From: Oerskovia enterophila
Lineage (GTDB): Bacteria; Actinomycetota; Actinomycetes; Actinomycetales; Cellulomonadaceae
DNA: 39,529 nt
Direction of reading: 5' to 3'
NCBI RefSeq assembly: GCF_001692445.1
Contig: NZ_MAQA01000045.1
Span: forward strand, 1 to 39,529
Within the stretch, counting starts at the first letter, position 1, and each line of letters begins with the position of its first letter. A program made the translations under genes and the position numbers. Of the stretch, positions 1 through 39,529 are shown in pieces. The notes below the pieces were generated by a model. The model saw only the letters and a list, made by a program, of their open reading frames with translations, searched no databases and had not been told where the DNA came from.

Positions 1-87
1 TCCCCCACCACCGCCACCTCCTCCGCCCGCCTCGGCGCCCACGCGAGGTGCGCCGAGGCGGGCGGAGGAGGTGGCGGTGGTGGGGGA
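1..87. repeat. Perfect 38-bp inverted repeat at the window start
   Basis: Bases 1-38 and 50-87 are exact reverse complements separated by 11 bases. The arms lie in the Pro-rich 3' part of the PH-domain gene. One arm encodes polyproline followed by Ala-Ser-Ala, and the other encodes an unrelated Arg/Glu/Val-rich stretch. The arm begins exactly at base 1, which fits either a real hairpin that stopped assembly or a fold-back artefact at a contig end. Confidence 0.9.
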
Positions 88-731
88 GCCGGGGTCGCGG
101 GTCCCGACGTCGGGGGACCGGGCTGCTGCTGGCCGGCAGGTCCGCCGGCGCTGCCCGGGCCGTTCTGACCGTTCGCGGCGCCCGGTCCGCCTCGACCGCC
201 CGGGATGAAGATCGTGTCGCACAGCTTGCGGTACGTCGCGTCGGGCTTGGCGACCCAGTTGATGCGGCTCATCGCCTGGTCCTGCCCCGCGGACTCGAGG
301 ATGAACTGCCCGTACCCGAGCACGCGACCCACGATCGAGCGGCTGTAGCTCATGTCGGTGACCTTGCCGAGGGGCATCATCGCGACCTTGTGCGTCACGA
401 GCCCGAACATCAGCAGCATGCGCTTGTCGGTCGCGACGAACCACTCGTTGCGCCAGTCCAGGACCTTCCACAGCAGCCGCACCGCGACCGCGAGCCAGAC
501 CCACCAGAGCATGAGGGCCCCGTCGCCCACGGTCGGCCCGGAGGCGCTCACGAGCCACGCGACGACGAGGAACGCGGCGAAGGTCGTGGCGACCGGCTCG
601 GCGAGCTTGCCCCAGTGGGCCCGTGTGGCGAGCACGACGCGTTCGCCGGGAAGGATGTAGCGGCGCAGGTGACGCGCGCTCAGACGCGGAGGGCGCCCGG
701 GCGCCTCCACCTCCAGCTGCTCGCGCGCCAT
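1..731 (-). CDS. PH-domain (bPH2-like) membrane protein, partial at the window edge
   Basis: The frame reads open from an ATG at 731 to the first base of the window, so the C-terminus is missing. The N-terminus (MAREQLEVEAPGR) is followed by YILPGERVVLATRAHWGKL, two hydrophobic segments (about residues 48-63 and 73-87) and then EWFVATDKRMLLMFGLVTHKVAMMPLGKVTDMSY. That arrangement of two membrane helices followed by a short beta-rich region with a conserved RxLxxxG turn is typical of bacterial PH-domain (DUF304/bPH2) proteins. The tail becomes Gly/Pro/Gln-rich and ends in a polyproline run. The last bases form a perfect inverted repeat (see findings), so the terminal residues are suspect. The gene follows the 55-residue ORF by 8 bp on the same strand, suggesting one transcript. 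Function is unknown. The family call is from motif appearance. Confidence 0.75.
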   Translation of the reverse strand, partial: MAREQLEVEAPGRPPRLSARHLRRYILPGERVVLATRAHWGKLAEPVATTFAAFLVVAWLVSASGPTVGDGALMLWWVWLAVAVRLLWKVLDWRNEWFVATDKRMLLMFGLVTHKVAMMPLGKVTDMSYSRSIVGRVLGYGQFILESAGQDQAMSRINWVAKPDATYRKLCDTIFIPGGRGGPGAANGQNGPGSAGGPAGQQQPGPPTSGPATPAPPPPPPPPPASAHLAWAPRRAEEVAVVG

Positions 732-739
732 GGCGTCGA

Positions 740-907
740 CTACTCGATGAGGGACTGGACGAACTGTCCGAAGCTCGCGAACGCGCCCATGATGACGTCC
801 CAGATCGCCTGGACGATGTCGGCGGCGCGGTCGGGGCTCTTGATGACCGCGTAGAGCAGGAAGACGATGACGACCCACATCAGGATGGTCTTGGCCTTGC
901 CGGGCAT
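740..907 (-). CDS. Small 55-residue hydrophobic protein
   Basis: The ORF starts at ATG 907 (MPGKAKTILMWVVIVFLLYAVIKSPDRAADIVQAIW) and stops at 740. It has a short basic N-terminus, one membrane helix at about residues 8-23 and an amphipathic second half (IVQAIWDVIMGAFASFGQFV). It lies 8 bp upstream of the PH-domain gene on the same strand and probably shares its transcript. Small proteins of this layout are common in actinobacteria but I do not recognise a named family. The longer in-frame extension upstream runs through the 31-bp tandem repeat and is not credible, so the internal ATG is chosen. Confidence 0.65.
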   Translation of the reverse strand: MPGKAKTILMWVVIVFLLYAVIKSPDRAADIVQAIWDVIMGAFASFGQFVQSLIE

Positions 908-1045
908 CGTGTGGTCCTCACGTGGTCGTCGATCGGGGCGGTGGTGCTCTGCTCGACATGGTGACCAGAGCAGACCGGGCGCCGTCGGAGGCGCGCCGAC
1001 GACGAGTCTAGCGTTTCGCCCGAATCGGTCGTGGGTCCCGTGTCC

Positions 1046-1366
1046 GGACAAGGTCGCACAGAGGGTGCGGAGCGCCGGACGAGGCTGCTCAGTGGGCGCG
1101 GAGCGCCGGACATGGCGGCACAGAGGGCGCGGAGCGCCGGACATGGCGGCACAGAGGGCGCGGAGCGCCGGACATGGCGGCACAGAGGGCGCGGAGCGCC
1201 GGACATGGCGGCACAGAGGGCGCGGAGCGCCGGACATGGCGGCACAGAGGGCGCGGAGCGCCGGACATGGCGGCACAGAGGGCGCGGAGCGCCGGACATG
1301 GCGGCACAGAGGGCGCGGAGCGCCGGACATGGCGGCACAGAGGGCGCGGAGCGCCGGACAGGCCCG
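1046..1366. repeat. 31-bp tandem repeat (minisatellite), about ten copies
   Basis: The unit begins GGACATGGCGGCACAGAGGG and ends CGCGGAGCGCC, with a 31-bp period. Eight copies starting at 1108, 1139, 1170, 1201, 1232, 1263, 1294 and 1325 appear identical. Two diverged copies start at 1046 and 1077, and a partial copy starts at 1356. Because 31 is not a multiple of three, every frame cycles through all three readings and gives a 31-residue protein repeat on both strands, which explains the long spurious ORFs here. There are no unique spacers. The array fills most of the 460-bp gap between the NTF2-like gene and the 55-residue ORF and sits upstream of the latter. No other gene is visible in the gap. 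Confidence 0.95.
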
Positions 1367-1367
1367 A

Positions 1368-1733
1368 TCAGCCAGGCTCAGCGGCCGGTGCGAGCGTGGC
1401 GGCCAGAACCAGCCATCCCTCGTCTGCGCGCACCCAGAGCCGCGTGTAGACCAACCGCGCGGAGACTGCGGTGCCGCCCTGGATCGCCGCCACGGCGGCG
1501 ACCAGCCTGGTCACTCCGCTCGCGACGTCCTCCTGGACGTCCAGCGACTCCTCCTCCAGGCGGGTGATCTGCAGGAACCCCGAGCGGTAGCTCTCCAGGT
1601 CGTCCTCCTTGGAGAAGACGGACCCGTCCGGGCCGGCGCCGACGCACCGAGGGTGCAGCAGCGCCTCCAGCGCGTCGACGTCGCCGGCGCGCTGGGCGGC
1701 TTGGAGCGCGTGCTCGGCAGCGAGAAGACTCAT
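1368..1733 (-). CDS. NTF2-like / DUF4440 (SnoaL-type) protein
   Basis: A 121-residue protein starting at ATG 1733 (MSLLAAEHALQAAQRAGDVDALEALLHPRC). The opening helix pair followed by an L-x-D-A-L-E-x-L-L-H-P motif, a mid-protein SKEDDLESYRSG helix, and closing beta strands (ARLVYTRLWVRADEGWLVLAATL) match the NTF2-like cone fold of DUF4440/SnoaL proteins. These bind small ligands or catalyse simple isomerisations and hydrolyses. The substrate here cannot be told. It ends at the edge of the tandem repeat array, and its downstream DNA on the minus strand is the repeat. Confidence 0.75.
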   Translation of the reverse strand: MSLLAAEHALQAAQRAGDVDALEALLHPRCVGAGPDGSVFSKEDDLESYRSGFLQITRLEEESLDVQEDVASGVTRLVAAVAAIQGGTAVSARLVYTRLWVRADEGWLVLAATLAPAAEPG

Positions 1734-1820
1734 CGCCCGAGTCTACGCACCGGGACCTGCCCCGGGGGCGGGAACTGAGGGGGGCGGCGAGGACCGGCAG
1801 GAACGCCAGTCAGGAACGCC

Positions 1821-1852
1821 GAGGGGCGGGCGCCTCGCGGCGCCCGCCCCTC
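1821..1852 (-). terminator. Hairpin terminator downstream of ndgR
   Basis: Perfect 14-bp arms (GAGGGGCGGGCGCC at 1821-1834 and its complement at 1839-1852) with a 4-base loop lie 20 bp beyond the stop of the IclR gene. There is no strong U-tract, as is usual in high-GC actinobacteria. Confidence 0.75.
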
Positions 1853-1871
1853 GGTCAGGGTCGATGGACGG

Positions 1872-2591
1872 TCACTCGCCAGCGCGGCGGAGGACCTCGG
1901 TCAGGCGGTTGGCCGCGGCGACGACGGAGCCCGAGTGCAGACGGCCCGGCTGGCGCGTCAGGCGCTCGACCGGTCCCGAGATCGAGACCGCGGCGACGAT
2001 CCGCCCCGACGGTCCACGCACGGGCGCCGACACCGAGGCGACCCCGAGCTCGCGCTCCGAGACGGACTGTGCCCAGCCGCGCCGTCGGACCCCCGAGAGG
2101 ATCGTGGCCGTGAAGACGGCCTCGCGCAGGCCGCGGTGCAGGCGGTCCGGCTCCTCCCAGGCGAGCAGCACCTGGGCGGCCGAGCCCGCGCCCATCGTGA
2201 GGGTCGCCCCCACGGGGATAGAGTCACGGAGTCCGACCGGGCGTTCTGCCGCGGCGACGCAGATGCGATGGTCGCCCTGGCGGCGGTAGAGCTGGGCGCT
2301 CTCGCCCGTGTGGTCGCGCAGCGCCGTGAGAACCGGGTTGGCGGCGGCGAGCAGGCGGTCCTCGCCTGCTGCGGTCGCGAGCTCGTTCAGGCGCGGTCCG
2401 AGGACGAAACGGCCCTGCATGTCGCGAGCCACCATGCGGTGGTGCTCGAGCGCGACAGCGAGGCGATGAGCCGTCGGACGGGCGAGTCCGGTGGCGGTGA
2501 CGAGCTGGGCCAAAGTGGCTGGTCCGGACTCCAGAGCGCCCAGAACGGACGCCGCCTTGTCCAGCACGCCGACTCCGCTAGAATTGTCCAT
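1872..2591 (-). CDS. ndgR: IclR-family regulator of leucine biosynthesis (NdgR/LtbR type)
   Basis: A 239-residue IclR protein. The N-terminal winged helix-turn-helix (residues about 8-70) includes LDKAASVLGAL and TATGLARPTAHRLAVAL. The C-terminal effector domain (about 80-235) includes GESAQLYRRQGDHRICVAAAE, the TLTMGAGSAAQVLLAW segment and VSAPVRGPSGRIVAAVSISGP. Its divergent position beside leuCD is the standard actinobacterial arrangement of NdgR (Streptomyces) and LtbR (Corynebacterium), which control leuCD and other amino-acid genes. The ATG at 2591 lies only 6 nt past a CAATAT box, so the mRNA is probably leaderless. Assignment to NdgR is by family plus context. Confidence 0.88.
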   Translation of the reverse strand: MDNSSGVGVLDKAASVLGALESGPATLAQLVTATGLARPTAHRLAVALEHHRMVARDMQGRFVLGPRLNELATAAGEDRLLAAANPVLTALRDHTGESAQLYRRQGDHRICVAAAERPVGLRDSIPVGATLTMGAGSAAQVLLAWEEPDRLHRGLREAVFTATILSGVRRRGWAQSVSERELGVASVSAPVRGPSGRIVAAVSISGPVERLTRQPGRLHSGSVVAAANRLTEVLRRAGE

Positions 2592-2597
2592 AGGTCG

Positions 2598-2629
2598 ATA
2601 TTGACGTCTCGCACAGTGAGATGCAAGTT
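2598..2629. promoter_or_regulatory. Overlapping divergent promoters of ndgR and leuC with a central palindrome
   Basis: On the minus strand TTGCAT (2626-2621), a 17-bp spacer and CAATAT (2603-2598) end 6 nt before the ndgR ATG. On the plus strand TTGACG (2601-2606), a 17-bp spacer and a weaker CAAGTT (2624-2629) point at leuC. The imperfect palindrome TCTCGCACAGTGAGA (2607-2621) fills the spacer of both. An IclR-type dimer bound there would block both promoters, giving autoregulation and leuCD repression. The promoter elements are read by eye; operator function is inferred. Confidence 0.65.
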
Positions 2630-2755
2630 AGCGGGTGTCGGTGTCGCCGAAGGACCGGGAAGATCACCCGGACCACGACCGAGTTGTACCCCCCGATCGT
2701 CGCCCACGGCCCCCGCGTGAGCGACCACCGCAGGACACAGGTAGGAGAAACCAAC

Positions 2756-4237
2756 ATGGCCGGCACGCTGGCGGAGAAGGTCTGGGACGCGCACCTGGTG
2801 CGACGTGGCACCGACGGGTCGCCCGACCTCCTCTACATCGATCTGCACCTCATCCACGAGGTCACCAGTCCGCAGGCCTTCGAGGGCCTGCGTCTCGCCG
2901 GCCGGCAGGTGCGCCGCACCGACCTGACGATCGCGACCGAGGACCACAACACCCCCACGCTCGACATCGACCTGCCGATCGCGGACCTCACGAGCCGCAC
3001 CCAGATCGACACGCTGCGCAACAACGCCAAGGAGTTCGGCGTGCGCATCCACTCGCTCGGTGACGCGGACCAGGGCATCGTGCACCAGGTCGGTCCTCAG
3101 CTCGGGCTCACCATGCCCGGCCTGACGGTCGTGTGCGGCGACTCGCACACCTCGACCCACGGTGCGTTCGGGGCCCTCGCGTTCGGCATCGGGACCTCGG
3201 AGGTCGAGCACGTGCTCGCGACCCAGACCCTGCCGCTCGCGCCCTTCAAGACCATGGCGATCACGGTCAACGGCGAGCTGCCCCCGGGTGCGACGAGCAA
3301 GGACATCATCCTCGCGATCATCGCGAAGATCGGCACGGGTGGCGGCCAGGGCTACGTCCTGGAGTACCGCGGCGAGGCCATCCGCAAGCTGACCATGGAA
3401 GCCCGCATGACGGTCTGCAACATGTCGATCGAGGCGGGCGCGCGCGCCGGCATGATCGCACCGGACGAGACCACGTTCGAGTACCTCAAGGGCCGTCCGC
3501 ACGCGCCCGAGGGCGCCGACTGGGACGCCGCGGTCGAGTACTGGAAGACGCTCAAGACCGACGACGACGCCACGTTCGACGAGGAGGTCGTGCTCGAGGC
3601 GGCCGACCTCGAGCCGTTCATCACCTGGGGCACCAACCCCGGTCAGGGCCTGCCCCTGTCCGCGAACGTCCCGGTCCCCGCGGAGATCGCCGACGAGAAC
3701 GAGCGCGTCGCCGCCGAGCGCGCGATCGAGTACATGGGCCTGACCCCGGGTGCTCCGCTGCGCGACATCGCGATCGACACGGTCTTCATCGGCTCGTGCA
3801 CCAACGGCCGCATCGAGGACCTGCGCTCGGTCGCCAAGGTCGTCCAGGGCAAGAAGAAGGCCGACTCGCTGCGCGTGCTCGTCGTGCCCGCCTCGGCCCG
3901 TGTCCGCCTCCAGGCCGAGGCCGAGGGGCTCGACCAGATCTTCCTCGACTTCGGTGCCGAGTGGCGCAACGCCGGCTGTTCCATGTGCCTGGGCATGAAC
4001 CCCGACCAGCTCGCCCCCGGCGAGCGCTCGGCCTCCACGTCCAACCGCAACTTCGAGGGTCGCCAGGGCAAGGGCGGACGCACCCACCTGGTCTCGCCGC
4101 TCGTCGCGGCCGCGACGGCCATCCGCGGGACCCTGTCCTCGCTGGCCGACCTGGACCTGCCGGCCGACGTCGACATCACGTCGTTCGACGGCACGCCGCT
4201 CGCGCCGCTCGACCCGCGCGTCCCGCTGCAGGTCTGA
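2756..4237 (+). CDS. leuC: 3-isopropylmalate dehydratase large subunit
   Basis: A 493-residue aconitase-family protein. With LeuD it interconverts 2- and 3-isopropylmalate in leucine synthesis. The start [15 protein letters not shown] is preceded by GTAGGAG (2741-2747), and the longer upstream frame has no sensible homologous sequence. Signature motifs are [15 protein letters not shown], the iron-sulphur ligand Cys348 in [13 protein letters not shown], and Cys408/Cys411 in [15 protein letters not shown]. Length and motifs are typical of a bacterial LeuC, so the enzyme should be active. An untranslated leader of about 125 nt separates promoter and start. It contains no leucine-rich leader peptide. 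leuD follows after 82 bp. Confidence 0.97.
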
Positions 4238-4319
4238 CACCGGACGCGGCGCCGCCCAACCGGTGGCGCCGCACCGGCAGGCCCCCTGACGACCGACTCA
4301 TCGAGGAAGCAGAAGCATC

Positions 4320-4958
4320 ATGGAGAAGTTCACCACCCACACCGGTGTCGGTGTCCCGCTGCGCCGCAGCAACGTCGACACGGACCAGATCATCCCCGCC
4401 GTCTACCTCAAGCGCGTGACGCGCACGGGCTTCGAGGACGCGCTGTTCGCGGCGTGGCGCGGGGACCCCGCATTCATCCTGAACCAGCCCGCGTACACGT
4501 CCGGCTCCGTGCTGGTCGCGGGCCCGGACTTCGGCACCGGCTCGTCGCGCGAGCATGCCGTGTGGGCCCTCAAGGACTACGGCTTCAAGGTCGTCCTGGC
4601 CTCTCGCTTCGCGGACATCTTCCGCGGCAACTCGGGCAAGCAGGGCCTCGTCGCGGGCATCGTCGCGCAGGAGGACATCGAGCTGCTGTGGAAGGTCCTC
4701 GAGACCAAGCCCGGCACCGAGGTCACGGTCGACCTGGTCGAGCGCACCGCGACGGCAGACGACGTCGTGGTCCGTTTCCAGATCGACGACTACACGCGCT
4801 GGCGCCTCATGGAGGGGCTCGACGACATCGGTCTGACCCTCCAGCACGAGGCCGACATCACGGCGTTCGAGCAGACGCGCGCGTCGTGGCGCCCCAAGAC
4901 GCTGCCGGCGAAGCACCTGCCGACGGTCGACATCGAGGCGGCTCGTCCGTCCGCGTGA
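4320..4958 (+). CDS. leuD: 3-isopropylmalate dehydratase small subunit
   Basis: A 212-residue swivel-domain partner of LeuC. It starts [20 protein letters not shown] and carries the conserved [15 protein letters not shown] substrate-binding segment, [17 protein letters not shown], and [11 protein letters not shown] near the middle, all in family order. The length is slightly above the usual 200 residues because of a short basic C-terminal tail. AGGAAGCAGA lies just upstream as a plausible ribosome-binding site. It is co-directional with leuC and ends just before a strong terminator, so the two genes form one operon. Confidence 0.97.
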
Positions 4959-4987
4959 CCTGACGGTCGCGAACGGTTCGCACGGCC

Positions 4988-5026
4988 CGACGGCGCCGCT
5001 CCCCTGGGTGGGGAGCGGCGCCGTCG
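4988..5026 (+). terminator. Strong hairpin terminator after leuD
   Basis: Perfect 17-bp arms (4988-5004 and 5010-5026) around the loop TGGGT, 30 bp after the leuD stop. The next gene is on the other strand, so the hairpin may work in both directions. The following stretch 5055-5140 contains loosely repeated GAGGGTGAC-like motifs without an ORF. Confidence 0.8.
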
Positions 5027-5141
5027 GCGTGCGGGGAGTGTGTGCCGCTGCGCGTCGTGTCGCCGAGGGTGACGTGCGCGCCGGTCGAGGGTGACCTGTG
5101 GGTGCGACGAGGGCGACGCGCGAGCCCGCCGAGGCTGACAC

Positions 5142-5981
5142 CTACGGGAGCGGCGGTCCCTGGCGGATCCTCGCGAGCTGCAACTCGGCGGTGACCTTGG
5201 ACGGGTCCCAGCCGGCCTCGATCCACCAGGTCGCGCCCGCCGCCTCGAGCGCCCGCGCGTCCTGCGCTGCGGCGTCGAGGTCGGTCACGAAGTCTCGCTG
5301 GACCACGAGCTCGAACGGACCGGCCGACGGGTCGCGGTGCTCGGCGACCCAGGTCGCGACCTCGCGCGTCTCGTCGGGTGTGAGGGAGTCCATGCCGCGG
5401 TCGCCCCGGAGCTGGACCGTCACGCCGTCCCAACGGACCGCGCGGCTCATCGACTTCTCGCTCGGGAACACCCCCACAGGCCACACGGGGATGCGCCCGT
5501 TGACGGGCTGCGGTGAGATCGTCATCTCGCCCGTCGAGATGTGCTTCCCGTCGAACGAGAACGCCTCGCCCGACCAGGAACGCTCGAGGAAGGCCAGGAC
5601 GTCGTCGAGCAGCTCGGCGCGTTCGCGCAGCGACGTGAACTGGCCGGGGACGGCGCTGAAGCCCGCGTCGTCGAGCACCCCGACCCCGGCGGGCAGCACG
5701 AGCCGCCCGCCCGAGAGGTGGTCGACCGTCAGGGCCTGGCGCGCGAGCTCCCACGGGCGCCGACGCGGCAGCGCGAACACGAGCGCCCCCAGTGTCACGC
5801 GCTCGGTCTGGACGGCTGCCGCGGCGAGGATGCCCCACGGGTCGTAGCCCTCCATGCCGGGCAGGCTGATGCCGTCCCACGTGAAGTAGCCGTCCCAGCC
5901 GTGCTCCTCGGCCTCGCTGGCCATGGAGACCAGCTCTGATGCGGAACCGAAGCTCCCGACGAACCCGAACTTCAAGCCCAT
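5142..5981 (-). CDS. LLM-class (luciferase-like) flavin-dependent oxidoreductase
   Basis: A 279-residue TIM-barrel protein starting at ATG 5981 (MGLKFGFVGSFGSASELVSMASEAEEHGWDG). The pattern GWDGYFTWDG, followed by DPWGILAAAAVQTERVTLG, then RRRPWELARQALTVDHLSGGRL and VGVF-like barrel strands, is typical of bacterial luciferase-like monooxygenases and F420-dependent reductases. The C-terminal half has FELVVQRDFVTD and AAGATWWIEAGWDP. FMN or F420 as cofactor cannot be separated by eye. It is a single gene between the leuD terminator and a gap leading to a convergent-type hairpin. The substrate is unknown. Confidence 0.85.
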   Translation of the reverse strand: MGLKFGFVGSFGSASELVSMASEAEEHGWDGYFTWDGISLPGMEGYDPWGILAAAAVQTERVTLGALVFALPRRRPWELARQALTVDHLSGGRLVLPAGVGVLDDAGFSAVPGQFTSLRERAELLDDVLAFLERSWSGEAFSFDGKHISTGEMTISPQPVNGRIPVWPVGVFPSEKSMSRAVRWDGVTVQLRGDRGMDSLTPDETREVATWVAEHRDPSAGPFELVVQRDFVTDLDAAAQDARALEAAGATWWIEAGWDPSKVTAELQLARIRQGPPLP

Positions 5982-6055
5982 GACGTCCTCCTGCGACTCG
6001 TTGGCGGTCCTCCCACGGTAGGACCGGCCACCCACACGCGTCGCGGGCGGGACAA

Positions 6056-6099
6056 CGAAGGCCTGCTCGTCCGCGAAGTCGCGGGCGAGCAGGCCTTCG
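6056..6099 (-). terminator. Hairpin terminator of the DUF808 gene
   Basis: Arms of 14 bp (6056-6069, CGAAGGCCTGCTCG, and 6086-6099) enclose a loop that itself can pair (CCGCG/CGCGG). It sits just beyond the stop of the minus-strand DUF808 gene. Confidence 0.75.
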
Positions 6100-6114
6100 G
6101 ACGTGGTCAGAGGA

Positions 6115-7050
6115 TCAGTGGTGCGCCTTCTTGCGGGGTATGAAGTGCACGACCGTGACGACGACCGCACCCACGATGGTGCCGACGATCGCCGAGCCCA
6201 GGGTGTCGACGAGCCACGTGAGCACACCGCCGACGACCGGGACGCCGTGCACACCCGACTCGAGGAAGTGCAGCAGGTCGTACGGGCCGTGCCAGCCGAG
6301 GTCGTACGTGCCCTGCAGCAGGATGTGCCCACCGACCCACAGCATCGCCACCACGCCGACAGTCGAGATGACTGCCATGACGCGCGGCATCGCGGTCACG
6401 AGGCCGCGGCCGAACGACTGGACCCACCCCGTGCGCTGCCGGGCGAGGTGCAGGCCGATGTCGTCCATCTTCACGATCAGGCCGACGATCCCGTAGACGA
6501 GGACCGTGATGAGCAGCGCGACGACCACGAGGATGATCGCGCGCGACCAGAACGCCTCGTCGGCGACCTCGTTGAGCGCGATGACCATGATCTCCGCGCT
6601 GAGGATGAAGTCGGTGCGCACCGCGCTCGACACGACCCGGTCCTCGTCGACGGCCTTCTTCGCGGCCGCGTCGTCGATCGCCTTCGTGTGCTTGCCCGAG
6701 ATCATCTCCCAGAGCTTCTCGGCTCCCTCGTACGCGAGGTACGTCCCGCCGACCATGAGCAACGGGGTCAGGAGCCACGGCAGGAACTGGCTGAGCAGCA
6801 GCGCCGCCGGGAGGATGAACAGGAGCTTGTTGCGCAGCGAGCCCAGGGCGATGCGCTTGACGACCGGGATCTCGCGCTTCGCGGCCAGACCCTCGACGTA
6901 GCGGGGCGTGACCGCGGTGTCGTCGATCACGACGCCGGTGGCCTTGACGCTCGCGCGCCCCGCGGCGGCACCGATGTCGTCGATGGACGCTGCTGCCAGC
7001 TTGGCGAATGCTGCGATGTCGTCCAGCAGTGCTACGAGTCCGACGGACAT
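6115..7050 (-). CDS. DUF808 family inner-membrane protein
   Basis: A 311-residue protein beginning MSVGLVALLDDIAAFAKLAAASIDD, the diagnostic opening of DUF808 (E. coli YedI-like) proteins. It continues with DDTAVTPRYVEGL, REIPVVKRIALGSLRNK and four or five hydrophobic segments (near residues 83-108, 167-192, 215-240 and 275-303). It ends in a charged RKKAHH tail. The start is supported by a GGAGA motif 7-11 nt upstream. The biological role of the family is not established. It is divergent from lpdA, and the 215-bp gap between them should hold promoters for both. Confidence 0.9.
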   Translation of the reverse strand: MSVGLVALLDDIAAFAKLAAASIDDIGAAAGRASVKATGVVIDDTAVTPRYVEGLAAKREIPVVKRIALGSLRNKLLFILPAALLLSQFLPWLLTPLLMVGGTYLAYEGAEKLWEMISGKHTKAIDDAAAKKAVDEDRVVSSAVRTDFILSAEIMVIALNEVADEAFWSRAIILVVVALLITVLVYGIVGLIVKMDDIGLHLARQRTGWVQSFGRGLVTAMPRVMAVISTVGVVAMLWVGGHILLQGTYDLGWHGPYDLLHFLESGVHGVPVVGGVLTWLVDTLGSAIVGTIVGAVVVTVVHFIPRKKAHH

Positions 7051-7252
7051 GAGGTCTCCACGAGGCCCGTGTCGCCGCCCACGAGCCCTTGAGGTCGGGA
7101 TCCGACGCGGCTGTAGCGCATCGTAACGACTCGGGCGGTGCGCCGTCGCGGGGCGTCCGCGAGAGAGCCCGCCGGCATCGTCGACAGTGACCCGGCCCCG
7201 TGCCCTGGTGACGTGTGACGCGATCGGTCGCACCGCCGTCGGGCAGACGATC

Positions 7253-7265
7253 TAGGCTGGTCCAC

Positions 7266-7268
<3 letters not shown>
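7253..7268 (+). promoter_or_regulatory. Leaderless-type -10 box before lpdA
   Basis: TAGGCT (7253-7258) is followed by 7 nt and the ATG at 7266. There is no purine-rich ribosome-binding site. This spacing is what is expected when transcription starts at or next to the start codon. No clear -35 element is seen. Confidence 0.55.
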
Positions 7269-8669
<1,401 letters not shown>

Positions 8670-8706
8670 TACTTGTGACAGGACGGATAGGTTCGACCGT
8701 CCTGCT

Positions 8707-8749
8707 GAGAGGCCTTGACCTGCGGAGTCACCGCAGGTCAAGGCCTCTC
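8707..8749 (+). terminator. lpdA terminator and left boundary of the accessory island
   Basis: Perfect 19-bp arms (8707-8725 and 8731-8749) with a 5-base loop AGTCA and a pyrimidine-rich tail. This is the last element that clearly belongs to the conserved chromosome before integrase and transposase debris starts. Confidence 0.85.
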
Positions 8750-8812
8750 TCTGTGCCTTGATCGGGGTGGACAGCCAGGGTCGGCCGAGGACAGGAATGT
8801 TCATTCTGGGGG

Positions 8813-8834
8813 GCACACAGGGGTGGGGGCACGA
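8813..8834. repeat. Island-end repeat, left copy (GCACACAGGGG...GGGCACGA)
   Basis: This sequence resembles 24183-24199 (GCACACAGGGGGCACGA) and 23949-23965 (GCACGCAGGGGGCACGA), with a 5-6 nt insertion in the middle. Two of the three copies lie upstream of an integrase relic, so they may be recombinase arm-type sites. Similarity was judged by eye. Confidence 0.45.
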
Positions 8835-8903
8835 CGGCGAGGATCGTCGTTTCGTGCCCCATCTCGTCCGGGGCCGAACGAAGGGCTCGGGGGAGGGGCA
8901 CAA

Positions 8904-9293
8904 ATGGTCAAGGCGACGACGGCCCAGCGGACGACGGCGGGGCGCCGCGAAGCGTGGGGTCGGCTGCGCAAGCCCGCCACGGTGATGATGTATCGCGGTC
9001 GGGTGACCAATTACCTGCGCGAACCTCTCGGTGACACCCTGGTGCGCGAGATCGACACCGCCGTGGTCCGGGACCTGACGCGAGACCTCGTCGCGATCCC
9101 TTCGCGCCTGTGGCCCGGCGCGGCCCACAACGGCATCGCGGGCGACGCGATCGACGTGCTCAAGATGATTCTGCGCGCAGCGGTGCGCGACGGCGTGCTC
9201 GCCACCATGCCCGACGTCGCCACGCCGCAGCGCAAGTCCGTGCGCCACGACCAGGACCACGCGCCCGAGGACGACGTCGCTGCGCCCCCTAGG
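8904..9293 (+). pseudogene. Tyrosine-recombinase (phage integrase) relic, left
   Basis: The frame from ATG 8904 begins MVKATTAQRTTAGRREAWGR, the basic opening of actinobacterial phage/ICE integrases (compare the relic at 24214). It then jumps to MMYRGRVTNYLREPLGDTLVREIDTAVVRDL, which is core-binding SAM-like-domain sequence. The Arm-DNA-binding strands expected between them are missing, so an internal deletion is likely. The frame is cut at about 9293 by an IS481-type end, and no catalytic R-H-R-Y domain remains. It is therefore inactive. The preceding 235 bp hold repeats but no other gene. Confidence 0.75.
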
Positions 9294-9890
9294 TGTTCTG
9301 GCTCATGAGGTTGGTGACGCTGGTTGGGAGTCGTGATGCTGGGGGACGGTTCCCGATGGCGGTGTGGTCGCGATGGTAGTTGTAGTGGATGTTCCAGGTC
9401 TTGAGGGCTTCGGCTCGTTGGGCCTTGGAGGTCCACAGGCGTGAGTAGAGGAACTCTTCGGCCAGGATGCGGTTGTAGCGTTCGATCTTGCCGTTGTGGC
9501 GGGGGTGTAGGGCCGGATGTGTTGGTGGCGTGAGGCGGTCGCGGTGATGGCCCGGTTGAACGAGCTGGCTTTGTAGTTGGCACCGTTGTCGGTGATCACG
9601 CGCACGACCCTGGCGATGCCGTGCGCGGCGAAGAACGCCCGGGCGCGGGCCCAGACCCCGATCGTTGTGGTGGCCTTCTCGTCGGGCAGGTGTTCGGTGT
9701 AGGCCAGACGGGAGTACCCATCGATCGCGCAGTGCAGGTAGACGTAGCCGGTTCGTGTGCCACGGGTCTTGGTGCGGGCTGCGGCCTTCGCGCCGGGTGA
9801 TCCGCGACCGTGGGCGCGCCAACCGCCGCCGTCGGGGATGCGTCTGACCCCCTTCACATCGTGCCCGGAACGTCTCGTCTCATCACCGGG
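9289..9890 (-). pseudogene. IS481-family transposase remnant, truncated and frameshifted
   Basis: The minus-strand frames join into an rve/DDE integrase core: HDVKGVRRIPDGGGWRAHG, YVYLHCAIDGYSRLAYTEHLPDEK (first Asp), RVITDNGANYKASSF (second Asp), HNGKIERYNRILAEEF (Glu), HYNYHRDHTAIGNRPPASRL and a stop at 9289. A one-base deletion in the G run at about 9501-9505 splits the gene between the second Asp and the Glu, and the N-terminal helix-turn-helix half is missing. The terminal TGTTCTGGCTCATGAGG at 9294 looks like the 3' end of such an element and abuts the integrase relic. The region 9890-10087 between this relic and hsdM shows no gene. Confidence 0.85.
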
Positions 9891-10092
9891 ACGTGCTCCG
9901 CGCGGACCGGGTGGCTCACGTCAGCGAGAAGACCACACGCTACACCGTCGCAAGGCTCAGGATCGCGCCGGGCTGCTTGCCCCATGCATCGAGCAGTTGC
10001 AGGCAGCCCGAGCCTCCACTGAACCCGGGCACGACAGACGGCTCGTGGAACATCTCACCTCTGAGCGTGTCTGCGTGGTCGGTGGTGATGGT

Positions 10093-10108
10093 TAAGCTGC
10101 ACCACGTG
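10093..10108 (+). promoter_or_regulatory. Leaderless-type -10 box before hsdM
   Basis: TAAGCT (10093-10098) is followed by 7 nt and a GTG at 10106. The same geometry occurs before lpdA and hsdR, and it decides the hsdM start in favour of GTG 10106 over ATG 10088. Confidence 0.55.
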
Positions 10109-11578
10109 ATCACCGGAGAACTGAAGAGCAGGATCGACCGCGTCTGGGACGCCTTTTGGTCGGGGGGCATCAGCAACCCCCTGCAGGTGATCGAACAGAT
10201 CACCTACCTGCTGTTCCTGCGCCGCCTGGACGATCTCGAGACGCGCGAGGAGTCCAAGGCGGAGTTCACCGGGATTCCCGTGGCGACTCGGCTGTTCTCG
10301 CCCGCCCAGCAGCACCTGCGCTGGTCGCGGTTGCGCAACAAGGATGCCGAGTCGATGTTCGACATCGTCGACAAGCAGGTCTTCCCGTACCTGCGCGAGC
10401 TCGGCTCGACCGTAGGCGGGGATGGTTCCGCGTACGCGGAGCACATGAAGGACGCCCGCTTCGCGATCCCGACGCCGGCCCTGCTGTCGAAGGTGGTCGA
10501 CATGCTCGACCACATCCCGATGGACAACCGCGACACCAACGGCGACCTGTACGAGTACCTGCTCGGCAAGATCGCCTCGGCAGGTGTCAACGGCCAGTTC
10601 CGCACGCCGCGGCACATCATCAACCTGATGGTCGCGATGATGGCGCCCCGGCCCGACGACGAGATCTGCGACCCCGCGTGCGGCACGGCGGGATTTCTCG
10701 TCTCGGCGTCGGAGTACGTCCGCGAGCACCACGCCACCGCGCTCATGAACAAGGCCCAGCGCGAGCACTACCACCGCAGCATGTTCCACGGCTACGACTT
10801 CGACTCGACCATGCTGCGCATCGGCAGCATGAACATGCTCATGCACGGTATCGACGCGCCCGACATCCGCTACCGCGACTCGCTCGCCGAGTCGGCGTCG
10901 GGGGAGGAGGGTAGGTACTCCTTGATCCTCGCCAACCCGCCGTTCGCGGGCTCGCTCGACTACGAGCAGACGTCGAAGGACCTGCTCGCCACGGTCAAGA
11001 CCAAGAAGACCGAACTCCTCTTCCTCGCGCTGTTCCTAAAGCTCCTCAAGACCGGCGGCCGCGCCGCCGTCATCGTGCCCGACGGCGTCCTGTTCGGGTC
11101 GACAACGGCGCACAGGGCGCTCCGAAAGGCCCTGGTCGAGGACCAGAAGCTCGACGCCGTCGTCAAGCTCCCCTCGGGCGTCTTCAAGCCCTACGCAGGG
11201 GTTTCGACGGCGATCCTCTTCTTTACCAAGACGGAATCCGGTGGCACCGACGACGTCTGGTTCTACGACGTCCAAGCAGACGGCTTCTCGCTCGACGACA
11301 AGCGCAACCCCACGTCGGAGAACGACCTCCCTGACGTGCTCGCCCGCTGGTCGCAGCGCACGACGACGGAGCGCGACCGAGCCCGCACCGACAAGTCGTT
11401 CCTCGTCCCCAAGGCCGACATCGTCGCGCAGGGCTACGACCTGTCAATCAACCGGTATAAGGAGATCGTCCACGAGGAAATCGAGCACCGCGCCCCGCTC
11501 GATGTCCTCGCGGACATCGAAGCGCTCGACGCCGAGATCGCAGCGGGCGTGGCCAACCTGAAGGCGATGCTCGCGTGA
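10106..11578 (+). CDS. hsdM: Type I restriction-modification methyltransferase subunit
   Basis: A 490-residue HsdM. The N-terminal helical HsdM_N domain starts (V/M)ITGELKSRIDRVWDAFWSGG and continues EQITYLLFLRRLDDLE. The N6-adenine methylase domain carries the SAM motif DPACGTAGFLVSA (Asp189) and catalytic LILANPPFAGSL (Asn277). It methylates adenine in the target chosen by HsdS and is a core part of the M2S and R2M2S complexes. hsdS overlaps it by 4 bp (GTGA), which indicates translational coupling. Both catalytic motifs are intact, so modification should be active. The frame extends upstream to 9893, but that part is unlike HsdM. Confidence 0.95.
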   Translation: MITGELKSRIDRVWDAFWSGGISNPLQVIEQITYLLFLRRLDDLETREESKAEFTGIPVATRLFSPAQQHLRWSRLRNKDAESMFDIVDKQVFPYLRELGSTVGGDGSAYAEHMKDARFAIPTPALLSKVVDMLDHIPMDNRDTNGDLYEYLLGKIASAGVNGQFRTPRHIINLMVAMMAPRPDDEICDPACGTAGFLVSASEYVREHHATALMNKAQREHYHRSMFHGYDFDSTMLRIGSMNMLMHGIDAPDIRYRDSLAESASGEEGRYSLILANPPFAGSLDYEQTSKDLLATVKTKKTELLFLALFLKLLKTGGRAAVIVPDGVLFGSTTAHRALRKALVEDQKLDAVVKLPSGVFKPYAGVSTAILFFTKTESGGTDDVWFYDVQADGFSLDDKRNPTSENDLPDVLARWSQRTTTERDRARTDKSFLVPKADIVAQGYDLSINRYKEIVHEEIEHRAPLDVLADIEALDAEIAAGVANLKAMLA

Positions 11579-12726
11579 ACGACGTCCCGCTTGGAGAGCT
11601 CATCAGACCGGCCAATGTCGAGCGTGCCGTGGATCGGACTTTCCCGATTCTCTCAATGACCATGCGCGACGGACTGGTAGATCAGAAATCCCGCTTTAAG
11701 AAGCAGATTGCCAGCGCCGACCTCTCGACGTACAAAGTAATTCGTCACGGCCAACTCGTCGTCGGTTTCCCTATCGATGAGGGTGTGCTCGATTTTCAGT
11801 TGATCTATCCGGCGGGCATCGTCAGCCCCGCCTACGGCGTGTGGGACCTTGTCGATGACTCGCGTGTCGACCGGAGGTATCTCAAGAGTGCGCTGCGGTC
11901 ATCCCGGTCGCTCCGGTACTACAGGACGAAGCTCCAGGGGAGTACTGCCCGGCGTCGCTCGCTGCCGAACGACGTGTTCTTGGAGCTGCCGATCCATCTC
12001 CCCTCGATCGAGGAGCAGCGGCGGATCGCGACGATCCTTGACCAAGCCGACGCGATCCGCGCCAAGCGCCGCCAGATCCTTACCCACCTCGACGCCCTGG
12101 CTCAGTCCACCTTCCATGCCATGTTCGACGTTGCGGTGGACGCATCCGTTCGTTTCGACGAGTTGACACTCGGCATGAGGAACGGTGTGTCGCCATCAAC
12201 GCACGGGACTTTTAACGCAACTGTTCTGACGTTGTCGGCCGTCACTCGAGGGCCTTTCAACCCGGCGGCGTCGAAGTCGGCGACTTTCGATACAGAACCT
12301 CCTGAGGCCCAGAGGGTGTCTTCTCGCGACTTGCTCATCTGCCGTGGAAACGGGAACAAGCAACTCGTAGGCGTCGGCGTCCGCGCAGGGCGCGATCGGC
12401 CCGACTTGGTTTTCCCGGACACGATCATTGCGGCGCGTATTGACATCGACGTCGCAAATCCTCGCTACCTTGAGCATGCATGGAGGCAGCCGCAGGTTCG
12501 TCGCCAGATCGAGTCGGGTGCACGGACCACGAACGGCACCTATAAGGTCAATCAACAGGTGCTCGGCGCTGTCGAGTTGCCATTGCCGTCGCTTTCCGCG
12601 CAGCAGGAGTTCGCGGGTCTCGTGGCGGAGATTGAGGTGCACCGCTGCACGGTTGAGCGCGCCCTCGCCGCCGATGACGAACTCTTCGCGTCGCTCCAGT
12701 CTCGTGCCTTCCGAGGAGAGTTGTGA
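11575..12726 (+). CDS. hsdS: Type I restriction-modification specificity subunit
   Basis: A 383-residue HsdS with the usual two half-sites. The first target-recognition domain is about residues 1-135. It is followed by the conserved spacer LPSIEEQRRIATILDQADAI and a coiled-coil helix. The second target-recognition domain is about 175-325, followed by LPLPSLSAQQEFAGLVAEIE and the terminal helix. Target-recognition domains vary freely, so the recognised sequence cannot be predicted. Codon use in 11600-12700 is noticeably less GC-biased than in hsdM and hsdR, as expected from domain shuffling. It starts at GTG 11575 inside the hsdM stop and overlaps mrr by 4 bp. Confidence 0.92.
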   Translation: MNDVPLGELIRPANVERAVDRTFPILSMTMRDGLVDQKSRFKKQIASADLSTYKVIRHGQLVVGFPIDEGVLDFQLIYPAGIVSPAYGVWDLVDDSRVDRRYLKSALRSSRSLRYYRTKLQGSTARRRSLPNDVFLELPIHLPSIEEQRRIATILDQADAIRAKRRQILTHLDALAQSTFHAMFDVAVDASVRFDELTLGMRNGVSPSTHGTFNATVLTLSAVTRGPFNPAASKSATFDTEPPEAQRVSSRDLLICRGNGNKQLVGVGVRAGRDRPDLVFPDTIIAARIDIDVANPRYLEHAWRQPQVRRQIESGARTTNGTYKVNQQVLGAVELPLPSLSAQQEFAGLVAEIEVHRCTVERALAADDELFASLQSRAFRGEL

Positions 12727-13643
12727 GTCTGTCGGTCCTGCCGTCGTGGGACCAGTGCATGGTCCCGGTGCTGCGCGCGTTGGGTGATCAGAAGTCCCGT
12801 CAGCGTCGGGAGGTGTTCGAGCTCGCGGCCGATGAGTTGGGCCTGACGTCGGAGCAGCGCCTCGAGGTGGGGACGGGTGGCGAGGCGAAGTACCAGAACC
12901 GGGTCGGGTGGGCGCTGTCCTACCTGGACCGGGTCGGGGCGGTCGAGCGGCCGTCCCGCGGCATCTACCGCATCACGGTGCTCGGCCAGACTCTCGCCGA
13001 GCAGTTCCCGGCCGGCATCACGGAGAAGAAGTTGCGCGAGTACGCGCGCGACGGCGACTCCTGGTGGGTGAGCAAGCCGTCCTCGAAGGCCGTCGTCGAC
13101 GACGTCGTGACGGTCAAGGACTCGGTGCTCGACCCGTACGAGCAGATCGAGGTAGGCGTCGGCCGGATCCACTCCGACGTCGGCGGTGCGCTCATCAAGC
13201 GCCTGCACGCGCAGGATCCCGCGTTCTTTGAGCAGGCCGTGCTCGATCTGCTCATGGCGATGGGCTACGGCGGTGCGGAGGGCAACGCGACGCGGACGCA
13301 GCCCTCGAACGACGGTGGGATCGACGGGGTCATCGATCAAGACGCGCTCGGCCTGGCCCGCATCTATGTGCAGGCGAAGCGGTACACGCCGGACTCGTCG
13401 ATCGACCGTCCGACGATCCAGGCGTTCGTCGGTGCGCTCGCCGACAACTCGGCGAGCCAGGGTGTGTTCATCACGACCGCCCGGTACACGCAGGGCGCCC
13501 GGGCGTTCGCGGAGTCTGTCGCGGCGCGTGTCGTGCTGATCGACGGTGACCGCCTCGCCCGGCTGATGATCAAGTACGGCGTCGGCGTCCAGGTCAAGCA
13601 GACGTACGACGTCGTCGAGATCGACGAGGACTTCTTCGAGTAG
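12723..13643 (+). CDS. mrr: Mrr-family restriction endonuclease
   Basis: A 306-residue protein with an Mrr N-terminal winged-helix domain (about 8-95: VPVLRALGDQKSRQRREVFELAADELGLT) and an Mrr catalytic domain (about 175-295). The PD-(D/E)XK core is visible as GYGGAEGNATRTQPSNDGGIDGVI (Asp201) and YVQAKRY (Gln217, Lys219), followed by FVGALADNSASQGVFITTARYT. Family members cleave DNA, often methylated DNA (type IV restriction). It begins at GTG 12723 within the hsdS stop codon, so it is translated with the type I genes. Its placement between hsdS and hsdR suggests joint function or protection against phages with foreign methylation. Confidence 0.92.
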   Translation: MSLSVLPSWDQCMVPVLRALGDQKSRQRREVFELAADELGLTSEQRLEVGTGGEAKYQNRVGWALSYLDRVGAVERPSRGIYRITVLGQTLAEQFPAGITEKKLREYARDGDSWWVSKPSSKAVVDDVVTVKDSVLDPYEQIEVGVGRIHSDVGGALIKRLHAQDPAFFEQAVLDLLMAMGYGGAEGNATRTQPSNDGGIDGVIDQDALGLARIYVQAKRYTPDSSIDRPTIQAFVGALADNSASQGVFITTARYTQGARAFAESVAARVVLIDGDRLARLMIKYGVGVQVKQTYDVVEIDEDFFE

Positions 13644-13747
13644 GTCGTCGCCGGTCGTGTCGGTGGGTCGTGAGACGGTTGTCGGCTGTGGCGGAAGGAG
13701 CCGCAGGAAAGGCGACGCGACCGGTCTCGCCTGGTGAGGACAACCTC

Positions 13748-14419
13748 ATGTGCACGACGACCTGCAGAACTGCCACGTGGGCCCGGTGCCGTTGCGAGTG
13801 CGACTACGCGAACCACGGGATGAGCATGATGACGCCTCTCGCCGCACCCGTCCCGCGGCGCTTGAGCGCCGGACGTCGAGGAGGCTCGGGTCAGGACCAG
13901 GCAGGCCCGTCTAGCGGCGACCCCGGCGCTCCGCTCTTCGGAGTCGACCTCCTCCACATCGAGTCCTGGCTCGACGACCATCCGGTGTTTCGCGACGAGG
14001 TTGCCCATCTTGTCCACCTCGCGCGGCAGGAGGATGAGTCAGCAGGTGGGGGCACCGAGTCGCACCTCGCCTGCACAGTTCTCGTGAGTGTCGTGATCGC
14101 GCTGGAGAGCGTGGAGCGTCGTCGAGAGCAGGCGGTCGATGGCATCGCTGGAGCACTGTCGGACGTCGCCATGGCGAGGGTCCGGGCATGCCTGGACAGC
14201 AAGTCTGCTGACCAACTCGAGCCGCATGTGGGGGCAGTCGTGGCCCACGTCGTTCATGCCGCAATGCCGGGGTTCGCGCTGGTTGATCCCGAGGTGTTCC
14301 TTGCGGTGCGGCTCGCGGCGCTTCTGGCGTGCCCGGACCCGGACGATCACGCGGAGGTCATCGATCATTGTGTTCACCCGCTCGTGACGACCGTCATCGA
14401 CGGTTCGGGCTTGGTGTGA
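13748..14419 (+). CDS. Unknown protein with Cys-rich N-terminus, inside the type I RM locus
   Basis: A 223-residue ORF. The start ATG 13748 has GGTGAGGA about 8 nt upstream; the longer frame to 13670 has no support. The first 25 residues carry five cysteines and an HG (MCTTTCRTATWARCRCECDY, then ANHG), a pattern that could bind zinc. The rest is mostly helical (HIESWLDDHPVFRDEVAHLVHL; VLVSVVIALESVERRREQAVDG; VGAVVAHVVHAAMPGFALVDP). I do not recognise the family. It lies between mrr and hsdR on the same strand, 104 bp after mrr and 74 bp before the hsdR start, so it may be an accessory or regulator of the locus. Confidence 0.6.
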   Translation: MCTTTCRTATWARCRCECDYANHGMSMMTPLAAPVPRRLSAGRRGGSGQDQAGPSSGDPGAPLFGVDLLHIESWLDDHPVFRDEVAHLVHLARQEDESAGGGTESHLACTVLVSVVIALESVERRREQAVDGIAGALSDVAMARVRACLDSKSADQLEPHVGAVVAHVVHAAMPGFALVDPEVFLAVRLAALLACPDPDDHAEVIDHCVHPLVTTVIDGSGLV

Positions 14420-14480
14420 GGGGAAGCAATCTTCACCCGCCGTCCTCGACCATTTCGCTCATTTCGGCGGGCTTGATCGC

Positions 14481-14496
14481 TAGGGTGTTCACCGTG
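14481..14496 (+). promoter_or_regulatory. Leaderless-type -10 box before hsdR
   Basis: TAGGGT (14481-14486) is followed by 7 nt and GTG 14494. It implies that the endonuclease gene has its own promoter, separate from hsdMS, which could let methylation precede restriction after entry into a new host. Confidence 0.5.
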
Positions 14497-17400
14497 CAGC
14501 CACAGGGACTGACCAGCAACTTCGGCTTCATCAAGGGCGTCTGGCCGACCGTATGGCAGGACTGTGCGCGGGCCGAGTCGTACCTGACGACGGACCCGCG
14601 CTCGGCGTGCTTCTACGCTCGCCGGGCGGTCGAGGTGCTGGTACCCCACCTCTACGATCTACTCGCCCTCCAGGTCCCGTACAAGGCGGATCTGTCCGCG
14701 ATGATCAACGACGCCGCGTTCAAGCAGGTGTCCGGGCACAGCATCGGGACGAAGCTGAACCTCGTCCGCAAGGTCGGCAACGCCGCCGTGCACGAGCCGA
14801 AGCCGATCGCGACGCAGGTCGCGCTCCAGGTGCTCCGCGAACTTCACCACATCGTCGTGTGGGCTGCCTTCCGCTACTCGCCCGCCCGGGATGCCGTGCC
14901 GACGTCGTCGGCGTTCGATCCCACGCTCGCCGCGAAGGCGGCGCCGCTCACGCAGACGGAACTCGTCAAACTCGCCGCGAAGTTCAGGGCGCAGGACGAG
15001 GCCCACGCGAAGGCGCTTGAGGAGAAGGACGAGCTCCTCGCGGCCCATGAGGCCGAGATCGCGGCACTGCGCGAGCAGGTCAAGGCGGCACAGGCGGCGT
15101 CGTCGGCGGAAGACCACCACGACTACACCGAGGCGGACACGCGGCGGCTCTTCATCGACCTGCTGCTTCACGAGGCGGGTTGGCCGCTCGCGGACGCGCG
15201 AGACCGCGAGTACCCGGTCACGGGGATGCCCAACGCCGACGGGACGGGAGTCGTCGACTACGTACTGTGGGGCGCCGACGGTCGGCCGCTCGCGGTCGTC
15301 GAGGCTAAGCGCACGACGAAGAGCCCGCAGGTCGGGCAGCACCAGGCGAAGTTGTACGCCGACTGTCTGGAGGCGCAGTTCGGGCGCCGGCCGGTGGTGT
15401 TCTTCACCAACGGGTACGAGCACTGGATCTGGGACGACGCGGCCGGGTACCCGCCGCGCGAGGTCCAGGGATTCCTCACGCGGGACGAACTGGAGCTGAC
15501 GATCCAGCGTCGTCAGGCACGGGAGGAGCTTGCCAGCGCGCCCGTGAACACCCAGGTGGCGGGGCGCCCGTACCAGGTGCGCGCGATCAAGGCCGTAGGT
15601 GACGCGTTCGACCGCAAGCAGCGTGAGGCGCTGCTGGTCATGGCGACCGGTACAGGCAAGACGCGTACCGTCATCGCGCTGGTGGACCAGCTGATGAAGG
15701 CGGGGTGGGTCAAGCGGGTCCTGTTCCTCGCCGACCGCACGGCCCTGGTGAACCAGGCCGTGAATGCGTTCAAGGCGAACTTGCCCGCGGTCGCGACCGT
15801 CAACCTCGTGACGGAGAAGGTGGCCGAGGGGCGCGTGTTCGCGTCGACGTACCCGTCGATGATGAACCTGATCGACGAGGTCGACGGCGGTGTGCGGCGG
15901 TTCGGGCCGGGGTTCTTCGACCTCGTGGTGATCGACGAGGCGCACCGGTCCGTGTACGCGAAGTACGGCGCGATCTTTGAGTACTTCGACTCGCTGATCG
16001 TCGGCCTGACGGCGACGCCGAAGGACGAGGTCGACCACAACACCTACCGGCTGTTCCACCTCGAGGACGGCGTCCCGACCGACGCCTACGGCCTGGACGA
16101 GGCGATCGCGGACCAGTGGCTCGTCCCGCCCGTCGCTATCTCCGTCGGGACGAAGTTCCTGCGCACCGGCATCAAGTACGCCGAGCTCAGCCAGGCAGAG
16201 AAGGAGGAGTGGGATCTCCTCGACTGGGGTGACGACGGCGCACCCGACGAGGTCGGCGCCGAAGAGCTCAACCGGTTCCTTTTCAACGAGGACACCGTTG
16301 AAAAGGTGCTCTCTGAGCTGATGACGCGCGGCCACAAGGTCGCGGGCGGCGACCGGCTCGCCAAGACCATCGTGTTCGCCAAGAACCAGGAGCACGCCGA
16401 GTTCGTGCAGAAGGTCTTCGATGCGCAGTACCCCGAGCACGCCGGGCACTTCGCGAGCGTGATCACGCACGCCAGCGGCCCGTACGCCCAGAACCTCATC
16501 GACACCTTCTCCCATCCCGAGAAGGCGCCACACATCGCGATCAGCGTCGACATGCTCGACACCGGCATCGACGTGCCCGAGGTCGCGAACCTCGTGTTCT
16601 TCAAGTCGGTGCGGTCCAAGACGAAGTTCTGGCAGATGCTCGGCCGCGGCACCCGCCTGCGGCCCGACCTGTACGGGTCGGGGGAGGACAAGAAGGACTT
16701 CTACGTCTTCGACTTCTGCGGGAACCTCGAGTACTTCAGCCAGGACCTGCCTGGGACCGAGGGGTCCGTGCAGAAGTCGCTGACCCAGCGCATCGTTGAA
16801 GCCCGACTCGGACTGCTCACCGGTCTGGACACCTCCTCGTCGTACCCCGAGCTCCGCGCGGAGACGGCCGCGGCGCTGCACTCCTTTGTGGCCGGGATGA
16901 ACCTCGACAACTTCGTTGTCCGACCCCACCGGAAGCACGTCGAGCGATTCGCTGATGCCGATGCCTGGGCCACGCTGACTAGGGAACAGGCCGAGGACGT
17001 ACTCAACCACCTCGCCGGACTACCGTCGTTGGCCGGGGCGAGCGACAAGGACCTCGACGCCAAGCGGTTCGACCTGCTGATCCTGCGCTGCCAGCTCGCC
17101 ACCCTGGAGGGTGACGTCGTCGCCACGGAGCGGCTGCGCGGGCAGGTCCAGGAGATCGCCGAGGCGCTGCACGCGCTCGCCCACCTGCCAGCTATCGCGA
17201 CGCACGCCGAGCTGATCGAAGCCGTCGCCGGCGAGGAGTGGTGGATTGACGTCACGCTCCCGATGCTCGAGCTCGCACGCCTGCGGCTGCGCGGGCTCGT
17301 GCGGCTCATCGAGAAGATCCGCCGCGACCGCGTCTACAGCGACTTCGAGGACACCCTCGGCGAGTCCACAGTCGTCGAACTGCCCCAGGTCACGCCCGGC

Positions 17401-17880
17401 ACCAACTGGGAGAGGTTCCGGGCGAAGGCTCATGCCTACCTCGGCGACCACATCGACGACCTCATCCTGCAGAAGGTGCGACGCAACAAGCAGCTCACCG
17501 AGACCGACCTCGATGCCCTTCAGACGATGCTCCTCGACAGCGGCGCCGGACAGGTCGCAGACATCGCCTGGGCCGCCGAGAAGGAACACGGTCTCGGACT
17601 CTTCATCCGTCGGCTCGTCGGGCTCGACCGGTCTGCTGTCGAGGAGGTGTTCGCGCACTACCTCGACGGCGCACTCTTCAACGTCAGCCAGGTCCGCTTC
17701 GTGCGCATGATCGTCGACGAGCTCACCGCCAACGGCGTCATGGAACCGACCCGGCTCTTCGAGGCTCCGTACGTCGACCACGCGCCGACCGGGCCGATTG
17801 ACCTGTTCCCAGCGACCGACGTGCGCGTGATCGTCGACATCCTCGGAACCGTGCGCCGGCACGCGCAGGCGGTTTCGTAG
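14494..17880 (+). CDS. hsdR: Type I restriction endonuclease subunit R
   Basis: A 1128-residue HsdR. The N-terminal DUF4145-like helical region (about 1-130: QGLTSNFGFIKGVWPTVWQD; ACFYARRAVEVLVPHLYDLL; KVGNAAVHEPKPI) is followed by a short coiled coil. The HsdR_N nuclease domain has VVDYVLWGADGRPLAVVEAK, where Asp and Glu-x-Lys form the PD-(D/E)XK site. The SF2 motor has MATGTGKT (Lys389), VIDEAHRS (Asp481-His484), GLTATPK and MLGRGTRLRPDL. The C-terminus resembles the EcoEI R-subunit type. All motor and nuclease motifs are present, so the restriction complex is probably functional. The frame extends further upstream, but the leaderless box and homologous start favour GTG 14494. Confidence 0.95.
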   Translation: MQPQGLTSNFGFIKGVWPTVWQDCARAESYLTTDPRSACFYARRAVEVLVPHLYDLLALQVPYKADLSAMINDAAFKQVSGHSIGTKLNLVRKVGNAAVHEPKPIATQVALQVLRELHHIVVWAAFRYSPARDAVPTSSAFDPTLAAKAAPLTQTELVKLAAKFRAQDEAHAKALEEKDELLAAHEAEIAALREQVKAAQAASSAEDHHDYTEADTRRLFIDLLLHEAGWPLADARDREYPVTGMPNADGTGVVDYVLWGADGRPLAVVEAKRTTKSPQVGQHQAKLYADCLEAQFGRRPVVFFTNGYEHWIWDDAAGYPPREVQGFLTRDELELTIQRRQAREELASAPVNTQVAGRPYQVRAIKAVGDAFDRKQREALLVMATGTGKTRTVIALVDQLMKAGWVKRVLFLADRTALVNQAVNAFKANLPAVATVNLVTEKVAEGRVFASTYPSMMNLIDEVDGGVRRFGPGFFDLVVIDEAHRSVYAKYGAIFEYFDSLIVGLTATPKDEVDHNTYRLFHLEDGVPTDAYGLDEAIADQWLVPPVAISVGTKFLRTGIKYAELSQAEKEEWDLLDWGDDGAPDEVGAEELNRFLFNEDTVEKVLSELMTRGHKVAGGDRLAKTIVFAKNQEHAEFVQKVFDAQYPEHAGHFASVITHASGPYAQNLIDTFSHPEKAPHIAISVDMLDTGIDVPEVANLVFFKSVRSKTKFWQMLGRGTRLRPDLYGSGEDKKDFYVFDFCGNLEYFSQDLPGTEGSVQKSLTQRIVEARLGLLTGLDTSSSYPELRAETAAALHSFVAGMNLDNFVVRPHRKHVERFADADAWATLTREQAEDVLNHLAGLPSLAGASDKDLDAKRFDLLILRCQLATLEGDVVATERLRGQVQEIAEALHALAHLPAIATHAELIEAVAGEEWWIDVTLPMLELARLRLRGLVRLIEKIRRDRVYSDFEDTLGESTVVELPQVTPGTNWERFRAKAHAYLGDHIDDLILQKVRRNKQLTETDLDALQTMLLDSGAGQVADIAWAAEKEHGLGLFIRRLVGLDRSAVEEVFAHYLDGALFNVSQVRFVRMIVDELTANGVMEPTRLFEAPYVDHAPTGPIDLFPATDVRVIVDILGTVRRHAQAVS

Positions 17881-18204
17881 CGTGATGTCGATGTTGAAGG
17901 GGGCACCGCGAGATCGGACTCGTCCCACCGGCTGCGTTCGAAGACCACCACTACCGTCACAGCCCCGCGCCGACTACCGTCGACGCGTCAGTTCCGAGTC
18001 TTCACTGAACCCGTCACGAGACAATCGCCTCAGATCCGGTGTCCGGGAAACCGGGTCAAGCTCCCAAAGACGCCGCTTCGAATGCGGCGGTCCGCACTTC
18101 GCAAGCAGTACGCGACGGCGTCTCAGGTCGTGCCGACCGATGGCCAGACATGAGTGAACTCATCGACCGCGGAACTCGCCGCGTGACTGGTGAAGGGTTC
18201 GCCT
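17881..18204. other. Intergenic gap between hsdR and the three-gene cassette
   Basis: About 390 bp separate hsdR from the next gene. I see no convincing ORF and no long terminator. A short GCCGC/GCGGC hairpin lies near 18073-18089. The last 65 bp carry the promoter and ribosome-binding site of the following gene. The gap shows that the cassette is transcribed independently of hsdR. Confidence 0.6.
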
Positions 18205-18264
18205 TTGCGCTGTCGGGAGACCGTGGTATCTTGTTCGGTTCGTTTGAGACCAGAAGGGAGGAAA
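18205..18264 (+). promoter_or_regulatory. Promoter and ribosome-binding site of the three-gene cassette
   Basis: TTGCGC (18205-18210), a 16-bp spacer and TATCTT (18227-18232) form a reasonable sigma-A-type promoter. AAGGGAGGAAA (18254-18264) is a strong ribosome-binding site 4 nt before ATG 18269. This is one of the clearest promoter/RBS pairs in the island. Confidence 0.65.
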
Positions 18265-18268
18265 GCCG

Positions 18269-19546
18269 ATGACAAGGGAAGCATCGATGCGCGATCAAGT
18301 GCGCGCCAGACTTCGCGCTGATGGGTTCGACCTTGTGCAACTCGAGGCCCCGCTTGACCCGGCGTCGAAGGTTCGCCCTGACGTAGTGGCTTGGGCTGCA
18401 GATAACAGCGGCGAACTCGTTCCGTGGGCAGTCGTCGAGATCAAGTCTGGCCAGTTCAAGTCTCCAGAGCTTGCCCTCCCCGCCCTGGTTCGAAGCCGCG
18501 ATCTGCTCGGCACGATCGACCACTACGCAGTAGTCAACGGGCAGTGGTTCAAGGCAGACCGTAGTGTCCGCTCTCTTGCGCCGGTGGACGGGCCGACGCC
18601 GCCGCAGCACGGCCCGCGAGGTCTGCTTGTCGACGAAGGCCTTGCCACGTCACTGCTGCTCAAGTCGTTGTGGCGCCACGTCGACATGGAGCGCTCTCGC
18701 GGTATTCGGGCTGACTACTTCTCCCCGCCTGCCGGCCCCCTTGCCGAGACGAACGCCCCTGGTATCGAGACAACCGACGGCTTCGTGCCGGTGCGCCACG
18801 ACGTGCTCTGGCGGGCGCGTCGCCGCGCGCTGATCGAGTTCGCGAGCAATACAGGTAACGGTGAGGCTCTAGCCTCTAGCCCGACGATTGCCCGGGCTAT
18901 GTCTGCCCTTGCGGGTCCGGTCGTCGCTGGCACAGTCCTGGATCCGTTCTGCGGAACGGGTTCCTTCCTCTGGGCTGTTATGGACCGTGCATTGCACGAC
19001 GCGCCGGTGGAGTTCGTCGGCGTCGAGGTGAACGACCGCATGGCGGACCTGGCGGGCACGATCGGTCGGACGGCGTCGCTGCCGACGAAGATCGTCACAG
19101 GTGACGCCTTCGAGGTTGAACTTCCGAAAGCAGACGTCGTGTTGGCTGCGCCGCCGCTCGGCATTCGCATGCGCGAACCTCGGGTCCTCCTCGACGGTTC
19201 GACAACGACCGACATGGCAGTGGCGGCGGTCGATCTTGCACTGCAGCAGCTGCGGCCGGGTGGTCGCGCCGTGCTCCACGTTGCCGCCGGGTTCACCTTC
19301 CAGCATGGCGCCGAGCAGTACCGCGAGTATCTCGCCGAGGAGCACCGCGTCGCTGCGCTCATCGGCCTCCCTAGCGGCGCGGTGCCAGGCACTGGTGTGC
19401 GCTCTGTGCTCGTCGTGATCGAGCGGGGCGAACCAGGCGAGACTTTCGTCGCGCAAGTTGGGGAGGACTGGGAGACCCAGCTGGCCACAAACGGCGCAGC
19501 GATGACCGCCGTGCTTGCCCACATCGACGGCGATCAGAGCAGGTGA
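18269..19546 (+). CDS. PD-(D/E)XK-like / methyltransferase-like fusion with altered catalytic motif
   Basis: A 425-residue protein. Residues 1-100 hold a nuclease-like signature: Asp38 in KVRPDVVAW and Glu57-x-Lys59 in WAVVEIKSG. Residues about 150-390 form an N6-adenine methylase Rossmann domain like HsdM: YFSPP-like start, SAM motif VLDPFCGTGSF (Asp225), VGVEVNDRMADLAGT, GDAFEVELP, and later LRPGGRAVLHVAAGF and LIGLPSGAVPGTGVRSVLVV. At the catalytic position, where HsdM has NPP(F/Y), this protein has APPL (294-297), so methylation of adenine is doubtful although SAM could still bind. The helical HsdM_N domain is absent. It is translationally coupled to an HsdS-like gene. I infer a DNA-sensing or cleaving role, not classical modification. 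Confidence 0.8.
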   Translation: MTREASMRDQVRARLRADGFDLVQLEAPLDPASKVRPDVVAWAADNSGELVPWAVVEIKSGQFKSPELALPALVRSRDLLGTIDHYAVVNGQWFKADRSVRSLAPVDGPTPPQHGPRGLLVDEGLATSLLLKSLWRHVDMERSRGIRADYFSPPAGPLAETNAPGIETTDGFVPVRHDVLWRARRRALIEFASNTGNGEALASSPTIARAMSALAGPVVAGTVLDPFCGTGSFLWAVMDRALHDAPVEFVGVEVNDRMADLAGTIGRTASLPTKIVTGDAFEVELPKADVVLAAPPLGIRMREPRVLLDGSTTTDMAVAAVDLALQQLRPGGRAVLHVAAGFTFQHGAEQYREYLAEEHRVAALIGLPSGAVPGTGVRSVLVVIERGEPGETFVAQVGEDWETQLATNGAAMTAVLAHIDGDQSR

Positions 19547-20715
19547 CCGTCGTGGTTACGTCCAACGTTCTCGACCTCCGCCGTCACGCGAACTGGGAAC
19601 CCTCCCGCCTTCTCGCGCAAGCATTCGAGTGGCCGATAGACGCGCCAACGATTGCGCTTCGGGATCTTGTGTCGCGCGTGGCCCCGTCCTCGTTCGCGGA
19701 CGCGGGCACGCCCGTCGTCACGCCTGCCGGCATCGACCCGATCCGCGGCGGTGTACGCCGTCGCAGCCGGAAGTATCAAGGGGCTGCCTATCAGGTCGGT
19801 GCTGAGTTACGCCCGGGTGACCTTCTCGTTCCGCGCAGCCCATCGGGCCTTGTCCTTCTCGTCTCGGACGTCATGATGGGTGCCCTTGTCTCCTCCACGT
19901 TCTACGCGCTTCGCCCACGAAATGAGTCTTATGCGGCGTGGCTGTGGGGCCTGCTGAACTCTCGATCAGGTCTTGAACTTCGACAAGGCCTCGCCGCAGG
20001 TTCGACAACAATGCTGTTGGCCCCCGGTGACCTTCTCGACATCGCGGTCCCGCTGCCTACGTTCGTCCATCAGCACGCGCTGACCACGGCGCTTCTGAGC
20101 GAGGCCTCGACGACCCACCTCGACGAAGAGGAGGCTCCAGAGACCTGGTGGCGCATCGCAGACCTTCGGGGGAGCGAGTGGCGCTTCATGCTGGCCAGCC
20201 CGCGCCCCGACCTCCTTCGTGAAGGGATCCCGCTCAAGGACTACTGCAGCGAGATCGCGAAGGGACGCCCAATTCTGGCTGTCGCCGTCGAGACGCAAGA
20301 GGCCGGGTTCCTGCCCGTGGCCGATATCCGCATGCTCTCGGGCTATCCGCCCCGGCGTTGGGTGCCTGCGACGGCCGAGCGGTTGACGCGCGTCCGCCCA
20401 GGCGACCTATGTGTCGCGGCGCCCGGCGAGCGGCCACATGCGGCTGTAGTCCAGACCGAAGCCGTGGCTGATCCGAACGTCTACGTGTTACGCCTGCGCA
20501 GGCCCGCCCTGGGAGCGGCGCTCGCTGAGTACCTCAACGGGCGGGAGGGGTTTGCTCTGCGCAGAATGCTGGTCAGCGGATCCTTCATACCCAACCTTCG
20601 CCGACGCGACCTCGAAAGCCTCCCCGTCCGCCCGGAGGCGCTCGACCAGCCCGCGCCTGACAAGCCCGTCATCCCCCTTGCCGATCGCCTGGAGCGCCTG
20701 CTGTGGCAGCGCTGA
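19543..20715 (+). CDS. HsdS-like DNA specificity protein of the cassette
   Basis: A 390-residue protein starting at GTG 19543, overlapping the previous stop (GTGA). It has two similar halves, as in type I specificity subunits. The first half has ALRDLVSRVAPSS, ELRPGDLLVPRSPSG, STFYALRPRNESYAAWLWGLLNS and DLLDIAVPLPTFVHQHAL. The second has IPLKDYCSEIAKGRPI, RVRPGDLCVAAPGER, NVYVLRLRRPALGAALAEYL and LVSGSFIPNLRRRDLESLPV. Each half resembles a target-recognition domain followed by a short contact helix. The long coiled-coil spacers of true HsdS are reduced. It probably supplies sequence recognition to the methyltransferase-like partner. The stop codon lies inside the next gene's start region. 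Confidence 0.8.
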   Translation: MTVVVTSNVLDLRRHANWEPSRLLAQAFEWPIDAPTIALRDLVSRVAPSSFADAGTPVVTPAGIDPIRGGVRRRSRKYQGAAYQVGAELRPGDLLVPRSPSGLVLLVSDVMMGALVSSTFYALRPRNESYAAWLWGLLNSRSGLELRQGLAAGSTTMLLAPGDLLDIAVPLPTFVHQHALTTALLSEASTTHLDEEEAPETWWRIADLRGSEWRFMLASPRPDLLREGIPLKDYCSEIAKGRPILAVAVETQEAGFLPVADIRMLSGYPPRRWVPATAERLTRVRPGDLCVAAPGERPHAAVVQTEAVADPNVYVLRLRRPALGAALAEYLNGREGFALRRMLVSGSFIPNLRRRDLESLPVRPEALDQPAPDKPVIPLADRLERLLWQR

Positions 20716-21626
20716 AGTGCGAGTTCGCCGCGATCGTTTACGCCGAGCTGTACCGGCTCCTCGCCAGTGACAAGCGCCTGGTCGACTCGCTCGCGTACCG
20801 GCTCGACGAGATCAGGTACGACGTCGACTGGTTCGATGAGGCGATCGAGGCTTACGAAGGCAAGTGGACCTCGGACCTGCAGTACATGACGCACGACAGC
20901 ATCAGTGACTTCACTCTGACCCAGCCGGACCACGCGGTGCTCGCGACCTGGATCCTGGCTGGCCTTCGAAACACCGGCCAGTGTTACGACATCTCGAGTG
21001 AACTGAGCCAGCGCGTCCTGGAGCGCGCGCAGCGCGACATACCCGGCCTGGCCGTTCCGCTACCGAGCGCGCTCAGCCCCGTGATTTACGGTTGGACCCT
21101 AGGCTGCGTCGTCGGCTCAGACGATCTGCCGGCAATGCCAGCTGTTCTCCCCCCTGAGGAGAACGTGCAGCACGCCTTTCTCGGCTTCATGGAGCACGTC
21201 CTCGTCCTCCAGTCGATGGCGACGCCTTGGCCGGAGATGATGTCGACAGCCACTTACTGGCGCGGCTACGGCATCGCGGAAGGGCTCCTGCCGGAGCACG
21301 GGAACGGCGGCCACGCACTGGCCCAACTGAAGAACGAGGCCAGCCGTTCGATGGTGCCTGCGATGTACGCGACCTTGGAGCGCTACTTCAAGCCCTTCAA
21401 CCAGCGACGTCAATCGGTTTCCCATGTTGCACAGGACGACTCTCGGCCGTCGTTCGTCGAGGTGGCGGAGACGATTCGGGATTGGCCGGATCTACGGATG
21501 GCTGTCGTCGGCCTGACCCAGTTCGTCTACCAAGAGGTCTCCAAGGGGCTTCAAGACACGCCTCCTCGCTCCATTCAGCCGGGCGTGTGGGACAACCTCA
21601 TCCACGAGATCCGCACCGACTGGTAG
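20703..21626 (+). CDS. Helical protein with a HEPN-type R-x4-H motif, third gene of the cassette
   Basis: A 307-residue, mostly helical protein. It starts at GTG 20703, 13 bp inside the previous gene. The N-terminal third (VYAELYRLLASDKRLVDSLAYRLDEIR; EAIEAYEGKW) and middle part match nothing I recognise. Residues 225-280 read LERYFKPFNQRRQSVSH followed by a long helix pair. Arg236-x4-His241 fits the R-phi-x3-H catalytic signature of HEPN ribonucleases and has the usual placement just before the final helices (FVEVAETIRDW; VVGLTQFVYQEV). If it is a HEPN RNase, it could be a toxic effector. The motif is short, so the assignment is tentative. An IS3-family element is inserted 86 bp after the stop. 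Confidence 0.7.
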   Translation: MAALKCEFAAIVYAELYRLLASDKRLVDSLAYRLDEIRYDVDWFDEAIEAYEGKWTSDLQYMTHDSISDFTLTQPDHAVLATWILAGLRNTGQCYDISSELSQRVLERAQRDIPGLAVPLPSALSPVIYGWTLGCVVGSDDLPAMPAVLPPEENVQHAFLGFMEHVLVLQSMATPWPEMMSTATYWRGYGIAEGLLPEHGNGGHALAQLKNEASRSMVPAMYATLERYFKPFNQRRQSVSHVAQDDSRPSFVEVAETIRDWPDLRMAVVGLTQFVYQEVSKGLQDTPPRSIQPGVWDNLIHEIRTDW

Positions 21627-21751
21627 CGCGCTGGCCACGCGAGGGTGTGAATGAATCGCACTGGATCTCGTTCCTATGCGTTTCTGAACCGCCCTGGGTC
21701 TGATGGAGGCTCTGGTGTGCCCCGGCTTCCGTGGAGTCGGGTTGCTGGAAT

Positions 21752-22620
21752 CTAGGCCACGGTGATCGTTGCTGTGTTCTCGAACTCTACGGGTGTCAGC
21801 CAGCCGAGGGCGGAGTGCCGGCGCTGGCGGTTGTGGAAGATCTCGAGGTACTCGAAGATCGCGTTCGCCAGTTCCAGGCGTGTACGCCATCGACGCCGGT
21901 CCAGGAGCTCGACCTGCATGCGCGACCAGAAGCTCTCGATGACGGCGTTGTCGTAGCAGTCGCCGATCGATCCCATCGAGGGCACCAGGCCAGACTCCTT
22001 GGCCCGGGTGGTGAAGGCCCAGGATCCGAACTGGACTCCGTGATCCGAGTGAATGATCGTCCCAGACGGTGTCCGGCGGTTCTCGATGGCCATGCCGAGC
22101 GCGTTCGTTACCAGGGCTGCCGTGGGCGAGGAGTCGATCGACCACCCGACCACGCGCCGGGAGCAGACGTCGAGCACGACGGTGCAGTACACCTTGCCTT
22201 CTCGGGTGGGGCGCTCGGTGATGTCGGTGACCCACGGCTCGTTCACGCCTTCGCGGGCAAACTGCCGATCCACCAGGCCGGTGGAGATCAGGTCGGGGCG
22301 AGCGCGACGCCATCTCGGGCGCCCCCCGACGCCTTTGAGGCCAGCACGCGCCATCAGCATCTCCACGGTGCCGTGCCACGCCTGGATGTCGTGGCCCTTG
22401 GTCAGCTCGGCGTGCACGCGGCGGGCGCCGTAGACGCCCCGGGAGGCGGTGTGGATGGTGCGGATGGTCTCGGTCAGCAGCGCATGCCGCACGTGTCGGG
22501 CCGAGGGTGCCCGCACCAGCGAGGCGTATTAGCCGGACTCCGAGCAGCCGAGGGCCCGCACTGCGGGTTGGACCGGCAGCCCTTCACCGGCCATCACCGC
22601 GATCGCTTCGAACCGCCTTT
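21752..22620 (-). pseudogene. IS3-family transposase OrfB, interrupted by a nonsense codon
   Basis: The rve/DDE catalytic ORF is reached by frameshift from OrfA. It reads AIAVMAGEGLPVQPAVRALG, SESG, stop, YASLVRAPS and then the catalytic core: WVTDITERPTREGKVYCTVVLD (Asp), GTIIHSDHGVQFGS (Asp), GDCYDNAVIESFWSRMQVEL (Glu), and RRHSALGWLTPVEFE near the end. The TAA at 22530-22532 replaces what is almost certainly a tyrosine codon (the family has GYYA). The DDE residues are intact, but full-length transposase cannot be made without read-through or re-initiation, so the element is probably immobile unless helped in trans. Confidence 0.85.
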
Positions 22621-22899
22621 TGGGGGCACCACCTTCCCCAGCAGCTCGCTCGCGCGCCGGTGGATCGCCAGCTCGGTCTCCAACTCGACGATCCGCTTCC
22701 TGGCCGCGGTCAGCTCGGCCTTCTCCACTCTGGTCAGGCCCGGCTCGAGGCCCTTGTCGATGCGGTCCTGGCGCCGCCAGGCGTAGATCGTCTGGTCGCT
22801 GATCTCCAGATCGCGCGCCACGTCCGCGACCTTGCGGCCCGACTCGAGCAGGTCCAACACCTTGCGCCGGAACTCCGGCGGATAACCACGACGTCCCAC
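22594..22899 (-). CDS. IS3-family transposase OrfA
   Basis: A 101-residue helix-turn-helix protein starting at GTG 22899 (VGRRGYPPEFRRKVLDLLES) with AGGAAAG 7 nt upstream. The DNA-binding part (GRKVADVARDLEISDQTIYAWRRQ) is followed by a leucine-zipper-like stretch (LTRVEKAELTAARKRIVELETELAIHRRASELL). It ends with PKGGSKRSR next to a CCCCCAAAAGG run, a likely site for -1 frameshifting into OrfB, as is normal in the family. Confidence 0.88.
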   Translation of the reverse strand: MGRRGYPPEFRRKVLDLLESGRKVADVARDLEISDQTIYAWRRQDRIDKGLEPGLTRVEKAELTAARKRIVELETELAIHRRASELLGKVVPPKGGSKRSR

Positions 22900-22985
22900 G
22901 AGGCCTTTCCTACAGGGGCAGGTGGCACAAGAATCCAGTAATCCGACTCCACGGAACGCGGGACACACCACTCCCGCGCCTCCGA

Positions 22986-23096
22986 TTACCCCTTGCCCAG
23001 GGTCGATCCAGCCTTCGACTTGGCAGACTTACTTGAGGAGCTGCTTCCAAGCGTCTTGCCGGCCCTGGAGAGAGCGGACTTCGAGGGCTTCGCCAT
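22986..23096 (-). CDS. 36-residue Lys/Ser/Ala-rich basic peptide
   Basis: The ORF starts at ATG 23096 with an excellent ribosome-binding site, GGAGGTGA, 5 nt upstream, and stops at 22986, 16 bp from the IS3 right end. The sequence is strongly basic, glycine/serine-rich and composed of two copies of a unit: SKSALSRAGKTLGS, then SKSAKSKAGSTLGKG. It has no hydrophobic segment. The good RBS and the internal duplication argue for a real gene despite the size. It could be a nucleic-acid-binding or antitoxin-like peptide; no function is claimed. The IS insertion lies just beyond its 3' end. Confidence 0.55.
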   Translation of the reverse strand: MAKPSKSALSRAGKTLGSSSSSKSAKSKAGSTLGKG

Positions 23097-23099
23097 GAC

Positions 23100-23619
23100 A
23101 TCACCTCCAACCTGGATGAAGTCCAACACGAGGATCTGACACGAGGCACCTCCCCGGGGCGTGACGGGACCTCACGGCTGAGACCTCACTGAGCGGGGCG
23201 CGCCTGCTCTGGATTGCCGACTCCGACATCCGCGCTTGTCCTTGAGCCGGAGAACCCGTCCATTGCGACCTTGTTGACGCCGATCTCGTCGACGCCGTGT
23301 CGGCAGCCGAGTTCGGCGCGGTGGAGGGGGCCGTCGCCCAGCTGCCTCGGGCTTCCCGTAGAGGACCTGTGATCCGGGAACGACGCGCACGCCGATATCG
23401 GCAGGGCGTCTTGCGGGCCCGCGGTGACGTTGGATGTGGAGGGCTCCCTGGAGGGCGGGTCCTTCGTCTCACAGGAGCGAGCTCGCGGAGGAGCGTCGGG
23501 GCGGTCCGCGCCTTGGTTGCTGGTGCATCTGCTGGCTTACGGGTTCGAGTACGGGCGGACGGGGTGAACGGGAACGGCGTGTTTCTGCGGTTCGGGGGAC
23601 GGGTTCGGTGGTCTGTTTG
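23100..23619. other. Gap without recognisable genes
   Basis: About 520 bp between the small basic ORF and the tRNA fragment. Open frames exist on both strands but none has an RBS or family-like sequence. The stretch may be decayed mobile-element DNA. Confidence 0.5.
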
Positions 23620-23664
23620 CCTTCACACCGAAGAGGTCACTTGTTCGATCCCAGTATCGCCCAC
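23620..23664 (+). other. 3' half of a tRNA-Val(CAC) gene, likely attachment-site scar
   Basis: The sequence from CCTTCACACCGAAG through AGAGGTCACTTGTTCGAT to CCCAGTATCGCCCACC matches an anticodon loop (TTCACAC, anticodon CAC), 3' anticodon strand CGAAG, variable loop, T-arm and the 3' acceptor strand ATCGCCC. No 5' half is present: the bases before it cannot pair with CGAAG, and no GGGCGAT occurs about 70 bp upstream. The T-stem has one mismatch (ACTTG against CCAGT). This is what integration into the 3' end of a tRNA gene leaves at one element boundary. A terminator hairpin follows directly, as behind a real tRNA gene. Confidence 0.75.
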
Positions 23665-23674
23665 CGTAGAAATG

Positions 23675-23714
23675 CCTCCTGACCAGCAGAAATGCTGGGT
23701 CAGGAGGCCTTTCG
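23675..23714 (+). terminator. Hairpin terminator behind the tRNA fragment
   Basis: CCTCCTGACCAGCA pairs with TGCTGGGTCAGGAGG (one bulged G) around a GAAA loop, followed by CCTTTCGCTTT. Its position suggests that it once terminated the intact tRNA transcript. Confidence 0.75.
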
Positions 23715-23748
23715 CTTTGCCGGTTCGAGCACCGCTGGTTTATCTGGC

Positions 23749-23885
23749 TCATGGGACATCCGGTAGGGGCGTGATGTCGAGTCCGCTGCCGGTGAGGAGC
23801 ATCCGGAGGCGGTAGTTGTCGCGGTCGCGGTAGCCGCGGGCGAGTCGGCGGTGGAGTTCGATGATGCCGTTCATGGTCTCTGTGT
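23749..23885 (-). pseudogene. ISL3-type transposase C-terminal fragment
   Basis: The minus-strand frame contains NDTETMNGIIELHRRLARGY followed by RDRDNYRLRMLL. This fits the end of ISL3-family transposases (T-x-x-N-G-x-I-E...G-x-R-x-x-x-N-Y-R-x-R-x-L-L). It ends at 23749. The remaining 300 or more residues of the transposase are absent, and the upstream part of the frame is unrelated. It is a dead fragment. Confidence 0.7.
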
Positions 23886-23948
23886 CGTTAATCCAATACA
23901 GAACCCAGTAGGCCGGTCGCGGTAGGAGACATGTGCTGCCTGAGAGGG

Positions 23949-23965
23949 GCACGCAGGGGGCACGA
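23949..23965. repeat. Island-end repeat, second copy
   Basis: GCACGCAGGGGGCACGA differs by one base from the copy at 24183-24199 and is related to 8813-8834. It lies between the tRNA scar and the second integrase relic. The DNA from 23886 to 24080 otherwise shows no gene. Confidence 0.45.
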
Positions 23966-24082
23966 CTCCCAGGAGCGCTGGTGAGGATCCGCGGAATGTC
24001 AACGATTCTGGGACTTCGATCCTAGAGGATCAACTTCTAGTAAGTAGGTCAAATCGGACACTGTCCGATCGCCTGGTCAGAG

Positions 24083-24120
24083 GCCCGGGTCTGCGAGTTT
24101 TCGCAGCTCCGGGCTTTTTT
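24083..24120 (+). terminator. Rho-independent terminator with T-tract
   Basis: GCCCGGGTCTGCGA pairs with TCGCAGCTCCGGGC (12 of 14 positions) around GTTT and is followed by six T residues. It is the only terminator in the window with a classical U-tract. No complete gene lies directly upstream, so its original gene has been lost or replaced. Confidence 0.8.
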
Positions 24121-24182
24121 CCTGTCTCGGGGAGGCATGGACACCTACAGACAGGAGGACCCCCGAAGTGCCGAGAGAAGTT

Positions 24183-24199
24183 GCACACAGGGGGCACGA
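24183..24199. repeat. Island-end repeat, third copy
   Basis: GCACACAGGGGGCACGA lies 15 bp before the second integrase relic. See 8813-8834 and 23949-23965 for related copies. Confidence 0.45.
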
Positions 24200-24213
24200 A
24201 CTAGGAGGGCGAG

Positions 24214-24360
24214 GTGGCGGAGAAGGGTGCTGCGCGGCAACGCCGCGAGTCGTGGGGGCGGTTGCGTCAACTGCCGTCGAAGCGGTGGCAGGCGCGGTAC
24301 ATAGGCCCCGACGGGAAAGTGCACTCGCCGCGCACGGAGGGGGACATGCCGCTGACGCGA
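24214..24360 (+). pseudogene. Tyrosine-recombinase (phage integrase) relic, right
   Basis: GTG 24214 opens MAEKGAARQRRESWGRLRQL followed by PSKRWQARYIGPDGKVHSPR. This is the Arm-DNA-binding N-terminus of actinobacterial phage/ICE integrases, with a good AGGAGG (24204-24209) before it. Homology is lost after about residue 49, where IS5-type DNA begins, and the core-binding and catalytic domains are missing. It resembles the relic at 8904 (GRREAWGRLRK against RQRRESWGRLRQ), so the two may be relatives that entered separately. Confidence 0.8.
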
Positions 24361-24401
24361 GATTGTCCCGTATCGGGTGGTTCGGGTGGGGTCATGGTGG
24401 T

Positions 24402-24965
24402 GTGAGTGTGATCTCGGCGTCGGACGTGTCTTGGATCGAGCGCTTCACGGGGGTGGCGCCGGCGACGTTCTCTCGGCTGGTCGACCAGCTGCGCGAGGCC
24501 GGGGTGGACACGGGTCGGGGCCGGTCGTGGAAGCTGGGGCTGGCTGACCGAGTGCTGCTGGTCGCGGCGCACTGGCGCACGAACCTGACCTGCGCCAGCT
24601 CGCGCCCTTGTTCGAGGTCTCGAAGTCGGCCGCGGGCCGCATGATCACCGACCTGGCACCCCGTCTTGCGCTCACGCACCGAGCCAAGCGCTGCAGTGAC
24701 GCCGTGTGTTGATCGTGGACGGCCCCCCTGTCCCGACCCGCGACCGCACGATCGCTGCATCGTCCAAGAACTACCGGTACTCCACCAACCACCAGGTCGT
24801 CATCGACGCCGACACCCGCCTGGTCGTTGCGGTCGTCCGCTGCCGGGCAACCGCAACGACTGCAAGGCATGGACCGAGTCCGTGACAGCCGACCAGGTCA
24901 CCGGGTGCACCGTGATCGCCGACGGCGGCTACCAGGGCACCAGGCTGCTCATCCCGCACCGCAGT
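24402..24965 (+). pseudogene. IS5-family (DDE_Tnp_4) transposase remnant with frameshifts
   Basis: Joined across three frames the sequence reads VISASDVSWIERFTGVAPAT, LADRVLLVAAHWRTNLT, LRQLAPLFEVSKSAAGRMI, VLIVDGPPVPTRDRTIAASS, KNYRYSTNHQVVIDADTRLV, GNRNDCKAWTESV and TVIADGGYQGTRLLIPHR. This is the helix-turn-helix plus DDE order of the IS427-type IS5 transposases. Indels near 24588, 24712 and 24838 break the frame and the C-terminal end is gone. It was inserted into, or recombined with, the integrase relic upstream and the PUA-like ORF downstream. Confidence 0.82.
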
Positions 24966-25313
24966 CGCATCGCGTGGTACACAAGCAGGTCGGGTGCCGA
25001 TCACGTGAGCGCGGTGGTCGGAGTTTCACGTCTCGTGAGCGTCGACGTCGATTCGCCGGAGCGTCTGCACCGACGCAACAGTCAGCTTGGCGTATGGGAT
25101 CTTTCCGACGTCCGGCAGAGTGCACGGGAGGGCCGCGCCTCGGCTCTGCGGTTCGCGGACACCGAGTTGTTCGTCCGCCCAGTGCGCTTCGAGCGACTCA
25201 AGGAGCGTGCCGGAGGATCTTCGAAGCGGCTCGGCACGACACAGTCTCCGACCGTGATCGACTCGCAGGTGTTCAGCTGGCTCTACCGGGAAGACACCCG
25301 TCGTGGAGGCTGA
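24966..25313 (+). pseudogene. C-terminal fragment of a PUA/EVE-like protein
   Basis: The frame after the transposase remnant reads SRIAWYTSRSGADHVSAVVG, VSRLVSVDVDSPERLHRRNS, QLGVWDLSDV and ALRFADTELFVRPVRFERL, and ends at 25313. Strand patterns such as xxWYxSR, SAVVGVSRL and a mid helix LHRR...LGVW are like the PUA/EVE-type folds. A complete start is missing because the IS5 relic occupies the 5' side. It lies just upstream of an ASCH-domain frame, itself a PUA-superfamily member, so the two probably formed a pair. The family call is tentative. Confidence 0.5.
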
Positions 25314-25325
25314 GTGGCGGGGCGT

Positions 25326-25737
25326 CATGCCTGAGCATCCGACCGCGTTTCGCCGAAGCGATCCTTCGAGGCGACAAGACGGTTGAGCTCCGCCGTACCC
25401 GGATTCACGCCCACGCCGGGACGCTCGTTGTCCTGTACTCCAGCAGCCCAACCCGTTCTGTCCTTGGCACTGCTGTCCTCGACGAGATCATCGAGGCGCA
25501 CCCGACGGAGCTTTGGCCACGAGTTAAGGACGACGCCGGAGTGACGCAGATCGAGTTCGACCAGTACTACGAGGATGCGTCACGTGGATACGGCCTGCGG
25601 CTCAGGGATGCCGTCCCGCTCGCAACTCCCACGCCCTTCACAGTATCCGGGCCAATGCGGGACTCGAGCCACCGCAGTCCTTCTGCTACGTCAATCGCTT
25701 TCAGGTCGACCAGCTCAAGGCTGCGCTGGCGAACTAG
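25326..25737 (+). pseudogene. ASCH-domain (PUA-superfamily) protein, frameshifted
   Basis: The frame has LSIRPRFAEAILRGDKTVEL, RRTRIHAHAGTLVVLYSSSP and SVLGTAVLDEIIEAHPTELW, the classic ASCH start with its S-I-R-P and G-x-K-x-x-E-x-R motifs, used for RNA or modified-nucleotide binding. Near 25634 the reading shifts by one base. The next frame continues LHSIRANAGLEPPQSFCYVN and RFQVDQLKAALAN before TAG 25735-25737. The start is also odd: ATG 25326 would give M-L-S-I-R-P only if one C of the following CC were absent. Either the gene is decayed or the assembly has indels. Confidence 0.7.
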
Positions 25738-25905
25738 GGGAGGGTACGCGTCACGTCCTCGAGCCGGTGGGCGGCGATAGTCAGCTCGTCGTTCGTGAAG
25801 CCGTCGAAAAGGCGGCGGTTCAAATCGGCCAGCGTGGCGTCACGGCGATCGTGGTCACGAAGTCATCGACGGGCTCGAGGGTGTCGGTCGCGGCCTGTTT
25901 GGTAG
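25734..25905 (-). pseudogene. Possible MarR-type regulator C-terminal remnant
   Basis: On the minus strand a frame reads DHDRRDATLADLNRRLFDGF followed by TNDELTIAAHRLEDVTRTLP and a stop at 25734, like the final helices of MarR regulators. A second frame just upstream (AATDTLEPVDDFV) continues the pattern, implying a frameshift. The DNA-binding part is absent. Its stop overlaps the ASCH stop, so the two genes were convergent. The match is short. Confidence 0.4.
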
Positions 25906-25988
25906 CGATGCCCGTCGAAGGGCTGGGGTGTGCTCCGCCGTCGGGCACCTTGGGGAGGCCGCGCCTGCGGCCCGAGGGCCCACGGGGC

Positions 25989-26606
25989 CTACCCGATCCC
26001 GAACTCCCGCCGCAGCATCTCGCCGAGCATTCCCGGGACGTCGACCGTCCCGGGGTGCAGGGCGTCGTAGACCTGGAGCCCTTCCCAGGTGGAGATGACG
26101 AGCCCGGCGCGCTCCTCGGGCGAAGCCCCCGTGTCCGCCAGCACACCGCGTTCACGCTGCGACCGGATCATCCCGCCGATGACCCCGACGAGGACCTGGT
26201 GCCGCTCTTGGAGCACGGGCCGCGCGGGATGTCCCTCGGTGCCGGCCTCGGCCGAGAGGGTCGAGAGGAGCTGGACCAGCCCGGGCGCTGATCGGTTGCG
26301 CTCGGCGACGTGGACGAACCCGTCGACGAGGTCCTCGGGGGCGAAGTTCGTAGGCATCTGGGGCGGCGCGTGCTGCGCGTCGTGCCACTCGATGACGGCC
26401 AGGAGCAGCGCGGTCTTGGTGCCGAAGTGGTGCAGGAGCGTCGAGTGGTCGACCCCGGCCTCGCGCGCGATGCCTCGCAGGGAGGCTCCGTAGAACCCCT
26501 TCTGGGCGAAGGCTTCTGCGGCGCGGGCGACGATCGACTGCTTGGTCGCTCGCCCGGTGGCGTACCCCTCGGGCCGCCCCGTGGTGGCTGCTTGCTGTGT
26601 GGTCAC
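25989..26606 (-). CDS. TetR-family regulator, divergent from the GH3 genes
   Basis: A 205-residue TetR protein. The N-terminal helix-turn-helix (about 20-66) reads TKQSIVARAAEAFAQKGFYG, then ASLRGIAREAGVDHSTLLHH and FGTKTALLLAVI. The C-terminal ligand domain is helical (GLVQLLSTLSAEAGTEGHPA; VISTWEGLQVYDALHPGTVD). It is transcribed away from two GH3 glycosidase genes with 77 bp between the start codons, and a palindrome lies in that gap. This arrangement suggests that it represses the glycosidases and itself, with a sugar or glycoside as ligand. It marks the return to conserved chromosome after the island. Confidence 0.92.
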   Translation of the reverse strand: MTTQQAATTGRPEGYATGRATKQSIVARAAEAFAQKGFYGASLRGIAREAGVDHSTLLHHFGTKTALLLAVIEWHDAQHAPPQMPTNFAPEDLVDGFVHVAERNRSAPGLVQLLSTLSAEAGTEGHPARPVLQERHQVLVGVIGGMIRSQRERGVLADTGASPEERAGLVISTWEGLQVYDALHPGTVDVPGMLGEMLRREFGIG

Positions 26607-26647
26607 GACGATCCTCTCCGAGGTCAGAGGCTACCCCCTCCCGTAAT

Positions 26648-26663
26648 TCCACCAAGTGGTGGA
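26648..26663. promoter_or_regulatory. Palindrome TCCACCAAGTGGTGGA, likely TetR operator
   Basis: Seven-bp perfect arms around AG in the space between the divergent TetR and GH3 starts, 8 bp before the TATCCT box (26672-26677) of the GH3 gene. TATCCT lies 6 nt from GTG 26684, so the GH3 mRNA may be leaderless and the operator would cover the -35 zone. Confidence 0.65.
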
Positions 26664-26683
26664 GGTTGGGCTATCCTGACGCC

Positions 26684-29158
26684 GTGCTTCCTCCTGACGC
26701 CCGACGACGTGCCCGTAGCGAGATGACCCTCACCGAGAAGGCCTCGCTCACCTCAGGCGCGAACTTCTGGAACACCAAGCCGGTCGACCGGCTCGGCGTT
26801 CCCTCGATCATGCTCACCGACGGCCCGCACGGTCTGCGCAAGCAGGGCGGGGCGGCGGACCACCTCGGTCTCAACGCCAGCCTGCCCGCGACGTGCTTCC
26901 CGACCGCGGCCACGCTCGCCAACAGCTGGGACCCCGGCCTCGTGGAGCGGGTGGGCGAGGCGCTCGGCGCCGAGGCCGCCGCCGAGGGCGTCAGCGTCCT
27001 GCTCGGCCCCGGCCTCAACATCAAGCGCAACCCGCTCGCGGGCCGCAACTTCGAGTACTTCTCCGAGGACCCGCTGCTCGCGGGCCGCCTCGCCGCGGCG
27101 CAGATCCGCGGCATCCAGTCCCGCGGCGTGGCCGCGAGCGCCAAGCACTTCGCGGTGAACAGCCAGGAGACGCACCGCATGACGATGGACGAGGTCGTCG
27201 ACGAGCGCGCACTCCACGAGACCTATCTCGAGGCGTTCCGCATCGCGGTCACCGAGAGCCGGCCCTGGACCGTCATGAGCTCGTACAACAAGGTCAACGG
27301 GACCTACGCGAACGAGCACCGCGAGCTCCTCGACGAGATCCTGCGCAAGCAGTGGGGCTTCGACGGCCTGGTCGTGACCGACTGGGGCGGCAACAACGAC
27401 CGCGTCGCGGGCCTGGTCGCGGGCAACGCGCTCGAGATGCCGTCGACCGACGGGGTGACCGACGCCGAGGTCGTGCGCGCGGTCGAGGAGGGTCGCCTCG
27501 ACGAGGCGGTCCTCGACGCCCGCGTGGACGAGCTGCTCATGCTGATCGAGCGCACGGAGCGTGCCCGCGCCACCAGCCGCACGCCCGACGGCGCCGCACC
27601 GGTCGACCTCGATGCGCACCACGCGCTCGCGGTCGAGGCGGCACGGCGCTCTGTCGTCCTGCTGCGCAACGCGCGCGGGACGCTGCCGCTCGGGTCGCAC
27701 TCGGGCCGTGTCGCAGTGATCGGCGACTTCGCTGCCGACCCGCGGTACCAGGGCGCGGGCAGCTCGCTCGTGAACCCGACCCGGGTGGACGTCGCGCTCG
27801 ACGCGCTGCGCCGCAGCGACCTGGACGTCGTCGGCTACGAGCCCGGCTATGCACGCCGCGACGGCGGGCGGGGTGCGTGGGACTCGGCCGCGTCGGCGCG
27901 CCGCCGACGCCAGGCGGTCCGGCTCGCCGAGCGCGCCGACGTCGTGCTGCTCTTCCTCGGGCTGGACGAGTCGGCCGAGGCCGAGGGCGTCGACCGTGAG
28001 CACATGTGCCTCGCGCGCAACCAGCTCGCCCTCACGCGCGAGCTGACGGCGCTCGGGGTGCCGGTCGTGGTCGTGCTGGCCGGCGGTGCGCCCGTCGAGC
28101 TGCCGTTCGCCGAGCACGTCGACGCGATCGTGCACGGCTACCTCGGTGGCCAGGGCGGCGGGCAGGCGATCGCCGACGTGCTGACCGGCCGGGCGGACCC
28201 CGCCGGGCGCCTCGCCGAGACGTACCCTCTGCGCTACACCGACGTGCCGTCGTCGGCGACGTTCGGGCGGACCGAGGCGACGTCCGAGCACCGCGAGAGC
28301 ATCTACGTCGGGTACCGCCACGCCGACAAGGTCGGCCTGCCGGTCCGCTACCCGTTCGGCCACGGCCTGAGCTACACGACGTTCGAGCACAGCGACCTCG
28401 CCGCGGACCGCGAGAGCGTTCAGGTCACGGTCACCAACACCGGGGACCGCGCCGGGACCGAGACCGTGCAGGTCTACGTCGAGGCGCCGGGCGCGGCCGA
28501 GGGCGCGTTCCGCGCGCCCCGCGAGCTCGCGGGCTTCGCGAAGGTCGCCCTGGCACCGGGCGAGAGCGCGAGCGTGAGCGTCGAGCTCGCCGAGCACGCG
28601 TTCGACGCCTACGACACGGGCGTCCACGAGTGGCGCACCGTGCCCGGCACCTACACCGTGCAGGTCGGGGCGTCGTCGCGCGACCTCCGCCTGACGGCGT
28701 GCGTCGAGATCGACGGCAAGCCCTGGACGCCCGACACCACGGATCTGCCGCACTACGTCAGCGGCAAGGTGGACCGCGTCCCTGCCGCCGAGTTCGCTGC
28801 GCTCCTGGGGCGGACGCCCCCGTCCCCGGACTGGCCCGTCGGGCAGCCGCTCACGCGCGACGACATCGTCGCCCAGGCGCGAGGGCGCGGCGGCTTCGGG
28901 GGCCTGCTGGTCGGGCTCATCGACACCGCCGGCCGACTGCTCATGGCACTGGGCCGCCCCCTGGCGGCGAACAACACCCGTTTCGCGCTCGACCTGCCGT
29001 TCCGGTCGGTGGCGCGGATGAGCGCGGGCAAGGTCGACGACGCGATGCTCGACGCCCTGCTCGTGATGGTCAACGGCCGGTTCTGGCGCGGCATGCGCCG
29101 CCTGGTCCCGGCATGGCGTGCCCACGCGAAGGCCGCGCGGGCTCCGAAGAAGGACTGA
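26684..29158 (+). CDS. Glycoside hydrolase family 3 (beta-glucosidase-type)
   Basis: An 824-residue GH3 enzyme of normal domain order. The GH3_N barrel is about 1-300, with IMLTDGPHGLRKQGG, GRNFEYFSEDPLLAGRLAAA, SAKHFAVNSQETHR (Lys154-His155) and the nucleophile Asp233 in GLVVTDWGG. The GH3_C alpha/beta sandwich is about 320-540 (RRSVVLLRNARGTLPLG; VLLFLGLDESAEAEGVDR). The fibronectin-III-like domain is about 565-650 (YPFGHGLSYTTFEHSDL; VTNTGDRAGTETVQVY). A helical tail of about 140 residues follows. No signal peptide is seen, so it probably acts inside the cell on imported oligosaccharides or glycosides. The GTG start 26684 is chosen for the leaderless box. The next gene follows within 6 bp. 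Confidence 0.93.
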   Translation: MLPPDARRRARSEMTLTEKASLTSGANFWNTKPVDRLGVPSIMLTDGPHGLRKQGGAADHLGLNASLPATCFPTAATLANSWDPGLVERVGEALGAEAAAEGVSVLLGPGLNIKRNPLAGRNFEYFSEDPLLAGRLAAAQIRGIQSRGVAASAKHFAVNSQETHRMTMDEVVDERALHETYLEAFRIAVTESRPWTVMSSYNKVNGTYANEHRELLDEILRKQWGFDGLVVTDWGGNNDRVAGLVAGNALEMPSTDGVTDAEVVRAVEEGRLDEAVLDARVDELLMLIERTERARATSRTPDGAAPVDLDAHHALAVEAARRSVVLLRNARGTLPLGSHSGRVAVIGDFAADPRYQGAGSSLVNPTRVDVALDALRRSDLDVVGYEPGYARRDGGRGAWDSAASARRRRQAVRLAERADVVLLFLGLDESAEAEGVDREHMCLARNQLALTRELTALGVPVVVVLAGGAPVELPFAEHVDAIVHGYLGGQGGGQAIADVLTGRADPAGRLAETYPLRYTDVPSSATFGRTEATSEHRESIYVGYRHADKVGLPVRYPFGHGLSYTTFEHSDLAADRESVQVTVTNTGDRAGTETVQVYVEAPGAAEGAFRAPRELAGFAKVALAPGESASVSVELAEHAFDAYDTGVHEWRTVPGTYTVQVGASSRDLRLTACVEIDGKPWTPDTTDLPHYVSGKVDRVPAAEFAALLGRTPPSPDWPVGQPLTRDDIVAQARGRGGFGGLLVGLIDTAGRLLMALGRPLAANNTRFALDLPFRSVARMSAGKVDDAMLDALLVMVNGRFWRGMRRLVPAWRAHAKAARAPKKD

Positions 29159-29163
29159 GAACG

Positions 29164-31908
29164 ATGGCGACACGCACAGAGATCAAGCGGGACGCGGTCG
29201 CGCGCGCACAGGAGCTGCGCGCGGCCAGGCGAACCCGGCGCGCCGAGCTGAAGGCGATGGCGCCCGAGGACCGGAAGGCGGCCAAGGCCGCTGACAAGGT
29301 CGCGGTCCGCGAAGCGAGGAAGGCCGCCAAGGCGGAGCGGGCCGAGGCGCGCGCCGGGATGACCCGGGCCGAGCGTCGCGAGGACAAGCGCCGCGCCCGC
29401 GTCAATCGCAAGGTCGAGCACCGTCCCCGCCGCGCGGTCGGCTGGGGAGTCACGGCCGTGGCCGTGGTCGGGATCGGCGCCCTGGTCGCGCCGTTCGCGA
29501 GCTCGATCGGGTTCCTCATGTCGATCGAGTACGACTCCGCGTCCCCGGCGGGCGTGGCCGCCCGGGAGAACGCCGCCCGGGTGTCGGAGGAGATCTCCGA
29601 CGAGGGCATCGTCCTGCTGAAGAACGAGGAGAACCTCCTCCCGCTCGCGGACGACGCGCTCAACGTGTTCAGCTTCGCGTCGTTCAACCTGATCCTCGGC
29701 GGTGGCGGGTCCGGCGGCAGCAACCAGTCGCAGTCCGTGCCGTTCTACGACGCGCTCGCGGACCAGGGGATCGCGGTCAACCCCGACCTCAAGGCGACCA
29801 TGGAGGCGGCCGGCGCCAAGACCGACACCGGCGGCGCCAACGGCCTGGTCCAGATCGCGGGCGCCATGCTGGGTGGCGGCGACGAGGGCGAGCCCGCCCC
29901 CGACTACCTGACGGACGACGTCATGGCCCAGGCCGCCGAGTACTCCGGCACGGCCCTGGTGGTCATCGGCAACGACGGCGTCGAGGGGCAGGACATGAGC
30001 CCCGAGCAGCTGCGCCTGACGGATGCGCAGCGCGCGCTGTTCGACCGTGTCACGGGCACGTTCGACGACGTCGTGGTGGTCGTGAACTCGGGCAACCAGC
30101 TCGAGCTCGGGTTCCTCGACGCGTACCCGCAGATCAGGTCCGCGGTGTGGATCGGCACGCCCGGTCCCCGCGGCGCCGTCTCGCTCGCCAAGGTGCTGAC
30201 GGGGGACGTGAACCCGTCCGGCCGCCTGACCGACACCTACGCCTACGACGTGACGAGCGCCCCGGCGGTCGCCAACGTCGGTGACTTCGACTACGCGAAC
30301 ACCAAGCGCTCGTACATGGACTACGAAGAGAGCATCTACGTCGGCTACCGCTACTACGAGACGCGCTACGCGGGCGACGAGGCGGGCTACGCCGAGGCCG
30401 TGCAGTTCCCGTTCGGCCACGGCCTGAGCTACACCACGTTCGCGCACGAGGCCACGGCACCGCGCGTCGAGGGCGAGACGGTCAGCATCGACGTCACGGT
30501 GACCAACACGGGCGACGTCGCGGGCAAGGACGTCGTGCAGGCGTACTTCTCCGCCCCGTACACGCCGGGCGGCATCGAGAAGTCCGCGATCGAGCTCGCG
30601 GGCTACGACAAGACCAGGATGCTCCAGCCGGGGGAGTCCGAGACTCTGACCGTCACGTTCGACGTGCGCGACATGGCCTCGTGGGACACCGCTGGCCACG
30701 GCGCGTACCTGCTCGAGGCCGGGACGTACCAGATCTCGGTGCGCACCGACGTGCACACGCCGGTCGCGCAGTTCGAGCACGTGGTGGCCGAGGACGTCGT
30801 CTACGACACCGACGCCGACACCGGTCACGAGCTGACCAACCGCTTCGACTACGTCGAGGGCGACCTGACCTACCTCTCGCGCGCCGACTGGGACGGCACG
30901 TTCCCGCAGGCTCCCGAGGCCGGGGCCACGGCCTCCGACGAGCTGCTCGCGCGCATGGACCCGCAGATCGAGCCCGCGGAGGGTGAGACCCCGACCTACG
31001 GCGCCGACAACGGCCTCGTCCTGGCCGACCTGGCCGGCCTCGACCGTGACGACCCGCAGTGGGAGGAGTTCCTCGACCAGCTCACGCTCGACGAGCAGAT
31101 CGACCTCTTCGCCAAGGGCGCCTACCGCACGCACGAGGTCGAGCGGCTGGGCATCCCCGCGATGGACCTGCTCGACGGGCCTGCGGGACTCAACTCGCTC
31201 TTCAGCCCGCTCGAGGCGGCCGCCTACCCGACCCAGGTCGTCGTGGGCGCGACGTGGAACGACGAGCTCGCGTACGCGCTCGGCGAGTCCGTGGGGACCG
31301 AGGCCAACGCCTACGACATCGAGGGCTGGTACGCCCCCGGCATGAACCTGCACCGCTCCGCACTGGGCGGGCGTGACTTCGAGTACTTCTCGGAGGACCC
31401 GCACCTGTCGGGCATGATGTCCGCCGCGATGGTCTCGGGCGCCGAGAGCAAGGGCGTCTTGACGTTCATGAAGCACTTCGCGCTCAACGAGCAGGAGGTC
31501 AACGCGCGGTCGGGCGTCAACGTGTTCGTCGACGAGCAGGCCCTGCGCGAGCTGTACCTCGAGCCGTTCGAGATCACGGTCAAGGAGGCCGACCCGACGG
31601 GCGCGATGAGCTCGTTCATCAACATCGGCGGCACCTGGGCCGGTGGCAACGAGCAGCTCCTGCAGGACGTGCTCCGCGGCGAGTGGGGTTTCCAGGGAGT
31701 CGTCTCGACCGACGCGGTGCTCGGCTCCTGGATGGACCCCGGCCTCGCGGCCCGCTACGGCAACGACCTCATGCTCGCGATGCTCCCGGGGTCCGACAAG
31801 GCCACCAGGGCCGCGGTCGAGGAGGACCCGGTGGGGGTCGGGAACGGTCTGCGCGACCGCGTCCACACCATCCTGTACACGGTCCTGCAGACCAACCTGT
31901 TCGACTGA
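29164..31908 (+). CDS. Circularly permuted, membrane-anchored GH3 glycosidase
   Basis: A 914-residue protein starting at ATG 29164. Residues 1-92 are extremely rich in Lys/Arg/Glu/Ala. A membrane helix follows at about 94-119 (WGVTAVAVVGIGALVAPFAS), so the catalytic part probably lies outside the cell. The GH3_C domain comes first (about 135-430: DEGIVLLKNEENLLPL; GNDGVEGQDMSPEQLRL). The fibronectin-III-like domain is next (about 432-530). The GH3_N barrel is last (about 620-910: LFAKGAYRTHEVERLGIPAM; GGRDFEYFSEDPHLSGMM; Lys770-His771 in MKHFALNEQEV; nucleophile Asp850 in GVVSTDAVL). Domain-swapped GH3 enzymes are known, but the charged cytoplasmic head is unusual. It is co-transcribed with the preceding GH3. 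Confidence 0.9.
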   Translation: MATRTEIKRDAVARAQELRAARRTRRAELKAMAPEDRKAAKAADKVAVREARKAAKAERAEARAGMTRAERREDKRRARVNRKVEHRPRRAVGWGVTAVAVVGIGALVAPFASSIGFLMSIEYDSASPAGVAARENAARVSEEISDEGIVLLKNEENLLPLADDALNVFSFASFNLILGGGGSGGSNQSQSVPFYDALADQGIAVNPDLKATMEAAGAKTDTGGANGLVQIAGAMLGGGDEGEPAPDYLTDDVMAQAAEYSGTALVVIGNDGVEGQDMSPEQLRLTDAQRALFDRVTGTFDDVVVVVNSGNQLELGFLDAYPQIRSAVWIGTPGPRGAVSLAKVLTGDVNPSGRLTDTYAYDVTSAPAVANVGDFDYANTKRSYMDYEESIYVGYRYYETRYAGDEAGYAEAVQFPFGHGLSYTTFAHEATAPRVEGETVSIDVTVTNTGDVAGKDVVQAYFSAPYTPGGIEKSAIELAGYDKTRMLQPGESETLTVTFDVRDMASWDTAGHGAYLLEAGTYQISVRTDVHTPVAQFEHVVAEDVVYDTDADTGHELTNRFDYVEGDLTYLSRADWDGTFPQAPEAGATASDELLARMDPQIEPAEGETPTYGADNGLVLADLAGLDRDDPQWEEFLDQLTLDEQIDLFAKGAYRTHEVERLGIPAMDLLDGPAGLNSLFSPLEAAAYPTQVVVGATWNDELAYALGESVGTEANAYDIEGWYAPGMNLHRSALGGRDFEYFSEDPHLSGMMSAAMVSGAESKGVLTFMKHFALNEQEVNARSGVNVFVDEQALRELYLEPFEITVKEADPTGAMSSFINIGGTWAGGNEQLLQDVLRGEWGFQGVVSTDAVLGSWMDPGLAARYGNDLMLAMLPGSDKATRAAVEEDPVGVGNGLRDRVHTILYTVLQTNLFD

Positions 31909-31925
31909 TCCGGGCGCCCGCCCCG

Positions 31926-31960
31926 GGCCCCGGTGGGAGGCTCCACCTCCCGCCGGGGCC
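31926..31960 (+). terminator. Terminator hairpin after the GH3 operon
   Basis: GGCCCCGGTGGGAGG pairs with CCTCCCGCCGGGGCC (one G-T pair) around CTCCA, starting 18 bp past the GH3 stop. Confidence 0.75.
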
Positions 31961-31980
31961 GGCAGGGCTTGCACCACCCA

Positions 31981-32037
31981 GGCGCCCGACGACGGAGCGC
32001 ACCTTCCCCGCGACGGTGCGCTCCGTCGTCGGGCGCC
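31981..32037. terminator. Second hairpin, GCCCGACGACGG family
   Basis: Perfect 23-bp arms (31981-32003 and 32015-32037) around an 11-base loop. The arm sequence GCCCGACGACGGAGCGC recurs with small changes at 33584-33634, 36251-36311 and, as a half copy, at about 25929-25949. It lies between converging genes and could stop transcription from both. Confidence 0.75.
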
Positions 32038-32073
32038 TTCAGCGTGCCCGCGCCGGGGCGACTCCTTCGCCCT

Positions 32074-32141
32074 CGAGGTAGAGGGTCCGCGTCGAGGTAG
32101 AGGGCCCCGGGCCTCTATCTCGGCACCAGGCCTCTACCTCG
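32074..32141. repeat. Two direct and two inverted copies of CGAGGTAGAGG
   Basis: CGAGGTAGAGGG occurs at 32074-32085 and 32093-32104. Its complement occurs at 32112-32122 (one mismatch, CCTCTATCTCG) and 32131-32141 (exact). The last copy overlaps the stop codon of the SpoIIE gene. The copies can form nested hairpins and probably act as that gene's terminator. Confidence 0.7.
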
Positions 32142-33480
32142 CGCCCTCGGACGCCAGCACCTCGACCGACACGAGCGCGATGTCGTCCTCGGTGGTCTGC
32201 GGCACGAGCCGGGCGAGCAGCGCGTCGAGGAGGTCCTCCCGCGAGCGGCCGGCGAGCTCCTCGACGACGCCCGGCAGCCGGTCGAGCGCCTCCCGCAGCC
32301 GCGTGCCGCGCCGCTCGACGAGGCCGTCGGTGTAGAGGAGCAGCACGTCCCCGGGGTGCACGAGCGTGGTGTGGTCCGTCCGGGACGCGTCCGAGCCGAT
32401 GCCGAGCAACCGGTCGTTGTGCCGCGCGAGGAGCTCGGCCGAACCGTCGGCCCGCACCATGACGGGCGGTGGGTGCCCGGCCGAGACCCACGTGAGCGTC
32501 CGGTCGCCGGTCGGCCCGGGGAGCCCCACGAGCGCCGCGGCCACCGTCGCGACCGCGTCGATGCCGAGCCCGTCGGCCGCCCGCTCGGTGCGTTCGAGGA
32601 TGCCCGCGGGCGAGTCGCCCGACTCGTACGCGACGCCCCGCATCACGCCCCGGAGCTGGCCCATGGTCGCGGCCGCGGAGATGTCGTGGCCGACGACGTC
32701 CCCGACGACCACGAGCGTGCACCCGCACGAGAGCTCGAACGCGTCGTACCAGTCGCCGCCGACGTGCATCTCGCGCGAGGCGGGCCGGTAGCGGACGTCG
32801 ATGCGCAGCCCCTCGGGCTGGGCGGGCGGGGTCAGGATCGAGTCCTGGAGCTCGAGCGCGGCACGCCGCTCGCGGTCGAAGCTCTCCTGGAACCTGCCGA
32901 GCGAGGACCCCAGGTGCAGGGCGTGGTCGACCACCGCGGCGTCGAGCCCGATCTGCTGGTCCGTCGCGGTCCGCTGCGAGGTCAGCACGATGTCGGTCAC
33001 GTCCTCCGCGCGGTGCACGAGCGCGGCCACGCGGCCGCTCGCGTCGAAGACGGGGATGTTGGTCATGAGCCAGTGGCGTTCGAGCCACTCGTCCGGCCGG
33101 TCGCCGGGCACGTCGATGCGCAGCGGCCCGAGCAGGTCGATCCGCCCGGTCTGCAGGACGCGCCGCAACGAGTCGACGACCCGCGCGACGCGCTCGTCGT
33201 CAGCGGGGGAGAAGGCGAAGCCCGCGTTGAGCGGGCGTCCGACGAGCGCGGTCGCGGGCAGCCCGAGCATGTCGAGGTACGCGTCGTTGACGTCGAGGAC
33301 CGTCAGGTCGGGGGACAGCAGGACCTTGGGCGCGGACAGGGCGGCGAAGACCGCGCGGTAGTCGAGCCTGTCGGCTGCGGGCGAGGGGCTCGCGTCGTCG
33401 GCCGGGCGCTCGGTGCGCGGCGCGGACCCCCGTGCCGCCCTCGCGCGGCCGCTCGTCACGTCTCGCGCGTCGTCCGTCAT
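32134..33480 (-). CDS. PAS-domain SpoIIE-type (PP2C) serine phosphatase
   Basis: A 448-residue signalling protein. The PAS domain (about 40-165) reads YRAVFAALSAPKVLLSPDLT, VLDVNDAYLDMLGLPATALV and AALVHRAEDVTDIV. A linker helix (ESFDRERRAALELQDSILTP) leads to the SpoIIE/PPM phosphatase domain (about 225-445), with MHVGGDWYDAF, VVVGDVVGHDISAAA, LLLYTDGLVERRG and EDDIALVSVEVL. The aspartates in these motifs are the metal ligands. Such proteins dephosphorylate anti-anti-sigma factors in actinobacterial stress signalling. No membrane segment is present, so it is cytoplasmic. No partner gene is adjacent. Confidence 0.92.
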   Translation of the reverse strand: MTDDARDVTSGRARAARGSAPRTERPADDASPSPAADRLDYRAVFAALSAPKVLLSPDLTVLDVNDAYLDMLGLPATALVGRPLNAGFAFSPADDERVARVVDSLRRVLQTGRIDLLGPLRIDVPGDRPDEWLERHWLMTNIPVFDASGRVAALVHRAEDVTDIVLTSQRTATDQQIGLDAAVVDHALHLGSSLGRFQESFDRERRAALELQDSILTPPAQPEGLRIDVRYRPASREMHVGGDWYDAFELSCGCTLVVVGDVVGHDISAAATMGQLRGVMRGVAYESGDSPAGILERTERAADGLGIDAVATVAAALVGLPGPTGDRTLTWVSAGHPPPVMVRADGSAELLARHNDRLLGIGSDASRTDHTTLVHPGDVLLLYTDGLVERRGTRLREALDRLPGVVEELAGRSREDLLDALLARLVPQTTEDDIALVSVEVLASEGAR

Positions 33481-33583
33481 CGGATCGGCCTCTTCCCCTG
33501 CGTCCTTCCCTCAGCATGGCGGACAAGTCGTGCGTCCGCAGAAGTGCGCGCGCAGGGGTCCGGAAGGGTCTCGCGGAGCGGAT

Positions 33584-33634
33584 GCCCGACGGCGGGGCGC
33601 GCCTTCCGTGGGAAGGTGCGCCCCGCCGTCGGGC
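33584..33634. terminator. Hairpin, GCCCGACGGCGG family
   Basis: 24-bp arms (33584-33607 and 33611-33634), paired throughout with one G-T, around GTG. It lies just before the stop of the minus-strand MFS gene (33648) on its downstream side. Confidence 0.8.
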
Positions 33635-33647
33635 CGCTGGGGGAGCG

Positions 33648-35015
33648 TCAGCTCACGTTGTCCGTGTAGTCGACGTCCTTGGTCTCCTTGCTCACGAGCA
33701 GCGCCACGAGCGTCAGGACCGACATGGCCGACAGGTAGACCCCGACGAGCACGGGCGAGCCGTCGGCCTGCTCCCACAGCGCGACCGCGATGAACGGCGC
33801 GACGGCCGCCCCGAGGATCGACGACAGGTTGTAGGCGATCGCGGAGCCCGTGTACCGGACGTTGGCGGGGAAGAGCTCGGGCAGGATCGCGGCCATGGGG
33901 CCGAACGTCAGACCCATGAGCGTGAAGCCCACGATCAGGAGCGTCATGACGCCCACGGTCCCGCCCGTGAACAGCGGCACGAACAGGGCACCGAACACGA
34001 TGATCGCGACGGTCGTCCAGATGAGGTGCTTGCGGCGGCCGAACCGCTCGGCCATCGGGCCCGAGACGAGCGTGAAGATCCCGAAGAACACGACGCCGAC
34101 GATGAGCATCACGAGGAAGTCGGTGCGTGCGTAGCCGAGACCCGGCGCGCCGCCGCTGCCCGCGGCGACCTCGGCGGGCGCGGTGCCGAACGTCAGCGTG
34201 AACGTCGTCATGAGGTAGAACAGCACGTAGGTCGCGAGCATGATGAACGTGCCGAGCACGATCTGGCGCCACGACGAGCGGAACACCTGCGCCACGGGCA
34301 GCTTGGCGACCGCGCCGGTCTCCACGACCTTCTGGAACGCGGGCGTCTCGACGAGCCGCAGGCGCACCCACAGGCCCACGATCACGAGGAGCGCGCTGGC
34401 CAGGAAGGGCACGCGCCAGCCCCACGCGGAGAACTGCGCGTCGGTCAGCGTCTCGGCGAGGACCAGGAACGTGGTGTTCGCGAGGATGAAGCCGATGGGC
34501 GCCCCGAGCTGGGGGAACGTGCCCCAGATCGCGCGCTTGCCCGCGGGGGCGTTCTCGGTCGCGAGCAGGGCCGCGCCGCTCCACTCGCCGCCGAGCCCCA
34601 GGCCCTGGCAGAAGCGCATGAGGACGAGCAGCGCGGGCGCGAGCACGGCCCACCCGGGCGTGGTCGACGGCGGCAGCAGGCCGATGAGGAACGTCGCGAC
34701 GCCCATGGTCAGGAGCGAGGCGACGAGCGTGCCCTTGCGTCCGATCCGGTCGCCGTAGTGGCCGAACACGATCGACCCCAGCGGACGCGCCACGAACGCG
34801 ACCCCGAACACCGCGAACGACGCGAGGAGCTGGGAGGTCCCGCCGTCGAGCGCCGAGAAGAAGACGGTCGGGAAGACGAGCACGGCCGCGGTCGCGTAGG
34901 CGTAGAAGTCGTAGAACTCGATCGACGTGCCGATGAGGCTCGCGAAGATCACGCGGCCCTTGCTGTTGACCGGCGCCTCGGGGTCGGCGGACGGGTGGAC
35001 GGCCGTAGTGGTCAC
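33648..35015 (-). CDS. MFS transporter, metabolite:H+ symporter (MHS) family
   Basis: A 455-residue protein with twelve predicted membrane helices. The opening SLIGTSIEFYDFYAYATAAV is the MHS-family signature. The loop motif GHYGDRIGRKGTLVASLL and its second-half counterpart GPMAERFGRRKHLI are present, as is GLGLGGEWSGAALLATENAP. MHS transporters import organic acids, osmolytes or aromatic acids by proton symport; the substrate is not readable here. It is transcribed alone from the region shared with the deaminase gene. Paired TTACCG motifs near 35080-35100 upstream of its start could be regulator sites. Confidence 0.92.
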   Translation of the reverse strand: MTTTAVHPSADPEAPVNSKGRVIFASLIGTSIEFYDFYAYATAAVLVFPTVFFSALDGGTSQLLASFAVFGVAFVARPLGSIVFGHYGDRIGRKGTLVASLLTMGVATFLIGLLPPSTTPGWAVLAPALLVLMRFCQGLGLGGEWSGAALLATENAPAGKRAIWGTFPQLGAPIGFILANTTFLVLAETLTDAQFSAWGWRVPFLASALLVIVGLWVRLRLVETPAFQKVVETGAVAKLPVAQVFRSSWRQIVLGTFIMLATYVLFYLMTTFTLTFGTAPAEVAAGSGGAPGLGYARTDFLVMLIVGVVFFGIFTLVSGPMAERFGRRKHLIWTTVAIIVFGALFVPLFTGGTVGVMTLLIVGFTLMGLTFGPMAAILPELFPANVRYTGSAIAYNLSSILGAAVAPFIAVALWEQADGSPVLVGVYLSAMSVLTLVALLVSKETKDVDYTDNVS

Positions 35016-35116
35016 GGGGGTGTGCTCCTGGTGCAGAGGATGGGTTCGGGGAGGTCTCCCTGCGCGCCGGAGGGGACCGTACTACCCGGTAACTTCCCTC
35101 CCACGGTAAGGACCGT

Positions 35117-35152
35117 GACCACATGGCGAAGTGGCCGTCTCGCGATGTGGTC
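35117..35152. promoter_or_regulatory. Inverted repeat upstream of the deaminase gene
   Basis: GACCACATGGCGA (35117-35129) and TCGCGATGTGGTC (35140-35152) are complementary at 12 of 13 positions with a 10-base centre. They lie in the 190-bp gap between the divergent MFS and deaminase genes and are a candidate operator for either one. Confidence 0.5.
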
Positions 35153-35205
35153 ATCACGGGAGCCGGGGGCATGATGGGAGGACGACCCCCTCACGAAGGA
35201 GAACC

Positions 35206-36243
35206 ATGCCCCTGCCCCTCCAGCCGACTCTGGACTTCGTCACCGGGCTGCCCAAGGCCGAGCTCCACCTGCACCTCGAAGGCACGCTCGAGCCGGACCT
35301 CAAGCTCCGCCTCGCCGAGCGCAACGGCATCGACATCGGCCAGAGCACCGTCGAGGAGGTCCAGGCGACCTACCGGTTCACCGACCTCACGAGCTTCCTC
35401 GCGGTCTACTACCCGGCCATGGACGTGCTGCAGACCGAGGACGACTTCTTCGAGCTCGCCCACGCGTACCTCCTGCGCGCGGCGGCCAACGGCGTCCAGC
35501 ACGCCGAGATGTTCTTCGACCCCCAGGCCCACACCTCGCGCGGCGTCCCGTTCGAGGCCGTCGTCAAGGGCTACCACCGCGCCGCGGCCGCCGCAGCAGA
35601 CTTCGGCGTCGACGCCGACCTCATCCTGTGCTTCCTGCGCGACCACTCGGCCGAGAGCGCGGCCGAGACCCTCGAGGCGTCGGTGCCGTTCAAGGACCTG
35701 ATCCTGGGCGTGGGCCTCGACTCCGACGAGCGGGGCAACCCGCCCGAGAAGTTCACCGCGGTGTTCGCGCGCGCCCGTGAGCTCGGCTACCGCCTGACGA
35801 TGCACTGCGACATCGACCAGGTCGGCAGCATCGACAACATCCGCACGGTCCTCGAGACCATCCAGGTCGACCGCATCGACCACGGCACCAACATCGTCGA
35901 GGACCCGGCGCTCGTCGCCGAGGTCAAGGCGCGCGGCATCGGCCTGACGAGCTGCCCCGTGTCCAACAGCTTCGTGACCGACGACATGAAGGCCGCCGAG
36001 GTCGCCCAGCTCCTGCGCGACGGCGTGAAGATCACGATCAACTCCGACGACCCCGCGTACTTCGGCGGGTACGTGGCCGACAACTACGCGGCGGTCGCCG
36101 CCAAGGCCGGCCTCACGTCCGAGGAGGTCGTGACGCTCGCGAAGAACTCGTTCGAGGCGTCCTGGATCGACGAGGACCGCCGGGCGGCCTACCTCGCGGC
36201 GGTCGACCGCTACGTCGAGCAGTACGAGCCGACCCGCCCGTAG
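35206..36243 (+). CDS. Adenine/adenosine deaminase-family amidohydrolase
   Basis: A 345-residue TIM-barrel enzyme starting MPLPLQPTLDFVTGLPKAEL with GAAGGAGA upstream. Metal ligands His21 and His23 are in ELHLHLEGTLEP, His200 in LTMHCDID, and Asp281-Asp282 in INSDDPAYFGGYV. The active-site His226 is in IDHGTNIVED. The SDDPAYFGGY form is that of adenine deaminases and N6-substituted-adenine deaminases, not typical adenosine deaminases. The proton-donor Glu of the usual HAGE motif is missing (HCDI). It probably deaminates a purine base or a related compound in salvage. The gene stands alone and ends in a long hairpin. Confidence 0.85.
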   Translation: MPLPLQPTLDFVTGLPKAELHLHLEGTLEPDLKLRLAERNGIDIGQSTVEEVQATYRFTDLTSFLAVYYPAMDVLQTEDDFFELAHAYLLRAAANGVQHAEMFFDPQAHTSRGVPFEAVVKGYHRAAAAAADFGVDADLILCFLRDHSAESAAETLEASVPFKDLILGVGLDSDERGNPPEKFTAVFARARELGYRLTMHCDIDQVGSIDNIRTVLETIQVDRIDHGTNIVEDPALVAEVKARGIGLTSCPVSNSFVTDDMKAAEVAQLLRDGVKITINSDDPAYFGGYVADNYAAVAAKAGLTSEEVVTLAKNSFEASWIDEDRRAAYLAAVDRYVEQYEPTRP

Positions 36244-36250
36244 CACGCCA

Positions 36251-36311
36251 CAGGTGCCCGACGGCGGAGCGCGCCTCGCGCGTGAGGCGAGCCTGCGCCG
36301 TCGGGCACCTG
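36251..36311 (+). terminator. Nested hairpin after the deaminase gene
   Basis: Outer arms CAGGTGCCCGACGGCG (36251-36266) and its complement (36296-36311) enclose a smaller GC-rich hairpin. The arms share the GCCCGACGGCGG core of the hairpins at 31981 and 33584. The remaining DNA to 36588, the leader of murA, contains TAATCT (36418-36423) as a possible -10 box but no ORF that I accept. Confidence 0.75.
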
Positions 36312-36588
36312 GGTGACGGGCGCCCCTGGCGCCCACCGAGCGGGTCCGGCCGGTGTCCCTGCTGGTCAGCGAGCTCTCGCGGGCCTCGCCGTCGTCGGAT
36401 CGGCCCCGGTGGGTGAATAATCTTCGGATGCCCCGCGTTGGGGGACAGGGAGCACGGCGCCGCGAGCGGCGTCCGCGCACCGACGCCCGAGCGGCCCACC
36501 AGGCCGCCGGCGGCAGGGGACGCACGGACCGAGTCGGACGCAGGACCCATCCGCACGACCATCGAGAGAGCTAGGCGACGACGACCAC

Positions 36589-37905
36589 ATGAACGATCTG
36601 CTGTACGTCAACGGTGGCACACCGCTCAACGGGACCATCACCGTGCGAGGGGCGAAGAACTTCGTCTCCAAGGCGATGGTGGCCTCCCTGCTCGGCGAGG
36701 GGCCCAGCGTGCTGCGCAACGTGCCGCAGATCCGCGACGTCGGCGTCGTGACGGGGCTGCTCGAGCTGCACGGCGTCAAGGTCGTCGCGGACGAGGTCGC
36801 GGGCACGCTGCACCTCGACCCGACCGACGTCGAGTCGGCGCACGTCGCGGACATCGACGCGCACGCCGGGTCGAGCCGCATCCCGATCCTCTTCTGCGGG
36901 CCGCTGCTGCACCGCCTGGGCGAGGCCTTCATCCCGGACCTGGGCGGGTGCCGGATCGGCGACCGCCCCATCAACTACCACCTGGACATCCTGCGCCAGT
37001 TCGGCGCCGTGGTGGACAAGCGCGAGCAGGGCATCCACATCCGCGCCCCGCGCCGCCTCCAGGGCACCAAGATCGCCCTGCCGTACCCGAGCGTCGGGGC
37101 CACCGAGCAGCTCCTGCTCACCGCGGTCCGCGCCGAGGGCATCACCGAGCTCTCGGGCGCCGCGATCGAGCCCGAGATCATGGACCTCATCGCCGTCCTG
37201 CAGAAGATGGGCGCGATCATCTCGGTCGACACCGACCGCGTGATCCGCATCGAGGGTGTCGACAAGCTCATGGGCTACCAGCACACCGCGCTGGGCGACC
37301 GCATCGAGGCGGCCTCCTGGGGCTCGGCGGCCCTCGCGACCGGCGGCGACATCACCGTCAAGGGCGCGACGCAGCCGGAGATGATGACCTTCCTCAACAC
37401 GTTCCGCAAGGTCGGTGGCGAGTTCGAGGTCCAGGAGGACGGCATCCGGTTCTACCACCCGGGCGGCGACCTCAACGCGATCGTGCTCGAGACGGCCGTG
37501 CACCCGGGCTTCATGACGGACTGGCAGCAGCCCCTCGTCGTGGCGCTCACGCAGGCCAAGGGCCTGTCGATCGTGCACGAGACGGTCTACGAGAACCGCT
37601 TCGGGTTCACCGACGCGCTGCGGGGCATGGGCGCGACGATCCAGGTCTACAAGGAGTGCCTGGGCGGGCTGCCGTGCCGGTTCGGGCAGCGCAACTTCCA
37701 CCACTCGGCCGTCATCTCGGGCCCCACGCCGCTGTCCGCGGCGGACATCGAGGTCCCCGACCTGCGCGGCGGGTTCAGCCACCTCATCGCGGCGCTCGCG
37801 GCCAAGGGCACGTCGACCGTGCGCGGCATCGGCCTGATCGACCGCGGGTACGAGTACTTCCAGGACAAGCTCGACGCGCTGGGAGCCGACGTCAGCCGCG
37901 GCTGA
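36589..37905 (+). CDS. murA: UDP-N-acetylglucosamine 1-carboxyvinyltransferase
   Basis: A 438-residue EPT-family enzyme for the first committed step of peptidoglycan synthesis: PEP plus UDP-GlcNAc gives enolpyruvyl-UDP-GlcNAc. The N-terminus MNDLLYVNGGTPLNGTITVR runs into the Lys-Asn pair of GAKNFVSKAM. The catalytic Cys121 is in LGGCRIGDRPINYHL, so the protein should be fosfomycin-sensitive by this residue. Later motifs are ALPYPSVGATEQLLLTAV, PEIMDLIAVLQKMGA, HPGFMTDWQQPLVVALTQAK and the final DRGYEYFQDKLDALGA. The start ATG 36589 has only a weak purine stretch upstream. The gene is single, and a hairpin follows. Confidence 0.94.
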   Translation: MNDLLYVNGGTPLNGTITVRGAKNFVSKAMVASLLGEGPSVLRNVPQIRDVGVVTGLLELHGVKVVADEVAGTLHLDPTDVESAHVADIDAHAGSSRIPILFCGPLLHRLGEAFIPDLGGCRIGDRPINYHLDILRQFGAVVDKREQGIHIRAPRRLQGTKIALPYPSVGATEQLLLTAVRAEGITELSGAAIEPEIMDLIAVLQKMGAIISVDTDRVIRIEGVDKLMGYQHTALGDRIEAASWGSAALATGGDITVKGATQPEMMTFLNTFRKVGGEFEVQEDGIRFYHPGGDLNAIVLETAVHPGFMTDWQQPLVVALTQAKGLSIVHETVYENRFGFTDALRGMGATIQVYKECLGGLPCRFGQRNFHHSAVISGPTPLSAADIEVPDLRGGFSHLIAALAAKGTSTVRGIGLIDRGYEYFQDKLDALGADVSRG

Positions 37906-37933
37906 CGGGCGCCGGTCACCGGGGATCGACCCA

Positions 37934-37969
37934 CGGGCGCGGGGCGTGCTGAGGCACGCGCCGCGCCCG
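37934..37969 (+). terminator. Hairpin terminator after murA
   Basis: CGGGCGCGGGGCGTGC pairs with GCACGCGCCGCGCCCG (one mismatch) around a 4-base loop, 29 bp after the murA stop. Confidence 0.75.
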
Positions 37970-38087
37970 TCGTCGTCCGCCGGCCCCGCTCACAGGCGCC
38001 GCACAGTCTCGTACCACCGGGCGCGCAGGTCGCACGGGCAGGGTGGGTCGTACGGGCGAAGGGCTCGCCCGGACAGGAGGAGCAGCC

Positions 38088-38387
38088 ATGCCGTCCGACA
38101 CGTCCCCCGCGAACGACCCCGCGCCGCACCCGGGGACCACCGAGCCTGCTGGGCCCACGGACCACGTCGGGCCCGGGGACCGGGCCGAGCCGCGCGGTGC
38201 CCGACGTCGGGCACTCACCTGGGGCGCGGGAGCCCTCACCTTCTCGGTGCTCACCCTGGGCGGCTTCGCGCTGACGAGCGCCCCGGCGGCCCCCGGGACG
38301 GGCACCACGACCGACGGCACGGGACCCGCCGTGGGTGCCACGTCGGACGCCCCGTCGGACATGACAAACCTCACCGACGAAGCATGA
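38088..38387 (+). CDS. Small single-pass membrane protein
   Basis: A 99-residue ORF starting at ATG 38088, with AGGAGGAG about 8 nt upstream supporting that start. The N-terminal 44 residues are Pro/Asp/Thr-rich and end in GARRRA. A membrane helix (LTWGAGALTFSVLTLGGFAL) follows, then a Thr/Gly/Ala-rich tail of about 35 residues. The positive cluster before the helix predicts an N-in orientation with the tail outside. No family is recognised. It lies 66 bp before an ABC transporter operon on the same strand and may be co-transcribed. Confidence 0.6.
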   Translation: MPSDTSPANDPAPHPGTTEPAGPTDHVGPGDRAEPRGARRRALTWGAGALTFSVLTLGGFALTSAPAAPGTGTTTDGTGPAVGATSDAPSDMTNLTDEA

Positions 38388-38453
38388 GGAACCCGACAGA
38401 ACGGGTGAAGGGCTGCACTGCCTGAGCGCTCCGGCCGGCACCAGGCTGGAGGC

Positions 38454-39488
38454 ATGGACAACGACAGCCTCGACCACGGCGCCTCGGGCCGCGACGCCCG
38501 CCAGGACGACCTCGTCATCGACGTGCAGGGCCTGCGCCGCAGGTACGCCAGCAGCACCCGCGGCGCCAAGGGATTCGAGGCGGTGGCGGGCGTCGACCTC
38601 CAGGTGCGCCGCGGCGAGCTCTTCGCGCTCCTCGGGACCAACGGCGCGGGCAAGACGTCGCTCCTCGAGGTCGTCGAGGGGCTCTCGCGCCCCACGGCCG
38701 GCACGGCCAAGGTCTTCGGCAAGGACCCCTACCGCGAGCGCGCCCAGGTCCGCCCGCGGATCGGGATCATGCTGCAGGAGGCCGGCTTCCCGTCCGACCT
38801 GACCGCGATCGAGACGGCGCGCATGTGGGCCGGGACGCTCGCGGCACCGCGCCCGGTCGAGGAGGCGCTCGACCTCGTCGCGCTCCGCGGCCGCGCCGAC
38901 GTGACGGTGACGTCGCTCTCGGGAGGCGAGCGGCGCCGTCTGGACCTCGCCCTGGCGCTCCTCGGACGCCCCGAGGTGCTGTTCCTCGACGAGCCGACCA
39001 CGGGCCTGGACCCGGAGAGCCGCCGCTCGGCCTGGGACCTGGTCCAGTCTCTGCTCGACGACGGCACGACCGTCGTCCTGACGACCCACTACCTCGAGGA
39101 GGCCGAGCGCCTCGCGGACCGGCTCGCGATCATGCACGGCGGCAGGATCGTCCAGGAGGGCACGGTCGCGGAGATCGTCGACGCCGAGCCCGCGCACGTC
39201 TACGTCGACGAGGCGAGCGTGCGCCCCCACCTCGCGGACCTCCCGCTCCTGCCGGGCGAGAGCCTCGAGCGCGTCGAGGGCGGCACGCTCTCGATCGCGA
39301 CGCGCGACCTCCAGCGCAGCCTCGCGGTGCTGCTTGCCTGGGCCGCCGACCGCGACGTGACGTTCGGCCGCATCGAGGCGCGCCCCGCGTCGCTCGAGCA
39401 GGCGTTCCTCGCGATCGCCGACGGGCCCGGCGCCTCGCGCCCCGGCCTTGCCTCCTCCACCATCGACCCGACGGAGCGTGCAGCATGA
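38454..39488 (+). CDS. ABC transporter ATP-binding protein (DrrA/CcmA type)
   Basis: A 344-residue ATPase. The Walker A motif is in ALLGTNGAGKTSLLEVVEGL. The Q-loop is GIMLQEAGFPSDLTAIET. The signature is VTSLSGGERRRLDLALALLG. The Walker B motif is VLFLDEPTTGLDPESR, and the switch His is in VLTTHYLEEAERLADRLAIM. The C-terminal extension of about 110 residues (HVYVDEASVRPHLADLPLLP to the RPASLEQAFLAIAD motif) is typical of exporters of the DrrA/CcmA/NodI type, for drugs, lipids or lantibiotics. The ATG 38454 has GGCTGGAGG upstream. The next gene overlaps by 4 bp (ATGA). The substrate cannot be told. Confidence 0.93.
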   Translation: MDNDSLDHGASGRDARQDDLVIDVQGLRRRYASSTRGAKGFEAVAGVDLQVRRGELFALLGTNGAGKTSLLEVVEGLSRPTAGTAKVFGKDPYRERAQVRPRIGIMLQEAGFPSDLTAIETARMWAGTLAAPRPVEEALDLVALRGRADVTVTSLSGGERRRLDLALALLGRPEVLFLDEPTTGLDPESRRSAWDLVQSLLDDGTTVVLTTHYLEEAERLADRLAIMHGGRIVQEGTVAEIVDAEPAHVYVDEASVRPHLADLPLLPGESLERVEGGTLSIATRDLQRSLAVLLAWAADRDVTFGRIEARPASLEQAFLAIADGPGASRPGLASSTIDPTERAA

Positions 39489-39529
39489 CCACCCTCGCCC
39501 AGACCCCCCGCCGCACGACCCGTGCCCTG
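39485..39529 (+). CDS. Start of the next gene, probable ABC permease, cut by the window edge
   Basis: The ATG at 39485 overlaps the ATPase stop codon (ATGA). Fifteen codons are visible: MTTLAQTPRRTTRAL. The overlap and the type of ATPase make an ABC-2 permease very likely, but the visible residues prove nothing about the function. Confidence 0.6.
   Translation, partial: MTTLAQTPRRTTRAL

Follow-up and report, generated by a model that had tools for sequence, protein, structure and literature searches.

A conserved three-gene cassette in Oerskovia enterophila with methyltransferase-like, specificity-like and R-x4-H proteins: a possible new type of antiviral suicide defence

Three overlapping genes (g1, g2 and g3) in a 39,529-nucleotide stretch of the Oerskovia enterophila genome, contig NZ_MAQA01000045.1 (the whole stretch is called the window hereafter), form a conserved cassette that may represent a novel form of antiviral defence by suicide. 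The reading we prefer, which falls only a little short of being probable, is that the cassette is a self-contained anti-phage system from a BcgI-like (RM)2S enzyme without modification, in which an M/S-like DNA sensor-nuclease is combined with a probable HEPN RNase. A role in defence is well supported by the genomic context, and the mechanism is one that we infer. The overlapping genes described in an earlier sequence-only reading were confirmed as open frames of 425, 390 and 307 aa, with overlaps of 4 bp for g1/g2 (19543-19546) and 13 bp for g2/g3 (20703-20715) (Table 1). The "one good promoter" of that reading was not recovered, and the sigma-70-type scan of 17800-21900 gave 0 sites, including upstream of g1.

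Table 1. Features of the cassette and its surroundings (positions in the window)
Feature	Position	Strand	Description
Ribosome-binding-like stretch, AG-rich	18255..18268	+	directly 5' of the g1 ATG; read from sequence
g1	18269..19546	+	425 aa; putative PD-(D/E)XK nuclease domain fused to HsdM-like Rossmann domain
g2	19543..20715	+	390 aa; HsdS-like specificity subunit, two halves
g3	20703..21626	+	307 aa; unmatched in the libraries searched; R236-x4-H241, invariant, close to the C-terminus and of the type seen in HEPN ribonucleases
Type I RM locus (HsdM, HsdS, Mrr-like, HsdR)	10088..17880	+	just upstream of cassette; separate system
HsdM of the type I RM locus	10088-11578	+	
HsdS of the type I RM locus	11575-12726	+	
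Mrr-like gene of the type I RM locus	12723-13643	+	
HsdR of the type I RM locus	14485-17880	+	
Strain-specific island holding the cassette	8824..25925	.	~17 kb

Eight intact cassettes were collected, from the window, Nocardioides, Aeromicrobium, Planotetraspora, Mycobacterium and three Streptomyces, and gene order and strand were kept in all eight; the three-gene order, which had been put forward for checking across actinobacterial genomes, is thus conserved among distantly related actinobacteria. The genome scan showed g1-g2-g3 in order at 6/6 non-remnant loci, and in 392 genomes of the genus Streptomyces all three full-length g3 matches lay within g1-g2-g3, in order, one of the three being the S. 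albogriseolus locus L009 again. No full-length g1 or g3 without both partners was found among the loci searched. The g2/g3 overlap was 13 bp in seven intact cassettes and 10 bp in one. For three pairs compared, dN/dS was 0.17-0.31 for each of g1, g2 and g3, demonstrating that all three genes are under purifying selection, and these values together with the kept order and strand show that the linkage is beyond chance.

At each of four remnant loci, the remaining parts of the cassette were also gone or reduced. Such co-decay, along with the tight coupling and the location in a mobile island, would be expected of a toxin-antitoxin-like addiction module of the island, with g3 as the toxin and g1+g2 as the neutraliser; however, this module would need no conservation of the g1 nuclease triad described below, and it would be unusual for a neutraliser to match an RM enzyme in size and domain composition, and we consider the module improbable. 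Most searches of viral contigs returned no relatives of the cassette, and one returned 14 generic MTases with 21-38% identity, of which 3 carry NPP[FY] and 11 have no such motif within the range read. On plasmids, g1 found one generic MTase only, g2 one generic S subunit only, and g3 nothing, and phages, which were searched with g2 and g3 only, contained no relatives of either.

The cassette does lie beside a type I RM locus in a mobile island, as had been claimed: the island is missing between the same flanks in three of the four congeners compared, where both flanks are 2-3.6 kb apart, and the fourth stretch holds one flank only. Clear defence genes were present within 10 kb of six of the eight intact cassettes, based on neighbours chosen by eye without a background control, which supports the suggested occurrence in defence islands at these loci. 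At two less fully scanned loci, 0/1 neighbour (L022) and 2/7 neighbours (L023; a generic mad2 match and a 170-aa GajA/OLD-like piece) matched defence models, and neither lies in a clear defence island.

An adjoining HsdR was recognised in only three of the eight intact loci, with the type I RM locus directly upstream in the window and L011, and with one AAA gene intervening in L008. This arrangement is reminiscent of the PrrC RNase, which pairs with a type Ic RM system according to the available part of PMC3710099, and it would fit a PrrC-like guard in which the g3 RNase is silenced by the neighbouring type I RM enzyme and freed on its inactivation, with g1+g2 serving as adaptors. However, HsdM_N was found in six of nine cassette genomes and not in Planotetraspora, S. 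silvae and genome G876 (HsdMs lacking the domain would escape this search), and the three neighbouring HsdRs fall best in three different PADLOC families. With the window HsdR as query, no match in L008-L014 had an E-value below 0.001, nor was there a notable match in L007. The cassette resembles the PrrC/RloC anticodon nucleases in that an R-x4-H protein is coupled to RM-type proteins, but g3 has no ABC ATPase match and its partner genes belong to the cassette itself, and we regard the guard as very unlikely.

The g1 protein was claimed to combine an RPD...EIK nuclease-like N-terminus with an HsdM-like Rossmann domain, and both were present, the PD-(D/E)XK-like domain at approximately aa 1-150 and the Rossmann domain at approximately aa 175-400. 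The latter was matched by Pfam N6_Mtase (aa 190-389, E 3.2e-12) and, in a profile search of PDB, by M subunit 7vru (E 6.8e-15), and the MTase part also matched phage families in PHROGs, two of them below E 1e-8. Residues D38, E57 and K59 of the nuclease-like motif and the SAM motif DPFCGTG (D225-G231) were invariant in all eight proteins, while motif IV was A-P-P in 8/8 (A294-P-P in the window), replacing NPP[FY], and was followed by F in only 3/8 and otherwise by L, V or M. Unlike g1, the neighbouring HsdMs have NPP[FY] in 3/3. In the available part of PMC3874165, NPP(Y/F/W) is given as the catalytic site of gamma-MTases, and with this methylation motif lost no methylation by known chemistry would be expected of g1. 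In addition, the HsdM "AGEF" stretch is not retained in g1, and the PF12161 (HsdM_N) search of the window's genome gave a single match, located in the neighbouring HsdM and not in g1. The possibility that g1 is an ordinary active HsdM, which would have counted against the sequence-only reading, is thus contradicted by motif IV and by the nuclease-like N-terminal motif.

For the N-terminus, only 0.4% of column shuffles of the g1 alignment produced a D-x(n)-[DE]-x-K pattern. When compared with the nuclease core of the window HsdR, E-x-K fell in register with a score of 26.7 versus 17.0 for the best of 40 shuffles, the hhalign probability being only 21%; for the L008 HsdR the hhalign score was 25.6 versus 23.1 for shuffles, with a probability of 8%. 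The alignment was not seen by hhalign with the L011 HsdR or Mrr, and the profile search of PDB gave only chance matches to unrelated proteins. Based on the motif and a low-probability profile alignment, we assign the N-terminus to a putative PD-(D/E)XK-type nuclease.

The resemblance of g2 to a specificity subunit with two halves held up, with matches to PADLOC Specificity_I (E 2.3e-9) and, by profile search, to PDB S subunits (5ybb_D, E 3.9e-11), and no match in PHROGs. The halves were not hypervariable among the cassette pairs compared. In BcgI/BsaXI-type enzymes (type IIB, multimeric type IIG), an N-terminal PD-(D/E)XK nuclease is fused to a gamma-type MTase and a two-half S is separate, as described in the available parts of PMC3874165 and PMC11997821. 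This two-gene RM+S layout is shared by g1+g2, and RM.BsaXI (E 0.0012) and S.BsaXI (E 0.57) were among their weak PDB profile matches. Given the invariant nuclease and SAM motifs and the altered motif IV, g1 and g2 therefore look like a BcgI-type RM+S pair in which methylation was lost and the nuclease kept. The differences are the third gene, the lost MTase motif, and the size, as RM.BsaXI has 916 aa, and g1 would leave little room for the multi-helical part. In terms of type IIB membership, the RM fusion (nuclease by motif and low-probability alignment) and the separate S are present, but APP[LFVM] stands in 8/8 in place of the NPP(Y/F/W) of an active gamma-MTase. The shared layout, the intact SAM motif and the conservation of the cassette would also agree with a functional type IIB RM enzyme of the BcgI kind, with methylation through an unusual APP[FLVM] motif and with an accessory third gene. 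This seems a poor prospect, as Ala replaces, in 8/8, the asparagine needed to hold the target amino group, F rarely follows PP, "AGEF" is not kept, g1 is short and without HsdM_N, and the g2 halves are not hypervariable. The cassette is likewise related to type I RM systems, through the similarity of the g1 Rossmann domain to M subunits, of g2 to S subunits, and of the g1 nuclease core to the N-terminus of the window HsdR, but it has no helicase/motor subunit and no HsdR in the conserved unit, the nuclease is fused to M, and g1 lacks both the N-terminal helical domain and an active motif IV.

The R-x4-H claimed for g3 was present as R236-x4-H241, with both residues invariant in 8/8 and R-N-x3-H in 7/8, although about 9% of column shuffles of the alignment yield an invariant R-x4-6-H by chance. 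No HEPN or other match was obtained in Pfam, NCBIfam, PADLOC or PHROGs, and the profile search of PDB returned nothing. Against a 14-sequence HEPN set, hhalign peaked on the motif with 19.1 versus 15.1 for the best of 60 shuffles, at a probability of 2%; against the HEPN profile the score was 19.7, and unrelated g1 windows used as a stricter control reached 20.1. A first HEPN_Apea set, of poor and partly wrong-strand sequences, gave 11.8, under the best of 60 shuffles at 17.0. From the motif we consider g3 a probable HEPN RNase. If g3 were instead structural or regulatory and without RNase activity, as its missing library match may indicate, the cassette could be a type IV-like restriction system, in which g1+g2 cut incoming DNA with foreign modification and the g1 nuclease is the main effector. 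The invariant nuclease triad beside a lost methylation motif speaks for this, as an active cutter unable to methylate must spare host DNA, like modification-dependent enzymes. However, the conserved R-N-x3-H and R-x4-H motifs argue against it, and S-like modules classically read unmodified bases, and we find it unlikely, if less so than the other alternatives.

In PADLOC, the MTase part of g1 scored best with the mad2 model (E 2.1e-24). In NCBIfam, g2 matched MADS5 weakly, and the scores fall far under the cut-offs for MAD2 (23.4 bits against 720) and MAD5 (27.6 bits against 400). The reading of the cassette as MADS was rejected because the mad2 model is unspecific, matching MTases in 178 of 197 genomes; of 12 mad2-model loci fetched, 11 have NPPF and the twelfth has no readable motif. 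HEPN domains are co-encoded with MTases in defence loci (available parts of PMC3710099 and PMC12839542), as in HEPN-linked RM and BREX-related (DUF499/Hma) systems. The BREX-related systems carry an ATPase and a helicase along with an active N6-MTase, in contrast to the cassette, which has none of the three. The claim that no named system has this composition stands insofar as none was found in library or literature searches, including the available part of the DefensePredictor paper, but the HEPN-restriction theme (PMC3710099) and the g1+g2 layout (PMC3874165, PMC11997821) were already known from what is available of those sources.

In the preferred reading of a self-contained anti-phage system, g1 and g2 would form an M/S-like clamp on DNA, in which g2 reads a fixed target, SAM bound by the g1 Rossmann domain plays a structural or allosteric part without methylation, and the N-terminal PD-(D/E)XK domain may cut DNA. 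The g3 protein, presumably produced through translational coupling to g2, would be kept quiet in or beside the g1-g2 complex and released once a phage disturbs the clamp or the clamp encounters invading DNA, after which its RNase activity would stop translation and hence phage growth. As the cassette would be unable to mark host DNA, distinction of self from non-self should rest on something besides its own methylation, and candidates are foreign DNA modification, an infection-made DNA state, or a target missing from the host. A methylation-free immune sensor of this type, in which a dead SAM-binding M domain and a fixed-target S recognise invading DNA and license a HEPN RNase as well as a DNA nuclease, is an idea we offer tentatively and with somewhat less confidence than the anti-phage reading as a whole. 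The earlier proposal, that M- and S-like proteins sense DNA, perhaps its methylation state, and trigger an RNase or a nuclease, is strengthened on the side of g1, the conserved order and the defence setting at six of eight loci, and weakened by the missing HEPN library match of g3.

If the proposal is true, an RM-like M+S sensor unable to methylate poses the question of how host DNA is spared, and an RM-derived DNA reader would be wired to an RNase suicide effector inside one operon. The available part of PMC3710099 put forward such a link for HEPN genes that neighbour RM loci, and the cassette would then be a conserved three-gene version of it. The cassette family is small and can be recognised by sequence.

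The sequence-only reading had placed three overlapping genes here behind one good promoter, and the genes themselves were recovered as open frames, g1 and g2 overlapping by 4 bp and g2 and g3 by 13 bp. The promoter was not confirmed: a sigma-70-type scan returned 0 sites, and the g1 start is preceded by an AG-rich, ribosome-binding-like stretch. Across eight intact cassettes, with starts as chosen by us, the g2/g3 overlap was 13 bp in seven and 10 bp in the Mycobacterium locus (L011), and the g1/g2 overlap was 4 bp in six, with a gap of 2 or 6 bp in L008 and L012.

A g1 search of 394 genomes of the class (E 1e-20) gave one genome beyond the window's own. For g3, neither the order (297 genomes) nor, with the g3 profile, the phylum (396 genomes) yielded a match outside the window's own genome. 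Two short g1 patterns, run once over an 84,980-species collection, found seven loci, a lower bound given that no more than these two patterns were used, and six of the seven (L008-L013) carry g1, g2 and g3 in order on one strand. The g3 profile search of 392 genomes of the genus of L009, with five candidates scored per genome, gave six matches: three full length (in L009's genome, L022 and L023), all with g1 and g2 adjoining, and three remnants (L024-L026); in L026 a g1 piece is followed at once by a g3 piece, as if the genes of the family were lost together. In total there were eight intact cassettes (the window, L008-L012, L022 and L023), one broken and four remnants, and among all loci recovered no full-length g1 or g3 lacked a partner gene. 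The intact cassettes had pairwise identities of 43-97% for g1, 43-94% for g2 and 36-94% for g3, and dN/dS was 0.17-0.31 for every one of the three genes in the three pairs compared.

Features of the window and of the other cassette loci, with their neighbours
Locus	Feature	Positions (strand)	Description
Window	island	~8824-25925	neighbours: type I RM, Mrr-like
Window	integrase fragment	8904-9308	left island edge; N-terminal, by reading only
Window	Mrr-like gene	12723-13643	between hsdS and hsdR; Mrr_cat (E 6.6e-36), Mrr_N
Window	g1	18269-19546 (+)	425 aa
Window	g2	19543-20715 (+)	390 aa
Window	g3	20703-21626 (+)	307 aa
Window	two transposase genes	21752-22971 (-)	just downstream of g3; integrase core rve, HTH_Tnp_1
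L008, Nocardioides	cassette in order, one strand		neighbours: type I RM, AAA_15 ATPase, PDC-S53, ZacC
L009, Streptomyces albogriseolus	cassette in order, one strand		neighbours: TmtA downstream, DUF4062 upstream (no PADLOC match), HsdM_N-bearing frame
L009	DUF4062 gene	8484-9608	upstream of cassette; Pfam match
L010, Aeromicrobium	cassette in order, one strand		three further neighbours unmatched
L010	QatA, QatB-D (by reading only), ApeA_NTD1 protein	3608-9833	directly upstream of cassette
L011, Mycobacterium	cassette in order, one strand		neighbours: type I RM
L012, Planotetraspora	cassette in order, one strand		neighbours: MzaB-E, LeoA, LeoBC
L013, S. silvae	cassette in order, one strand		g1 and g3 broken
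L013	DUF4062 gene	8460-9584	upstream of cassette
L014	remnant		67-aa g1 piece only
L022	DUF4062 gene	8968-10092	upstream of cassette; the one neighbour scanned at this locus was unmatched
L023	170-aa gene	11222-11734 (-)	directly upstream of cassette; resembles GajA C-terminal part (E 1e-15)
L026	remnant	~9236-9532	g1 piece directly followed by g3 piece

Residues 173-391 of g1 resemble M-subunit structures (7vru, E 6.8e-15), and motif I, DPFCGTG, is unchanged in all eight cassettes. Motif IV reads A-P-P-[LFVM] in all eight, in contrast to the NPPF or NPPY of the adjoining HsdMs (3/3); loci found with the PADLOC model mad2 carry NPPF in 11 of 12, the twelfth having no readable motif. PMC3874165 describes how NPP(Y/F/W) works in gamma-MTases: its N binds the amino group to be methylated, and its aromatic residue stacks against the target base. 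The 'AGEF' stretch, assigned to M1-type catalytic pockets in PMC9613975, is not retained in g1 either. Since motif IV and 'AGEF' are altered and motif I is invariant, DNA methylation by g1 appears very unlikely, and SAM binding is probably retained. At E 1e-20 the mad2 model (PDLC04134) picks up MTases in 178 of 197 genomes, and every one of 14 control genomes gives a match too, so that a mad2 match alone tells little.

In the N-terminus of g1, D38, E57 and K59 are invariant, a pattern whose like appeared in 0.4% of column shuffles. When the profile of this region is compared with the window's HsdR, which itself has an N-terminal DUF4145 domain, the alignment falls on the D...E-x-K core and scores 26.7 in comparison to 17.0 for the best of 40 shuffles (hhalign probability 21%); the core of the L008 HsdR aligns likewise at 25.6 (best shuffle 23.1, probability 8%). 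No such alignment was obtained with the HsdR of L011 or with Mrr, and PDB sequences gave only chance-like matches to the domain.

For g2, matches came from S-subunit models and structures and none from Pfam or PHROGs. Over seven sequences (all but L022), mean identity per 30-aa block was 36-58%, and neither half stood out as hypervariable. Its dN/dS is similar to that of g1 and g3, and its dN, compared pair by pair on rounded values, is slightly above that of g1 in three of three pairs and of g3 in two. Because classical S subunits change specificity fast and the halves of g2 are not hypervariable, g2 would seem to recognise a target that stays the same.

No match to g3 was found in NCBIfam, PADLOC, PDB sequences or, for the window's g3, PHROGs, and Pfam gave one chance-level match on six members (DUF6285, E 0.14). 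R236-x4-H241 is invariant in all eight, as R-N-x3-H in seven and R-Q in the window, and an invariant R-x4-6-H alone turned up in 9% of shuffles. Against 14 HEPN_Apea-type sequences the g3 profile peaks on the motif at 19.1 (best of 60 shuffles 15.1), with g1 windows as a control reaching 20.1 in comparison to 19.7 for g3, so that the comparison did not set g3 apart from the control. We lean modestly towards g3 being a HEPN protein.

The layout of g1 and g2 is that of the BcgI-type (RM)2S enzymes, as described in PMC3874165 and PMC11997821, with the nuclease motif still in place but methylation probably lost. As an RM enzyme that cuts without marking would kill its host, recognition must be gated otherwise; a foreign modification, a DNA state made by infection, or a target that the host lacks could be the gate. 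The likely effector would be g3, coupled to g2 by the overlap, which as an RNase would bring infected cells to a halt. The complex, the trigger, cleavage and cell arrest are all inferred here. HEPN genes beside RM loci have long been known, with at least 16 clades in PMC3710099. According to the text of that paper, HEPN domains associated with RM are fused to nucleases, helicases and ATPases and not to methylases; its table nonetheless records methylases as occasional fusion partners in the HEPN-M family. The three-gene unit is not described in the accessible parts of PMC12839542, PMC3710099, PMC13092281, PMC9613975, PMC11997821 or PMC3874165, and no description was found in the literature searched, which mostly excluded subscription papers and preprints.

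The window island is absent between the same flanks in three of four congeners, the fourth stretch holding one flank only. Neighbours for scanning were picked by eye, with no background set for comparison; of the 30 scanned, 18 match a PADLOC model at E 1e-5, and some of these matches are generic. Clear defence neighbours were found at six of the eight intact loci, as L022 was unmatched and the two matches among seven scanned neighbours at L023 (generic mad2 and a GajA/OLD-like piece) were not counted as defence. Six of nine cassette genomes gave an HsdM_N match, and none came from Planotetraspora, S. silvae or a further genome, G876, so that the cassette seems independent of a type I RM system with this domain. 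The DUF4062 gene, assigned by a Pfam match of the L009 copy and common by sequence to L022 and L009, is adjoined by a divergent 150-aa gene in three Streptomyces loci (L009, L022 and L013) and is possibly a further cassette partner in this lineage. The ApeA_NTD1 protein of the Aeromicrobium locus carries RNDLAH near its C-terminus.
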